Shown here: piece by piece, positions 1 through 54,053 of the stretch
Position numbering within the stretch: position 1 is the stretch's first letter
Layout: each line of letters opens with the position of its first letter
Assembly: GCA_017417465.1 (NCBI GenBank)
Contig: JAFPZD010000157.1
Location: 1-54,053 of the forward strand
DNA: 54,053 nucleotides
Reading direction: 5' to 3'
Source: Prevotella sp.
Lineage (GTDB): Bacteria > Bacteroidota > Bacteroidia > Bacteroidales > Bacteroidaceae
Position numbers and translations under genes: made by a program
Notes under the pieces: model-generated
What the model was told of the DNA's origin: nothing
What the model saw: the letters and a program-made list of their open reading frames with translations, nothing else
Databases searched by the model: none

Positions 1-287
1 TTGCCTCAAGTCGCATTGTGGGGTAAGGGGAAGGTATGCACAAATCGGACAAAATTCACGCTCATACTATCATGATGCATAGTGTTCAAGCTCTTTACTG
101 CAATTGAGATTGCCATTGAGATTGCTTGCGGATTTTAGGTATAAATAATTGCAAACGAGCAAATAAAAAGCAAAAAATGCACCTCATTTCTCATTTTTTA
201 ATGTAAAAAGCGCGTTTGCCGTGGGTAAAGTGCCCCAAAGAAGCATAAAAAGGGCTATTCAATTTCCGCAAGCGCTCGGGAGAAGCA
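1..287. other. No gene recognised at the left edge
   Basis: AT-rich sequence downstream of the glycyl-radical activase gene, which ends at 288 on the minus strand. I see no convincing reading frame, RNA gene or terminator here. The overlapping open frame in the minus direction is a shadow of the activase. Confidence 0.5.
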
Positions 288-1253
288 TTACCCGCCGATG
301 ACGACGTGCAGGCCATGTGCTTCCAGCTGATGGGCGCAGCGCTGCTGTACCTCTTCGGTGGGCGTTGACATGGGAATGTTCTGCGGGTTGTAGACGGACA
401 CACCGCCTGAAGGGCGTAGCATGCGGCGGTGCTTCTCACGTCCCATGTCGTGATAAGGGAGGAGATGTACCGTAGTGGTGGAGGGAGAAGGGAGCGATGC
501 GATGAAACGGGCAGTGGCCTCGATGTTAGCCTCGTCGGCATTGATGCCCTCGATGAGAGGGATGCGGATGCGGAAGGGCGTGCCCTCTGAGGCGATGAAA
601 CGGATGTTCTGGAGGATAAGCTCGTTAGGGACACCCGTGTAGCGGCGGTGAAGGTCGCTGTCCATCAGCTTCAGGTCGACGAGGAACAGGTCGCAGTGGG
701 CAGCAATGTCGGCGACGACCTGACGGGGGGCATAGAGCGTGGTGTCCACACAGCGGTGGAAACCACGACGGCCCAGCTCACGAAGAATGTCCAGGGCGTA
801 GTCGGGATGCATCAGCGGCTCGCCCCCACAGAGGGTGACACCGCCGCCACTGTCCTCCATGACCAGGCGCTCCTTCTCGATCTCAGCCATAAGGGCATCC
901 ATCGGCCATTCACGTCCGCAGATTTCAAGGGCGGTGGTGGGACACTCCTCCGCACATCTGCCACATTCCATGCAGAGGTTTCCCGTCTGACGGACACCAT
1001 CGGGAGTGAGTTCGAGGGCGTGTTGCGGACACACCTCGATACAGGTGCGGCAACCGATGCACTTCGACTGTTTATAGAGCTTCTGCGGTGCTGAAAGCCA
1101 GCCCTCGGGGTTGTGGCACCAGATGCAGCGCAACGGGCAGCCCTTTATGAAGATGGTGGTGCGGATGCCGGGCCCATCGTTGATGGCGTAGCGCTTGATG
1201 TCGAACAACCTACCCCCTGTCTTTCCCCAAGGGAGGTGGGATTGATTAGACAT
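288..1253 (-). CDS. Glycyl radical enzyme activating protein (radical SAM)
   Basis: This radical-SAM enzyme should place the glycyl radical on the dehydratase encoded just upstream (stop at 1318, 64 nt away). The N-terminal region carries the CxxxCxxC motif of the SAM-binding 4Fe-4S cluster (GCPLRCIWCHNPEG). A ferredoxin-like insert with two further clusters follows (CIGCRTCIEVC and CMECGRCAEEC), as in activases of the HypD/CutC/PflC type. The GGGVTLCGGEPL motif is the SAM-binding segment. I chose the ATG at 1253 because homology begins a few residues later (GGRLFDIKRYAINDGPGIRTT). An in-frame ATG at 1331 overlaps the end of the upstream gene, but the extra 26 residues are encoded by a GC-rich dispersed repeat and look unlike protein. 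Family assignment is secure; the partner is inferred from adjacency. Confidence 0.9.
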   Translation of the reverse strand: MSNQSHLPWGKTGGRLFDIKRYAINDGPGIRTTIFIKGCPLRCIWCHNPEGWLSAPQKLYKQSKCIGCRTCIEVCPQHALELTPDGVRQTGNLCMECGRCAEECPTTALEICGREWPMDALMAEIEKERLVMEDSGGGVTLCGGEPLMHPDYALDILRELGRRGFHRCVDTTLYAPRQVVADIAAHCDLFLVDLKLMDSDLHRRYTGVPNELILQNIRFIASEGTPFRIRIPLIEGINADEANIEATARFIASLPSPSTTTVHLLPYHDMGREKHRRMLRPSGGVSVYNPQNIPMSTPTEEVQQRCAHQLEAHGLHVVIGG

Positions 1254-1318
1254 GACCCCAGATTCTGCAGCAGAACTATAAAATTCCCCCTCCCCTGGGG
1301 AGGGGCAGGGGGTGGGTT
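1208..1318. repeat. Pair of GC-rich dispersed repeats at an operon junction
   Basis: Two related C-rich/G-rich imperfect palindromes, around 1208-1240 (CTTTCCCCAAGGGAGGTGGG) and 1286-1316 (CCCCTCCCCTGGGGAGGGGC), flank about 45 bp between the glycyl radical enzyme and its activase. They extend into the first codons of the activase. A similar segment lies in the CobJ-CbiC linker near 16,370. The pair is probably a dispersed element; each palindrome could also fold in the mRNA and affect translation of the activase. Confidence 0.6.
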
Positions 1319-3753
1319 TATACTTCTTCATTCTCGGTGCGTGCGATGATCTCGTTCTGCAGCTGTGCTGTCATGTCGTTGAAGTAGTCGGAGTAGCCGG
1401 CGACGCGGACAAGGAGGTCGCGGTATTCATCGGGATGCTGTTGGGCATCGCGAAGAGTTGCCGTGTCGACAATGTTGAACTGGATATGATGGCCGCCGAG
1501 CTTGAAGTATGTGCGAATGAGGGAGGCGAGCTTACGCTGGTCCTCGTCGCGGCGCAGCAGGGCCGGGACAAAGCGCATGTTGAGCAGGGTGCCGCCACTG
1601 CACGTCTGGTCGAGCTTGCCGAGCGACTTGATGACGGCGGTGGGGCCGTGGCTGTCGCTGCCGTGGGCGGGCGACGTGCCATCGCTAATGGCAAAGTGAG
1701 CGAAACGGCCGTTGGGCGTGGCGCCACAAACGCTGCCAAAATAATTATGGCAGGTGGTGGAAAGCATGTTCAGGTGCGTCTTGCCGCCACGAGTATTGGG
1801 CCGCCCCTCTATGGCTTTCACCAGGTCGTTGTAGACGCGCACGGCAATCTCGTCGGCATACGGGTCGTCGTTGCCGAAAAACGGCGTGTGGTTGCGGATG
1901 TATTGGCGCACCAATTCGAATTGACTATTTGACGATTTACTATTTACGATTTCGTTGGCCCCCCAGTTATTCTCACAGGCTTCGAGAATCTGGTCCATGG
2001 TGTAGCGCTGATCCTCGAAGACGTGCTTCTTCAGGGTGGTGAAGCAGTCGGTGATGGTGCCGAGGCCCGTACACTGGATATAGGTAGTATTGTAACGGGC
2101 GCCGCCACTGTAGTAGTCGCGCCCCTTCTCAATGCAGTCGTCGATAAAGAGGCTGAGGAAGGTGGCAGGGGCGTAGAGCGAGAACATCCGCTCGATGTAG
2201 TTGTTGACCGAGAGCTTCAGGTTGACGAAGTAGACCATCTGGCGATGCCAGGCGTCGTAGAGCTGTTCGAAGGACGTGAACGAGCGTGGGTCGCCCGTCT
2301 CGAGGCCCAGACGCTTGCCCGTCTCAGGGTCTATGCCGTTATGCAGTGTGATCTCAAGAATCTTCGGCGTGTTCAGATAGCCCGTCAGCAGGTAGGCCTC
2401 CTTACCGAAGGCGCCCACCTCGATGCAGCCCGAGCAGCCGCCCTCGCGGGCATCCTCGACGGTCTTCCCCGCGCGTACCATCTCTTTAATATATGTATCA
2501 GGATTGAAGATGCTGGGGTACCCATGGCCCTGACGGATGACACGGATGCCTTCCAAGAGGAAGTCGTCGGGGGTGACGCTGGCAATGTGGATGGAGAGAC
2601 CAGGCTGCAGCTCGTGTAGCTCCTCCTGAATCTCGAGGATGATGTACGACAGCTCGTTGGTGGCGCTACGTCCCTCACGGTCGACGCCGCCGATGTTGAT
2701 GTTTGTGAAGTCGTTGTATGTGCCGCTCTCGAGGGCGGTGACGCCCACCTTCGGCGGCGCGGGCTGGTTGTTGAATTTGATCCAGAGGCAGCTGAGCAGC
2801 TCCTTGGCCTGGTCGCGGGTCAGCGTGCCGTCGGCAATGCCCTGCTCGTAGAAGGGCCACAAGTGCTGGTCGATATGTCCGGGGTTCATCGAGTCCCACC
2901 CATTCAGCTCGGTGACAGTGCCGAGGTGTACGAACCAGTACATCTGGATAGCCTCCCACAGGTCGCGGGGGGCATGGGCAGGCACCCAGCGACAGACGTC
3001 GGCAATCTTCTCCAATTCCTTTTTGCGCTGCGGATTGTCCTCTTTGGCCGCCATTCTGTCGGCCAGTTCGGCATGACGCTCAGCGAAGAGGATGGCGGCA
3101 TCGCACGAGATGGCCATAGCCTCCAGCTCCTGCTGCTTGTCAGTAGCTTCGGGGTCGTTGATGTAGTCGAGAGCCTTGATCTTTTCAGCGATGCGCTCCT
3201 TGAGGTCAAGAAGGCCGATGCGGTACATCTTGCCGTCCATGGCCGTGTGGCCAGCGGCACGCTGCTCCATGAACTCGGTGAAGACACCAGCATGGTAGGC
3301 CTCCTCCCACGCTTGCGACACATGATTGAAGATGCGCTCGCGCTGCGTCTTGCGACGCCAGTAGGGTATGACCTCACGCTCGTAGGTGTCGATGTCCTGC
3401 TGCGAGATGGTGTAAGGCTGCAGCTCGCGGGAGTTCAGTGTGTGCAGGTCCTCAACGCTGTGGCACGTCAGTTCTGGGAACGTTGGCACAGCTTTGGGCT
3501 TGGGTCCACGCTCACCGACGATGAGCTCGTCGGGGCCTATATAGATGGTTTTCTTCTTACAGATTTCGTAGAAGTTGCGGGCCCGCAGCACGGGTGTGGG
3601 CATGGTGCCGTAGTTCTCCTTATAGAAAGCCGTCTCGATGAGGGCACGCTCGATACTCAGCGTCGTCGGTGTGTCGAAGTTCTGCTGACGCAGCCGGCGT
3701 ATGCGGTCGTTCATGCCGTTCAGGTTCTCAGGGTGCTTGATGGTGTAGTTCAT
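1318..3753 (-). CDS. Glycyl radical enzyme, trans-4-hydroxy-L-proline dehydratase-like
   Basis: 811 residues, a full-length pyruvate formate-lyase-fold glycyl radical enzyme. From memory it follows the Clostridioides difficile HypD sequence along its length (WFVHLGTVTELN, KFNNQPAPPKVG, GNDDPYADEI, GHHIQFNIVD). The thiyl cysteine is Cys443 in GGCSGCIEVG, with the dehydratase-type Glu445 two residues on. The radical glycine is Gly786 in RVAGYSDYF near the C-terminus. HypD removes water from hydroxyproline to give pyrroline-5-carboxylate in anaerobes. Around Cys443, HypD has GGTSGCVETG, so Thr to Cys and Thr to Val changes near the active site leave the substrate open. A simple-repeat insert near residues 600-612 lengthens the protein. 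The gene lies between an Xaa-Pro aminopeptidase and the cognate activase. No proC is seen in the window. Family certain; substrate probable only. Confidence 0.85.
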   Translation of the reverse strand: MNYTIKHPENLNGMNDRIRRLRQQNFDTPTTLSIERALIETAFYKENYGTMPTPVLRARNFYEICKKKTIYIGPDELIVGERGPKPKAVPTFPELTCHSVEDLHTLNSRELQPYTISQQDIDTYEREVIPYWRRKTQRERIFNHVSQAWEEAYHAGVFTEFMEQRAAGHTAMDGKMYRIGLLDLKERIAEKIKALDYINDPEATDKQQELEAMAISCDAAILFAERHAELADRMAAKEDNPQRKKELEKIADVCRWVPAHAPRDLWEAIQMYWFVHLGTVTELNGWDSMNPGHIDQHLWPFYEQGIADGTLTRDQAKELLSCLWIKFNNQPAPPKVGVTALESGTYNDFTNINIGGVDREGRSATNELSYIILEIQEELHELQPGLSIHIASVTPDDFLLEGIRVIRQGHGYPSIFNPDTYIKEMVRAGKTVEDAREGGCSGCIEVGAFGKEAYLLTGYLNTPKILEITLHNGIDPETGKRLGLETGDPRSFTSFEQLYDAWHRQMVYFVNLKLSVNNYIERMFSLYAPATFLSLFIDDCIEKGRDYYSGGARYNTTYIQCTGLGTITDCFTTLKKHVFEDQRYTMDQILEACENNWGANEIVNSKSSNSQFELVRQYIRNHTPFFGNDDPYADEIAVRVYNDLVKAIEGRPNTRGGKTHLNMLSTTCHNYFGSVCGATPNGRFAHFAISDGTSPAHGSDSHGPTAVIKSLGKLDQTCSGGTLLNMRFVPALLRRDEDQRKLASLIRTYFKLGGHHIQFNIVDTATLRDAQQHPDEYRDLLVRVAGYSDYFNDMTAQLQNEIIARTENEEV
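1919..1955. repeat. ATTT/ACG simple repeat inside the glycyl radical enzyme gene
   Basis: A run of 7-8 nt words (GACTATTT, GACGATTT, ACTATTT, ACGATTT) lies in frame in the dehydratase gene and encodes roughly NEIVNSKSSNSQFE on the minus strand. The same wording occurs between genes at 44,306-44,345 and 47,499-47,552. This makes it a dispersed repeat, not protein-specific sequence. Confidence 0.7.
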
Positions 3754-3812
3754 CTTGGGTGTTTTCGATTTGGGGTTGCAAATATAGGTGTCTGCCTGAC
3801 CAGGAGCGAATG

Positions 3813-5210
3813 TCAGCCGTTCGTCTTTGCGGCGTAGACTTCGTCGATGGTCATTGGCTTCTTGACGGTGCCCAACAGGCGGGCGCCATCGGGAGTGATG
3901 AGGTAGTTCAGCTCGTTGCGCAGACCGGTGAAGTCGCGCCAGGGAGCAAGGCGGTCGTAGCAGATGAAGTCAGTGAAACGGTGCTCAGCCTGCCAGCGGT
4001 CCATCAGCTCGGGGATGAAGTAGATGCCCGGCTCGACGGTGAACACGAAGCCAGGCTCGAGAGGGCGAGCCAGACGCAGCGACTTGAAGCCGAACTGCGT
4101 ACTCTTCTGCATCCCGTCGGCATAGCCGACGTACTGCTCGCCAAGGTTCTCCATGTCGTGGACATCGAGGCCCATCATGTGCCCCAGGCCACAAGGGAAG
4201 AACAGGGCGTAGGCCCCTGACTCGGCAGCCTCGGCGGGGTCGCCCTTCATCAGGCCCAGTTCCTTCATGCCACGGGCTATCTCGGTGGCAGCAGCGATAT
4301 GAGCCTCACGGAATGGCACGCCGGGCTGCAGCTTATCGACGGCTGCCCAGAAGCTGCGCAAGTGAATCTCGTAGACAGCAGTCTGACGGTCAGTGAAGCG
4401 CTCACTGACAGGCATCGCCGACGACAGGTCGCCAGCATAGTGGGCCTTCAACTCGGCACCAGCATCGAGCAGGAAGATGTCGCCATCGTGTAGCTCATGG
4501 ATGAAGCCGTGGTTGTGGAGCACCTGCCCCTGCACTGTGGCGATGGTTGGGAAGGCCAGATTACCGCGATGACTGCATGCCACCTGTTCGACGGCAGCAG
4601 CCACCTCTGCCTCGTGGAGTCCTGGACGCACCATGGCGTAGGCGGCGAGGTGCATGCGGGTGCTCAGGTCAACGGCAGCCTCGATATGGCGAACTTCCTC
4701 ATCGTCCTTGTGGTTGCGCATATTAACCACGGCCTTGACGAATTGCACGGATGCCTTTTCTATCTGGGCGGCAGGTTCCACGCCAAGCAGCTCCCACAGC
4801 CACACCTTGTGGTCGCCACGATAGGGCGGCAGGAAGTGGATGGGCTGACCTTTAGCATTAGCCTGATCAAGAAAAGCTTTCAGCTCGCTTAAGGGACGAC
4901 TGTCGGTGATGCCCACCGTGGCGCAGTTCTCTTTGAGCGACGGCATGGCGCCTGTCCACACAATGTCGTCGATAGTCAGGTCGTTGCCAAAGACGATCTC
5001 CTTGTCGTTATCGATGTCGATAATGGCGGCAAGCCCGGCATAGTCGAGACCGAAATAATAGAGGAACGTCGAATCCTGACGGAAACGATAGGTGTTGTCG
5101 ACATAGTTCATCGGGGCCTCGTCGTTGCCCAAGAAGAGCAACAGACCGCTGCCCATGTCATGTTTCAGTTGCGCACGGCGGCGCACGAATGAATCTTTGT
5201 TGATTTGCAT
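3813..5210 (-). CDS. pepP: M24 family Xaa-Pro aminopeptidase (aminopeptidase P)
   Basis: 465 residues, the usual size for aminopeptidase P, with an N-terminal AMP_N-like domain (about 1-140) and a pita-bread metallopeptidase domain (about 170-450). The five metal ligands are visible: Asp in FLLDAGAE, Asp in HYAGDLSS, His in CGLGHMMGLDVHD, Glu in TVEPGIYF and Glu in GLRNELNYL. It should remove N-terminal residues preceding proline, in the cytoplasm, since no signal peptide is seen. It is the first gene of a three-gene set with the glycyl radical dehydratase (59 nt downstream) and activase. This supports a peptide-bound proline/hydroxyproline substrate for that set. The transposase gene ends 14 nt upstream of its start. 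Confidence 0.92.
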   Translation of the reverse strand: MQINKDSFVRRRAQLKHDMGSGLLLFLGNDEAPMNYVDNTYRFRQDSTFLYYFGLDYAGLAAIIDIDNDKEIVFGNDLTIDDIVWTGAMPSLKENCATVGITDSRPLSELKAFLDQANAKGQPIHFLPPYRGDHKVWLWELLGVEPAAQIEKASVQFVKAVVNMRNHKDDEEVRHIEAAVDLSTRMHLAAYAMVRPGLHEAEVAAAVEQVACSHRGNLAFPTIATVQGQVLHNHGFIHELHDGDIFLLDAGAELKAHYAGDLSSAMPVSERFTDRQTAVYEIHLRSFWAAVDKLQPGVPFREAHIAAATEIARGMKELGLMKGDPAEAAESGAYALFFPCGLGHMMGLDVHDMENLGEQYVGYADGMQKSTQFGFKSLRLARPLEPGFVFTVEPGIYFIPELMDRWQAEHRFTDFICYDRLAPWRDFTGLRNELNYLITPDGARLLGTVKKPMTIDEVYAAKTNG

Positions 5211-5224
5211 AATAATTATGGTGT

Positions 5225-6313
5225 TTAAGAGATTTCAGAACTTTGGAAGGCCATGCTTTCGGCCAAGGCATTCAGCGAAGAGCACTCATCGCGGGTAATG
5301 CGACACTCCTTGGCAACGCCAGTGGCAAGGGTGAGCAACAGCAGACGACCTTCAGAGCAGTGGCTAATCAGCTCACCAAGAGGCTTGTGGTAGTCAGAGA
5401 AAGGTTCCACGCACAGCTGTATGCAGAAGAGCCCCTCGCGCAAAGACTCGTCGCGTACGCGCTTCTCGTGCTCGCTGACAAAGGGACTGACGAGAACAGC
5501 TCCACGGCGGGCTGCGATAATGCAACCGTTCATGTAATCCCGGCGTTGGTCATCGTTGAAATAACGGCGCACATGTACTGCAACGAGGGGCGCATCGAGC
5601 AGCCGCACCTGGCCTATAGCAGAGAAGCTCCGCGGTCCGAAGCGCACATTACGCTGAACGATGAAGAGGTCACGATGCTGGCGGCGAAGCATGAGGCGGC
5701 GGGGATTGTCGCGGACATAGTCAATCATGTTCTGCAGCTGGCCCTCGTGGACAAGCAGGCGGTCATGGTAGCCTTTCTCCCAAAGAGGGCGCAGGGGAGG
5801 ATTGCGGTTATCGCGCGAATACGCGCTACACCCAACCGGCGGAGCGCTCAGATCTGGGTGACGGTCGGGTGCCCCGCATATTTGCGGGGAGGAAAACGGG
5901 GAGGGTGACGGGGAGGGTAGCGGGGAGGATGACGGGGAGGCTCCGTTATAAGCCTTGGTGCAGCCAACCATGAACCCTCTGATGACATCGCCAAGCGCAA
6001 TGTCCATCTCTTTCCTGACAAACAGAATGCCATGAAAATGATCGGGCATCAGCTGCCAAACTATGAGGGTGATATCCCGTTCACAAGTTTGGCCTGTCTT
6101 TGCGGCCTTCTGTTCTGCAAGGCGACGCTGAATTTCTGGGATCTGTTTCCAACAGCACAGCACTTCGTTCCCCAGAGCAGTCGGCTCAATGATGGCCGTG
6201 TCAGGGGTGTCTCCCGTCAGATGGCCTAATAGTGGCAGGCGCCCTTCGGTGCAGAGGGTGACGAGGTAAATGCCGCGACCATGGTAGTCGTGGTGGAGGC
6301 TGCGTTTGTGCAT
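5225..6313 (-). CDS. REP-associated tyrosine transposase (RAYT, HUH/Y1) with extra C-terminal domain
   Basis: 362 residues from the ATG at 6313 (MHKRSLHHDYHGRG is the usual family start; an upstream ATG at 6358 adds 15 residues). The catalytic HUH motif is His92-Phe-His94 in PDHFHGILF. The likely nucleophile is Tyr182 in KGYHDRLL, followed by the family's YVRDNP. Such enzymes nick single-stranded REP hairpins. Two features are unusual. The linker at 125-160 (PSSSPLPSPSPSPFSSP) is encoded by G-rich 12-bp repeats plus a hairpin repeat (5862-5890). Residues about 235-340 (LLDAPLVAVHVRR, RRGAVLVSPFVSEHEK, EGRLLLLTLA) form a second domain resembling a DprA/SLOG-like Rossmann fold, which is tentative. 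Three 35-bp hairpin repeats lie upstream. Codon use looks like the neighbours. Confidence 0.82.
   Translation of the reverse strand: MHKRSLHHDYHGRGIYLVTLCTEGRLPLLGHLTGDTPDTAIIEPTALGNEVLCCWKQIPEIQRRLAEQKAAKTGQTCERDITLIVWQLMPDHFHGILFVRKEMDIALGDVIRGFMVGCTKAYNGASPSSSPLPSPSPSPFSSPQICGAPDRHPDLSAPPVGCSAYSRDNRNPPLRPLWEKGYHDRLLVHEGQLQNMIDYVRDNPRRLMLRRQHRDLFIVQRNVRFGPRSFSAIGQVRLLDAPLVAVHVRRYFNDDQRRDYMNGCIIAARRGAVLVSPFVSEHEKRVRDESLREGLFCIQLCVEPFSDYHKPLGELISHCSEGRLLLLTLATGVAKECRITRDECSSLNALAESMAFQSSEIS
5862..5890. repeat. REP-like hairpin, copy 1, inside the RAYT gene
   Basis: Plus strand reads GGTCGGGTG, then CCCCGCA-TATT-TGCGGGG (7-bp perfect stem, 4-nt loop). Copies at 25,670-25,698 and 43,871-43,899 share the 5' GGTCGGGTG-like flank and TATT loop but have the stem GCCGGCA/TGCCGGC. 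Stem pairs 1 and 4 are C-G here and G-C there, a compensatory change. Confidence 0.75.
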
Positions 6314-6365
6314 CTGGGGCACTCGGCGGCTGTCGCGGTTGTTAGGGGCGCTACACATATTTATA

Positions 6366-6470
6366 ATGGGCGCTCAAATATGAGCTGAACACAACCAGGA
6401 ATGGACGCTCAAATATGAGCTTCACATAACCTGAGATGGGCGCTCAAATATGAGCTCCACACAACCAAGT
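6366..6470. repeat. Three tandem 35-bp hairpin repeats upstream of the RAYT gene
   Basis: Exact 35-bp units at 6366-6400, 6401-6435 and 6436-6470. Each contains GCTCA-AATA-TGAGC (5-bp stem, 4-nt loop) followed by CACAACC or CATAACC. On the minus strand, the direction of the transposase, each reads GGTTGTGT or similar and then a hairpin with a TATT loop. That matches the layout of the dispersed hairpin copies at 5862, 25,670 and 43,871. The last unit abuts the stop codon of the metallopeptidase gene. There are no spacers, so this is not CRISPR. Confidence 0.85.
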
Positions 6471-7321
6471 TAGGGCTTGTGACAGGCATCGATTTTCGGG
6501 TGCTTGCTGATTTGAAGATTGGTCGTTGGGAAGTACTCGGCGAGAAGGGCATAAAGGTCGGGATCGTAGTCGAGGAGCTCTTCGCGGGTGTTGCACCAGT
6601 TATGCTTACCGTCAGTGTGGGGCATCTCGGCATTGACGTTGAACCAGTCCTGGACGGCCTCGGCCAGATATTCTTCCTTGTCAGTGATGCGGTAGGTGCC
6701 ATCGAGCATGCCGCTTGCCTTCGCCTTCTCGTAGAGCGCCTGCAAGCGGGTGTTAAACGTGGTGTCGACCTGAATGATGCCGATGCAGTGGATGGCGTGT
6801 GCAAACTCGTGGATAAGGATATCCTCGGCGTGGTACTTGTCGATCTGGTATGCCAGGATGTTCTCCTCGGCACAACTGGTCAACGGCTCGTCGATGGTAC
6901 CGCCAAGGCCACGGGCACGCAGGTCCCAGTTCAGGGCCGTATCGTTCACGAGATAGTGATGTTCAGGCAGGTCGGTGGTACCCTCGTAGCGCGCCATGAT
7001 AGCAACGCGGGCCCCTGTGCGCTTCATGGCATCGAGTACCTCAGGCGCCAGCATGCTGGTCATAGCGTACAGCGTGCGGTGAGCTGCCACAAAGGCAGAG
7101 TCGGGCACGCGCCAAGACGAGATGAGCGGCAGACCGTTCACGTCGACATACTTCGTGTAGAAGGGGTCAAGACCAAGGGAGTCGGGCGGTGTGGTAACGA
7201 TACATTCGGGAATGTCGAGCACTTCGTCGGCGGCAGCCACAGCAGTCGTTTCCTTCGGTGTCTGCTGGCAGGCGGCACAGGCCACAAGTGCGAGCAGTGA
7301 AATCAAAATCTTTTTCATCAT
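6470..7321 (-). CDS. Putative zinc metallopeptidase lipoprotein
   Basis: About 283 residues from the ATG at 7321. The N-terminus is a lipoprotein signal (MMKKILISLLALVACAAC), with lipidation at one of the two cysteines. The zinc-binding motif HEFAHAIH (HExxH) lies near the middle. A downstream EYLAEAVQDWF supplies a plausible third ligand Glu, the gluzincin-like arrangement seen in M34/anthrax-LF-like and related secreted peptidases. Conserved-looking LGGTIDEPLTSCAEEN precedes the active site. No substrate can be named. It is a single gene, transcribed away from mdh; its stop codon touches the 35-bp repeat array. Protease function is inferred from the motif alone. Confidence 0.7.
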   Translation of the reverse strand: MMKKILISLLALVACAACQQTPKETTAVAAADEVLDIPECIVTTPPDSLGLDPFYTKYVDVNGLPLISSWRVPDSAFVAAHRTLYAMTSMLAPEVLDAMKRTGARVAIMARYEGTTDLPEHHYLVNDTALNWDLRARGLGGTIDEPLTSCAEENILAYQIDKYHAEDILIHEFAHAIHCIGIIQVDTTFNTRLQALYEKAKASGMLDGTYRITDKEEYLAEAVQDWFNVNAEMPHTDGKHNWCNTREELLDYDPDLYALLAEYFPTTNLQISKHPKIDACHKP

Positions 7322-7458
7322 ATTGCTTTTTGGGTTATTCATTCTTCTGTCAGCGAAGCATTTTTGATAGTTCGAGGTTACAAAGGTAGGAAAAAAGCAG
7401 AGAATAAAAGAAGAAAAGAATTAAAAAAATGTTATCCGGCAAAAATTCTCCCTGCTCG

Positions 7459-7491
7459 TTGCACTAATCTCAATTAAAATGATTACCTTTG
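7459..7491 (+). promoter_or_regulatory. Candidate Bacteroidetes-type promoter of mdh
   Basis: A -7 box TACCTTTG at 7484-7491 is preceded by TTG at 7459-7461 with a slightly long 22-nt spacer. Transcription from here starts downstream of the ATG at 7479, which favours the later start at 7542. Confidence 0.5.
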
Positions 7492-7541
7492 CCGACGAAA
7501 AACGAAATCAACTTTATATAACTTTAAACCACAAAAGAAGT

Positions 7542-8534
7542 ATGGCATTTTTAACTAACGACAAACTGGTCATCGTCGGCGCAGCCGGCATGATTGGCTC
7601 GAACATGGCCCAGACAGCTTTGATGATGGGTCTTACCAGCAACCTGTGTCTCTACGACGTATTCTCACCCGAAGGCGTTGCCGAGGAAATGCGGCAGAGC
7701 GGCTTCGACGAGGCCACCATCACCGCTACCACCGATGCCGAGGAGGCTTTCCGCGGTGCCAAGTATATCATCTCAAGCGGTGGTGCTCCCCGTAAGGAGG
7801 GCATGACACGTGAGGACCTGCTGGCCGGCAACTGCAAGATTGCTGAGGAGCTGGGTATGAACATCAAGAAGTTCTGTCCCGACGTGAAGCACGTGGTGAT
7901 TATCTTCAACCCCGCCGACCTCACTGGTCTGGTGACGCTGCTCTATAGCGGCCTGAAGCCTGGTCAGGTGACAACGCTGGCAGGTCTGGACACCACCCGT
8001 CTGCAGAGCGCACTGGCCAAGAAGTTTGGTGTGCTGCAGAGCGAGATCAAGGGCTGCGCTACCTACGGTGGACACGGTGAGCAGATGGCCGTCTTCGGCA
8101 GCCATGTCACCATCAAGGGCCGCAAGCTGACCGACATTATCGGCACGCCCGAGTTCCCCGCTGAGGAGTGGGAGCAGATGAAGACCGACGTCACCAAGGG
8201 TGGTGCCGCTATTATCAAGCTGCGTGGCCGCTCGTCGTTCCAGAGCCCCTCATACCTCTCAGTTGAGATGATACGCGCCGCCATGGGCGGTGAGCCTTTC
8301 CGTTTCCCCGTTGGCACATACGTGAAGACCGACAAGTACGACCACATCATGATGGCCATGAAGACCACCATGACGGGCGAGGGAGCCAAGTACGAAGTTC
8401 CTCAGGGCACAGCCGAGGAGAATGCCAAGCTGGACGCCAGCTATGAGCACCTCTGCAAGATGCGCGACGAGCTGGTAACGCTGAACATCGTTCCTCCCAT
8501 CGCTGAGTGGAACAAGATCAACCCGAACCTCTAA
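7542..8534 (+). CDS. mdh: Malate dehydrogenase (NAD-dependent)
   Basis: 330 residues of the LDH/MDH superfamily, interconverting malate and oxaloacetate in the cytoplasm, in Bacteroidales largely on the reductive route to succinate and propionate. The Rossmann motif is VGAAGMIGSNMAQ. The substrate loop GGAPRKEGMTREDLLAGN has the two-arginine-type MDH signature with Lys beside the first Arg. Further motifs are NPADLTGLV and the catalytic His in TYGGHGEQMAVFGSHVT. The ATG at 7542 begins MAFLTNDKLVIVG; the in-frame ATG at 7479 lies upstream of the predicted transcription start. The gene is monocistronic, ending 12 nt before a strong intrinsic terminator. Confidence 0.9.
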   Translation: MAFLTNDKLVIVGAAGMIGSNMAQTALMMGLTSNLCLYDVFSPEGVAEEMRQSGFDEATITATTDAEEAFRGAKYIISSGGAPRKEGMTREDLLAGNCKIAEELGMNIKKFCPDVKHVVIIFNPADLTGLVTLLYSGLKPGQVTTLAGLDTTRLQSALAKKFGVLQSEIKGCATYGGHGEQMAVFGSHVTIKGRKLTDIIGTPEFPAEEWEQMKTDVTKGGAAIIKLRGRSSFQSPSYLSVEMIRAAMGGEPFRFPVGTYVKTDKYDHIMMAMKTTMTGEGAKYEVPQGTAEENAKLDASYEHLCKMRDELVTLNIVPPIAEWNKINPNL

Positions 8535-8546
8535 AAGTAAAAGGGT

Positions 8547-8592
8547 AAAAAAGAAGCACGGGCAGGAAGTTTCTTGTCCGTGCTTCTTTTTT
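8547..8592 (+). terminator. Intrinsic terminator after mdh
   Basis: Perfect 15-bp inverted repeat (8547-8561 with 8578-8592; arm AAAAAAGAAGCACGG), with further pairing in the loop and a terminal T6 run. The A-run on the left arm would make it work in both directions. Confidence 0.9.
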
Positions 8593-8645
8593 GTATAATG
8601 TATTTGTTAAATAGTGTGTCGAAAACGGAAATAATTGAGGCAAAA

Positions 8646-8677
8646 TTTGCCTGAACGGCACAAAAGCAGTACCTTTG
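8646..8677 (+). promoter_or_regulatory. Promoter of the cobalamin operon
   Basis: -33 TTTG at 8646-8649 and -7 TACCTTTG at 8670-8677 with a 20-nt spacer, close to the Bacteroidetes consensus. It lies just upstream of the riboswitch aptamer. Confidence 0.75.
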
Positions 8678-8683
8678 CACTCC

Positions 8684-8858
8684 GATTTGGTAACCGTGAG
8701 GCAAAAGCCCCTACGGTGCAAGGGAATCAGGTGTAAATCCTGAGCTGTACCTGCAGCTGTCATCCGCGTTCAAAGGAACTGGCACCAAGTCACTGTCCCC
8801 GCTATGATGGGGATGGGAAGACGCCAGTTCGGTGCGGAGAGCCAGAAGACCTGCCACG
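8684..8858 (+). promoter_or_regulatory. Cobalamin riboswitch
   Basis: Recognised from conserved blocks in order: GGTGCAAGGGAATCAGGTG, AATCCTGAGCTGTACCTGCA, GTCACTGTCCCCGC, GGGAAGACGCCAGT and the B12 box AGCCAGAAGACCTGCC at 8840-8855. It precedes a TonB receptor and the whole cob operon, so adenosyl- or methylcobalamin should repress expression. The start of the first gene (8906) is 48 nt after the aptamer, consistent with control of translation initiation. The open frame beginning at 8804 runs through the aptamer and its first codons are not used. Confidence 0.95.
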
Positions 8859-8905
8859 TCGAAGAAAAGAAAAACAATGCCTTCAGGAATAAAGGCTGGA
8901 AATCA

Positions 8906-11200
8906 ATGCAAGCAAAAAGAACGATGCTGGGCGTCCTTGTGGCGCTGTTGTACTGTGTGTGCCTATGGTCTCAGGAAATGAACGACTCACTTCCCGAGGT
9001 AGTTGTCACAGGCACTGGCACGCAGCACCTGCTGCGCACGGCACCCGTACAGACCGAGGTCATCAGCGGGCGCCAGCTGCGGCAGTACGGTGGTCGCTCG
9101 CTGGAGGACATTCTCAGCGGCCTCTCTGCCTCGTTTGCGTTCAACGAGGGTGACATGGGCAGTCAGATGCAGATGAACGGTCTGGGCAACAACTACATCT
9201 TGGTGCTCGTCGACGGCAAACGCCTTCACGGCGACGTAGGTGGCGAGAACGACCTTAGCCTCATCGACCCCCACAGCATCGAAAAGATAGAGATCGTAAA
9301 AGGAGCCGCCTCGGCGCTTTATGGCAGCGATGCTATTGCCGGCGTGGTGAACATCATCACAAAGAAGCACAACGAGGGTCTGCTCGTCGAGAACACCACA
9401 CGCGTGGGCAGCTACGGCGACGTTCGTCAGCACAACGGGCTTGGCATCGGTCTGGGGCCGATAAAGAGCTACACCAACTTTCAGCTGCAGCACAGCGATG
9501 GCTGGCAGAACACGGCCACCGAGTGGACGCCGTCGTCGGCAGCACCTATCACCGACTCACGTAGCAAGACGGTGAACCGCCACACTAACTGGCAGCTCAG
9601 CGAACAGCTCACTTGGAGCGTCCGCCCAACGTTGGAGGTCTATGGCGGTGGCTCTATATATAAAAAAGGTATATACCGCCCGAAGGGCAAATACCCGAAA
9701 TACGATGTGAAGACTTTCGACATGAACTACGAGAATGCCTCGGCCTCCGTTGGCGGGAAGTGGCGCCACGGTCTGACGCGGTCTGACACAGACGCCGTCA
9801 CTCTCGACGTAGACTGGAACCGTCACGCCTACTACCATGCCTTCACATCGACCACACTGGCTGAAGGTTTCGATGAGCAGGGGCAACTGATTCTCGACTT
9901 CCCCTATTTTGAAGGGCAACGGGCTCTACAGACTGACCAACAGCGCATCATGGGACACCTGAAAGGTGTGTTCACACTGTCGGAAGCCCACCGCCTCAGT
10001 GCGGGCATCGAGGTACGTCACGACTACCTGAAAGCTCCCACCAGTATTGCCGGAGGCACTGCCACAGATGACACAGAGGCCCTCTACGTGCAGGACGAGT
10101 GGAGCATCGGTTTTTCTAAAGGCCACGGTTTAACACGGTTGGACACGGAAGGAGGTAACAAAGGGAAGAATGGCCACGGTTCAACACGGTTAGGCACGGA
10201 AGGAGATAACAAAGGGAAGAATGGCCACGGTTCAACACGGTTGGACACGGAGCATACCTTGTTGCACGTCACTCCCGGCTTGCGTCTGAACCGCAACGAG
10301 GGGTTCGGATTGCGACTGACACCGAAACTGTCGGCCATGCTGGCCTTGGGAGACCTGCGCCTGCGGGCCTCATGGAGCCAGGGTTTCAAGACACCCACGT
10401 TGAAAGAGCGCAACTACCGCTACCTACGTGAAATGACAACAGTGATGCTCTATCTGGGCAATGCCGACCTGAAGCCGCAGACCTCTAACTACTACTCGCT
10501 GAGTGCTGAGTACACGCTGGGACGGCTGAACATGTCGGTGACAGGCTACTACAACCGACTGGACGACATGATCACACTGGTCACCATCCCCGTGAGCAAC
10601 GCGCCTGCCGACTATCGGCAACAGTATGGCGAGATGTTGAGCAAGGTGCGCCACTATGAAAACATGGAGGACGCCCGCACATGCGGCATCGACATCAACC
10701 TGCGCTACAGTTGGCGCGACCTGACCTGCGGACTGGGCTACAGCTATCTGGACACCGATGCCCACGTCTACGACGACAGCCACGGCACCCTCGTCCCAGT
10801 GACTATCGACGGCATGGCCCGTCATAAGGGCAACTGCTTTGTGACGTGGCAGCACGCTTTCTCGCCTTTCTACCGTATGAGTATAGGACTCTACGGACGC
10901 ATGTCGACGAAACGCTATTATCAGAACGACGGCGATGGCAAGGGCTGGCAGATGTGGCGTCTCAGCACGGGCCACGACCTCGGTCACTCGAAACAGTTCG
11001 ACTGGCGCGTGGAGGCCGGCATCGACAATATCCTGAACTACTGCGACCGCACGCCTCACGGTCTACACCTGGGCACCACCACACCGGGCCGCACCGTCTA
11101 TGCCACGCTCACCGTGCGCTTCCATCAAGGCAAACAACTCAAATTCACAAATAACACTAAGTCAAACTTAAAAAACAAACAACAAGATGAAGAAGATTAA
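8906..11200 (+). CDS. TonB-dependent outer-membrane receptor (BtuB-like)
   Basis: 764 residues from the ATG at 8906. It has a signal peptide (MQAKRTMLGVLVALLYCVCLWSQ), a TonB box-like region (SLPEVVVTGTG), a plug domain (about 30-150, with KRLHGDVGGENDLSLIDP and KGAASALYGSDAIAGVVNII) and a C-terminal 22-strand barrel. Its place directly after a cobalamin riboswitch makes it a corrinoid, or possibly cobalt/tetrapyrrole, transporter of the BtuB class. The barrel contains a 17-residue tandem repeat (GHGSTRLDTEGDNKGKN-like, 10,121-10,251), likely in an extracellular loop. It overlaps the next gene by 14 nt. Substrate is inferred from regulation and neighbours. Confidence 0.92.
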   Translation: MQAKRTMLGVLVALLYCVCLWSQEMNDSLPEVVVTGTGTQHLLRTAPVQTEVISGRQLRQYGGRSLEDILSGLSASFAFNEGDMGSQMQMNGLGNNYILVLVDGKRLHGDVGGENDLSLIDPHSIEKIEIVKGAASALYGSDAIAGVVNIITKKHNEGLLVENTTRVGSYGDVRQHNGLGIGLGPIKSYTNFQLQHSDGWQNTATEWTPSSAAPITDSRSKTVNRHTNWQLSEQLTWSVRPTLEVYGGGSIYKKGIYRPKGKYPKYDVKTFDMNYENASASVGGKWRHGLTRSDTDAVTLDVDWNRHAYYHAFTSTTLAEGFDEQGQLILDFPYFEGQRALQTDQQRIMGHLKGVFTLSEAHRLSAGIEVRHDYLKAPTSIAGGTATDDTEALYVQDEWSIGFSKGHGLTRLDTEGGNKGKNGHGSTRLGTEGDNKGKNGHGSTRLDTEHTLLHVTPGLRLNRNEGFGLRLTPKLSAMLALGDLRLRASWSQGFKTPTLKERNYRYLREMTTVMLYLGNADLKPQTSNYYSLSAEYTLGRLNMSVTGYYNRLDDMITLVTIPVSNAPADYRQQYGEMLSKVRHYENMEDARTCGIDINLRYSWRDLTCGLGYSYLDTDAHVYDDSHGTLVPVTIDGMARHKGNCFVTWQHAFSPFYRMSIGLYGRMSTKRYYQNDGDGKGWQMWRLSTGHDLGHSKQFDWRVEAGIDNILNYCDRTPHGLHLGTTTPGRTVYATLTVRFHQGKQLKFTNNTKSNLKNKQQDEED
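10121..10251 (+). repeat. 51-bp in-frame tandem repeat in the TonB receptor
   Basis: About 2.6 units starting at 10,121, 10,172 and 10,223. Each encodes 17 residues beginning GHG(L/S)TRL, so unit changes keep the frame. The core words CCACGGTT and ACACGG recur around 9768 in the same gene and at 30,557-30,582 in the 5'-nucleotidase gene, so the unit seems built from a dispersed repeat. Confidence 0.85.
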
Positions 11201-12296
11201 ATTCCTTCTGCTGGCCATGATGGCCATGATGACCGCCACGACTTTCGTGGCCTGTAGTGACGACGATGACGACAACAACAGCGTCAGTGAGAACATGGCT
11301 CGCTACCAGAGCGAGGTGGACCAGGTTGTAAAGAGTCAGAAGAAGAACTCGAAAGCCATCCTCCTCGTGGCTTTCGGTAGCACTTGGCAGCAGGCCTACG
11401 ATGCCTTCGACCTGACCCGTTCAGAGTATGAGAAAGAGTTCGCCGGCTACGACGTGTACCTTTCGTTCTCAAGTGCCATCTGCATCAACCGTGCCCGCGC
11501 AGCCGAGAACACCACTGCCCGTTCGTTCTATGAGCCCAAGTATTGGCTGGAGGCCTTCGGCCGCGTGCAGTACAGCGAGATCATCGTGCAGTCGATGCAG
11601 GTCATCCCCGGTGAGGAGTTCAGCCGCGTGGTGAACGCCATGAAGGACTTCGGCAACAACTCGAACGGCGACCTCGACGACAAGTACATGTCGAAGGTCG
11701 TCCTGAAGCTCGGCATGCCCCTGATGTACACCGTGGCTGATGCCGCCACCCTGGCCGGTGCACTGCACCAGAACTTCTCGAAGTACACGCAGAATGGCGC
11801 CATGTGCTTCATGGGTCACGGCAATCCTGACGAGTATGACACCTACAAAGCCAACGTGCGCTACACCCAGCTGGAGAATGCGCTGCAGAAGCTTAACAAG
11901 AACTACTTCGTGGGTACCGTCGACATGGCCGACAACTACAAGGTGCAAGTCTGCAACCGCATGAAGGCTGCTGGCCTGACCAGCGGTAATGTCTATTGCG
12001 CTCCCCTGATGTCGATTGCCGGTGACCACGCTCACAACGACATGGCTGGTGACGACGACGAGTGGGAAGCCTCGATGGCCACTCAGACCGAGGACGAGGC
12101 TGAGGACGTCAGCTGGAAGAAGTACTTCGAGCACATGGGCTACATAACCGAAGCCAACGGCACCTACGTGGACAATGGTGACAACGCCCTGGTGAAAGGT
12201 CTGCTAGAGTACAGCAACATCCGCGCCCTGTATAAGAACCACACCCGCCAGGCTGAGGTGGTTGACTTCTACCACTCGATGTATCCCGAGGAGTAA
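11187..12296 (+). CDS. cbiK: Exported sirohydrochlorin cobaltochelatase CbiK (lipoprotein)
   Basis: 369 residues. The CbiK fold (about 50-365) would insert Co2+ into sirohydrochlorin. Both metal/catalytic histidines of CbiK appear conserved: His211 in MGHGNP and His281 in AGDHAHNDMAGD. Unlike the Salmonella enzyme it begins with a lipoprotein signal (MKKIKFLLLAMMAMM...FVAC) with lipidation at Cys23. The next residues, SDDDDDNN, resemble the lipoprotein export signal that takes Bacteroides lipoproteins to the cell surface. The mature protein should therefore sit outside the cytoplasm, perhaps on the surface next to the TonB receptors. Its job may be chelation of scavenged tetrapyrrole, cobalt capture or corrinoid binding. 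It follows the receptor with 14-nt overlap and abuts the binding-protein gene. Confidence 0.88.
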   Translation: MKKIKFLLLAMMAMMTATTFVACSDDDDDNNSVSENMARYQSEVDQVVKSQKKNSKAILLVAFGSTWQQAYDAFDLTRSEYEKEFAGYDVYLSFSSAICINRARAAENTTARSFYEPKYWLEAFGRVQYSEIIVQSMQVIPGEEFSRVVNAMKDFGNNSNGDLDDKYMSKVVLKLGMPLMYTVADAATLAGALHQNFSKYTQNGAMCFMGHGNPDEYDTYKANVRYTQLENALQKLNKNYFVGTVDMADNYKVQVCNRMKAAGLTSGNVYCAPLMSIAGDHAHNDMAGDDDEWEASMATQTEDEAEDVSWKKYFEHMGYITEANGTYVDNGDNALVKGLLEYSNIRALYKNHTRQAEVVDFYHSMYPEE

Positions 12297-13439
12297 ATGA
12301 GACATGCAGCAATAGGGCTGTCGCTGCTTGCTTCCGCGCTGCTGCTGTCGTGTGGAACAAAGGAACGAAGGCCTGAACAGACAGTGACGGCCAACGAGCT
12401 CTACCTGCATCACGACACTGTCTGGCAACACGCCGACGACTACAGCGACACCATCGAGATACGCTATGCCAAAGGGCTCAGCGTCAGCTATGAGTCCGAC
12501 GGCATACATATCGCCATCAGCAACCCCGACCCTGCCGCCGCGAGCGGCAGGGTTGAGGCTTTTGTAATGACCAAGCCCGCCAGCCGCTTCATCTGCACCA
12601 CGGCATTGCAGGTGGGCAACTTCGAGGTCTTGGGCCTGGAGGACCGCATCGTGGGCATGAACTCTTTGCGCAACCTCTTTTCGCCGCAAGTGAAGGCACA
12701 GATGGCCGACGGGCGCACCGTGCGCATCGGCAAAGAGGGTAACTTCGACCTGGAAACCGTTATCGCTGCCCGCCCCGACTACATCTTCGTGTCGGCATCG
12801 AAGCACGGTGGTTTCGAGGCACTGAAGGAGTGCGGCATCCCCCTGCTGTCGCACCACGGATATAAAGAGACGGACCCGCTAGGCCAGGCCGAGTGGATAA
12901 AGCTCATCGGACTGCTTACGGGTGAGACGCGCCGCGCCAATGCAGTCTTTGCCGACATCGAGCGCAAGTACCTGACGTTGCGCGACGAGGTGGCACGCCT
13001 CGACTCGCTCAGCCGCCCCACTATCATCAGTGGTCGGCAGATACGTGACGGCTGGTATATTGCTGGTGGCCGCAGCTATCTGGCACAGTTGTTCCACGAT
13101 GCCGGTGCTCGCTACATCATGGCCGACAACGAGGACTCTGGTGGCACCACGCTCGACTTCGAGGCCGTCTATGCCCGTGGCCTCAATGCCGACTTTTGGC
13201 AGACTGACGGTAGTTTCGACGGCGACTTCACGCTGCAGACACTGGCTGACGAAGACCCACGCTACGCCTCTATGCGTGCATGGAAAGAGCAGCACGTGCT
13301 CTTTTGTAACCTAACCCGCAAGCCCTATCGGGAATTGGCCGGCGTACAGCCTCACCTGCTGTTGGCCGACTTCGTAAAAGCATTCCACCCCGAGCTATTG
13401 CCCGACTATCACCCTACTTACTATGAGATCATTAAATAA
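12297..13439 (+). CDS. BtuF-like ABC substrate-binding lipoprotein
   Basis: 380 residues. The signal peptide ends in the lipobox LLLSC (Cys19). The body is a class III periplasmic binding protein with two lobes and a helical linker (VGMNSLRNLFSP, TVRIGKEGNFDLETVIAARPDYIFVSA, IPLLSHHGYKETDPLGQAEWIKLIGLL). It should pass corrinoid or a cobalt-tetrapyrrole to the BtuC-type permease encoded about 8.5 kb downstream in the same operon. The ATG directly follows the cbiK stop codon, and the end overlaps the second TonB receptor by 17 nt. Substrate identity rests on context. Confidence 0.85.
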   Translation: MRHAAIGLSLLASALLLSCGTKERRPEQTVTANELYLHHDTVWQHADDYSDTIEIRYAKGLSVSYESDGIHIAISNPDPAAASGRVEAFVMTKPASRFICTTALQVGNFEVLGLEDRIVGMNSLRNLFSPQVKAQMADGRTVRIGKEGNFDLETVIAARPDYIFVSASKHGGFEALKECGIPLLSHHGYKETDPLGQAEWIKLIGLLTGETRRANAVFADIERKYLTLRDEVARLDSLSRPTIISGRQIRDGWYIAGGRSYLAQLFHDAGARYIMADNEDSGGTTLDFEAVYARGLNADFWQTDGSFDGDFTLQTLADEDPRYASMRAWKEQHVLFCNLTRKPYRELAGVQPHLLLADFVKAFHPELLPDYHPTYYEIIK

Positions 13440-15549
13440 GCCAGCCTGGTGGATAGATGCTATAGCTTCTATAGTATCTATAGTTTCTATAGTAACTATA
13501 GTGTCTATAGCTTCTGTAGAGGCTGTGGCGCAGCCTGTCGACTCGTTGCGCTCACAACTGCTGAACCCTGTTGTTATTACTGGTACAGGCACTTATCACC
13601 GTGCCGACAACTCACCTGTGGCCGTGAAAGTCATTACCGCCAAAGAGCTTCAGAACGCAAAGGTGAGCACACTGCAGGAGGCACTGGCACGGCTAACCAC
13701 CCACGTCACCACCCATACCAACGGCATGGGAGAGTTCATCAACTTCAATGGTGTCAGCGACGACTATATCGTCATTCTTGAGAATGGACGGCGCGTAAGT
13801 GGCGACGACCGTTGGCAGCGCTTCAACCTGTCGAACGTGAAGCGCATCGAAATCTTCAGCGGGGCAGCCTCAGCCCTCTACGGCTCAGATGCCATAGCCG
13901 GTGTCATCAACATCATCACTGACGATAGTCGCTCATCGGTTGCAGCCACGTCAGACACCCAGTTTAAGAGTCACGGACGGCTGAGCCAGGACATCAGCAT
14001 CGACGTCAACAGCGGCAGTTTCTCTGCTCACACCAACTATGCCCATCGACAGGCTGACAACTGGCAAGTGAACCACTACCAATCCTTCAACGAGGATGGC
14101 ACTGAGGTGCTGAAACTAACGGGGCGTCCCATGTCGGCCGCTTTCCGCAGCGACAACATCAGCGAAAAGATGGAATGGCGCTTCGACGACCACTGGTCGG
14201 TCTATGTACGCGGTTCCTACTACGACTACCTGACAGCACGTCCACAGGCGGCTACCTACTTCACACAAAAGAAAGCCACAGACAAGACCACTGGCGAAAA
14301 GACATTTACGTACAGCGAGCGGCAGGCCTACACCTACGATCTGCACCATCAGTCGTACACCTACGGTGGCGGTGCCCGCTGGACTCCCAACAACCAAACG
14401 CACGTCTACCTCGATGTCTACAGCGACAACTATGCCTCGAAGTATGATTATTGGCAGACAGCCAAGGCCGAAAGCTACGACGAGACACGCAAGCGCACCC
14501 ATTATGTCAACGAGACACTGCGCGGCATTTTCCGACTAGCCTCATGGAACAAGCTGTCGGCCGGTATCGAACTGGTGCAGGAGAGTCTTAGTAGCCAGAG
14601 CGACAACATCGACTTCGAGACCACTGGCACCTACAATGTCTTTGCCCAGGACGAGGTGCAGATTGTGCAGGGACTGGAAGGCGTGGCTGGTCTGCGCTAC
14701 ACCCATAACGAGCATTTCGGCTCGGCACTGACGCCCAACGTGGGACTGTTCTACCACCTTGGTGGCTTCCGCTTACGCGCCAGCTATGCTGGTGGCTATC
14801 GCACCCCCACGCTGTCACAGCTCTATGCCACTGACCAGGCCAAAACCACGGCCCGCTACACGCTCTTCAACACACAGCTCAAACCTGAGAAGAACCATTT
14901 CTTCAATCTGAACGCTGAGTACAGCAACCATTGGATGAGTCTCTCAGTGACCGGCTTTATGAACAAGATACGCGACATGATCAACTACCGCACGATGACA
15001 CAGACCGAAATTGATGCCGACTCCTACCTGACCTCCTTGCAGGCCGACGGGTGGACCACCATCCGCCAGCGCGACAATATCGACCGTGCCACGCTACGAG
15101 GTGTCAGCGCCTCAGTGAAGTTGTTGCTGCCAGGCGGACTGACGCTCGGCGGCGGCTATACCTTCACCGACTCGGAGGCTGAGACGCAGACACTCGACAA
15201 GAAGACGCAGCTGTACGTCACGGAGACGACCGACGTGGACAAGAGCGTGCGCCATGTGGGCAGCGTGCTGGCGCAGTGGGACCACCAATGGCGTAACTAT
15301 CACTTGAACATCAGCCTGAACGGGCATCTGCAAGGCCGTCGCTACAGCAGCACTTACGGCTATGCCGATGGTTACAGCCAGTGGGACCTTACCACCAGCC
15401 ACGCCATCGCTCTGCGCCACTTCACACTGGAGCCAGGCCTCGGCATCGAGAACCTCTTCAACCAGCGTGACACGTCGCCTTGGAACGCCAACTTCTCGAC
15501 CATCAACCCCGGACGCTCGCTCGTGGTGAGCCTCCGCATGAAATATTAA
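13423..15549 (+). CDS. Second TonB-dependent receptor (BtuB-like)
   Basis: 708 residues with a plug (about 45-160; GTGTYHRADNSPVAVKVI, VILENGRRVSGDDRW, FSGAASALYGSDAIAGVINII) and a C-terminal barrel ending in VVSLRMKY. It is clearly related to the first receptor of the operon but not a copy of it. The start ATG at 13,423 overlaps the preceding gene. The hydrophobic core of the signal peptide is encoded by seven 9-bp units, giving AIA-SIV-SIV-SIV-TIV-SIA. Two BtuB-like receptors in one operon suggest different cobamides or a cobinamide/tetrapyrrole split; nothing in the sequence says which. Confidence 0.9.
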   Translation: MRSLNKPAWWIDAIASIVSIVSIVTIVSIASVEAVAQPVDSLRSQLLNPVVITGTGTYHRADNSPVAVKVITAKELQNAKVSTLQEALARLTTHVTTHTNGMGEFINFNGVSDDYIVILENGRRVSGDDRWQRFNLSNVKRIEIFSGAASALYGSDAIAGVINIITDDSRSSVAATSDTQFKSHGRLSQDISIDVNSGSFSAHTNYAHRQADNWQVNHYQSFNEDGTEVLKLTGRPMSAAFRSDNISEKMEWRFDDHWSVYVRGSYYDYLTARPQAATYFTQKKATDKTTGEKTFTYSERQAYTYDLHHQSYTYGGGARWTPNNQTHVYLDVYSDNYASKYDYWQTAKAESYDETRKRTHYVNETLRGIFRLASWNKLSAGIELVQESLSSQSDNIDFETTGTYNVFAQDEVQIVQGLEGVAGLRYTHNEHFGSALTPNVGLFYHLGGFRLRASYAGGYRTPTLSQLYATDQAKTTARYTLFNTQLKPEKNHFFNLNAEYSNHWMSLSVTGFMNKIRDMINYRTMTQTEIDADSYLTSLQADGWTTIRQRDNIDRATLRGVSASVKLLLPGGLTLGGGYTFTDSEAETQTLDKKTQLYVTETTDVDKSVRHVGSVLAQWDHQWRNYHLNISLNGHLQGRRYSSTYGYADGYSQWDLTTSHAIALRHFTLEPGLGIENLFNQRDTSPWNANFSTINPGRSLVVSLRMKY
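13459..13521 (+). repeat. 9-bp tandem repeat encoding the signal-peptide core
   Basis: Seven consecutive 9-bp units of the type TCTATAGTA (with variants GCTATAGCT, ACTATAGTG, TCTGTAGAG), codon-aligned, each coding three residues (SIV/SIA). Unit changes would lengthen or shorten the signal peptide in frame. A comparable 9-bp array with CTAG words lies between gldL and gldM (43,193-43,255). Confidence 0.85.
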
Positions 15550-15572
15550 ATCATCTTTTGCGCTATCATTCT

Positions 15573-17045
15573 ATGAAGATTTATGTCGTAGGCATCGGTC
15601 CTGGCTCGCCCGAGGACATCACACCCGCCGCCATCGAGGCCATCAGGCAGAGCGATGCCGTGGTGGGCTACAAATACTATTTCCAGTTCGTGACGCCCTA
15701 TCTGAAACCAGGAGCCGAGTGCATCGACACTGGCATGAAGCGTGAGCGTGAGCGCGCCGCCATGGCTTTCGACCAGGCCATGCAGGGCCGTGTGGTGGCC
15801 GTCATCAGCAGCGGCGATGCAGGGATCTACGGCATGGCACCGCTCATCTGGGAGATGCAGCGTGAACGGCAACAGCCAGTAGACATCGTCACCATTCCTG
15901 GCATATCGGCTTTCCAGAAAGCAGCCTCGCTCCTAGGTGCGCCCATTGGGCACGATCTGTGCATCATCTCGCTGTCGGACTTAATGACGCCGTGGGCACG
16001 CATCGAACGGCGCATTGAGGCGGCTGCCATTGGCGATTTCGTCACGGCAATCTATAATCCAAAATCGCACGGGCGCTACTGGCAGCTCTATCGACTGCAG
16101 GAACTGTTCCTCAAGCACCGCAATGCCAATACGCCCGTTGGCTATGTGCGCCAAGCAGGACGTGACGACCAAGCGGTGGTGACCACCACGCTCAGCAGTT
16201 TTGACCCTGAGCAGGTGGACATGTTCACCGTTGTCATCATCGGCAACTCGCAGTCGTATCTGCACAATGGGCATTTCATTACGCCACGTGGGTACAACCT
16301 CACCGACAGTTCCTCCCCAGAAGAGAGCGACGTGTATAGTTCATCTGCCGACAAGCCTAATCACTCCTCTCTCCTTGGGAAAGAGGTCAGGGGTGAGGCA
16401 GTCGGCCAGCAGATCATGATGCAGAGTTTCCGCACCATCGAAAGCGAGCTACAGCGCCATGACTATCCCTTGGATCACAAGTGGGCACTGCTGCACGCCA
16501 TCCATACGACGGCTGATTTCGACATGGAACACATACTCTATACTGATCCGCAAGCCGTAGAGACGCTCTACGGTAAGGTGACCGATGGCAGTCTGAAGAC
16601 TATCATCAGCGACGTGACGATGGTGACAAGCGGTGTCCGCAAAGGAGCTTTACAGCGGTTAGGCGTCGAAGCGAAGTGCTACCTCAGTGACCCACGCGTG
16701 GCTGAGATGGCGCTGTCGCAGGGCATTACCCGCACACAGGCCGGCATCCGTCTGGCCGTGGAGGAGCATCCCGACGCGCTGTTTGCTTTCGGCAATGCTC
16801 CCACGGCACTGATGGAACTGTGCGACCTCATTCGGAAAGGCAAGGCCCACCCCACCGGCATCATCGCTGCACCCGTCGGTTTTGTCCATGTCTGCGAGTC
16901 GAAACACATGGTTAAGACGTTTCGCAACATTCCAAAAATCATTGTCGAAGGGCGCAAGGGTGGCAGCAACCTGGCCGCGACGCTCTGCAATGCAGTCCTC
17001 TGCTTCGATGATGCGGCACAACTGCGACCAGGAAGGGATCTGTGA
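15573..17045 (+). CDS. cobJ-cbiC: Precorrin-3B C17-methyltransferase / precorrin-8X methylmutase fusion
   Basis: 490 residues from the ATG at 15,573 (MKIYVVGIGPGSPEDITPAA); the longer open frame upstream lies in the receptor gene. Residues 1-250 are CobJ/CbiH, a tetrapyrrole methylase, with the GxGxG start, SSGDAGIYGMAPL and IYNPKSHGRYWQL; it makes the ring contraction. Residues about 283-490 are CbiC, precorrin-8X methylmutase, with TADFDMEHIL, DVTMVTSGVRKG and catalytic-His-type HPTGIIAAPVGFV. The linker (about 245-280) is low-complexity and encoded by a GC-rich dispersed repeat (16,310-16,405). The gene follows the second receptor by 23 nt. Confidence 0.93.
   Translation: MKIYVVGIGPGSPEDITPAAIEAIRQSDAVVGYKYYFQFVTPYLKPGAECIDTGMKRERERAAMAFDQAMQGRVVAVISSGDAGIYGMAPLIWEMQRERQQPVDIVTIPGISAFQKAASLLGAPIGHDLCIISLSDLMTPWARIERRIEAAAIGDFVTAIYNPKSHGRYWQLYRLQELFLKHRNANTPVGYVRQAGRDDQAVVTTTLSSFDPEQVDMFTVVIIGNSQSYLHNGHFITPRGYNLTDSSSPEESDVYSSSADKPNHSSLLGKEVRGEAVGQQIMMQSFRTIESELQRHDYPLDHKWALLHAIHTTADFDMEHILYTDPQAVETLYGKVTDGSLKTIISDVTMVTSGVRKGALQRLGVEAKCYLSDPRVAEMALSQGITRTQAGIRLAVEEHPDALFAFGNAPTALMELCDLIRKGKAHPTGIIAAPVGFVHVCESKHMVKTFRNIPKIIVEGRKGGSNLAATLCNAVLCFDDAAQLRPGRDL
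16310..16405. repeat. Dispersed repeat in the CobJ-CbiC linker
   Basis: The interdomain linker contains CTCTCTCCTTGGGAAAGAGG followed by TCAGGGGTGAGG, the same type of C-rich/G-rich palindrome as at 1208-1240. It codes a Ser/Glu-rich stretch (SSSPEESDVYSSSADK) that is not part of either enzyme domain. Confidence 0.55.
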
Positions 17046-17057
17046 GAACTGAGAGTT

Positions 17058-18371
17058 ATGATTAGATTTGTAGTTATCGGTATTACTGATTCGCCACAGC
17101 CGTTCTTTCCGCCCGAAGTATTGGCAATCATAAAGGAGGGACGGGTGTTCTCGGGAGGCAAGCGCCATCATGAGATTATGAAGCCATTCTTACCTGCTGA
17201 CGCGGAATGGATAGACATCACCGCTCCCATCGACGATGTCTTCTGCAAATACAAATCTCAAATCGCCGCACGGCCAGAGGACGTTTGCCCCCAAAGGGAC
17301 GCAAGAAGCCTCACCCCCCAAACCATCATCGTTTTTGCCAGTGGCGACCCGCTGTTCTTCGGTTTTGCCAACACCATTTGCCAACGCATGCCAGAGGCTG
17401 AGGTGCAGGTATTCCCCACTTTCAACTCCCTGCAGATGCTGGCCCACAGGCTGCTGCTGCCTTACCACGATATGCGCATCGTCTCGCTGACAGGTCGCCC
17501 TTGGCCAGACTTCGACCGTGCCTTGATTGAACATGCACCAAAGATAGGCATTCTCACCGACCGTGAGCATACCCCTGCGACCATTGCCCGCCGCATGATG
17601 GACTACGGCTATACCTATTATAAAATATACATTGGCGAGCATCTGGGGAATCCCACGCTTGAAAAGGTCAGTGTGCTTACGCTTGAAGAAGCTGCCAAGC
17701 ACGACTTTGCCCAACCCAACTGCGTGATTGTGGTGAAGAGTGAACAGGTTTCACATTTCACACATTACCATTCACTGAATAGACCTTTCGGCCTTTCCGA
17801 TTCGTCTTTTGCCTTACTCGACGGGCGTGAGAAGATGATTACCAAGATGCCAATCCGCCTGCTCACGCTACAAGCGCTCGACCTGACGTGCCGCCAAGTG
17901 CTATGGGACATCGGCTTCTGCACGGGCAGCGTCTCTATCGAGGCCCGTTTGCTGTTTCCCCATCTTCACATTGAGGCCTTCGAAGTACGCCCAGAGTGCG
18001 AGGCCATCATCCACGAGAACGCCCGACGCCACGGTGCTCCCGGCATTGGCGTCCACATCGGCGACTTCCGCTCAGTATGTTGCGATGCCATCGCAACAAA
18101 CGGAACCCCCGATGCCATCTTCATCGGCGGACACGGTGGCCACCTCAAGGACATCATGGCAAAAGCCAAAAGCTACATGCAGCCGGGCGGCATCATGGTA
18201 ATGAACAGCGTCAGCTCGCCCGTGGTAGACCGTCTGACTGACCGCCCCAGCAGTCGCCAGCTCTTTGACGAGGCCTGCCATGAGTTGGACCTCATACAGT
18301 ATCCGCCTCTCCATATCACCCTCAACGACCATAACCCTATCGACATACTGAAATGCGAACTGCCATCATAA
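17058..18371 (+). CDS. cbiE-cbiT: Precorrin-6Y C5,15-methyltransferase (CbiE-CbiT / CobL)
   Basis: 437 residues. The N-terminal tetrapyrrole methylase (about 1-230) is CbiE (FVVIGITDSP, IIVFASGDPLFFGF, SLTGRPW). The C-terminal class I methyltransferase (about 245-437) is CbiT (LWDIGFCTGSVSIEARLL, VRPECEAIIHENA, AIFIGGHGG). Together they methylate C5 and C15 and decarboxylate the acetate side chain. An insertion near residues 70-90 (RPEDVCPQRDARSLTPQT, DNA 17,270-17,325) falls just before the conserved SGDPLFFG motif. It resembles an insert in cobQ at 25,086-25,125, so it is probably a dispersed repeat. It starts 12 nt after the previous gene and overlaps the next by 19 nt. Confidence 0.93.
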   Translation: MIRFVVIGITDSPQPFFPPEVLAIIKEGRVFSGGKRHHEIMKPFLPADAEWIDITAPIDDVFCKYKSQIAARPEDVCPQRDARSLTPQTIIVFASGDPLFFGFANTICQRMPEAEVQVFPTFNSLQMLAHRLLLPYHDMRIVSLTGRPWPDFDRALIEHAPKIGILTDREHTPATIARRMMDYGYTYYKIYIGEHLGNPTLEKVSVLTLEEAAKHDFAQPNCVIVVKSEQVSHFTHYHSLNRPFGLSDSSFALLDGREKMITKMPIRLLTLQALDLTCRQVLWDIGFCTGSVSIEARLLFPHLHIEAFEVRPECEAIIHENARRHGAPGIGVHIGDFRSVCCDAIATNGTPDAIFIGGHGGHLKDIMAKAKSYMQPGGIMVMNSVSSPVVDRLTDRPSSRQLFDEACHELDLIQYPPLHITLNDHNPIDILKCELPS

Positions 18372-20155
18372 CCATCACAGCAGCGGGCGATGCTGTTGCC
18401 CGTATCGTCCAGCAAGAAACTCAGGGCCAATCCATCGACCGCGCCGACGTGGGTCGTCTCTGGTCCGACTTCGACGCTTTTGTGTTCATCGGTGCGATGG
18501 GCATCTGTGTGCGTACCATTGCTCCGTACGTCGCAGACAAGCACAGCGACCCCGCAGTGGTCTGCATCGACAGCACCGGCCGCCACGTCGTCTCGGTGCT
18601 CAGCGGCCATGTGGGTGGTGCCAACGACCTGTCACGCCATTTGGCTGCAGCGCTCGGAGTAGAGCCCATCATTACCACACAGAGCGACAACCAGAACTTA
18701 TGGGCACTTGACATGCTGGCACAGCGCTATGGCTGGAACGAGCCTTACGGCAACATGCAGAAAGCCATTTTCGCCTTTGTAGACCGTCAACCCACCGCGC
18801 TGCTTCTTGACATCCGCGACGAGGGCACCGACTACTTGGAACGCACACTGCCATCCCACGTCACGCTGGTACACAACATCAAGGACATTACACCTGACAG
18901 TTTCAAACTGGCCATCATCGTATCGCCCAAAAGCTATGACACCATCAAGGACGTGCCGACCATCCACTACGTTCCTCGGGTGCTGACACTTGGCCTCGGT
19001 CTGGCCCGACAGGCCGGCCCCGTAGATGAGGTAAGAAGAAATATCGTCAATGACCTGCGCACCAATCGCTATGACCTGTCGGCCATCCGCGACATCGCTA
19101 CCGTCGACATCAAAGCCGACGAGCCTGTCATCAAGCAATTGCAGCAGGAAGGCTATCACGTACATTTCTTCACTGCCGATGAGCTCTGCACCATCGAGGT
19201 GCCCACCCCCAGCAACATCGTAGCCTGCCATATAGGCACGCCCAGCGTCTGCGAAGCTGCAGCCATCCTTGCCACCGATAACGGCCAACTGCTGCTACCT
19301 AAGGAGAAAGGCACCAACTACACCATTGCCCTGGCCATCGACCGACGTCATCTGCGCGGTACCTCACCAAAGAGTACCCTATGCTGCGATATAGCAGCCC
19401 CCCATATCGAGATTGTTGGTGCTGGCCCTGGCGACCCCGACTTGATATCGGTGCGCGGTCGCCGCTTCTTGGAACAGGCCGACCTCATTCTCTATGCTGG
19501 CAGTCTGGTACCCCGCGAACTCACTGAGTGCCACAAGCCTGGCGCTGTGGTCCGCTCATCAGCCTCGATGGCACTTGAGGAGCAGTGCGCACTGATGAAA
19601 GAGTTCTACGATCAAGGCAAGCTCATCGTCCGCTTACACACTGGCGACCCCTGCATCTTCGGTGCCATCCAAGAGCAGATGGCTTTCTTCGACGAGCACC
19701 AGATGTCATACCACATCACGCCGGGCATCTCATCATTCCTTGCCGCTGCCGCCGAGCTTCGCAGCCAGTTCACTATCCCTGAGCGCACACAGACCATCAT
19801 CCTGACCCGTGGCGAGGGCCGCACGCCCATGCCCGACAAGGAGAAGTTGCACCTTCTGGCACGCTCGCAGAGCACCATGTGCATCTTCCTCAGTGCAGCC
19901 ATCGTCGACGATGTGCAGCGCGAACTGCTGCAGGAGTATCCCGAGGACACACCCGTGGCCGCCTGTTACCACCTGACATGGGCCGACCAACGCATCTACC
20001 GTGGCCAGCTGAAAGACCTTGCACGCATCGTCCACGACAACAATCTCACCCTCACCACGATGCTTGTCGTAGGTGAGTCCATCGACAACCGTCACGGATT
20101 GTCAGAACTCTACAACCGCAACTTCACGCACCTCTTCCGAAAAGGCACCACATGA
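18353..20155 (+). CDS. cbiG-cobM: Cobalt-precorrin-5A hydrolase / precorrin-4 C11-methyltransferase fusion
   Basis: 600 residues. The N-terminal half (about 1-335) is CbiG, which opens the lactone and releases acetaldehyde in the anaerobic pathway (FVFIGAMGICVRTIAPYV, STGRHVVSVLSGHVGGAN, C-terminal LGLGLARQAG and ATDNGQLLLPKEKG). The C-terminal half (about 350-600) is CobM/CbiF, with VGAGPGDPDLISVRG, YAGSLVPREL, LHTGDPCIFGA, ITPGISSFLAAAA and ILTRGEGRTPMP. Having CbiG marks the oxygen-independent route. It overlaps its neighbours by 19 and 4 nt, pointing to translational coupling. Confidence 0.94.
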   Translation: MRTAIITITAAGDAVARIVQQETQGQSIDRADVGRLWSDFDAFVFIGAMGICVRTIAPYVADKHSDPAVVCIDSTGRHVVSVLSGHVGGANDLSRHLAAALGVEPIITTQSDNQNLWALDMLAQRYGWNEPYGNMQKAIFAFVDRQPTALLLDIRDEGTDYLERTLPSHVTLVHNIKDITPDSFKLAIIVSPKSYDTIKDVPTIHYVPRVLTLGLGLARQAGPVDEVRRNIVNDLRTNRYDLSAIRDIATVDIKADEPVIKQLQQEGYHVHFFTADELCTIEVPTPSNIVACHIGTPSVCEAAAILATDNGQLLLPKEKGTNYTIALAIDRRHLRGTSPKSTLCCDIAAPHIEIVGAGPGDPDLISVRGRRFLEQADLILYAGSLVPRELTECHKPGAVVRSSASMALEEQCALMKEFYDQGKLIVRLHTGDPCIFGAIQEQMAFFDEHQMSYHITPGISSFLAAAAELRSQFTIPERTQTIILTRGEGRTPMPDKEKLHLLARSQSTMCIFLSAAIVDDVQRELLQEYPEDTPVAACYHLTWADQRIYRGQLKDLARIVHDNNLTLTTMLVVGESIDNRHGLSELYNRNFTHLFRKGTT

Positions 20156-21993
20156 TACTCATCTTCGGCGGCACCACTGAGGGCCGCATGGCCGTCGACG
20201 TGTGCGAGCAGGCTGGTCAGCCATTTTATTACTCCACACGTAGCAGTGGACAACAGATAGTGTTGCACCACGGCCAGCGCCTTGTGGGAACAATGACTGC
20301 CGATGACATTCGCCACTTCTGTCAGAAGAACGCTATTCGACTACTCATCGATGCCTCACACCCTTTCGCCGAAGGACTTCACCAAGCCATTGCTGCGTCG
20401 GGCATGCCCGTCATTCGGGTGGAGCGTCTTCCATTGACCATTGGCCATTCGCCATTAACCATTTGCCACGACTTTGATGATGCCGTTGTTAAGCTAAACG
20501 AGAATCCACCACAACGTCTACTAGCCCTGACGGGCGTGAACACCATTGCGAAGCTGAAAGCCTACTGGCAGCAGCACGACACCATCTTCCGCATCCTGCC
20601 ACGCCCAGAGAGCCTGCAGCAGGCACTGGCACAGGGTTTCCCAGAGCAACAGCTGGTATACTACAACAGCGAAGACACACTGCCAACCGTAGAGCAGGAA
20701 AAAGAATTGATGCAACGCACTGGCTGCGATGCCATCATTACCAAGGAGAGTGGCGACAGCGGAGGATTCAAAGCTAAAGTTGAGGCCGCACTGTCATTAG
20801 GTCTACAGCTCTACGTGGTGGCAGCTCCCAACTATCGCGCGCTATTTGACAATAGAGCCGTGCTACGCACCGTGAATGGTCGCCACGGCCTGCGCCGTGC
20901 CATTGAGGAGTTGTTGCCCAGCTACTTCCCACTACGCACCGGCCTGACCACAGGTGCCATTGCCACTGCCGCCGTGAAAGCCGCTACGCTGGCGCTACTT
21001 GGCGAACCGACAGACGAGGTGGAGCTGCATCTGCCCGATGGTGAAACCATCCATGTACCGATTGACCACCAAGAGGTCGGGAGCGACGGCGTTCGGCCTT
21101 TTGCCGTTGCTACGGCCACCAAGGATTTCAGCGACGACCCCGACGTGACGCGTGGCTGTCACATCACCGCAAAAGTTGCCCCCATCTCGACCCTCGAGGA
21201 TGGTGCTATAGACACTTCTGCCAACAACGCTATAGAAGTCCCCTCGGGAACTTCTTCCCTCCGTTTCCTCCAAGGCTCAGGTGTCGGCCGCGTAACGCTG
21301 CCCGGACTGGGCATCCCCGTGGGTGGCCCGGCCATCAACCCTGTGCCACGCCAGATGATGGAGGCTGAGGTGCGGGCACTGACCGATGCGCCACTCGACA
21401 TCACCATCTCAGTGGAAGGTGGCCGCGAGCTGGCCGAGCGCACGTTCAACAGTCGTGTGGGGGTGGTCGATGGCATCAGCATCATCGGCACCTCTGGCAT
21501 CGTGTCGCCATTATCGAACGAAGCCTTCATTCGTAGCATTGGCCGTGAGCTACAGGTGGCACGTGCCATGGGCTGCAACGCCATCGGACTGGCTTCGGGC
21601 AAGCGCGGCGAGACAGCCCTATTGGAACGTGAGCCTACGCTACGCGTCATCCACTACGGCAATTTCGTGGGCGACAGTCTGCGACAGGCCCATGAACAGG
21701 GTTTCACCCGCGTAGTGCTGGGCATCATGATTGGCAAGGCTGTCAAGCTGGCCGAAGGTCATTTGGACACTCACTCTCACAAAGTATTGATGAACAAGGC
21801 GTTCCTCATCGATGTAGCCCATCAGGTCGGCGTAGCTGATGCCGAGGAACTGCTGGCTCCCGTCACCATGGCCCGTGAACTGTGGACACTGCTGCCACCT
21901 GCGTTCTTTGCCCGTCTGCACGACCTGTGCATTCAGCATTGCCGCACCGTCTTTCCAACCGGTACGCTTGAAATCAACATCCTAGAACAGTAA
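20152..21993 (+). CDS. cbiJ-cbiD: Precorrin-6A reductase / cobalt-precorrin-5B C1-methyltransferase fusion
   Basis: 613 residues. Residues about 1-245 are CbiJ/CobK (ILIFGGTTEGR, LLIDASHPFAE, ITKESGDSGGFKAKVEAA), an NAD(P)H-dependent ring reductase. Residues about 260-613 are CbiD, the SAM-dependent C1 methyltransferase of the anaerobic route (LRTGLTTGAIATAAVKAA, SVEGGRELAERTFN, GTSGIVSPLSNEAF). Inside the reductase, after VIRVERL, lies an insert PLTIGHSPLTICH encoded by five heptanucleotides (20,431-20,465). The gene overlaps the upstream gene by ATGA and is followed by the permease after 9 nt. Confidence 0.93.
   Translation: MILIFGGTTEGRMAVDVCEQAGQPFYYSTRSSGQQIVLHHGQRLVGTMTADDIRHFCQKNAIRLLIDASHPFAEGLHQAIAASGMPVIRVERLPLTIGHSPLTICHDFDDAVVKLNENPPQRLLALTGVNTIAKLKAYWQQHDTIFRILPRPESLQQALAQGFPEQQLVYYNSEDTLPTVEQEKELMQRTGCDAIITKESGDSGGFKAKVEAALSLGLQLYVVAAPNYRALFDNRAVLRTVNGRHGLRRAIEELLPSYFPLRTGLTTGAIATAAVKAATLALLGEPTDEVELHLPDGETIHVPIDHQEVGSDGVRPFAVATATKDFSDDPDVTRGCHITAKVAPISTLEDGAIDTSANNAIEVPSGTSSLRFLQGSGVGRVTLPGLGIPVGGPAINPVPRQMMEAEVRALTDAPLDITISVEGGRELAERTFNSRVGVVDGISIIGTSGIVSPLSNEAFIRSIGRELQVARAMGCNAIGLASGKRGETALLEREPTLRVIHYGNFVGDSLRQAHEQGFTRVVLGIMIGKAVKLAEGHLDTHSHKVLMNKAFLIDVAHQVGVADAEELLAPVTMARELWTLLPPAFFARLHDLCIQHCRTVFPTGTLEINILEQ
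20431..20465. repeat. CCATTNN heptanucleotide repeat in cbiJ
   Basis: Five contiguous 7-bp units: CCATTGA, CCATTGG, CCATTCG, CCATTAA, CCATTTG. The last two bases vary while the first five are constant. In frame now; 35 bp is not a multiple of three, so unit gain or loss shifts the reading frame. Confidence 0.8.
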
Positions 21994-22002
21994 TAACGCA
22001 TT

Positions 22003-23019
22003 ATGAATTATAAGCTTCTCCTTCTCTTTCTGAGCATCCCTCTGCTGGCCATGGTTAACCTGATGATCGGCTCAGTGCCGATTCCGTTGGCTGAAGTGGC
22101 GGACATCCTGCTCGGAAACGGTTCCGACAGCGATGTTTTCACGAACATCGTGCTGCGCACCCGCTTGCCACAGACGCTCACGGCCATCGCCTGCGGAGCC
22201 GGGCTTTCGCTGGCCGGTCTGGAGATGCAGACCGTCTTCCACAACCCACTGGCAGGTCCGTCGGTATTGGGCGTCAGCAGTGCGGCCAGCTTAGGTGTGG
22301 CCTTCGTGGTACTGCTTAGCGGCACCATCGGCGGCGGTCTGATGTCACGCTTTGGACTGATGGGCAACACAGCACTTACTACTGCAGCTATCGGCGGTGC
22401 TCTGGCCGCCATGGCACTCATCGTGTGGCTGTCGCAGCGGGTGCACGGACGTGCCACACTACTCATCGTGGGCGTGCTCATCGGTTACATCGCCAGCGCC
22501 ATCATCGGTGTGCTGAAGTATTTCAGCAGCGAGGAGGACATCCGTGCCTACGTCATCTGGGGCTTGGGCTCGTTTGCGCGTGTCACGGGCGGACAGGTCT
22601 ACGTCTTCGTTGCACTCATGGCTGTGCTCTGCCCGCTGTCGATGCTGTTGGCCAAGCCGTTGAACACCATGCTCCTTGGCGAGCGCTATGCAGCCAACCT
22701 TGGACTGAACATCAGGCGGGCCCGTATGCTCATCATTGCGTCAGCGGGCATCCTCACGGCCGTCACCACGGCCTACTGTGGTCCTATCATGTTTCTCGGA
22801 CTGGCCGTGCCCCACATCGCAAGGGGCCTATTCGCAACCGACGACCACCGCACGCTGCTACCTGCCACCCTACTGGCCGGTGCCTCGCTGGCCTTAGTGT
22901 GCAATCTCATCGCCCGACTGCCGGGCATGGAGGGAGCTTTGCCCATCAATTCCGTCACAGCGCTTATTGGAGCCCCTGTGGCCTTAACGATATTACTGCG
23001 CAAACATGAAAAAGGATAA
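22003..23019 (+). CDS. FecCD/BtuC-family ABC transporter permease
   Basis: 338 residues with about nine to ten hydrophobic segments. Family motifs are RLPQTLTAIACGAGLSLAGLEMQ, then FHNPLAGPSVLGVSSAASLG, and GPIMFLGLAVPHIARGLF. It should form the inner-membrane channel for the substrate delivered by the lipoprotein at 12,297-13,439, so corrinoid or a related tetrapyrrole. No ATP-binding partner (BtuD/FecE type) is present in the window, so the ATPase must be elsewhere. It sits between ring-building genes and overlaps the cbiA start by 14 nt. Confidence 0.9.
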   Translation: MNYKLLLLFLSIPLLAMVNLMIGSVPIPLAEVADILLGNGSDSDVFTNIVLRTRLPQTLTAIACGAGLSLAGLEMQTVFHNPLAGPSVLGVSSAASLGVAFVVLLSGTIGGGLMSRFGLMGNTALTTAAIGGALAAMALIVWLSQRVHGRATLLIVGVLIGYIASAIIGVLKYFSSEEDIRAYVIWGLGSFARVTGGQVYVFVALMAVLCPLSMLLAKPLNTMLLGERYAANLGLNIRRARMLIIASAGILTAVTTAYCGPIMFLGLAVPHIARGLFATDDHRTLLPATLLAGASLALVCNLIARLPGMEGALPINSVTALIGAPVALTILLRKHEKG

Positions 23020-24346
23020 AGCCATACTCATCGGCGCCACAACTTCGGGCAGCGGCAAGACCACCTTTACCATGGGACTGCTGCGGGCACTCAGCAACCG
23101 TGGTCTACGGGTACAGCCCTTCAAGAGTGGTCCCGACTACATAGATCCGCTCTACCACCAGCAGGCGGCAGGGCAGGAGTCGGTGAACCTCGACACGTTC
23201 ATGGGCACGCCAGAACACGTCAAACATCTCTTCACACACTACGGCCACGATGCCGACATACGCGTCGTCGAGGGAGCCATGGGACTCTTCGACGGCTACG
23301 ACGGTCCTCGAGGCAGTGCCGCCGAGGTGGCCATGCTGCTCGACGTGCCGGTGGTGCTGCTGGTCAGTGCGCGGGCAACGGCCTACAGCGTGGCACCGCT
23401 CATCTATGGTTTCCGCCATTTCAACCCACAGCTGCACCTGGCCGGTGTAGTATTCAACTTCGTCGCCTCCGAGCGGCAGTATGCCACGCTACGGCAGGCC
23501 TGCCACGATGCTGGCGTATCGTGTCTTGGCTACATGGGGCGCAACGATGCCCTGGTCATCCCCAGTCGCCACTTAGGCCTGACCATCGAAACACGCCAGC
23601 AAACCGAACAGCTCATCACTGAGGCCGCCCGCGAAGTGGAAGCCCACGTGGAAATAGAGCGCCTCATAGAGGCTTGTGACAACAGAACGACTGCGCAGCC
23701 CAATTCTCAATTCTCAATTCTCAACTCTCAATTCTCAACTCTCAATTCTCAATTCTCAACTCTCAATTCTCAATTAAGGCTCTCCGTCGCCCGCGACGAG
23801 GCCTTCAACTTCATTTACCGCGCCAACATCGACGCGTTACGCCGCATGGGTACAGTGACTTTCTTCTCACCTCTTCGCGACCGCGAGCTGCCTCCCTGTG
23901 ACTTGCTCTACCTGCCCGGCGGCTATCCCGAGCTCTTTGCTGCACAGTTAGAGGCCAACACGCCTATGTGCCGTGCCATCCGCGCCTATGCTGAAGCTGG
24001 TGGCCACATGCTGGCCGAGTGTGGCGGCTTCATGTACCTCTGCCACGACATCGACGGCCATACGATGTGCGGCGTACTGCCCCTTCATACCACCATGCAA
24101 GGTGCCCGGTTGCACTTAGGCTACCGCCAAATGACCATCGGCGGCGAAACCCTGCGCGGCCATGAATTCCACTATTCGCGCGTCTGCGACGACCTGACAT
24201 CTGCCGATGTCCATGAACTGCGCCTACAGCGTTCGGCCTTGAAAGTCCCCGTTGACACTCCCATCTACAGATACAAGAACGTGGTGGCCGGCTACACCCA
24301 CTGGTACTGGGCTGCCACATCAATCGACCGACTATGGAACATTTAA
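23006..24346 (+). CDS. cbiA: Cobyrinate a,c-diamide synthase
   Basis: 446 residues. The N-terminal dethiobiotin synthetase-like ATPase domain (about 1-220; IGATTSGSGKTTFTMGLLRAL, FKSGPDYIDP, VVEGAMGLFDG) and the C-terminal glutamine amidotransferase domain (about 265-446; LLYLPGGYPELF, nucleophile Cys in MLAECGGFMYLC, HEFHYSR) are both complete. It amidates the a and c acetates of (cobalt-)cobyrinate. The two domains are joined by NSQFSIL-NSQFSTL-NSQFSTL-NSQL, encoded by ten heptanucleotide units (23,701-23,770). Any change not divisible by three units would truncate the protein before the amidotransferase domain. It overlaps neighbours by 14 and 13 nt. Confidence 0.94.
   Translation: MKKDKAILIGATTSGSGKTTFTMGLLRALSNRGLRVQPFKSGPDYIDPLYHQQAAGQESVNLDTFMGTPEHVKHLFTHYGHDADIRVVEGAMGLFDGYDGPRGSAAEVAMLLDVPVVLLVSARATAYSVAPLIYGFRHFNPQLHLAGVVFNFVASERQYATLRQACHDAGVSCLGYMGRNDALVIPSRHLGLTIETRQQTEQLITEAAREVEAHVEIERLIEACDNRTTAQPNSQFSILNSQFSTLNSQFSTLNSQLRLSVARDEAFNFIYRANIDALRRMGTVTFFSPLRDRELPPCDLLYLPGGYPELFAAQLEANTPMCRAIRAYAEAGGHMLAECGGFMYLCHDIDGHTMCGVLPLHTTMQGARLHLGYRQMTIGGETLRGHEFHYSRVCDDLTSADVHELRLQRSALKVPVDTPIYRYKNVVAGYTHWYWAATSIDRLWNI
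23701..23774. repeat. CAATTCT/CAACTCT heptanucleotide array in the cbiA linker
   Basis: Ten consecutive 7-bp units (CAATTCT with three CAACTCT variants) plus a partial unit. Read in frame, three units give the seven-residue repeat NSQFSTL. The frame is presently open. Confidence 0.92.
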
Positions 24347-25830
24347 GACCCCTCATGCTAGCCGGCACCGGCAGCGATGTGGGCAAGAGCGTGCTGGCTA
24401 CAGCCCTCTGCCGCATCCTCCTGCAGGACGGCTACCGCCCCGCGCCTTTTAAAGCGCAAAACATGGCACTGAACTCCTACGCCACCCCCGATGGCTACGA
24501 GATAGGCCGCGCACAAGCGGTGCAGGCTGAGGCCTGCCGACTGGCTCCACACACCGACATGAACCCTCTGCTGCTGAAGCCCTCAAGCGACCACACCAGC
24601 CAGGTGGTGCTCCACGGCAAGCCCATCGGCAATCGCAATGCGTATGACTTCTGGGGAGGAAGCGGAGAAGCCCTCGACTTCCGCCACGAGGTCTGCTCAG
24701 CTTTCGAGCGCCTGGCCGCTCACTACAACCCAGTAGTGATGGAGGGTGCAGGCAGCATCTCCGAGATGAACCTGCGCGACCACGACCTGGTGAATCTGCC
24801 GATGGCTCGCCATGCCGGTGCCGCCGTCGTCCTCGTGGCCGACATCGACCGCGGTGGCGTATTTGCCTCGTGCTACGGCAGCATCAAGCTGCAGTCGCCC
24901 GAAGACCAGAGCCTCATCCGTGGCATCATCGTCAACAAGTTTCGAGGCGACCTCCGCCTCTTCGACGATGGTCGTCGCCTGTTGGAACAATACTGCGGTG
25001 TTCCTGTCCTTGGCGTCATCCCCTATGTCAACGACCTCCATATCGATGCCGAGGACAGCGTGGTACTGGAAAGAAGAGAAGATGATTGTTGCCAAAGAGA
25101 CACAAGAGACCTCAAGCCTCAAACAAAAATCGCGGTTCTGCTGTTGCGCCACCTGTCGAACTTCACCGATTTCGACGTATTGGAGCGCGACCCGCGCGTC
25201 CATCTCTTCTACACCAAAGAGCCGGCAGACCTTGCACAGGCCGACATCATCATCATTCCTGGCACGAAGGCAACTCTCGACGACCTCTACTACCTGCGCC
25301 GCAGCGGACTGGCCTCCGCCATTCTGCAGGCGCACGCCGATGGCAAGACCGTGATGGGCATCTGCGGTGGCTTTCAGATGCTGGGCCACACCATCAGCGA
25401 CCCCGACGGCATCGAGGGCGACATCAGCGAAATGCCCGGCCTAGGCCTCTTAGACATGCACACCGTGATGACCCAAGAGAAGACCACTCGCCAAGTGGAG
25501 TTCACCTTTCATGGCCACCGTTGCCGCGGCTACGAGATACACCAAGGTCGCAGCTCCATCACTACCCCCATCGTCACCGACGGCCACACCATCGGCACTT
25601 ACATCCACGGCTGCCTTGACAACCGCCCCGTCATCGACTGGCTGCTCAGCACCACCTCCCCCGCCGCTGGTCGTGTGGCCGGCATATTTGCCGGCAGTGC
25701 CATCGCCGCCCCCTCCCTCCCCGAGGACATCGATGCCGACCGCCAGCACCAGTACGACCTGCTTGCCGACCACGTGCGCCACCACCTCGACATGGAAAAG
25801 CTCTACACCATCCTCCGCGACCATCTCTAA
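24334..25830 (+). CDS. cobQ: Cobyric acid synthase
   Basis: 498 residues, called CobQ or CbiP. The N-terminal ATPase domain (about 1-235; LAGTGSDVGKSVLATALCRIL, FKAQNMALNSY, EIGRAQAVQAEAC, VMEGAGSISEMNL, VADIDRGGVFAS) and the amidotransferase domain (about 260-490; ADIIIIPGTKATL, Cys in VMGICGGFQMLG, YIHGCLDN) are both present. It amidates b, d, e and g side chains of adenosylcobyrinate diamide. Two segments look inserted: residues about 248-264 (REDDCCQRDTRDLKPQT) between the domains, and residues about 446-455 (GRVAGIFAGS), encoded by a REP-like hairpin near the C-terminus. It starts inside cbiA and ends 12 nt before the next gene. Confidence 0.94.
   Translation: MEHLRPLMLAGTGSDVGKSVLATALCRILLQDGYRPAPFKAQNMALNSYATPDGYEIGRAQAVQAEACRLAPHTDMNPLLLKPSSDHTSQVVLHGKPIGNRNAYDFWGGSGEALDFRHEVCSAFERLAAHYNPVVMEGAGSISEMNLRDHDLVNLPMARHAGAAVVLVADIDRGGVFASCYGSIKLQSPEDQSLIRGIIVNKFRGDLRLFDDGRRLLEQYCGVPVLGVIPYVNDLHIDAEDSVVLERREDDCCQRDTRDLKPQTKIAVLLLRHLSNFTDFDVLERDPRVHLFYTKEPADLAQADIIIIPGTKATLDDLYYLRRSGLASAILQAHADGKTVMGICGGFQMLGHTISDPDGIEGDISEMPGLGLLDMHTVMTQEKTTRQVEFTFHGHRCRGYEIHQGRSSITTPIVTDGHTIGTYIHGCLDNRPVIDWLLSTTSPAAGRVAGIFAGSAIAAPSLPEDIDADRQHQYDLLADHVRHHLDMEKLYTILRDHL
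25670..25698. repeat. REP-like hairpin, copy 2, inside cobQ
   Basis: Plus strand reads GGTCGTGTG, then GCCGGCA-TATT-TGCCGGC (7-bp perfect stem, TATT loop). It is in frame and codes RVAGIFAGS. Copies 1 and 3 are at 5862-5890 and 43,871-43,899. Confidence 0.8.
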
Positions 25831-25842
25831 CTCCCATCATCT

Positions 25843-26814
25843 ATGCTCAACGGACACGGCGACGATGCGTTCCGCTACGACCGCATCGACATGAACTTCA
25901 GTACCAACATCAGCCAGCATGCCGACCACACGCTGCTGCGCTACCACCTCAATGCCCACTTCGACCTCGTGGCCAACTACCCCGAGCCCGAAGCGTGGAC
26001 ACTGGAACAGCTCTTGGCCCGCCACCTTGGTGTGCCACCACAGTGCGTGGTGGTCACAAGTGGTGCCACCGATGCCATCTATCTGATAGCCCAGACCTTC
26101 AGCCACCTGCCCTACGAGGTAGAGCAGCCAACGTTCAGCGAATACGAAGATGCCTGCCACATGTTCCATCTGGCGCAAGGCCCCGGCGGACTGTGCTGGG
26201 TGTGTAACCCCCGCAACCCCGACGGACGCGTCTACCAGCCTGACGAGCTCGACCGCCTGGCCCACAACCACCGCCTGCTCATCATCGACCAGGCCTACGA
26301 GCTCTACACCCGCCACACACTGATGACTGCTGCCGAGGCCGTTGAGCGCCGCAACATCATTCAGTTGCACTCACTCACCAAGACCTACGCTATACCCGGC
26401 CTGCGTCTCGGCTACTTGGTGGCCGACAGTGCCATCACCGCCGTGCTGCGCCGCAACATGCGCCCCTGGTCGGTAAACGCGCTGGCCATCGAGGCCGGAC
26501 GCTTCCTGATAGAGCACGACGAGCTCATCATGCGGCCCGACCTCGACGAGGCGCAGCGTCTCTGGCGGTTGCTCAGTGCCATCGATGGCTTGCACGTGCT
26601 GCCCACTGAGACCAACTTCATGCTCTGCCAACTGCGTCGTGGCTCTGCCACTGACCTGAAAGACCGCCTGGCTCGCCACTACCACATGCTCATCCGCGAT
26701 GCCTCCAATTTCCGAGGCCTTGCCCCCGGCCATTTCCGCGTTGCAGCCCAGACACGTGAAGAAAACGACCGCCTTGTGAACGCCATTGCAGAGGAGTTGT
26801 CGGAAATCCACTGA
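25843..26814 (+). CDS. cobD: Threonine-phosphate decarboxylase-like PLP enzyme (CobD/CobC)
   Basis: 323 residues of the class I/II aminotransferase fold. Motifs include the N-terminal MNFSTNISQ, VVVTSGATDAIYLIAQ (phosphate loop), CNPRNPDGRVY, and the PLP lysine in HSLTKTYAIPGLRLGYL. In Salmonella the homologue CobD decarboxylates L-threonine phosphate to the aminopropanol phosphate arm, which CbiB then attaches. The next gene here is CbiB, supporting that role. The name cobD follows the Salmonella convention. A 22-bp tandem repeat begins in its last codons. Confidence 0.88.
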   Translation: MLNGHGDDAFRYDRIDMNFSTNISQHADHTLLRYHLNAHFDLVANYPEPEAWTLEQLLARHLGVPPQCVVVTSGATDAIYLIAQTFSHLPYEVEQPTFSEYEDACHMFHLAQGPGGLCWVCNPRNPDGRVYQPDELDRLAHNHRLLIIDQAYELYTRHTLMTAAEAVERRNIIQLHSLTKTYAIPGLRLGYLVADSAITAVLRRNMRPWSVNALAIEAGRFLIEHDELIMRPDLDEAQRLWRLLSAIDGLHVLPTETNFMLCQLRRGSATDLKDRLARHYHMLIRDASNFRGLAPGHFRVAAQTREENDRLVNAIAEELSEIH

Positions 26815-26885
26815 GTTACGACACGCAATCCATTGAGTTATGTCGCGAAATCCACCGAGTTACGACACGTAATCCACTGAGTTTT
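26808..26885. repeat. 22-bp tandem repeat between cobD and cbiB
   Basis: Three and a half units of 22 bp starting at 26,808, 26,830, 26,852 and 26,874 (first unit CCACTGAGTTACGACACGCA plus AT). The first unit contains the stop codon of the upstream gene. This is the only sizeable gap (90 nt) in the downstream half of the operon. Confidence 0.85.
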
Positions 26886-26904
26886 ATCAATAAAAACAAA
26901 GCGA

Positions 26905-27870
26905 ATGACAAACCCTGCTGTTTTACTTTCCGGATGGCTGCTCGATTTGCTACTTGGCGATCCAGCCCGCCTCCCCCACCCCGTGGTCGGCTTCGGGCGC
27001 TGGATAGCTTTCTGGGAGAAACGACTGAACAAAGGCAAACACCGTGTAGCCAAAGGCGCTGTCGTGGCGATTGGCAGCATCGCCCTGACGGCGTTGCTCA
27101 CGTGGCTGTTAATCCTCCCCCAGTGGGAGGCTTTTCTGCCTCATAGCATTGTCTCCATATTGACTGCTGTGGTCAGCGCGGTGCTCATCTTTTATTGTCT
27201 GGCTGGTCATACGCTACGACGTGAGGTGCGCATGGTGTTCGAGGCTGTCGACCGATCGCTTGACGACGGTCGACGCCAGGTGGCCCGTATCGTAGGGCGC
27301 GACACTGGAAGGCTGTCGGCTCAGGAGGTGCGCACCGCTGCCCTTGAGACGCTGGCCGAAAACCTCAGCGACGGTGTCATTGCCCCGCTCTTCTGGCTGG
27401 CCATCGGCGGCGTGCCCGCCATGATGGCCTACAAAATGGTGAACACGCTCGACTCGATGATAGGCTACCGCAACGAACGCTACCTGCACTTCGGCCGATG
27501 GGCTGCTCGCATCGACGACGTGGCCAACTACATCCCCGCCCGTCTGACGGCGTTTCTCATCATCATCGCCAACACCATCTGCCGTCCTGTTTCTCACTTT
27601 TCACTTCTCGCACATCACTTCTCTACCCTCTTCCGCTACGGCCCATGCCATGCCTCGCCCAACAGTGGGTGGCCTGAGGCCGCCCTCGCCGCCTGCCTCG
27701 ACTGTCGTTTCGGTGGCACCCACGACTACTTCGGACAGCCCGTCGAGAAGCCTTATATCGGTGACAACCCACGTCCCCTCACCACGACCGACATGCAGCG
27801 CAGCCTCCGCATCGCCCTCATTGCCGAAGTCATGGCCGTTGCCATCGTTATACTCCTCACCTTTGTATAA
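26905..27870 (+). CDS. cbiB: Adenosylcobinamide-phosphate synthase
   Basis: 321 residues, a polytopic inner-membrane protein (called CbiB or CobD) that joins the aminopropanol arm to adenosylcobyric acid. Motifs are GWLLDLLLGDPARLPHPVVGFG, ETLAENLSDGVIAPLFW, MVNTLDSMIGYRNERY, FGRWAARIDDVANYIPARLTA, SPNSGWPEAALAACL and the terminal GDNPRPLTTTDM. Between the last two blocks lies a suspected insert, RPVSHFSLLAHHFSTLF, encoded by five heptanucleotide-type units (27,591-27,625). It is the last gene of the riboswitch operon, followed by a 22-bp repeat array. Confidence 0.93.
   Translation: MTNPAVLLSGWLLDLLLGDPARLPHPVVGFGRWIAFWEKRLNKGKHRVAKGAVVAIGSIALTALLTWLLILPQWEAFLPHSIVSILTAVVSAVLIFYCLAGHTLRREVRMVFEAVDRSLDDGRRQVARIVGRDTGRLSAQEVRTAALETLAENLSDGVIAPLFWLAIGGVPAMMAYKMVNTLDSMIGYRNERYLHFGRWAARIDDVANYIPARLTAFLIIIANTICRPVSHFSLLAHHFSTLFRYGPCHASPNSGWPEAALAACLDCRFGGTHDYFGQPVEKPYIGDNPRPLTTTDMQRSLRIALIAEVMAVAIVILLTFV
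27591..27625. repeat. TTCTCAC-type heptanucleotide repeat in cbiB
   Basis: Five 7-bp units (TTCTCAC, TTTTCAC, TTCTCGC, ACATCAC, TTCTCTA) encode HFSLLAHHFSTL within a loop of the membrane enzyme. More degenerate than the tracts in cbiA and priA. Confidence 0.6.
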
Positions 27871-27897
27871 GGCAGCACGCGAAAGATAGCAGACAGT

Positions 27898-28073
27898 TTG
27901 ATTACTTGCAGTTCGAGAGGACTGATAGTCGCCTCCGAGAGAACCGGTAGTCCTCTCCGAGAGGACTGCAAGACTTCTAGGAGAAGACTGCAAGACTTCT
28001 AGGAGAAGACTGCAAGACTTCTAGGAGAGGACTGCAAGACTTCTAGGAGAAGACTGCCAGACTTCTAAGAGCA
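27898..28073. repeat. 22-bp tandem repeat array after the cobalamin operon
   Basis: Eight units of 22 bp. The five at 27,964-28,073 are nearly identical (GACTGCAAGACTTCTAGGAG plus AA); the three before them (27,898-27,963) are degenerate. It fills most of the 237-bp gap between the convergent genes cbiB and the DUF3667-type gene. No separate classical terminator is seen. Confidence 0.9.
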
Positions 28074-28107
28074 GGGTTGTACCACGTCCTTAGCCCAGTC
28101 GGCATAG

Positions 28108-29055
28108 TTAAGCAGGCCTTAACGAAGTCTGGTAGATAATGAAGATGACAAGAGCCATCAGGGCGGCCAGCGCGATGAGGGAGATGATGACAGTTAACGT
28201 TAAATAGCCCAGCAGGCGAAGCTTGGAGTAGCCCGAGAACTGCTTGAGTGCCACAAAGACCATCAAGAAGGCGATGATTGCAAGAATGTCAGAGGAGAGC
28301 AATTTAGCGGTAATTGAAAAGACGCTGTAGCAATTGGCCGTATAGACAAGTGCAATGATGAACTCAGAGAAGCGCAAGTCAGGAATGGTGGGTGACTTAC
28401 GCAAGAAGAAGAAGTAGAGCGGTAAAGAGAAAAACACAAGGGAGAAGAGTGCGAAGATGGCGGGATTCTTCTTCCTGAACATATTCATCGTCTTAGCGAA
28501 CTTCACGCCGGCATAGTACATGGGCGCATCCACCTTCTCGCCATTGACTGTCAGGTAGCGGCCAGTGGCATCCTCGTTCACATCCTCCACCTGTTCAGTC
28601 CTTGTATTGTCGCGCCCTGCGTCTTTCTCGTCAAGTCCGAAGGTAAAGCCATGCTCGACGACAAACGACAAAGCGGTGAGCAGGAAGAACATTTTGAAGG
28701 GTGGGAAATAGGCCGACTGCATGCCAGAGAGGTAGTCACGAATCATATAGCCTGGGCGGAACATCAAGTCGCGGATGCTACGGAACATGCTCCGATTGCC
28801 AATGCCCCAGACATCGAGGAAGAGCATAAGACTTCGCTTGAATGAAAAGCGCCCGATGGCTGCCGACTGTCCGCAGCGCGGGCAGAAGTTTCCCTGAAAG
28901 GACGTCTTACATGAGGAGCACTCATGAAAATCATCCGAGAGTGGTGCCACCTCGTGCGGCCGGTGCTGCCACATACGAAAGGCGCGAAGCCAAACGGTGC
29001 GCAGGTGCTTGTTGGTGACGTAGCGTGACGTCCTCTTTAGTTCGGTGATGCTCAT
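28108..29055 (-). CDS. DUF3667-type membrane protein with N-terminal zinc ribbon
   Basis: 315 residues. A zinc-ribbon CSSC...FCPRCGQ lies at about 47-63, followed by a conserved juxtamembrane region (FSFKRSLMLFLDVWGIGNRSMFRSIRDLMFRPGYMIRDYLSG). Four to five hydrophobic segments follow, one around 120-135 and a cluster at 200-310. This matches the DUF3667 family common in Bacteroidetes, whose role is unknown. The gene starts 5 nt after the 5'-nucleotidase stop codon, so the two are co-transcribed. Nothing else hints at function. Confidence 0.8.
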   Translation of the reverse strand: MSITELKRTSRYVTNKHLRTVWLRAFRMWQHRPHEVAPLSDDFHECSSCKTSFQGNFCPRCGQSAAIGRFSFKRSLMLFLDVWGIGNRSMFRSIRDLMFRPGYMIRDYLSGMQSAYFPPFKMFFLLTALSFVVEHGFTFGLDEKDAGRDNTRTEQVEDVNEDATGRYLTVNGEKVDAPMYYAGVKFAKTMNMFRKKNPAIFALFSLVFFSLPLYFFFLRKSPTIPDLRFSEFIIALVYTANCYSVFSITAKLLSSDILAIIAFLMVFVALKQFSGYSKLRLLGYLTLTVIISLIALAALMALVIFIIYQTSLRPA

Positions 29056-29060
29056 TTCCT

Positions 29061-30674
29061 TTACTCCTCACAGATTTTGATTCGTCCCTGAGGTTTTGCA
29101 TACGTTTGGCCAGTGTTGCCGCCAAGCACATTCTTCAGGTAGTCGGCCAAAGCCTCGTAGTAGCGGATAGAGCTCTCCTGCAAGACGGGACACTTCTTGA
29201 AGACATCGCAAAAGCCACCGCCTTCATGGTTGTAGTTGGTCAGCGCCACACTGTAGGTACGCTTCATGTCGAGCGGTGCATAGGTACCGTCCTCCTGCAG
29301 GATCTCAATGTCGCTGACAGTGTGGCTCTTGGTGTGGATCGTAAACCGCAGGCCTGAGCACTGGGGGAAATTGCCGTCGAGCAAGGGCGTATTGGCTGTG
29401 CAGCGGCTCAGCATCTCCTTCAGTTGCTCGCCACTCACCATGATGCGTCTCAACGTGTTGTCATAAGGCAGCATGCCAATAATGTCGCCGTAGGTGATGT
29501 CGCCAGCAGCAATGTCGTTGCGTATGCCGCCACCATTCTCGAAAGCAATGTCGGACTTCATGGCATAGCGGTAGGCATCGGCTACCAGGTCGCCGGCATT
29601 GGTCTCCTCGCCTCGCACAATCCACTGATCGTTCTCATCGCTCACCACCAGCTGGTAGTCGCTGTGAGCCACCACGGCAGAGGTTACGGCCTTCACCATC
29701 TGGTGGATGCTGTCGGTGACAGCCGTCACTCGGGCGTTCTCGTAGGCAATGTCACTCGTCCTGATCAGCTTCGTGATGAAGCGTCCGTCGGTGGTGATGA
29801 GCAGTTTGCCAACGTTGGCAAACTGTGTGCCCGTCTGCGTCACGGTCACCTGCCGACCGTCGGGGTCGGTGGCCTTGGCATCTTCAAAGATGTTATGCGA
29901 GTGGCCGTCGAGCACCACGTCGATACCCTTCACATGGTTCACGAGCCGATGCGAGCTGAAGCCCATCGACTGCGGCGTCTCGCCCACATGCGAGAGCACC
30001 ACCACGTAGTCGGCGCCATCAGCACGTGCGCCATCCACTGCCCGCTGGAGGAGCTCGTAGAACGCGTCGGCTTTCAGGTCATAGAGCAGGATGCCGTTGG
30101 TGTCGTAGAACGAGTAGCCCTCGAGAATCATCGTCTCCGGTGTACAAGCGCCGATGTATGCCACCCGCTTGTCGCCATATTGGTGAATGACGTAAGGGGC
30201 ATAGAGAGGCCAGGGCTCGCCCGCCTCGAAGAGGTTGGCGCACACGACGGGCGCCCCTATCATTCCGAGCAGCTCCTGCATGCGGGGCACGCCGTAGTCG
30301 AACTCATGGTTGCCCAGTGTCAGCGCATGATAGTCCATCAGGCGCATAATGTCGGCAATGTACTGTCCCTTCGAGATGGCACCCGTGGTGTTGCCTTGCA
30401 GGAAGTCGCCACAGCAGACGACAGCGGCAAAGGCCGTGTCCGTGCTGTTGATGGCATCGCGTAGGCCTGCCATCCGCGTATAGCCATCGATGCCACAATG
30501 GACATCGTTCTCGTAAAGAATCACGATGCTCTTTTGGGCCTTGTCTACTGGTTGAGCCACGGTTCTACACGGTTTTACACGGGCCTGCTTGAGTTCTGCC
30601 GAGCGTGAACTGGCCTTTAGTGCTGGACAGCCCATTGTCAGAGCCATCAGCATCACAAATATCTTCTTCATCAT
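29061..30674 (-). CDS. UshA-like 5'-nucleotidase / metallophosphatase
   Basis: 537 residues from the ATG at 30,674 or 30,671 (MMKKIFVMLMALTMG signal peptide). The calcineurin-like phosphoesterase domain (about 50-290) shows YENDVHCGIDG, CGDFLQGN, GNHEFDYG, SHVGE and DGHSHN. The C-terminal 5'-nucleotidase domain (about 320-510) shows TNAGDLVADAYRYAM, ENGGGIRNDI and GDIIGMLPYDNTL. It should hydrolyse nucleotides outside the inner membrane for phosphate and nucleoside uptake. The usual Gly after the NDxH motif is Cys, tolerated in many homologues. Near the N-terminus, ARVKPCRTV is encoded by a repeat (30,557-30,582) like that in the first TonB receptor. A good promoter lies at 30,700-30,731. Confidence 0.9.
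   Translation of the reverse strand: MMKKIFVMLMALTMGCPALKASSRSAELKQARVKPCRTVAQPVDKAQKSIVILYENDVHCGIDGYTRMAGLRDAINSTDTAFAAVVCCGDFLQGNTTGAISKGQYIADIMRLMDYHALTLGNHEFDYGVPRMQELLGMIGAPVVCANLFEAGEPWPLYAPYVIHQYGDKRVAYIGACTPETMILEGYSFYDTNGILLYDLKADAFYELLQRAVDGARADGADYVVVLSHVGETPQSMGFSSHRLVNHVKGIDVVLDGHSHNIFEDAKATDPDGRQVTVTQTGTQFANVGKLLITTDGRFITKLIRTSDIAYENARVTAVTDSIHQMVKAVTSAVVAHSDYQLVVSDENDQWIVRGEETNAGDLVADAYRYAMKSDIAFENGGGIRNDIAAGDITYGDIIGMLPYDNTLRRIMVSGEQLKEMLSRCTANTPLLDGNFPQCSGLRFTIHTKSHTVSDIEILQEDGTYAPLDMKRTYSVALTNYNHEGGGFCDVFKKCPVLQESSIRYYEALADYLKNVLGGNTGQTYAKPQGRIKICEE
30557..30582. repeat. CCACGG/ACACGG dispersed repeat in the nucleotidase gene
   Basis: CCACGGTTCTACACGGTTTT followed by ACACGG. 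The same words make up the 51-bp unit in the TonB receptor at 10,121-10,251 and occur around 9768. It lies just after the predicted signal peptide. Confidence 0.6.
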
Positions 30675-30699
30675 ACTTGGGTCAACTATTGGTCGAGTG

Positions 30700-30731
30700 C
30701 AAAAGTACGAAGTTTTTTCCACACCGCCAAA
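30700..30731 (-). promoter_or_regulatory. Promoter of the nucleotidase/DUF3667 pair
   Basis: Minus strand: -33 TTTG (30,728-30,731), 20-nt spacer, -7 TACTTTTG (30,700-30,707). It ends 26 nt before the start codon. Confidence 0.65.
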
Positions 30732-30769
30732 CTTTTCAGTGGAAAAAAGCCAGTATCGCTCCCCAATGG

Positions 30770-33121
30770 CTACAACGGGTCGACATCAAAATAGATTTGC
30801 AGGGAGGCGTAGCGTTTGTCCTGCAGCATCTGCTGCTGGGCGAGATGCAGGTAGTGACGCACCTTCTTCAGGTCGATGCCGCCCTCGAGCTTCAGCACCA
30901 GTTTGCGGATGCTGAGCGTTTTCACACGTGCCACAGCAGGCTTGTCGGGGCCCAGCACGCGGGCACCGAACCACTGGCGCAGGCGGCTACCCATCTCCAG
31001 GCCTGCGGTGTCGACCAGTGCATCGCTCTTGTGTTTCAGAAAGACGTAGATAAGACGGGAATAGGGAGGATAGCGAAAAGCCTGACGCTCGGCGATGAGG
31101 TCACGATAGAACGCCACGTAGTCGCCACGCACCACCTGCTGGATGAGGTGCAGGTCGGGCTGGTGTGTCTGCAGGATAACCAGTCCCCGCTTGCCCTTGC
31201 GACCTGCCCGGCCACTGACCTGGGCCATCATCGTGAAGGCGTGCTCATAGGCACGGAAGTCGGGCACATTAAGCATGGCATCGGCATTGAGGATGCCAAC
31301 GACCGATACACGGTCGAAGTCGAGGCCCTTTGAAATCATCTGCGTGCCGATGAGCAGGTTGGTGCGGCCGGCAGCGAAGTCGGTGATGATGCGCTCGTAG
31401 GCATTGCGGGTGCGGGTGGTGTCGAGGTCCATACGAGCGATGCGCGCCTCGGGCAGGATGTCGCGAATCTGGTCTTCAATCTTTTCCGTGCCGTAGCCAC
31501 GTCCATGCAACTCATGACTACCACAGGCCGGACACTCCGTAGGCACGCGGTAAGTGTTGCCGCAGTAGTGGCATGTCAGCTGGCCAAGCGAGCGGTGGAG
31601 GGTCAGTGAGACGTCGCAATGCTCACAACGAGGCACCCACCCACACTGCTTGCATTCCACCATTGGTGCCCAGCCGCGACGGTTCTGGAAAAGGATGGCC
31701 TGCTCGCCACGCTCCAGAGCCTCGCGTACCTTATTTAATAATAGTGGTGAGAAGGGGCCGTTCATCATCTTACGATGCTGTAAGTCCTTCGTGTCGACAA
31801 CCTGCACCTCAGGCAGCTCGATGCCCTGATAGCGCTCCGTCAGCTCCACCAGTCCGTACTTACCCGTACGAGCATGATGGTAGGTCTCGAGCGACGGTGT
31901 GGCTGTGCCTAAGAGAACAGAGGGCGCCCCCATCATGATGGCCACGCTGCGAGCATGATAGCGGGGTGCAGGGTCCTGCTGCTTGTAGCTGGTCTCATGT
32001 TCCTCGTCGACGATGACGAGGCCGAGACGCTGAAAGGGCAGGAACACGGCAGAGCGCGCACCAAGAATGATGTCATAAGGCACTGGCGAGAGCTGCTTCT
32101 GCCAAATCTCCACACGCTCGGCATCGCTGTACTTCGAGTGATAGATACCAAGGCGGTTGCCAAAGACACGGCGCAGACGATCCATCATCTGTACCGTAAG
32201 GGCAATCTCTGGCATGAGGAAGAGCACCTGGCGGTGCTGATCCAGTTCGTGCTGGATGAGGTGAATGTAAATCTCAGTCTTGCCACTGGAGGTGACGCCA
32301 TGGAGAAGTGTCACCCGCTTTTGGAGGAACGAGAAGCGTATCTGGTTGAAAGCCTCCTGCTGGGCAGGGCTCAGCTGTTTGATGTTCTCGGGGTGTGGGT
32401 CGCCGCCATGGTTCAGGCGGCCCACCTCCACCTCGTAGGTCTCTAGGAAGCCGCGCTTCTGCAAGGCCTTGATGGTCTCAAGCATCGCACCACTGGCGTT
32501 CATCAGCTCCTCCCGAGTAACCTCACTCCTCACTCCTACCTCCTCACTCCTCACTCCTAACTCCTCACTCCTCACTCCTAACTCCTCACTCCTAACTCCT
32601 AACTCCTCACTCCTAACTCCTCACTCCTCACTCCTAACTCCTAACTCCTCCCATCCCGACAGCTGCAAGTAGGCGATGAAAGCAGCCTGCTGCTTGGGAG
32701 CGCGTCCCAGCATGTCGAGGGCGCTGTGAAGTGCCTGTTCACTCTGGAACGGACGTGTCAGGCGAATAAAAGTCTCTGTGCGGGGCTTATAGCCCTCCTC
32801 AGCCTTCAAGCCGGCGGGCAGTGCGGCCTTGTAGACCTCGCCAATAGGCGACATGTAATAGTCGCTGACCCACTGCCACTGCCGCAACTGCGAGGGCAGC
32901 AGGATGGGGCTGTCGTCCAAAAGCTGTTCGATGGGCTTCACGGCATAGCCTTCAGGCTTCTGGTCGTGCAGACGGGCAACGATGCCCACATAGTGCTTCG
33001 AACGTCCGAAAGGCACCAGCACGCGCATGCCCACCTTCGTGGCGCCCTCCAGTATGGAAGGCACGGCATAGGTGAAATAGCCGTCGAGCGGCACGGGCAT
33101 TATCACGTCGGCGTAGGTCAT
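30770..33121 (-). pseudogene. priA: Primosomal helicase PriA, interrupted by a stop codon in a repeat
   Basis: Read as one frame this is a PriA of about 783 residues: an N-terminal 3'-DNA-binding domain (MTYADVIMPVPLDGYFTYAVP), Walker A (GVTSSGKTEIY), the DEEH box (VIVDEEHETSYKQ), the eight-cysteine zinc-binding segment (CKQCGWVPRCEHC and CHYCGNTYRVPTECPAC) and the helicase C-terminal motifs (LIGTQMISKGLDFDRV, QVSGRAGRKGKRG). A single in-frame TGA at 32,621-32,623 splits it into 33,121-32,621 (166 residues) and 32,575-30,770 (601 residues from a GTG). The stop is a TGAGGAG unit in an 18-unit heptanucleotide array. Both pieces are in the same frame and otherwise intact. It may be a genuine interruption, a switchable state or an assembly error in the repeat. 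Confidence 0.88.
32521..32646. repeat. CCTCACT/CCTAACT heptanucleotide array in priA
   Basis: Eighteen contiguous 7-bp units (CCTCACT or CCTAACT, one CCTACCT). On the minus strand three units code GVRSEEL. A CCTCACT unit in the wrong phase supplies TGA, as happens at 32,621. The tract lies in the linker between the DNA-binding and helicase domains. Confidence 0.95.
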
Positions 33122-33143
33122 CGGCAGGTTTTGGTTGAGGGTG

Positions 33144-33175
33144 CAAAATTACGAAAAAAAAGAGAAGCCGCCAAA
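33144..33175 (-). promoter_or_regulatory. Promoter of priA
   Basis: Minus strand: -33 TTTG (33,172-33,175), 20-nt spacer, -7 TAATTTTG (33,144-33,151), about 23 nt before the ATG. Divergent from the promoter at 33,204-33,235. Confidence 0.6.
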
Positions 33176-33203
33176 AAAAATCCGATGCTTTTTGGGCTAT
33201 TTA

Positions 33204-33235
33204 TTTGCAGGACTCAGGAAAAAGCATTAACTTTG
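33204..33235 (+). promoter_or_regulatory. Promoter of the BspA-like gene
   Basis: -33 TTTG at 33,204-33,207, 20-nt spacer and -7 TAACTTTG at 33,228-33,235; the start codon follows about 40 nt later. It may also serve the rhamnosidase gene, which begins 11 nt after this gene ends. Confidence 0.7.
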
Positions 33236-33275
33236 TAGCCGTAATCATACAAAAACCTATAAACAACAGATAGTT

Positions 33276-36200
33276 ATGAAGCACCTTATTCTTTTACGCG
33301 CACTATTGCTGACATTGCTCGTCAGCATGCTGCCCTCTGGCAAGGCCATTGCACAGGAGGCCTACGTCCACTTCGACGGGAATGAGACGCTGACGTTCTA
33401 TTACGACAACAATCGTAGCCAACGCTCCGGCAACACATACGACATGAATAGCGGTTACGACAACCCCAAATGGCGGAATGGTAACGTCACTCACGTGGTG
33501 TTCGACGCCTCGTTCCGCAATGCCCGTCCCACAACGACTGCTTATTGGTTTGAATCAATGGGTAATCTTACAACAATTACGGGCATGAAGGAAAACCTCA
33601 ACACAAGTGAGGTGACCACCATGAGGTCCATGTTCTATCAATGTTTCTCACTGACGAGTGCAGACGTCAGCAATTTCGACACACACAACGTGAAAGACAT
33701 GTCATCCATGTTCTTCCAATGTTACTTGTTGCTGAGTTTAGACGTCAGCGGCTTCGACACCCAAAACGTAACAAACATGTATGGTATGTTTCTCGGTTGC
33801 AAGAAACTGACATTCCTTGACTTGAGCAATTTCGACACCAGCAATGTTACGAACATTAGTTACATGTTTCAGGATTGCTTTCAATTGGAGACGATTTATG
33901 CCAGCGACAAATGGACCACGGCAAACGCGGGGACTGGCTATGGAGTCTTTGATAATTGCTACAGCCTCGTAGGCGGGGCGGGCACAACGTTCGACGGCCA
34001 TACTCTCTCTACTTATGCACACATCGACGGCGGTCCAGACGACCCTGGCTACCTGACGATGAAGTACCCCTCATACACTGTGTATAACAACGGTACGCTG
34101 ACCTTCTACTTTGACGACAAGCGCAGCCAGCGTACAGGTATGACGTACGACCTGAACAGCGGCAGTAACAGTCCTGGATGGATAACGGACGGTACGTATG
34201 ATAATGTCACCAGCGTGGTGTTCGATGCCTCGTTCCGCAATGCTCGTCCCATGACTACCAACCTTTGGTTTTATCACATGACGAGTCTCACGTCCATCAA
34301 GGGCATGAAGGACAATCTCAATACGTGCGAAGTGACAAACATGGCTCAAATGTTCCATAACGCCACTAAGCTGACGACCATCGACCTTAGTGGTTTTAAC
34401 ACGCGGAAAGTGGAAACCATGTACAACATGTTCGCCGGCTGCTCAGATTTGAAAAGCGCAGACCTGAGCAGTTTCAACACCGCAAACATGACGAACATGG
34501 GAGGTCTGTTTAACGGATGTGGTTCGTTGACAAGCGTCGACTTGCACACATTTTCTACCGGGAACGTGACGAACATGTGGGCCATGTTCTATAACTGCAT
34601 GAACTTAACCGAAATCGACTTAGGCAGCTTCGACACACGCAATGTCCAAAGGACAAATTCGATGTTTGAACAATGCAGTGAACTGACGGCGATCTACGTT
34701 GGTGACAAATGGAATACCGAAACGGTAAGGAACTCCACCAGCATGTTCACAGGTTGCGTGAAACTCGTTGGAGCAAAAGGCACGACATACGACGAAAGAC
34801 ACGTCGACGCATCGTATGCCCACATCGACGGTGGGCAGGCTAACCCTGGCTACCTGACGATGAAATTGCCCTATGCCGTGTACAACAACGGCACGCTGAC
34901 TTTCTACTACGACATCAACCGCAGCCAGCGTTCGGGCAAGACCTACGACCTGAACAGCGGCACCAACCATCCGGAGTGGTACGACGACGGTAATTACAAT
35001 TCGGTCACCCGTGTGGTGTTCGACCCCCTCTTCGTCGACGCTCGTCCGACGAGCACCTATATGTGGTTTGCCCAGATGGCGCAACTGACGACCATCACTG
35101 GCTTGTCACGACTTAACACCACGGCAGTGACCACCATGCAGTCGATGTTCTTTAATTGCAGCAGCTTGAAAAGCATCGACCTAAGCAACTTCGATACCAG
35201 CAATGTCACATACATGTATGGTTTCTTCAACGGATGCAAAGCGTTGACCTTCCTCGACCTGAGCACGTTCGACACCAAAAACGTGACCAACATGAGGCAG
35301 ATGTTCAGTCAATGTTCGGCACTGAAAGCAATCTTCGTCGGGAGAGGGTGGAACACTGATGCGGTAGAGAATTCGAATTTAATGTTCTATCAATGCTACA
35401 ATCTTGCCGGTGATCAGCGCACGACATTCACCGACGACCACACCAATGCTGACTACGGTCACATCGATGGCGGTGCGTCCAACCCTGGCTACTTGTCAAA
35501 GAAACCGTATGCTGTATTAGATGGCACCCGGCTGATATTCTACAACGACGGTCTACCAAACACACATCGAGGCACAGCCTACGCCTTGAGCGTCACCATA
35601 TCGACGCCGCAGTGGTACAAGGAGAAGGCCACCAACAGAGTCTATACGGTAGAGTTCGACCCGTCGTTTGCCAATGCGCACCTACCCAACGCTTATGCGT
35701 GGTTCTACGGTATGGAGCATCTGTATAAAATCGAAGATATCCAATACCTTAAAACCGACAACATGACGGCCATGGACTATATGTTCTCTGGTTGTAGCAA
35801 TCTGAGCGACATCGACTTGAACCATTTCAATACGGAGAATACAGAAAGCATGTATGCTATGTTCTACAACTGCAGCACGCTGACGAGCCTCGACCTGAGT
35901 AGCTTCGACACACAAAAGGTGTTGAATATGGAGCATCTGTTCCGGAACTGTACGGCACTGACGACCATCTTGGTCGATAAGGGATGGAACACGGAGAACG
36001 TGACAGCGTCGCAGGCCATGTTCACTAATTGCACCAACCTCGTCGGCGGGGCAGGTACAACATTCGATGCCACCCACACCGACAAGGCCTACGCCCACGT
36101 TGACGGAGGCACAAACAATCCCGGCTACCTGACGCTGAAAGTGCCCTATGCCGTGTACGACAACGGCACGCTGACCTTCTACCACGACGGACTGCAAAAC

Positions 36201-37121
36201 GCTAAACAGGGAACAGTCTACACACTGGGCAGTGGCTATTCAACGCCCGGCTGGGTTACCGACCTTAACAATAAGAACATCACCAAGGTGGTGTTCGACA
36301 ACACGTTTGCCGATGCGCGACCGACATCTACCTACAAGTGGTTCTCGAACTGTACTAATCTGAAGACGATTAAGGACATGAAGAAGAACCTCAACACGAG
36401 CGACGTGGAAATCATGGAGCAAATGTTCGCCTGGTGCGGACTTGAAAGCCTTGACCTGAGCGGCTTCAACACCCAAAAGGTGCAGAACATGTACTACATG
36501 TTCAACGGCAGCAAGACGCTGAAGAGCATCGACATGAGCAACTTCGATACCCGGAACGTGGCGAACATGTCCAATATGTTCAACGGCTGCAGTGGCCTTA
36601 CGAGCCTCGACCTGAGCAGCTTCGACACCCAGAACGTGGCAAACATGAGTTATATGTTCAACAGCTGCACTGGCCTTACGAGCCTCAACCTAAGCAGTTT
36701 CGACACCCAGAACGTGACGAACATGACCTTCATGTTCTCGAACAGCAGTGCCCTGACCACCATCATTGTCAGCGATAGCTGGAACACGGACCAGGTGGAA
36801 CGGTCGAATGGCATGTTCCGCCAGTGCACCAGCCTTGTTGGCGGGGCTGGCACCACCTACGATGCCGACCACGTCGACGTAGCCTATGCCCACATCGATG
36901 GCGGCACGGCCAATCCCGGCTACTTCACCTCAAACTCCGTAAAGGGCGACGTAAACTGTGACGGACAGGTGGGCATAGGCGACATTGTGGCTATCACAAA
37001 CGTTATGGCAGGCATCGAGACCAATCCTGACATCATCAGCCGCGCCAACGTGAACGGCGATACCGAGGTAGGCATTGGCGACATCGTCACCATCACAAAC
37101 ATTATGGCAGGAATAGAATAA
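33276..37121 (+). CDS. BspA-like surface protein with five DUF285 modules and a dockerin-like tail
   Basis: 1281 residues with a signal peptide (MKHLILLRALLLTLLVSMLPSGKAIAQ). Five modules of roughly 210-265 residues each begin with a (V/Y)xxNGTLTFYYD-type strand. Each continues with leucine-rich DUF285 units (LDLSSFDTQNVTNM, MFxxCxxLTSLDLS) and ends in AHIDGGxxNPGYLT. Such repeats occur in BspA-like adhesins of Bacteroidales and Treponema that bind host matrix proteins. The last 60 residues hold two dockerin-type calcium loops (GDVNCDGQVGIGD and ANVNGDTEVGIGD), nearly identical to those ending the GH27 enzyme at 47,968-50,550. No type IX C-terminal signal is obvious. Surface location and adhesion are inferred. 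Confidence 0.9.
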   Translation: MKHLILLRALLLTLLVSMLPSGKAIAQEAYVHFDGNETLTFYYDNNRSQRSGNTYDMNSGYDNPKWRNGNVTHVVFDASFRNARPTTTAYWFESMGNLTTITGMKENLNTSEVTTMRSMFYQCFSLTSADVSNFDTHNVKDMSSMFFQCYLLLSLDVSGFDTQNVTNMYGMFLGCKKLTFLDLSNFDTSNVTNISYMFQDCFQLETIYASDKWTTANAGTGYGVFDNCYSLVGGAGTTFDGHTLSTYAHIDGGPDDPGYLTMKYPSYTVYNNGTLTFYFDDKRSQRTGMTYDLNSGSNSPGWITDGTYDNVTSVVFDASFRNARPMTTNLWFYHMTSLTSIKGMKDNLNTCEVTNMAQMFHNATKLTTIDLSGFNTRKVETMYNMFAGCSDLKSADLSSFNTANMTNMGGLFNGCGSLTSVDLHTFSTGNVTNMWAMFYNCMNLTEIDLGSFDTRNVQRTNSMFEQCSELTAIYVGDKWNTETVRNSTSMFTGCVKLVGAKGTTYDERHVDASYAHIDGGQANPGYLTMKLPYAVYNNGTLTFYYDINRSQRSGKTYDLNSGTNHPEWYDDGNYNSVTRVVFDPLFVDARPTSTYMWFAQMAQLTTITGLSRLNTTAVTTMQSMFFNCSSLKSIDLSNFDTSNVTYMYGFFNGCKALTFLDLSTFDTKNVTNMRQMFSQCSALKAIFVGRGWNTDAVENSNLMFYQCYNLAGDQRTTFTDDHTNADYGHIDGGASNPGYLSKKPYAVLDGTRLIFYNDGLPNTHRGTAYALSVTISTPQWYKEKATNRVYTVEFDPSFANAHLPNAYAWFYGMEHLYKIEDIQYLKTDNMTAMDYMFSGCSNLSDIDLNHFNTENTESMYAMFYNCSTLTSLDLSSFDTQKVLNMEHLFRNCTALTTILVDKGWNTENVTASQAMFTNCTNLVGGAGTTFDATHTDKAYAHVDGGTNNPGYLTLKVPYAVYDNGTLTFYHDGLQNAKQGTVYTLGSGYSTPGWVTDLNNKNITKVVFDNTFADARPTSTYKWFSNCTNLKTIKDMKKNLNTSDVEIMEQMFAWCGLESLDLSGFNTQKVQNMYYMFNGSKTLKSIDMSNFDTRNVANMSNMFNGCSGLTSLDLSSFDTQNVANMSYMFNSCTGLTSLNLSSFDTQNVTNMTFMFSNSSALTTIIVSDSWNTDQVERSNGMFRQCTSLVGGAGTTYDADHVDVAYAHIDGGTANPGYFTSNSVKGDVNCDGQVGIGDIVAITNVMAGIETNPDIISRANVNGDTEVGIGDIVTITNIMAGIE

Positions 37122-37132
37122 ACACAGAAAAT

Positions 37133-39721
37133 ATGAACAACAGACTTTTTGCAATGGCAGGGCTGGCAATGGCCCTGGCAATGATGGCGGGGTGCAGTCG
37201 TCCGACGAGCGCCTGGGTTGGTGAGCGCTGCAAGGCCCTCGACGCCGCGGCATGGGCCGATGCGCAGTGGATTTCAGTGGCCGATGCGCCTGTAGTCAGC
37301 GGGCAGGTTGACGACAACACGAACAACCGTGCCGCCGACGGCGCCAGCTGGTTTATGGCGAACGTGACGAACGAGGGCAAGGTGGTAGCGGCCAAGTGGA
37401 TGACCACAGCATTGGGCACCTACGACCTCTACGTTAACACCCACGTTGTGGGCCGCGAGGTACTGAAGCCAGGCTTCACCCACCCAGAGAAGACGAGGCT
37501 CGCCTACACCTACGACATCACCGACGCGCTGCACAAGGGGCAGGGTGAGACGAACGTGCTGGCTGCACAGGTGACGCCCGGCTGGTGGGCCGACAAGATT
37601 GTGACGCCCTGGGGCCACGAAGGCATGGTGGGCCACAAATGTGCCTTCCGCGCCGTGCTGGCGCTGACCTACGCCGACGGCACCACGCGTCACTACGGCA
37701 CCGACACCCTCAGTTGGCAGGCTGGCATCGCCGGTCCCATCACACATGCAGGCATCTTCGACGGCGAGGCCTACGATGCTCGTATCGCACCGGGCTACGA
37801 CACGCCCGAGAAGCTAACTACGCCTGAGACGAACGCCGAGTTCCAGGGCAGCGTCGTGCCATGCGACGGTGCTGAGGTGTACCTGCGCGACGACCTGGCC
37901 CTTAGTCCCGTGGATGCCTACGTGTGGAAAGATGTGGAAGGGGCCGATGACGAAGCATTCGGCGATGTGGTGAAGCTGCGCGAATATGCGCCGGGCGAGC
38001 CGATGACGGTGGCTGCCGGCGAGACGCTGGTAGTGGACTTCGGGCAGAACGCCTCCGCAGTGCCAGCCTTTGAGTTCCGGGCTGCCGAAGGCACCTGCCT
38101 GACCTGTCTGCCCGCAGAACTGCTGAACGACAGTGGTGGCAAGCGCAGCCGAGGCATGGACGGCCCTGGCGGCAGCGTTCACCGCGACAACCTGCGCAGT
38201 GGCGGCAATAGCATGCGCATCGACTACACCTTCGCCGACACTGGTGACGCCTACGCCACCTATCAGCCTACGCATACCTTCTTCGGCTACCGCTTCGTAG
38301 CCATCACTGCCACGGCCGACGTCAGCATCCGCTCCATCCGTTCGGTGCCCGTCACATCGATAGCCCAAGAACTGGAGACAGGCACCATTACCACAGGTAA
38401 CGACCTCGTCAACAAGCTCATCTCGAACACCCTTTGGGGCCAGCGCTCGAACTACCTGTCGGTACCCACCGACTGTCCGCAGCGTAACGAAAGACTGGGC
38501 TGGATGGCCGACACACAGGTGTTCACCGAGACGGGCACCTTCTTTGCCGACACACGGCGGTTCTTCCATAAATGGACACGCGACGTGCGCGACTCACAGA
38601 GCGAGACAGGTGCTTTTCCCGGCGTGGCTCCAAAAGCGCAGTATGGCAGCGAGATGATGCGCTTCGGATGGGCCGATGCGGGCATCATCGTACCTTGGAC
38701 CATCTGGAAACAATATGCCGACACCGCCATCGTCAACGAGAACTGGGAGGCCATGAACCGCTACTTAGCCCATGTCAACGAGACACGCTTCGACCAGGTG
38801 AACGTCGCTGCCGAGAACGGCAACTACCAGTGGGCCGACTGGCTGAGTTTCGAGCCTCTGGAGACCTGTACAAACAAATGCTTCGTTGACTGGAAGCCCG
38901 TGCCCGACGCCATCACCCTCTGGAGTTACCTGGGAGGTTGCTACTGGGCTATCGACGCTGCGATGATGGCCGACATGGCGCGTGCCACCGGGCGTGACGA
39001 TGCCTACTACAACGAGATGGCCGAACGGGCAAGGACCTATCTGAAAGAAAAGTTCATGAATGCCGACGGTACCTTCAAAACCGACATCATGAACACCATG
39101 CAGACGCCTGCCCTCTTCGCACTTAAAAACAACCTGGTGGAGGGCGAGGCACGCACACAGATGCTGGCACGCCTGCGTCAGAACTTTGCCGACCACGACG
39201 GCTGTCTGCAGACAGGATTCTTAGGCACCTCCATCCTTATGGAGACACTCACTGAGAACGGCATGCAGGACGTGGCCTACGACCTGCTCTTCCAGCGCCG
39301 CAACCCCAGCTGGCTCTACTCCGTTGACAATGGCGCCACCACCATCTGGGAACGCTGGAACAGTTATATGCTGGACCGCGGACTGGGACCGCAGGGCATG
39401 AACTCGTTCAATCACTATGCCTACGGCTGTGTGTGCCAGTGGCTGTGGGAGCGGGCAGCAGGCATTGCCACCGACACCTCGCAGCCTGGTTTCCGCCACA
39501 TCGTGATGCGCCCCGTGCCCGACAAGCGTCTGGGCCATCTGGAGGCACAGTTCCGCTCGCCAGCCGGCCTCATCAAGAGCAGCTGGCGCTACGACGGTGA
39601 TGAGTGGACGTGGCAGTTCACCATTCCTGAAAATGCCACTGCCACCGTCGTATTGCCAGGCGAGAGTGAGCCTAAGCAGTACGACAGTGGCAGCTATCAA
39701 GTGGTCAAGACCCTGCCTTAA
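37133..39721 (+). CDS. GH78 alpha-L-rhamnosidase lipoprotein
   Basis: 862 residues. The N-terminus is a lipoprotein signal (LAMALAMMAGC). An N-terminal carbohydrate-binding-like beta domain (about 50-220, TYDLYVNTHVVGREVLKPGF) and a Bac_rhamnosid-type domain precede the (alpha/alpha)6 catalytic domain (about 410-760). The latter has the family hallmark VPTDCPQRNERLGWMAD, where the acidic pair supplies catalysis, plus GWADAGIIVPWTIWKQY and NGATTIWERWNSYM. It removes terminal alpha-L-rhamnose from plant pectin, glycosides or bacterial polysaccharides. It starts 11 nt after the BspA-like gene and probably shares its mRNA. Its stop codon directly abuts, with no gap, the stop codon of the opposing gene. 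Confidence 0.92.
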   Translation: MNNRLFAMAGLAMALAMMAGCSRPTSAWVGERCKALDAAAWADAQWISVADAPVVSGQVDDNTNNRAADGASWFMANVTNEGKVVAAKWMTTALGTYDLYVNTHVVGREVLKPGFTHPEKTRLAYTYDITDALHKGQGETNVLAAQVTPGWWADKIVTPWGHEGMVGHKCAFRAVLALTYADGTTRHYGTDTLSWQAGIAGPITHAGIFDGEAYDARIAPGYDTPEKLTTPETNAEFQGSVVPCDGAEVYLRDDLALSPVDAYVWKDVEGADDEAFGDVVKLREYAPGEPMTVAAGETLVVDFGQNASAVPAFEFRAAEGTCLTCLPAELLNDSGGKRSRGMDGPGGSVHRDNLRSGGNSMRIDYTFADTGDAYATYQPTHTFFGYRFVAITATADVSIRSIRSVPVTSIAQELETGTITTGNDLVNKLISNTLWGQRSNYLSVPTDCPQRNERLGWMADTQVFTETGTFFADTRRFFHKWTRDVRDSQSETGAFPGVAPKAQYGSEMMRFGWADAGIIVPWTIWKQYADTAIVNENWEAMNRYLAHVNETRFDQVNVAAENGNYQWADWLSFEPLETCTNKCFVDWKPVPDAITLWSYLGGCYWAIDAAMMADMARATGRDDAYYNEMAERARTYLKEKFMNADGTFKTDIMNTMQTPALFALKNNLVEGEARTQMLARLRQNFADHDGCLQTGFLGTSILMETLTENGMQDVAYDLLFQRRNPSWLYSVDNGATTIWERWNSYMLDRGLGPQGMNSFNHYAYGCVCQWLWERAAGIATDTSQPGFRHIVMRPVPDKRLGHLEAQFRSPAGLIKSSWRYDGDEWTWQFTIPENATATVVLPGESEPKQYDSGSYQVVKTLP

Positions 39722-40363
39722 TCAGAAGTAGTAGGCAGCGGAGATGGTCCAAGCCTTTGCCTTGGCGTCGTCCTTATGGGTGGCCGTTTCGACGGCCTCC
39801 TTAAAGGTGGCGTCGGCAGTCTTGCCCATGGCGATGTTGTAGGTAAAGCCGAACTCCAGATTCTTCGACAGATAGACACCGGCACCGAGATTGACACTGA
39901 AATTGGACTTCTTCAGTTGGAACGTGTTCTCAGCTTCCTTGCGTGCATTCTCTGTGTCTTTGGTGATGGATTTCCATGTGAACTGGTCGTCGCCAATGTT
40001 GAAACCAAACTGCGGACCGGCGGCCACGTAAATGCCGGCGGCACTGCCGATACCAAGATTCAGACGGGCGTTCAGAGGCACAAGGATGCTCTTCTGTTTG
40101 ATGGTCTCATCGTTGACTTTAGCGTCTCGCTGGTCGTAGAGCGCAGCGATGTCGAAGCCGAGGCCGCCAACGGGCAACGCCACCTTGAGGACAGGACCGG
40201 CAAAGAAGCCGAAGCGGTTGTCGGAATCGAAAACGCTCTCGTCGAACTTCATTTCATTGTTGTTAAGACCGGCCTTTACACCGAAACTGACGCTCTGAGC
40301 CACTGCGGGCACTGCCAGCATGAGAGCGGCAAAGAGCAGGAGTGAACTGATCATCTTTTTCAT
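39722..40363 (-). CDS. Outer-membrane beta-barrel protein (PorT/OMP_b-brl type)
   Basis: 213 residues from the ATG at 40,363 (MKKMISSLLLFAALMLAVPAVAQ signal peptide). The mature part alternates as in a small 8-10-strand barrel (VSFGVKAGLNNNEM, NRFGFFAGPVLKVALP, GIYVAAGPQFGFNIG) and ends in a terminal aromatic (WTISAAYYF), the usual barrel C-terminus. Related Bacteroidetes proteins include PorT-like barrels. It follows gldN by 28 nt on the same strand, so it may be the last gene of the type IX secretion cluster. No specific role can be read from the sequence. Confidence 0.8.
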   Translation of the reverse strand: MKKMISSLLLFAALMLAVPAVAQSVSFGVKAGLNNNEMKFDESVFDSDNRFGFFAGPVLKVALPVGGLGFDIAALYDQRDAKVNDETIKQKSILVPLNARLNLGIGSAAGIYVAAGPQFGFNIGDDQFTWKSITKDTENARKEAENTFQLKKSNFSVNLGAGVYLSKNLEFGFTYNIAMGKTADATFKEAVETATHKDDAKAKAWTISAAYYF

Positions 40364-40391
40364 AATACTTACGTTTTTGTGGTTATTGGAT

Positions 40392-41555
40392 TTAGTGACG
40401 CTCGCGACGCACGGAGACACGCGACCCGCCGCCCGATGACTTCGACGAGCTTCTCTTCGCGCGTTTCACCTTCTCGGTCTTAGTCTTGGGTTCACTGCTA
40501 CGGCCCGCCTTCTCGCTCTTCGACTTCTTCGACGAAGTGGCAGCATCGGCGGCAGCGTCGAGCGAATCTTTCTTCTCAGGATTGCCGAAGATGTTCTTGC
40601 GGAAGCCCTCCAGCTCAGCCTCGATGCGTGCCTGTTCCTTGGCCAAGGCGGAGTCGGTCTTACAGTAGTCGGCCAAGTTACGGCCAAGCATGTTGGTAAC
40701 CTTGTAGATCTTGCCAGAGTACTTGTTCAGTGTGAAGAAGTCTTCCATCGTCATCGAAGGAACCACATTGTAGTCACTGGTCATGATGGACTGACGGTTA
40801 AGGAACGGTTCCAAGTCGCTATACTTCACCCAGAACATGGGACGAGGGGGCTCATCGCCGAAGTCACCACCACCGAACGAGAAGTCGTCGCCATTATCAT
40901 CGCCACCATCGCCGCTGTTTGCAGCGTTGGGGTCTACGGGGAAAGCACTCATACGGACAGGACACAGTGCGATGACCTTTCGATGGAACGACGACGTGGT
41001 CTGGTCGTAGTAGGCGCTCTCTTTCAGGAAGTAGCGGCGCACCTCTTCGGAGGGGATGTCACTATTGTCAACAACCACCTTGCCCTCCTTCTCCTCGTAG
41101 AAGATGCCCTGGTCGTCGAGCATATCCTTGAACGGGCGCTTTGCCGACTCCTCGAAGCGCTCCTCGCTCTCGGTGGGGCTGTACTCGTAGATAGGGATGT
41201 AGCCGTTCTGTGCCAGTTTGAAGATGTAGGTAAAGAGGTTCATCTGCTTACCCTTGGGCTGGATGGGCGCATAGAGCGAGCCATTGATGTCCTGGTTGAG
41301 GTCCACCTCACGATAGATGTCGCGGCGCCACACCACGTCCTCGGGCATCTCGGCTGCCACAGGGTACATCAGACGTGCACGCTGTGTCATGCCGCCCTGG
41401 GTGGTGTTCTGCCCTTTATGCTGTGCCTGCGTCTGCTGCTGGTTACGGCGCTGCTTGGGCTGTGCCTGCACTCCGCTCATGAATAGTGAACAATGAATGA
41501 CGACTATCGCAATGAGCATCATCCACCGCCTGCTTTCATTATACTTCTTCTGCAT
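40392..41555 (-). CDS. gldN: Type IX secretion protein GldN/PorN
   Basis: 387 residues from the ATG at 41,555, with a signal peptide (MLIAIVVIHCSLFMSGVQAQ). Conserved features are VVWRRDIYREVDLNQDINGSLYAP, YIFKLAQNGYIPIYEY, CPVRMSAFP and FWVKYSDLEPFL. GldN forms periplasmic rings with GldK under the outer membrane. The C-terminal 60 residues are a Ser/Lys/Arg-rich tail (KSKSEKAGRSSEPKTKTEK), longer and more basic than in Flavobacterium. It is 61 nt downstream of gldM, in the order gldK-L-M-N. Confidence 0.95.
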   Translation of the reverse strand: MQKKYNESRRWMMLIAIVVIHCSLFMSGVQAQPKQRRNQQQTQAQHKGQNTTQGGMTQRARLMYPVAAEMPEDVVWRRDIYREVDLNQDINGSLYAPIQPKGKQMNLFTYIFKLAQNGYIPIYEYSPTESEERFEESAKRPFKDMLDDQGIFYEEKEGKVVVDNSDIPSEEVRRYFLKESAYYDQTTSSFHRKVIALCPVRMSAFPVDPNAANSGDGGDDNGDDFSFGGGDFGDEPPRPMFWVKYSDLEPFLNRQSIMTSDYNVVPSMTMEDFFTLNKYSGKIYKVTNMLGRNLADYCKTDSALAKEQARIEAELEGFRKNIFGNPEKKDSLDAAADAATSSKKSKSEKAGRSSEPKTKTEKVKRAKRSSSKSSGGGSRVSVRRERH

Positions 41556-41616
41556 ATTCCGTTCTCTTATCATTACTCATTTATATTTATTCTTTCTTCA
41601 TTTGGGCAAAGACCGC

Positions 41617-43176
41617 TCATTTCACAATGACCTCAAGCGTAGCGTTCAGCTGGCGCTGGATGCCATCAGGGCCGATGGCCACAACACGTGAGATGTAGAA
41701 GCGGCGGCCACGGGTGAGCTTACGGAAAGTCTCCTTCTGGCGACTGGAGAACTGCGACCCCTCACCGGCCAGAGGCACGGCGTTACCACGACTGTCGTAG
41801 AAGACGGTCTCGAAGGAGAGCACCTTAAAGCCAATGTCGAGAATGCCGTCGTCGATGGCGGCACCAATGCCGTCAGCAGTCATCAGCTGCTGCTTCGTCA
41901 TGTTACCACCCTTGAAGCGGTCACCATTGCCCTGGGCGTCCTTGAACGGGATGTAGGGCGACGGATCGGGCAACTTACGCACGCGGAACGTGAACTGTCC
42001 CATCTGCTGCGGCTTGCCGGTATTGGTCGATGTGACCGTAATCACAGCATCCTTACCCACAGTGGTCGGCTTGGCAATGTACTTGCCTGGGCCCGTCGAG
42101 GTTAGCGTGCCACCGGTCATCGTGGCCTGGATCTTGTTCAGGGGCACGCCGGGGACGGAGACGCTGATGGGGTTGTTATAGCCCGCATAGAGCATGTTCA
42201 TCAGGTCGGCGCTAACAGTGGCCGAGGGGTCGACGACGGTGTATTTCTGTTCGAAGTCGCGGCGAATTTTGTCGCCATTGCCGTTGATGGTCTCGATATA
42301 GCCTTTCAGCGAGAAGTCGCCGGTACGTCCACAAATGGTCTCGTAGAGGTTGTTGACGAGGTTCATCTTCTGCCCACCGATGTAGATGTCGGGAATCTGG
42401 GTGGTGTCGACGGCAGCCATAACGATATGGGCCGAGAAACGGTCGCCACGGACGATGGTCTGCGAGTTGGGAATGACGAAAGCCTCGAGAGCGTTCACAC
42501 GGATATCCTTCACGTCGATGTTCTGCACCAGCGTGTGCAGCACCTCACCCTCGGCGTAGCGCACATCGCTCTGCAGCTTCGACAACAGTGTGACGGCAGC
42601 AGCAGCGGGCATGGCCTCGAACATATACTCCTGCCAGTTCTTGCCAAGCACGCGGGAAGGCACCTGCGTGGTCAGGTTGCTGGCAATGATTTTCTGCTGT
42701 GCCGTGTCATTGACCATTTTCAGAATCTTTTCACGGAAAGAGTCGATGGCCTTCTTAAGTTCCTCGCCACGGCCACGGCCAGGAGCCAACATCACCTGGT
42801 TGGCAGCCTCAAGGTCCTCCTTGCCACGAAGGTTGGCCGGGTCACCGTCCTTGCCGTCGGCCTCGCGAGCGATGGCCAGCTTTAGCTCGGTGGCAAAGTT
42901 ATAGATAGAGTCGCTCATCAGCTTCACCTGCTGAGCTTTGTCATACCACTCCTTCACCTTCTGAGGATTCGACTCCATTTGCTGGTCGAAATCATCATAG
43001 ATGGCCAGGTTCTGCTTCGTCGAGTTCTCCGTGGTGCGGTTAAGGCTCTCCTCGACAATGGAGAAGCCGTTGAGCACCTCGTTGGAGACGTTCAGAGCCA
43101 GCATAGCCATCAACACCACATACATGAGGTTGATCATCTTCTGGCGCGGAGATACTGGTCTTTTCTTTATTGCCAT
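41617..43176 (-). CDS. gldM: Type IX secretion motor protein GldM/PorM
   Basis: 519 residues, the usual length. One N-terminal transmembrane helix (MINLMYVVLMAMLALNVSNEVL) carries the cytoplasmic start MAIKKRPVSPRQ. The large periplasmic part has the helical D1 domain (about 40-220), then Ig-like D2-D4 (PNSQTIVRGDRFSAHIVM, VSVPGVPLNKI, TADGIGAAIDDGILDIGFKV). GldM spans the periplasm as a dimer; with GldL it uses the proton gradient to energise secretion and gliding. The 82-bp gap to gldL upstream is mostly a 9-bp repeat. Confidence 0.96.
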   Translation of the reverse strand: MAIKKRPVSPRQKMINLMYVVLMAMLALNVSNEVLNGFSIVEESLNRTTENSTKQNLAIYDDFDQQMESNPQKVKEWYDKAQQVKLMSDSIYNFATELKLAIAREADGKDGDPANLRGKEDLEAANQVMLAPGRGRGEELKKAIDSFREKILKMVNDTAQQKIIASNLTTQVPSRVLGKNWQEYMFEAMPAAAAVTLLSKLQSDVRYAEGEVLHTLVQNIDVKDIRVNALEAFVIPNSQTIVRGDRFSAHIVMAAVDTTQIPDIYIGGQKMNLVNNLYETICGRTGDFSLKGYIETINGNGDKIRRDFEQKYTVVDPSATVSADLMNMLYAGYNNPISVSVPGVPLNKIQATMTGGTLTSTGPGKYIAKPTTVGKDAVITVTSTNTGKPQQMGQFTFRVRKLPDPSPYIPFKDAQGNGDRFKGGNMTKQQLMTADGIGAAIDDGILDIGFKVLSFETVFYDSRGNAVPLAGEGSQFSSRQKETFRKLTRGRRFYISRVVAIGPDGIQRQLNATLEVIVK

Positions 43177-43192
43177 TGTTGTTGTTTCGAGT

Positions 43193-43255
43193 TGATTCTA
43201 GTTATTCTAGTCAAACTAGTTAAACTAGCCAAACTAGTTGAACTAGTCCCCCTAG
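43193..43255. repeat. 9-bp CTAG tandem repeat between gldL and gldM
   Basis: Seven units of 9 bp ending in CTAG (TCAAACTAG, TTAAACTAG, CCAAACTAG, TTGAACTAG and variants), occupying nearly all of the gap between the gldL stop and gldM start. The run of CTAG and ACTAGT palindromes is striking because CTAG is rare in many bacteria. Confidence 0.85.
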
Positions 43256-43258
43256 TTT

Positions 43259-44302
43259 TTAGGACTGAGGAGCGACGTTGGGCATGTTTGTGGTCATGGC
43301 CTCGATCATGCGGGCGTAGATACGGTTGAGTTCCGCAATCTGTCCGGCCATCTTGCGCGTCTGCTCGTTGATTTCATCGATGGTGCCAATCTGCTGGCTG
43401 GCGCCCTTGAGCTGCATCTCGTAGACCTTGCAGATACCAGTGAGCGTGCGGTTCAGGTTCTCCATTTCCTCGCTGTCGCGTGTCAGGCGCTCGCTCTGCT
43501 CGGCCACCTTCTCAAGGATTTCGGTGAGATTCTTAAGCTTTTCGACGTAGTTCGTAGTGGCTTCCTCCATGTCCTCGGCATCAATGTCGGGCAATTCGGG
43601 CGTGGGAATGCCACCGATAACGCCACCGACAATGCCGGGCTGACCGCCAACGACGGGCTGTCCACCTTCGCCTGGCTCTCCGGAGACGCCGCCTTCGCCA
43701 GCAGTGCCACCGCCGCCACCACCACCAATGATGATGGTACCGCCAGCGCCACCTCCACCGACTCCGCCGACTCCGCCGACTCCGCCGACATAGCCTTCGC
43801 CACCAACTCCACCGACTCCACCGACTCCACCGACATAGCCTTCTCCACCGGCGTAGCCTTCGCCGCCTTCGGTCGGGTGGCCGGCATATTTGCCGGCACC
43901 TTCGCCACCCACGATGAAGCCTCCACCACCATAGACGGCAGCCGTAGGCATGCCCTCGGCACCTTCGCCACCGCCGATGGCTTCAACGCCTTCGCCCTCT
44001 GCAGGCTCTGCGCCTTCGCCCTCCACGCCGTCGAGCTTGACATGCGTGGGCAGGTCTTTGCCATCCTCTGTCTTATCAAAGGGACGGTCGAAACCGGCAA
44101 TGAAGAACACGAACACCTCAGTGCCCATGCCCAGGAACAGCCAGAAGTTAGCTCCTGGCAGGTGGGTCAGCTTAAACAGTGCACCGAGGATCACGATAGA
44201 TGCACCCCAGCTGTAGGCATAGTTCATGAACGTCTGCCCAGGGACGCTGTCCAACCACTTCTGCAAGCGGTATATCACATTGAATTTACTGTATTTAGTC
44301 AT
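43259..44302 (-). CDS. gldL: Type IX secretion motor protein GldL/PorL with long Gly-rich insert
   Basis: 347 residues. Two N-terminal transmembrane helices (about 30-48 and 52-70) keep the motor residues Lys44 in ALFKLTHLPGA and Glu62 in GMGTEVFVFF. The C-terminal cytoplasmic part (about 240-347) is helical (YVEKLKNLTEILEKVAEQSERL, KMAGQIAELNRIYARMIEAM). Between them, residues 91-232 are an acidic then Gly/Val-rich low-complexity linker (YVGGVGGVGGVGGEGYVGG), far longer than in Flavobacterium GldL (total about 215). Part of the linker (GKYAGHPTEG) is encoded by a REP-like hairpin. GldL is the proton-driven stator around the GldM helix. Confidence 0.93.
   Translation of the reverse strand: MTKYSKFNVIYRLQKWLDSVPGQTFMNYAYSWGASIVILGALFKLTHLPGANFWLFLGMGTEVFVFFIAGFDRPFDKTEDGKDLPTHVKLDGVEGEGAEPAEGEGVEAIGGGEGAEGMPTAAVYGGGGFIVGGEGAGKYAGHPTEGGEGYAGGEGYVGGVGGVGGVGGEGYVGGVGGVGGVGGGGAGGTIIIGGGGGGGTAGEGGVSGEPGEGGQPVVGGQPGIVGGVIGGIPTPELPDIDAEDMEEATTNYVEKLKNLTEILEKVAEQSERLTRDSEEMENLNRTLTGICKVYEMQLKGASQQIGTIDEINEQTRKMAGQIAELNRIYARMIEAMTTNMPNVAPQS
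43871..43899. repeat. REP-like hairpin, copy 3, inside gldL
   Basis: Plus strand reads GGTCGGGTG, then GCCGGCA-TATT-TGCCGGC, the same stem as the cobQ copy and the same flank as the RAYT-gene copy. On the coding strand it encodes GKYAGHPT in the Gly-rich linker. Confidence 0.82.
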
Positions 44303-44305
44303 GCC

Positions 44306-44345
44306 TATTTACGATTTGACAATTTCGGTTTGAATATTTACGGTT
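44306..44345. repeat. ATTTACG/ATTTGAC simple repeat upstream of gldL
   Basis: TATTTACGATTTGACAATTT followed by more degenerate copies ending ATTTACGGTTT, directly before the gldL start. Same word family as 1919-1955 and 47,499-47,552. Confidence 0.6.
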
Positions 44346-44414
44346 TCACTGCTGGCGGCAAGGTTCAATGGGCGGTAGTAATACCGAAGCTTCGCCTTGC
44401 ATCACCCTTTGTCC

Positions 44415-45899
44415 TCACTTTTTTTTTGTCTGTTTTGCTGGTTTGGCTTGTTTAGCCTTCTCGCTGGTAGTGTTGGCCAGTGAGCGCACGCAGCGGAAAC
44501 CGATGTAGCTTCGCGGCTGGTTCTGGTATTCGCTCGAGCGCCATGCCGAACGGATGTAGCTTTCAGGATCTTTCCACGAGCCGCCACGCACGCTCTTCTT
44601 TTTCATGCGATAGGGGTCTTCCTTGGCGGCGTCGTACTTCAGCTGCGGGTTGATGTCGTTCATGGCATCGACGCCAGCCTCGGTATAGATGGTCGATGTC
44701 CACTCGGCCACATTGCCAGCCATGTCGTAGAGGCCGTTACTGTTGGCATTGTAGATACCCACTTTCGACGTTATGAGGTTGCCGTCCTTGGTGTAGTTAC
44801 CATCATCGGGCTTGAAGTTGGCGAAGAAGCAGCCCTTGCCCGTGGCCACGTCCTCGTTCTCCCATGGGAACTCGTTGCCGTCCTTACCGCGAGCGGCATA
44901 CTCCCACTCTGCCTCCGTCGGCAGGCGGTAGCGCTGCACGTAGCGAGCTGCGGGGCCAAGACCCTTCAGCAGGTACTCGGTACGCCAAGCGCAGAAGGCG
45001 TTGGCCTGCTCCCAGGTGACACCCACCACAGGGTAGTCGTTGTAGGCAGGGTTCGAGAAATAGTTACGCATATATACCTCGTTGTCCGAGTTGGGGAAGT
45101 CGTTCACCCAGCAGGTGGTGTCAGGGTATATATTAATAATGTACGTGTTAAGGAAGTCCCATGGTCCAGTGAGCTGGCGGTTGATGGTCTCACGCCGTAT
45201 CTTGCCCTCATCGTCGATGTAGGCCGTGTCCTTAGATATCCACACCTGCTCGTTGGGGTCTACCTGCACGTCGGTGTTCAGGTTGCGCTCCTCAGGGTTC
45301 AGGCGGTTGCGGCGGAGTGCGGCCGTCACGTAGTCGTAGATCTCGTAACGGTAGTTCATCTGACTGTAGTCCAGCATCTTCTCGCCCGTCACGGGATTGG
45401 TGACATAGACGCTCTCGATGGCGCGCTGCTCGTCCTCGTTGGGTTTGCGGGGGATGGGCTTCTTCCAGTTCAGGTGAGGCGTGATGGGGTCGCCGTTCTT
45501 GTCCTCCTCAATCTTGTAGCTCTCGTCGCCTCCATAGTTAGGATCGGCCAGGCGCTCACGGATGATGGAGTCGCGCACGTAGTTCACAAACTGGCGGTAC
45601 TCCGAGTTCGTAATCTCGGTGTCGTCAATCCAGAAGCCGTCGACGGAGATGTCACGCAACGGTGTCTGCTTGCCCCACAGCGAGTCGGGGTCTTCCATAC
45701 CCATCAGCAGATGACCACGCTTCACCATGATCATGCCGTAGGGGGCAGGCTCGGAGAACGACCGCCCACCGGCACCTGTCAGCTCGCCGCCGTCGGACAT
45801 CGCCGACTTACCTCCGAAACAGCCCGTCAGTAGGGGTAACAAGGCAAGGATGCAGAAAGGCAGCAGCCTCTTTGCACCTCTTACTACTCTGTACTTCAT
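44415..45899 (-). CDS. gldK: Type IX secretion lipoprotein GldK/PorK
   Basis: About 494 residues from the ATG at 45,899 (MKYRVVRGAKRLLPF; earlier ATGs at 45,911 and 45,926 are possible). A lipobox LLTGC precedes a formylglycine-generating enzyme (FGE-sulfatase) fold used structurally: FWIDDTEITNSEYRQFV, YPVVGVTWEQANAFCAWR, RLPTEAEWEYAARG, YDMAGNVAEWTST, SVRGGSWKDPESYIRSAWR, YIGFRCVRS. GldK makes the outer-membrane-anchored ring with GldN. The insertion at about 110-250 between the first FGE motifs is typical of GldK. It lies 30-58 nt after porP and 112 nt before gldL. Confidence 0.95.
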   Translation of the reverse strand: MKYRVVRGAKRLLPFCILALLPLLTGCFGGKSAMSDGGELTGAGGRSFSEPAPYGMIMVKRGHLLMGMEDPDSLWGKQTPLRDISVDGFWIDDTEITNSEYRQFVNYVRDSIIRERLADPNYGGDESYKIEEDKNGDPITPHLNWKKPIPRKPNEDEQRAIESVYVTNPVTGEKMLDYSQMNYRYEIYDYVTAALRRNRLNPEERNLNTDVQVDPNEQVWISKDTAYIDDEGKIRRETINRQLTGPWDFLNTYIINIYPDTTCWVNDFPNSDNEVYMRNYFSNPAYNDYPVVGVTWEQANAFCAWRTEYLLKGLGPAARYVQRYRLPTEAEWEYAARGKDGNEFPWENEDVATGKGCFFANFKPDDGNYTKDGNLITSKVGIYNANSNGLYDMAGNVAEWTSTIYTEAGVDAMNDINPQLKYDAAKEDPYRMKKKSVRGGSWKDPESYIRSAWRSSEYQNQPRSYIGFRCVRSLANTTSEKAKQAKPAKQTKKK

Positions 45900-45956
45900 G
45901 TCTTGTCTCATATAATCACTATTCATTCTTCATCCTTTATTAGTACAAAGCACGCT

Positions 45957-46922
45957 TTACAACAGCCTCACACTCTGGTGGCGGTTACGCCCCTTCTTAA
46001 AGAGATTCACGTCCATCTGATAGCCTACGAACAGCTCGTGGTTGCCACTGCCCACGCTGATGGCATTGGTGTGAACCTCGTAAGCATAGCCGACGCGAAT
46101 GCCGTTAAAGATGCCACCGATGAACACCGTGCCAGAGATGGTGGGGCTATAACCCAGGCCGACGTAGAGCACCCGCCCTTCATGGGTGTAGTTCAGACGA
46201 GCCGTCACATCGGCCCGGTAGCCGATGGCATCGCTGCGCCCCATGATGGAGGGATGTATTGATAAAAACGGATTTTTCAGCCGAATATTGCATCCTGCTG
46301 TTAAATAATATGCTCGGGCGATGCTCAGCTCGTTGGTCTCGCCCAGCTCAATGGTCGGTGCAAGGGCGTGAAGTACCGATGCGCCAACGTACCAGTACTT
46401 GTGCTTATAATAGAGGCCGCCACCAAGGTCGAAGCCGCTGCCATTCACCTCAGAAGTGGAGAAAGCGGGGTCGCCAGACTCGGCCAGGTTCAGGCCACCG
46501 CCGTCGAAACTCTCGCTGAGCATCGATGCCTCGATGCCGATGCTCAGGGTACCACCAAAGAGCTTCTGTTTATTGGCATACTGAACGGTGAAACGATTGT
46601 GTGAGAACAGACCTATCTGGTCGCTCATAAACTGTCCGCCGACGCCGTGATAGCCACCGATGAAGTAGAAAGGCATATCGCCGGCGAAGTGCATGGTCTT
46701 CGGGTTATGACGGAAGCCCGTCAGCGTCATGTTGTAGGCACCCGTAATGTTGATCTTGTCCTGCTTGCCGACGGCGGCAGGGTTATACGACGACTCCATC
46801 GCCCAGTAGTGACTGAACGACGGGTCGTATTGTGCAGTAGCCTCCGCAAAGGCCATCAGCAGCAGGGCCAATATCAAGAGATTTCGCCTTAACACGTTAA
46901 TTATAACGCGAAACCCTGACAT
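45957..46922 (-). CDS. porP: Type IX secretion outer-membrane protein PorP/SprF
   Basis: 321 residues with a signal peptide (LLILALLLMAFAEATAQ), then the family start YDPSFSHYWAMESSYNPAAVGKQD. Barrel strands follow, including VGGQFMSDQIGLFSHN, GGGLYYKHKYWYVGASVLH and NHELFVGYQMDVNLF. PorP/SprF barrels act in type IX secretion and, with partner proteins, in anchoring substrates. It comes first in the porP-gldK-gldL-gldM-gldN order usual for Bacteroidales. Confidence 0.93.
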   Translation of the reverse strand: MSGFRVIINVLRRNLLILALLLMAFAEATAQYDPSFSHYWAMESSYNPAAVGKQDKINITGAYNMTLTGFRHNPKTMHFAGDMPFYFIGGYHGVGGQFMSDQIGLFSHNRFTVQYANKQKLFGGTLSIGIEASMLSESFDGGGLNLAESGDPAFSTSEVNGSGFDLGGGLYYKHKYWYVGASVLHALAPTIELGETNELSIARAYYLTAGCNIRLKNPFLSIHPSIMGRSDAIGYRADVTARLNYTHEGRVLYVGLGYSPTISGTVFIGGIFNGIRVGYAYEVHTNAISVGSGNHELFVGYQMDVNLFKKGRNRHQSVRLL

Positions 46923-46983
46923 TTATTATTTTAGGCAACTGTTTTTTAAAGGAGTAGCCCCCTCGGGGGCCGTAGGGGGGCAT

Positions 46984-47493
46984 TTACTCTTCACTCTTAA
47001 GGTATTCCTTCGAGTAAGCTACGTAGTGTGCAGCATTGTCGGTCTGCCCGGGACGAGTGGGCTTAAGATACTTGGCAGGCACGCCACCCCAAATCTCGTG
47101 GGCACCCACCTTCGTGTTCTGCAGCACCAGCGCACCAGCAGCCACGATGGCACCCTCGCCGATCTCACAACCATCGAGCAGCACAGCGCCCATGCCGATA
47201 AGCGCACCGTCGTGGATGGTGCAGGCGTGGACCGTCACGTTGTGTCCGATGGTGACGTCGCTGCCAATGTGTGTAGGACCAGTATCATGGGTAACATGAA
47301 CTACGGAGTTGTCCTGAACGTTCGAGCGGTCACCAATAGTGATGGGTGCCACGTCGCCACGCACCACGGCCCCGAACCAAATTGAACACTCGTCACCCAT
47401 CGTCACGTCACCAACGATGGTTGCTGTCTCGCTGAAGTAGCACTCACGACCCCATTTGGGGCTCATTCCCTTGTAACTCTTTATTAATGCCAT
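46984..47493 (-). CDS. Gamma-carbonic anhydrase-like hexapeptide-repeat protein
   Basis: 169 residues forming a left-handed beta-helix of hexapeptide turns (ATIVGDVTMGDECSIWFGAVVRGD). The zinc ligands of the YrdA/PaaY/gamma-CA group appear as His in NSVVHVTHD and His pairs in IGHNVTVHAC. It ends with the family tail WGGVPAKYLKPTRPGQ. It is a trimeric cytoplasmic metalloprotein; carbonic anhydrase activity varies within the group, so function is tentative. It lies 61 nt upstream of porP on the same strand and may be co-transcribed with the secretion genes. Confidence 0.88.
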   Translation of the reverse strand: MALIKSYKGMSPKWGRECYFSETATIVGDVTMGDECSIWFGAVVRGDVAPITIGDRSNVQDNSVVHVTHDTGPTHIGSDVTIGHNVTVHACTIHDGALIGMGAVLLDGCEIGEGAIVAAGALVLQNTKVGAHEIWGGVPAKYLKPTRPGQTDNAAHYVAYSKEYLKSEE

Positions 47494-47498
47494 AGCTA

Positions 47499-47552
47499 TT
47501 TACGATTTGACGATTTACTATTTACGATTTATTTACGATTTGACAATTTATT
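47499..47552. repeat. ATTTACG/ATTTGAC simple repeat upstream of the gamma-CA gene
   Basis: CTATTTACGATTTGACGATT and further ATTTACG words sit immediately before the start codon at 47,493. This is the longest copy of the word family also found at 1919-1955 and 44,306-44,345. Confidence 0.7.
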
Positions 47553-47574
47553 GTTTTCGCAAGTTCTGCACAGC

Positions 47575-47808
47575 CGATGCCGTAGGCATCAGACAATGGT
47601 AGCCAGCCATTTTCGCTCGACCTTGTCGCTTGCTACCAACGGGACGCAAGAATGGCTGGTAACACAGAGCTGGGGTAGCGAGCGTGCCGTAGGTACGCGA
47701 CAAGGGTTGGATGCTGTCGCGTACCTAAAGGCACGCTTTTCTACCGTCCCTTTATACCAGCCATTAAATGGCTGGCTACCTCTGTCATGCCCCTACGGGG
47801 CTGGCTAC
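47575..47808. repeat. Dispersed palindrome-rich intergenic element
   Basis: A mosaic of palindromes: GATGCCGTAGGCATC (47,577-47,591), a long imperfect hairpin (47,683-47,702 with 47,715-47,735), AGCCATTAAATGGCT and GCCCCTACGGGGC. Its right part (47,764-47,808) is repeated in inverted orientation at 54,010-54,053 with only a few differences. It has no coding capacity that I trust and looks like a non-autonomous mobile or REP-like element. Confidence 0.7.
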
Positions 47809-47900
47809 GCTCCTTCCTCCATTTTCTGCCGCAAAGTTACGAAGTTTTTTCCATTCTACGAAAACTTTCTCACGGAAAAAGGAAAAAACAGACTTTTTCC

Positions 47901-47931
47901 TTTGTCATCCACAAAAAAAACACTATCTTTG
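47901..47931 (+). promoter_or_regulatory. Promoter of the GH27 gene
   Basis: -33 TTTG at 47,901-47,904, 19-nt spacer and -7 TATCTTTG at 47,924-47,931, with the ATG about 37 nt downstream. A weaker reverse match (CAAAGTTA, 47,832-47,839) could serve the gamma-CA gene. Confidence 0.7.
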
Positions 47932-47967
47932 CATCCGCTTATCAATAACTACTAAAAAACTATTTCT

Positions 47968-50550
47968 ATGAGACAACCAATGTTCACAACCGCAAATCGT
48001 ATTCTTATGCTCGTTGTGCTGTTAGTCAATGTTTGCTACCTGAAGGCACAACAAACCGAAGAAATAGCCCCCTTCCGCACATGGGCTATGACGCCACCCA
48101 TGGGATGGAACTCATGGGACTGCTACTACTCCAGTGTCACCGAGAAAGAGGTGATGCAGAACGCGCAGTACCTCGTCGACAACGACCTCGTGCGCCACGG
48201 CTGGCAATATGTCGTCGTCGATATTCGCTGGTACTGCAACCACCCCTCGCTCGGCGGAGGCAACTATAACCAGCGCGGCACGCAGGACTACGTCATCGAT
48301 GACTACGGGCGCTATCTGCCGTCGCCCGCACGCTTCCCCTCCTGCATGGTCGACGGTGTCAACCAGGGCTTCAAGGCGCTTGCCGACACCCTTCACAAGA
48401 TGGGCCTGAAGCTCGGCATCCACATCATGCGCGGCGTCCCGAAGTCGGTCGTCGGTTCCTCCTACAAACTGAAAGGCAGCGAGGAGACGCCCTGGAACCA
48501 GGTCTACAGCTCCACCACCCCCGCCTGCACCTGGCTGAAAGACAACTTGACGGTGCGCAACAATGAGGCGGGACAGCTCTACTATAACTCCATCATGGAC
48601 CTCTATGCCGCCTGGGGTGTCGACTTTTTGAAAATCGACGACCTGAGCCGTCCGTTCTATACCGACGAGATCCGCATGATCAGGAAAGCCATCGACCAGA
48701 CGGGCCGCCCCATCGTGCTGTCGCTCTCGCCCGGCAAGACACAGCTACAGTATGCCCAGCACTGTCTCGACAATGCCAACATGTGGCGCATGATGGACGA
48801 CCTCTGGGACACCTGGAGCGCCGTCGACGCCGTCTTTGCCGAGGCCGATGCCTGGAGCCAGTATGCACGTCCCGGCAACTATGCCGACTGCGACATGCTG
48901 CCCCTCGGACAGATTGCCATGACCATCGGCGACCCGGGCTACACCTCCGCACAGAGTGGCCACTGGACCAACCTCACGAAGGACGAGCAGCTCACGATGA
49001 TGACGCTCTGGGGCATCTGCCACTCACCGCTCTTCTTTGGTGGCGAGATGACACGCAACGATGAGTTTACCCTGTCGCTGCTCAACAATGAGGCGTACCA
49101 CCGCATGCACAAGTATGCCGTCGACGCCCATCAGGTGCTCAACGACGAGGACCTCGGACACGTCGTATGGACATCCACCGACCCCGAAACCGGCAACCGC
49201 TACCTCGCACTCTTCCAGCGCGACAACAACCGCTGGATTGTAGGTGCAAAAGCCCTCTACCGCTCCGAGACAGTGGCCTACACCACCGATGGTCACAAGG
49301 TGGACGTCGACATCCCCTGGCCTGAAGGCTCGAAGACGCTGGTGCTTGTCGTCGACGACGGTGGCGACAACTTCAACTACGACCATGGCGACTGGATCAA
49401 CCCCACGCTCATCCTCCGCGATGGCACCGAGGTGCCACTGACCGGCAAGTTCAAGACGCGCGACTATACCAACTCTTACTTCAACCGCGTCTACGAGAAC
49501 AGGAATGTGGACAATGGCGGTAAGATGAATGTCATGGGCGTCAGCTACGACCGAGGCTTCTCGACCGATGCCAATGCGGCACTCTTCTTCCAGATACCCG
49601 ACACGATGGATGTGGTGCGCTTCACCGCCATGGCGGCCGCCGACGACTCGGGCATCAACCAGACAGGGGCCACCACCAGCATACGCTTCATGGTGTTCGA
49701 CCAGAACCCGCTCGCCAACGAGCAGGACGATGCCGCAGCACGCTCGGGGCTCATCAGCCGCACGGGCACGCGCAGCGCCACCCTTGAGGCCGACATTACG
49801 GGCGCCAATCAGCTCAAAATCGTCGTCAGCAACTATGGTGACGGCTTCGCCTACGACCGCGCCGACCTTATCAATCCGGTGCTCATCGACGCCAATGGCA
49901 ACGAGACATCGCTCGTGAGCCTTCACAACGCGCTCTTCAGCTCCTACACCTCCGAGTGGGGCAGTCTGCACCTCAACAGCAACGTTGAGAACGGCACGTT
50001 ACGCGTCGACGGCCAGTCCTACACCACCGGCCTGGGCCTCAATGCACAGTGCACGCTGATCTACAACCTGCCCGAAGGCCACAACTACACGACCTTCCGC
50101 GCACTCTGCGGCTACGACAGCAGTTGCGACACCGACAACAAGTCGGCCAGTGGCACCACCATGGAGTTCCTGATCTATGCCACACAGCAGTCACAGAGCT
50201 TCGAGTTCGACCTGACAAGCTTAGGCTATGGCAGCACCGACGAGGTGCCCGTCTACGACATCTGGGCTCGCCAGGACATCGGCAATGCCACCGCCACCAT
50301 CACCGCCAAAGTTCCCTCGCACGGCGTGCGCCTCTTCCGCCTCGGCAACAATAAGCCCTACGTCGGGCTCCGTGGCGACGTTAACAACGACGGGCAGGTC
50401 GGCATCGGCGACATCGTCGCCATCACCAATGTCATGGCTGGCATCGAGACCGACGCCGCCACCATCTTACGGGCCAACGTGAATGGCGACCAGGAAGTTG
50501 GCATCGGCGACATTGTCACCATCACCAACATCATGGCGGGAATGGAGTGA
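47968..50550 (+). CDS. GH27 alpha-galactosidase with C-terminal dockerin-like domain
   Basis: 860 residues with a signal peptide (NRILMLVVLLVNVCYLKAQ). The GH27 (beta/alpha)8 domain spans about 35-390 (TPPMGWNSWDCYYSS at its start). The predicted nucleophile is Asp224 in FLKIDDLSR and the acid/base Asp307 in GNYADCDML; both match the GH27 pattern. A beta-sandwich domain (to about 470) and two NPCBM-like modules (about 475-590 and 610-780) follow. The last 58 residues are two dockerin-type loops (GDVNNDGQVGIGD and ANVNGDQEVGIGD), shared with the BspA-like protein. It should release alpha-galactose or a related sugar (GH27 also includes beta-L-arabinopyranosidases) from polysaccharide outside the cell. 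Single gene with its own promoter. Confidence 0.92.
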   Translation: MRQPMFTTANRILMLVVLLVNVCYLKAQQTEEIAPFRTWAMTPPMGWNSWDCYYSSVTEKEVMQNAQYLVDNDLVRHGWQYVVVDIRWYCNHPSLGGGNYNQRGTQDYVIDDYGRYLPSPARFPSCMVDGVNQGFKALADTLHKMGLKLGIHIMRGVPKSVVGSSYKLKGSEETPWNQVYSSTTPACTWLKDNLTVRNNEAGQLYYNSIMDLYAAWGVDFLKIDDLSRPFYTDEIRMIRKAIDQTGRPIVLSLSPGKTQLQYAQHCLDNANMWRMMDDLWDTWSAVDAVFAEADAWSQYARPGNYADCDMLPLGQIAMTIGDPGYTSAQSGHWTNLTKDEQLTMMTLWGICHSPLFFGGEMTRNDEFTLSLLNNEAYHRMHKYAVDAHQVLNDEDLGHVVWTSTDPETGNRYLALFQRDNNRWIVGAKALYRSETVAYTTDGHKVDVDIPWPEGSKTLVLVVDDGGDNFNYDHGDWINPTLILRDGTEVPLTGKFKTRDYTNSYFNRVYENRNVDNGGKMNVMGVSYDRGFSTDANAALFFQIPDTMDVVRFTAMAAADDSGINQTGATTSIRFMVFDQNPLANEQDDAAARSGLISRTGTRSATLEADITGANQLKIVVSNYGDGFAYDRADLINPVLIDANGNETSLVSLHNALFSSYTSEWGSLHLNSNVENGTLRVDGQSYTTGLGLNAQCTLIYNLPEGHNYTTFRALCGYDSSCDTDNKSASGTTMEFLIYATQQSQSFEFDLTSLGYGSTDEVPVYDIWARQDIGNATATITAKVPSHGVRLFRLGNNKPYVGLRGDVNNDGQVGIGDIVAITNVMAGIETDAATILRANVNGDQEVGIGDIVTITNIMAGME

Positions 50551-50578
50551 TAACCCACCCCTAGCCCCTCTTATAAAA

Positions 50579-50960
50579 CAACGAATTAAGACGAATTTCA
50601 CGAATGACACGAATGAAAACAAGTTTTACGAATTATACGAATTTGCTACGCGCAGGCAATCGCCGCTTGCGGCGACAATTCGTGTCATCAATTATAATTC
50701 GTACAATTCGTGATATTCGTCTTAATTCGTTGTTAAAAAGAAAAGGGTGGGAGAGCTTAAATCGCCGCTTGCGGCGACAATTCGTGTCATCAATTATAAT
50801 TCGTACAATTCGTGATATTCGTCTTAATTCGTTGTTAAAAAGAAAGGGTGGGAGAGCTTAAATCGCCGCTTGCGGCGACAATTCGTGTCATCAATTATAA
50901 TTCGTACAATTCGTGATATTCGTCTTAATTCGTTGTTAAAAAGAAAAGGGTGGGAGAGCT
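50579..50960. repeat. Three 101-102-bp tandem repeats with an inverted lead segment
   Basis: Three near-identical units start at 50,658, 50,760 and 50,861. Each contains the palindrome CGCCGCTTGCGGCG and a run of AATTCGT words ending TCTTAATTCGTTG. The segment 50,579-50,645 is an inverted version of the same words (CAACGAATTAAGACGAATTT), so the whole can fold into a large hairpin. It follows the GH27 stop codon and may terminate transcription. No coding sequence is supported here. Confidence 0.92.
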
Positions 50961-51000
50961 AAATAAATAAGATAAGGTGGCGGCCTCGCATTGCCGCGGC

Positions 51001-51123
51001 AAGACATCAAGATAAGAAGACATCAAGACAACTTTAAACTATTGATGTCTTGTTGTCTTGATGTCTTCTTGTCTTGATGTCTTGTTGTCTTCTTGTCTAG
51101 TTGTCTTCTTGTCTTGATGTCCT
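51001..51123. repeat. Long inverted repeat and octanucleotide array before the porin gene end
   Basis: 51,001-51,032 pairs with 51,052-51,083 over 32 bp with one G-T mismatch. The right arm continues as about ten 8-bp units of the type GATGTCTT/GTTGTCTT up to 51,123. It lies between two convergent genes and is the likely bidirectional terminator. Confidence 0.88.
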
Positions 51124-51131
51124 GAACAAGC

Positions 51132-52820
51132 TTACAGTGTAATCTCGCAGCCGAGACCCACCACGTTGTTAGTACGTGTGAACGAGTTCTTGCCAGCGGG
51201 GATCGACAGTCCGAGGCTTTCCATGTTCTGTGCGGGCGTGTCCATGTCGTAATCCTCGTAGTTGGTCTGGAAGTAGGCAGCCGAGAGCTTCACGCGGTTG
51301 GAGACCTTATACTCCAGACCGAATCCGAAGGTATAGCTGCTGACGACGAACGACATGTCGTTCATGTAGGCATCGGTCAGCGGGTAGCGCGTCAGCTGTC
51401 CACCACCTGAGACGGTCAGGCGGTCGGTAATGTCCCACTCGGCACCGGCGAGATACTCATTGGTGCCGCCATCGAGCAGGCGCTCAGAGTGCTCATACCA
51501 GTGAGCCGACATGTCGTAGAAATGGTGATAGCCAAGGTTCAGGCGCACATTGTCGAGAATGCTCCACTGGGCACCGAGGGCAAGCTGTGCAGGCGAGTCC
51601 TCGGGCACGCTGGTGCCATCGACATACTTGTTGGTAGCCGCAATGACGCTGGCCTCCTCCAGGTCAGAGTCGTTCTTCATCCTCATGCGTGTCTTGAACT
51701 CATACTTGGCGGCAAAGTTGAAGGCACCGATCTTGTAGTCGATACCCAGCACGGGGGCAATGCCCCAGCCCGTCTGGTCGCTCTTCAGGTTCACACCATT
51801 CGAATAGGGAGCCAACGTCTCAGCACTGGCATTCAGTTGGTCACCCGTTGCCTGAAGCTGTGCGCCGGCAGCCTGTAGCTGCTGTCCTTTTTGGACAAGC
51901 TCCTGAATCTGCGGCAGCTGCATAGCCTGCTCCTGCGTCATGCCAGCGGCCATAGCCTGTGAAACGCCCTGCTTAATACCGGCTTCCACCTGTCCGGCCA
52001 TGTTGGCGATGTTGTTGCCAGCCTGCGTCATGCCAGCCTTGACACCCTCGAAATACTGCGGCAGCGTGATGCCCGTTGTGCCGTTCATCACCCGGATGTT
52101 ATGCAAGCGGGCTTCATACGAGGCCGTGCCGTAGAGCAGGCGCAGACCAGCATAGACCGACAGGTTGTCGTTCAGCTTACGGGCAGCACCAAGCTGGAAG
52201 CCGAAGTAGAACTGCTGACCCTTCATGTAGCCGTCGACGTCGTAGCCCGTCACGCTGGGCACACTGGCGTCAAAGTTCGACAAGCTGGCATTCAGGGCGT
52301 TCGACGTACCGATGAGCTTCTGTGCAATGGCGCCGACATAGGTCTCGAACGAGCCGATGCCCTTGTCGAACTCACACTTACCGCCACCGCCAGGCACCGA
52401 GAAGTTGAACTGGAAGCTCCACGGACCCTTATTGTAGGCTGCCTGAAGCGAGGGGATGAAGGGGGCGTTAGCCACGCCCTCGAACTCCTTCGTCGAGGCG
52501 CCACCATTCTTGACACCGAGCTTAAAAAGGTCGTTGGTGCCAGTGACGGTGCGCGTCTGGTGGGCATACTGCCAGTTGAAAGCCAAATGGAAGCCCTCGG
52601 GCATGAAGGCCACACCGGCAGGGTTCGAGTAGACACCGTCGAGGCCAATAGCGCCATCGCGTGCCGGATTACGCAGGAAGCTGACGCTCTGGTTGGTGTT
52701 CGTCAGGATACCACCGGCCGTAGCCGTCTGAAACTGAGAGAATGTGAAAAGGAGAACATGTGAAATGAACAGCACGAACCCCAAAATAGGTTTACGAGAC
52801 GTAATAGTTTTTGTTTCCAT
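51132..52820 (-). CDS. FadL/OmpP1-type outer-membrane transport protein
   Basis: 562 residues. After an N-terminal signal sequence (ILGFVLFISHVLLFTFSQFQ), the region GGILTNTNQSVSFLRNPARDG plus VYSNPAGVAFMPEG is the N-terminal hatch motif of the FadL/OmpP1/TodX family. A 14-strand barrel follows. Such porins pass hydrophobic molecules across the outer membrane. Residues about 255-340 hold an Ala/Gln-rich helical insert (GMTQEQAMQLPQIQELVQKGQ, LQAAGAQLQATGDQLNASAET), predicted coiled coil, in what would be a loop; I do not know it from FadL itself. A candidate -7 box on the minus strand lies at 52,915-52,922. Confidence 0.88.
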   Translation of the reverse strand: METKTITSRKPILGFVLFISHVLLFTFSQFQTATAGGILTNTNQSVSFLRNPARDGAIGLDGVYSNPAGVAFMPEGFHLAFNWQYAHQTRTVTGTNDLFKLGVKNGGASTKEFEGVANAPFIPSLQAAYNKGPWSFQFNFSVPGGGGKCEFDKGIGSFETYVGAIAQKLIGTSNALNASLSNFDASVPSVTGYDVDGYMKGQQFYFGFQLGAARKLNDNLSVYAGLRLLYGTASYEARLHNIRVMNGTTGITLPQYFEGVKAGMTQAGNNIANMAGQVEAGIKQGVSQAMAAGMTQEQAMQLPQIQELVQKGQQLQAAGAQLQATGDQLNASAETLAPYSNGVNLKSDQTGWGIAPVLGIDYKIGAFNFAAKYEFKTRMRMKNDSDLEEASVIAATNKYVDGTSVPEDSPAQLALGAQWSILDNVRLNLGYHHFYDMSAHWYEHSERLLDGGTNEYLAGAEWDITDRLTVSGGGQLTRYPLTDAYMNDMSFVVSSYTFGFGLEYKVSNRVKLSAAYFQTNYEDYDMDTPAQNMESLGLSIPAGKNSFTRTNNVVGLGCEITL

Positions 52821-53166
52821 ACCTTATTAATATATATACGTTATTTCGTTTTTGTATCTTTGCGTAGCCTGATGACCTTTTTACTATTTTTACCTATTTT
52901 ACGTAATGCCGCTGCAAAGGTACACAATTATTCGCACATTTCTGCCAAAAATGTGCAAAATATTTAAAACCTCCCAAATCTTTTTTGCGCTATGTCAATT
53001 GACACGCATTTTATTCAACCCAAAACATCGCTACCTTTCGAATCGATGTGTCCGACTTTTCGAATTGATGTGTCCGGCACATCGAGGGCGTGACATTGTA
53101 AATGACACCTTCTAATTGTGCAAGGTGCCCTTTCCGCTTTCCGCAGTAAACACAGGGGTAATATTC
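52821..53166. other. Intergenic region upstream of the porin gene
   Basis: AT-rich leader holding a minus-strand -7 candidate TACCTTTG (52,915-52,922) for the porin gene. Beyond it are two near-copies of TTTCGAATCGATGTGTCCG and TTTCGAATTGATGTGTCCG (about 53,035-53,078). An 80-codon minus-strand frame (53,011-53,253) is not convincing as a gene. Confidence 0.45.
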
Positions 53167-53216
53167 AAGTTGGCACAAGACGGTGGCGGAGACGTTCAGC
53201 GTCTTGTGCCAACTTG
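53167..53216. repeat. Perfect 17-bp inverted repeat
   Basis: CAAGTTGGCACAAGACG (53,167-53,183) and its exact complement CGTCTTGTGCCAACTTG (53,200-53,216) flank a 16-nt loop. There is no T-run, so it is not a standard terminator. It may be a protein-binding site, an element end or a structured RNA. Confidence 0.9.
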
Positions 53217-53258
53217 TATAGCCTGCTCTGCTATACTTCAATAGTTTTTTCAAAAAGT

Positions 53259-53332
53259 AATATCACTAATATCACACACGATTTATGCCTCTGATTCATA
53301 ACAGGTTAAAGTGTGATATTAGTGGTGATATT
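53259..53332. repeat. Inverted repeat of TGATATTAGTG words
   Basis: The left arm 53,259-53,277 and right arm 53,311-53,332 share a perfect 14-bp core (CACTAATATCACAC and its complement), with looser pairing outside it. Confidence 0.75.
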
Positions 53333-53439
53333 GTGATATTAAAAATTGGGAATTAACAAATATTGAGTATAAAATCACTGGTTAATAAGTTGTTCAGGTT
53401 GTGTGGATTGTCTTAAAGAAAATGGTGGTGGAATTATAA

Positions 53440-53560
53440 TTGCGAAAGCATGTTTGGGATTGCGAAAACACGCGAAAAAGCGAAAGGATGCGAAAATGTG
53501 GGATATATACAAAAGAATAAGGTTTTCGTGAAGTTCGCGCTTTCGTGCGCTTTCGCAATA
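53440..53560. repeat. GCGAAA word array with inverted right end
   Basis: Five GCGAAA words between 53,442 and 53,495 face the inverted words TTTTCG, GCTTTCG and GCTTTCGC between 53,523 and 53,557. TTGCGAAAGC can pair with GCTTTCGCAA across the segment. Confidence 0.65.
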
Positions 53561-53728
53561 AATATAAACCCAAATTGGTCATTAGAAAGTTCCATTTCAA
53601 CACCGATTTCCACACTGGTCGTGCGCGAGTCGTTCTTTTCTAAGCTGATGAAACGGGTGTGTGTTTTGCAGCCTTACAGTTAAAGTCACACTTTCGAAGT
53701 GTACTTGTACTCAATTTAACTAAAAAAC

Positions 53729-53800
53729 ATCCCGCTCATCCCGCTCATCTTGCACCCAAATTTAAGTGCGGGATGAGCGGGATGAGCGGGATCTTTTTTT
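53729..53800. terminator. Strong hairpin with T-run, terminator-like
   Basis: 27-bp arms (53,729-53,755 and 53,766-53,792) built from ATCCCGCTC words pair at 25 of 27 positions around a 10-nt loop. They are followed by a run of T on the plus strand and preceded by an A-run, so termination could be bidirectional. No adjacent gene is visible on the plus strand. Confidence 0.75.
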
Positions 53801-53849
53801 GTTAACTCAAATACTTTTTGTCTTTTCTATACCCACCTCTCTTCATTCG

Positions 53850-53975
53850 TAACTCTCGAGAATCAGCTCGCAATTCTCGAGAATCAGCTCGCAATTCTCG
53901 AGAATAAACTCTCAAAACCCGAGAATTAACTCGCAACTCTCGGGATTCAGGATTTATCTCGCGAATATAGAGATT
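53850..53975. repeat. 21-bp tandem repeat array
   Basis: About six units of 21 bp of the form CAATTCTCGAGAATCAGCTC plus G, with CTCGAG palindromes in the first three, decaying to the right. Period and style match the 22-bp arrays around cbiB. Confidence 0.8.
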
Positions 53976-54006
53976 AATTCAAGTTTCGCAAGCGATGAAA
54001 ACGATG

Positions 54007-54053
54007 CGCAGCCAGCCCCGTAGGGGCATGACAGTGGTAGCCAGCCATTTAAA
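54007..54053. repeat. Inverted partial copy of the 47.6-kb dispersed element, cut by the window end
   Basis: The reverse complement (GGCTGGCTACCACTGTCATG, then CCCCTACGGGGCTGGCT) matches 47,764-47,808 with only a few differences. The element probably continues beyond the window. Confidence 0.8.

Follow-up and report, generated by a model that had tools for sequence, protein, structure and literature searches.

Organization of the locus

The window, that is, the whole stretch of 54,053 nucleotides analysed here (Prevotella sp. assembly GCA_017417465.1, contig JAFPZD010000157.1), carries a cobalamin riboswitch followed by genes for a TonB-dependent receptor, a CbiK-family lipoprotein (LES-CbiK), a binding protein, a second receptor and a series of corrin enzymes. 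The features are the following:

8671..8872, +, cobalamin riboswitch aptamer RF00174 at the operon head (Rfam 86.8 bits, gathering threshold 31.5, E 4.3e-20)
8906..11200, +, TonB-dependent receptor TBDT1 in an IhtA-like position (Pfam Plug 1.7e-23, TonB_dep_Rec_b-barrel 4.5e-36)
11187..12296, +, LES-type lipoprotein CbiK with a class II chelatase fold (PF06180 2.1e-40; PDB 9b86 FetB; AlphaFold2 model)
11187..11255, +, signal peptide and lipobox with Cys23 (sequence; Cys kept in 92/92 relatives)
11256..11270, +, SDDDD, putative lipoprotein export signal directly after Cys23 (sequence; conserved acidic stretch; motif described in PMC5080379)
11817..11819, +, codon of His211, equivalent to Salmonella His145 (invariant in 92/92; alignment)
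11922..11924, +, codon of Asp246; Glu in CbiKP, FetB, Salmonella CbiK and the short exported CbiKs (Asp in 92/92; alignments)
12027..12029, +, codon of His281, equivalent to Salmonella His207 (invariant in 92/92; alignment)
12297..13439, +, periplasmic-binding-protein lipoprotein, BtuF/IhtC-like, with GTKERR after the Cys and no acidic stretch (Peripla_BP_2 3.9e-22; N-terminus)
13423..15549, +, second TonB-dependent receptor TBDT2, BtuB-like (best NCBIfam model TIGR01779 TonB-B12, 161.5 bits, below the 599.7 cut-off)
15573..17045, +, cbiH-cbiC fusion (TIGR01466 321.8 bits; CbiC 4.4e-65)
17058..18371, +, cbiE-cbiT fusion (TIGR02467 148.1 bits, TIGR02469 96.6 bits)
18353..20155, +, cbiG-cbiF fusion (CbiG_N/mid/C; TIGR01465 340.2 bits)
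20152..21993, +, cbiJ-cbiD fusion (CbiJ 4e-46; CbiD 1.1e-80)
22003..23019, +, BtuC-like FecCD permease (FecCD 1.9e-71; best NCBIfam model BtuC, 202.4 bits, below the 334 cut-off)
23006..24346, +, cobB/cbiA, cobyrinic acid a,c-diamide synthase (NF002204 451.2 bits, cut-off 254)
24334..25830, +, cobQ/cbiP, cobyric acid synthase (NF001989 587.1 bits, cut-off 273)
25843..26814, +, cobD-like threonine-phosphate decarboxylase (TIGR01140 229.5 bits, below the 290.55 cut-off)
26905..27870, +, cbiB, adenosylcobinamide-phosphate synthase (TIGR00380 210.5 bits, cut-off 165.9)

The start of TBDT1 was assigned to the Met following the riboswitch and that of cbiH-cbiC to an internal Met, the mechanical ORFs beginning at 8804 and 15480, respectively. 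Among the window proteins scanned, a subset of its ORFs, no transporter ATPase was detected. Of the NCBIfam models, TonB-hemin fits TBDT1 best, with 142.2 bits (below its cut-off of 316.85), and the B12-receptor model reaches 129.1; in the PDB, both receptors match TonB receptors of several ligands (CirA, BtuB, FepA-type and heme receptors), a comparison that gave no clear hint of substrate.

The arrangement was followed in 102 LES-type CbiK ORFs (score >200) representing 92 distinct proteins, drawn from 111 CbiK matches in all, with 9 short ORFs excluded and G022:C40 left unread. TBDT1 lies immediately upstream of LES-CbiK in 101 of the 102 copies, the remaining one beginning at a contig edge, and the recurrence of this pair in named Prevotella and Bacteroidaceae genomes led to the rejection of a contig artefact. 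The binding protein, on the other hand, follows immediately downstream in only 12/102. An RF00174 riboswitch heads the operon in 9/9 evaluable loci from a set of 11, the other two (L002 and L045) ending inside the receptor, and it is also present in the six LES-CbiK loci, this genome's second copy (L137) included, of another set of nine loci, three of which have no LES-CbiK gene. A riboswitch operon reported from X. ruminicola comprises four B12 genes along with two TonB receptors (PMC11575231), and may be the same operon; the literature searched yielded no account of a surface-located CbiK from a cobalamin operon.

Putative export signal and active site of LES-CbiK

The LES-CbiK ORF runs from ATG to stop and encodes 369 aa with the N-terminus MKKIKFLLLAMMAMMTATTFVACSDDDDDNNS, in which a signal peptide and lipobox, recognised by sequence pattern, place Cys23 directly before SDDDDD (CSDDDDD). 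SDDDD has been described as the consensus lipoprotein export signal of B. fragilis, and it worked when tried in C. canimorsus (PMC5080379). The lipobox Cys is kept in all 92 distinct relatives, and positions +2 to +7 after it hold at least three acidic residues in 90 of them and two in the other two. As a control, 16 substrate-binding-protein ORFs of the same operons, identical copies included, were inspected; the 14 with a readable Cys (3 passing the script filter and 11 read by eye, with 2 unreadable) hold 0-1 acidic residues over the same positions. Judging from these sequence patterns, LES-CbiK is a probable cell-surface lipoprotein adjoining an import receptor in a rumen-type Prevotella. 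A CbiK appears in a protein table of T. forsythia vesicles (PMC4604654).

We regard it as quite improbable that LES-CbiK is an outer-membrane lipoprotein facing the periplasm, with an acidic stretch that does not flip it out and a metallation that takes place after receptor passage, like the periplasmic CbiK that Desulfovibrio possesses according to the title of 2xvx. A second exported CbiK type of the genus (L083-L090, L048 and L054) does fit such a location, as its signal peptide has, by eye, neither an acidic stretch nor a clear lipobox, and the 9 short ORFs likewise combine a signal peptide with no acidic stretch. Nevertheless, the stretch is conserved in LES-CbiK, whereas the binding proteins of the same operons, which presumably face the periplasm, lack it.

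Regarding the mature protein, residues 56-355 match Pfam CbiK (PF06180) with an E-value of 2.1e-40 and 139.1 bits versus a curated cut-off of 26.2; against NF047852, the NCBIfam equivalog model for sirohydrochlorin cobaltochelatase, the protein scores 99.3 bits, below the cut-off of 400. An AlphaFold2 model, computed for the window protein alone and not for its relatives, predicts an intact chelatase fold (pLDDT 84.7, pTM 0.84). His211 lies in FMGHG and His281 in AGDHA, and in a phmmer alignment to 1qgo (positions counted manually) they fall on residues 145 and 207 of Salmonella CbiK, its two catalytic histidines (PMC7689651). Both are invariant in the 92 distinct proteins. Salmonella CbiK, which shares the fold and this pair, is the cytoplasmic enzyme of a complete pathway, and it differs in having Glu where LES-CbiK has the Asp of its VGTVD motif. 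This residue, Asp246, occupies the position equivalent to CbiKP Glu184, which we take to be the third metal ligand, and is Asp in 92/92 LES-type proteins versus Glu in 8/8 of the short type. Conservative as the change is, its presence in all 92 means that the metal or substrate of LES-CbiK may differ from those of the tested enzymes. CbiKP (Desulfovibrio vulgaris, PDB 2xvx) is likewise an exported CbiK with the same fold and both histidines; it is not known to be a lipoprotein or to have a TonB receptor partner, and its position 96, a heme ligand in that protein, corresponds to Ser146 in LES-CbiK (manual count on the alignment).

The best structural matches of the model are chelatases, and the BtuG and BtuH families are absent among the matches listed. 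In a reading that appears rather unlikely, the chelatase fold has been reused as a non-catalytic lipoprotein that captures cobamides or cobinamide and loads the receptor, like BtuG, BtuH and BtuJ. The latter three have other folds, BtuJ being described as a jelly roll, and are not known to carry a chelatase active site. Like LES-CbiK, they are lipoproteins tied to B12, and in Bacteroides their genes belong to operons with a BtuB receptor. Several cobamide-binding lipoproteins are reported from Bacteroides B12 operons (PMC10404256, PMC12751083) and the proportion of predicted cobinamide salvagers is highest in Bacteroidetes (PMC6461909), which together with the cobalamin riboswitch, the receptor neighbour and the Asp at the third metal position is in line with plain capture. 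However, both catalytic histidines are kept in every relative read and the fold is intact in the model of the window protein; since a mere binder should not need the pair, its invariance favours a chelatase.

The nearest proteins to LES-CbiK are P. gingivalis FetB/IhtB and the periplasmic Desulfovibrio CbiK, FetB (PDB 9b86) being the best PDB match by sequence (E 5.7e-27) and the top Foldseek match (TMt 0.89). IhtB/FetB is a close precedent: a CbiK-homologous lipoprotein with the same fold at 29-30% identity, described with the TonB receptor IhtA and the binding protein IhtC, and a receptor and a binding protein likewise flank the CbiK lipoprotein of the window. Unlike LES-CbiK, it carries Glu as the third metal-site residue; its signal peptide as printed in PMC10913741 stops at LSCS, and in LES-CbiK the Cys is followed by SDDDDD. 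Handling of heme, iron or metalloporphyrins at the surface, as proposed for IhtB/FetB, with iron removed from heme or another metal placed into protoporphyrin, would agree with these similarities, with the TonB-hemin match of TBDT1 (below cut-off) and with a FetB-dependent Mn-protoporphyrin reported in a review. Nonetheless, IhtB/FetB is described for heme and iron, while LES-CbiK is under cobalamin riboswitch control and linked to corrin-ring genes, and we hold this explanation to be improbable.

Tetrapyrrole and corrin genes in the assembly and its relatives

Searches of the source assembly (90.8% complete, 5.5% contamination) for HemB, HemC, CbiL, CbiX and CobN detected none of them; the early tetrapyrrole genes assessed were HemB, HemC and SUMT. 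The TP_methylases of the assembly are CbiH, CbiE, CbiF and RsmI, with neither SUMT nor CbiL among them. A hidden CbiL or SUMT was rejected after a TP_methylase inventory of the source and 13 other CbiD-positive genomes, in which the sole non-cbi methylase per genome is RsmI: model TIGR00096 matched 14/14 of these proteins, above cut-off for the source genome's copy, the only score printed. CbiL is present in 2 of the 13 other genomes and SUMT in none.

The two CbiK genes of the assembly both encode lipoproteins, and a second, cytoplasmic chelatase was discarded when CbiK, CbiX and CobN searches gave none. The preliminary description of this DNA had given the coordinates of CbiK exactly, and its export signal, its histidine pair, the adjoining TonB receptor and the lack of a cytoplasmic chelatase, claimed there for the operon, are all borne out, the last for the whole assembly. 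By contrast, its assumption of cytoplasmic sirohydrochlorin synthesis does not hold here, with HemB, HemC and SUMT undetected in the assembly. The operon-head riboswitch, the IhtB/FetB precedent and the absence of CbiL had been overlooked. With no detectable HemB, HemC or SUMT, an outside chelatase would not be misplaced but would sit where a tetrapyrrole has to be acquired. We give practically no credence to ordinary de novo cobalt insertion in the cytoplasm, the start codon being mis-called or the signal spurious; membership of the CbiK family and the position beside cbi genes would suit it, but these early genes were not found in the assembly and the signal peptide, Cys and acidic stretch are conserved in 92/92, on which ground a mis-called start was rejected.

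Across 60 same-genus genomes, LES-CbiK occurs in 19, CbiD in 21 and both in 18 (Fisher 2.5e-11, a p value that overstates the association, given gene linkage and the relatedness of the genomes), so that CbiD accompanies 18/19 genomes with LES-CbiK versus 3/41 without it; the count leaves out a 60-residue CbiK fragment (L104) of genome G024. Of the 21 CbiD genomes, one lacks CbiK altogether and two possess the other exported type alone. HemB and HemC are each found in the same 2/60 genomes, both devoid of CbiK and CbiD. Across the order, 15 other CbiK genomes were compared: HemB is present in each of the three with a signal-less CbiK (L149, L150 and L157), and the eight lacking HemB have only exported CbiKs wherever the N-terminus is readable (the L164 fragment being unreadable). 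Four HemB-positive genomes nevertheless export CbiK.

A proposed surface route into the corrin pathway

Taken together, these data suggest that the B12 pathway of the source genome starts from an externally acquired precursor. We propose, at close to an even chance, that a surface chelatase supplies its partner receptor and a truncated corrin pathway with a scavenged tetrapyrrole, which it captures and probably metallates. A class II chelatase would be displayed as a lipoprotein on the outer face of the outer membrane, partnered with the TonB receptor encoded upstream, and would capture a tetrapyrrole or early corrin intermediate released by other organisms. The conserved His211/His281 (Asp246) site would probably insert or keep cobalt in the captured ring, which LES-CbiK may then hand to the TonB receptor; the binding protein and the BtuC-type permease would bring it into the cytoplasm, where cbiHC, cbiET, cbiGF and cbiJD would complete it. 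The riboswitch presumably turns the operon off when B12 is plentiful.

As to the substrate, the missing CbiL argues against plain sirohydrochlorin, since cobalt-sirohydrochlorin could not proceed by the known route with neither CbiL nor SUMT; the absence of CbiL means that the captured ring may be C20-methylated, cobalt factor III-like. The genome recalls the tetrapyrrole precursor salvagers of Shelton et al. (PMC6461909), which have corrin genes and no early tetrapyrrole genes. That category, as defined there, requires a complete corrin pathway and is primarily found in Firmicutes, whereas the present genome lacks CbiL and has an exported chelatase.

A broader and more tentative proposal, which we consider possible but doubtful, is that in heme-synthesis-deficient Bacteroidales a surface chelatase metallates or selects tetrapyrrole leaked by neighbours, a dedicated TonB receptor imports it and a truncated corrin pathway is entered at or after the C20-methylated stage, B12 intermediates and not the vitamin being traded in the rumen. 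With receptor, chelatase and riboswitch named, the idea is directly testable. Were it true, gut and rumen Prevotella would begin corrin synthesis at the cell surface from a shared precursor, a trade outside the labels of 'producer' and 'cobinamide salvager', and this would account for the persistence of corrin-ring genes in genomes without heme-precursor genes.

Export signal and active site of the CbiK lipoprotein

Relatives of the CbiK-family lipoprotein LES-CbiK (11187-12296, + strand), named after its lipoprotein export signal, were gathered from named genomes; 80 of 115 relatives were kept, under the titles Prevotella, Prevotellaceae, Bacteroidaceae, Bacteroides or Bacteroidales, many records naming ruminants. 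Together with the same-genus loci they gave a set of 102 ORFs (92 distinct), and the lipobox Cys was present in every one. The preliminary description had pointed to an acidic export-type stretch behind this Cys, and this was borne out by the distinct proteins, 90/92 of which carry at least three acidic residues at positions +2 to +7 (two in 2 proteins, three in 22, four in 33, five in 34 and six in 1), against 0-1 in the operon-mate binding-protein lipoproteins used as control (14/14 readable of 16, identical copies counted). SDDD directly follows the Cys in 49 of the 92, and a Glu/Lys repeat takes its place at two loci (L099 and L100). According to passages of PMC5080379, SDDDD is the export-signal consensus for B. 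fragilis and was functional when tested in C. canimorsus. From these N-termini we infer that LES-CbiK would be exposed on the cell surface.

At the active site, His211 and His281, which align with the catalytic His145 and His207 of Salmonella CbiK, are unchanged across 92/92 distinct proteins, as is Asp246. This invariant Asp, which replaces Glu in the VGTVD motif, may be a marker of a changed metal or ring. The window CbiK falls below the NCBIfam equivalog cut-off for sirohydrochlorin cobaltochelatase and is therefore not classed as one.

Operon layout, cobalamin control and the second copy

The operon opens with the following features:
8671-8872, cobalamin riboswitch
8906-11200, TonB-dependent receptor TBDT1
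11187-12296 (+), LES-CbiK
12297-13439, periplasmic-binding-protein lipoprotein
13423-15549, BtuB-like receptor TBDT2

It continues with cbiHC, cbiET, cbiGF, cbiJD, a BtuC-like permease, cobB, cobQ, a cobD-like gene and cbiB. The TBDT1 and CbiK genes overlap by 14 bases, and a receptor gene lies immediately upstream of CbiK in 101/102 copies, the remaining one being cut by a contig edge. Immediately downstream lie a TBDT2-like receptor (69 of the 102), the binding protein (12), CbiHC (6), CobD (1), something else (13) or a contig edge (1). Where the locus spans 12 kb or more (60 copies), a B12 gene is nearby in 55 and a corrin-ring gene in 44. The riboswitch precedes the receptor-CbiK unit in 9/9 evaluable loci of a first set of 11, three loci (L041, L046, L047) having another receptor in front, and in all 6 CbiK-holding loci of a second set of 9, including L137, the window genome's second CbiK locus. 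The best NCBIfam model for TBDT1 is TonB-hemin (142.2 bits, with 129.1 for the B12-receptor model, both far below cut-offs), and TBDT1 itself does not decide between the readings.

Both CbiK genes of the window genome encode LES lipoproteins. The second unit (contig C2, L137 3103-6663) comprises riboswitch, TonB receptor and LES-CbiK, with no corrin genes in view on its 7.4 kb contig and a further TonB-receptor-like ORF upstream (687-3056). In a quick tree of 60 CbiK domains, both copies fall within a 33-row branch, all of LES type (SH-aLRT 92); a wider branch of 39 rows includes one signal-less and one plain-signal row, and 13 short CbiKs with plain signal peptides form a separate branch. This second exported type (L143 4261-12865; L083-L090) has a signal peptide without the acidic stretch. 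At L143 its operon is led by its own cobalamin riboswitch, and a CobN-size ORF alongside is the site of the genus CobN-scan match.

Several other features were observed. TBDT1 carries an in-frame repeat of ~20 residues (GHGSTRLDTEG..NKGKN) in its barrel region, and CobB (23006-24346) an internal repeat (NSQFSILNSQFSTLNSQFSTLNSQ), apparently a short repeated element inserted in frame. One related locus (L003 5245-5687) bears a back-to-back pair of cobalamin riboswitches, one on each strand. Elsewhere, the window encodes the Type IX secretion proteins GldL, GldM, GldN and PorP/SprF, with an FGE-sulfatase-domain protein at the GldK position (39722-46922), and a PFL-like glycyl-radical enzyme adjoined by a radical-SAM, 4Fe-4S protein (288-3753).

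Missing early tetrapyrrole genes

In the window assembly (90.8% complete, 5.5% contamination) HemB, HemC, CbiX and CobN were not found, and SUMT and CbiL are lacking because its only TP_methylases are CbiH, CbiE, CbiF and RsmI. The earlier objection that sirohydrochlorin, the substrate, is cytoplasmic thus fails here, as HemB, HemC and SUMT are undetectable in this assembly. A 2000 paper reportedly described a corrin pathway without early tetrapyrrole enzymes in P. gingivalis.

Among 60 same-genus genomes, the window genome counted, CbiK occurs in 23 (once as a 60-residue fragment only) and CbiD in 21, while HemB and HemC are found in the same 2, neither with CbiK or CbiD. LES-CbiK and CbiD occur together in 18 genomes, LES-CbiK alone in 1, CbiD alone in 3 (the short exported CbiK is present in two of these, and the third lacks CbiK altogether) and neither in 38; because of gene linkage and relatedness among the genomes, this pairing reflects a shared function or locus and not 18 independent events. 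The TP_methylase inventory of 14 CbiD genomes (the window genome and 13 others) held no SUMT, the one additional methylase in each of the 13 being RsmI. CbiL was present in 2/21 CbiD genomes, the same 2 in the inventory, and just below cut-off in one CbiD-less genome. The corrin-ring genes (window 15573-21993) are accordingly without CbiL in 19/21.

Order-wide, CbiK occurs in 16 of 247 genomes, the window genome counted. Its N-termini were read by eye, and HemB was scored in the 15 other genomes. All three genomes with signal-less CbiK (L149, L150, L157) are HemB-positive. Eight genomes lack HemB, and in these each CbiK whose start can be read is exported, the start of fragment L164 being unreadable. 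Four HemB-positive genomes also have an exported CbiK, one HemB match being a short contig-edge fragment. This tie of signal-less CbiK to HemB is only suggestive, because two of the three signal-less cases share one family.

A proposed surface chelatase for scavenged tetrapyrroles

The proposed surface chelatase would acquire scavenged tetrapyrrole and probably metallate it to supply the corrin genes downstream, a reading that fits the export signal, the receptor neighbour, the riboswitch, the intact active site and the absent early genes. Its weak point is the absent CbiL, because cobalt-sirohydrochlorin should not get to CbiH without it. The step order of the corrin pathway is given in PMC8123684. 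This leaves three options: import of an intermediate already methylated at C20, replacement of CbiL by an enzyme unrelated to it, or a role of the protein as corrinoid binder, with corrin genes that act from a later entry point.

IhtB/FetB sets the precedent of a lipoprotein of CbiK type whose working partners are a TonB receptor and a binding protein. PMC10913741 presents IhtB as a putative heme-binding lipoprotein, with removal of iron from heme as its presumed role, and a review reports that Mn-protoporphyrin depends on FetB in P. gingivalis (PMC13402209). Unlike IhtB/FetB, the LES-CbiK family has cobalamin control and corrin linkage; it thus resembles IhtB in layout but probably acts on another ring.
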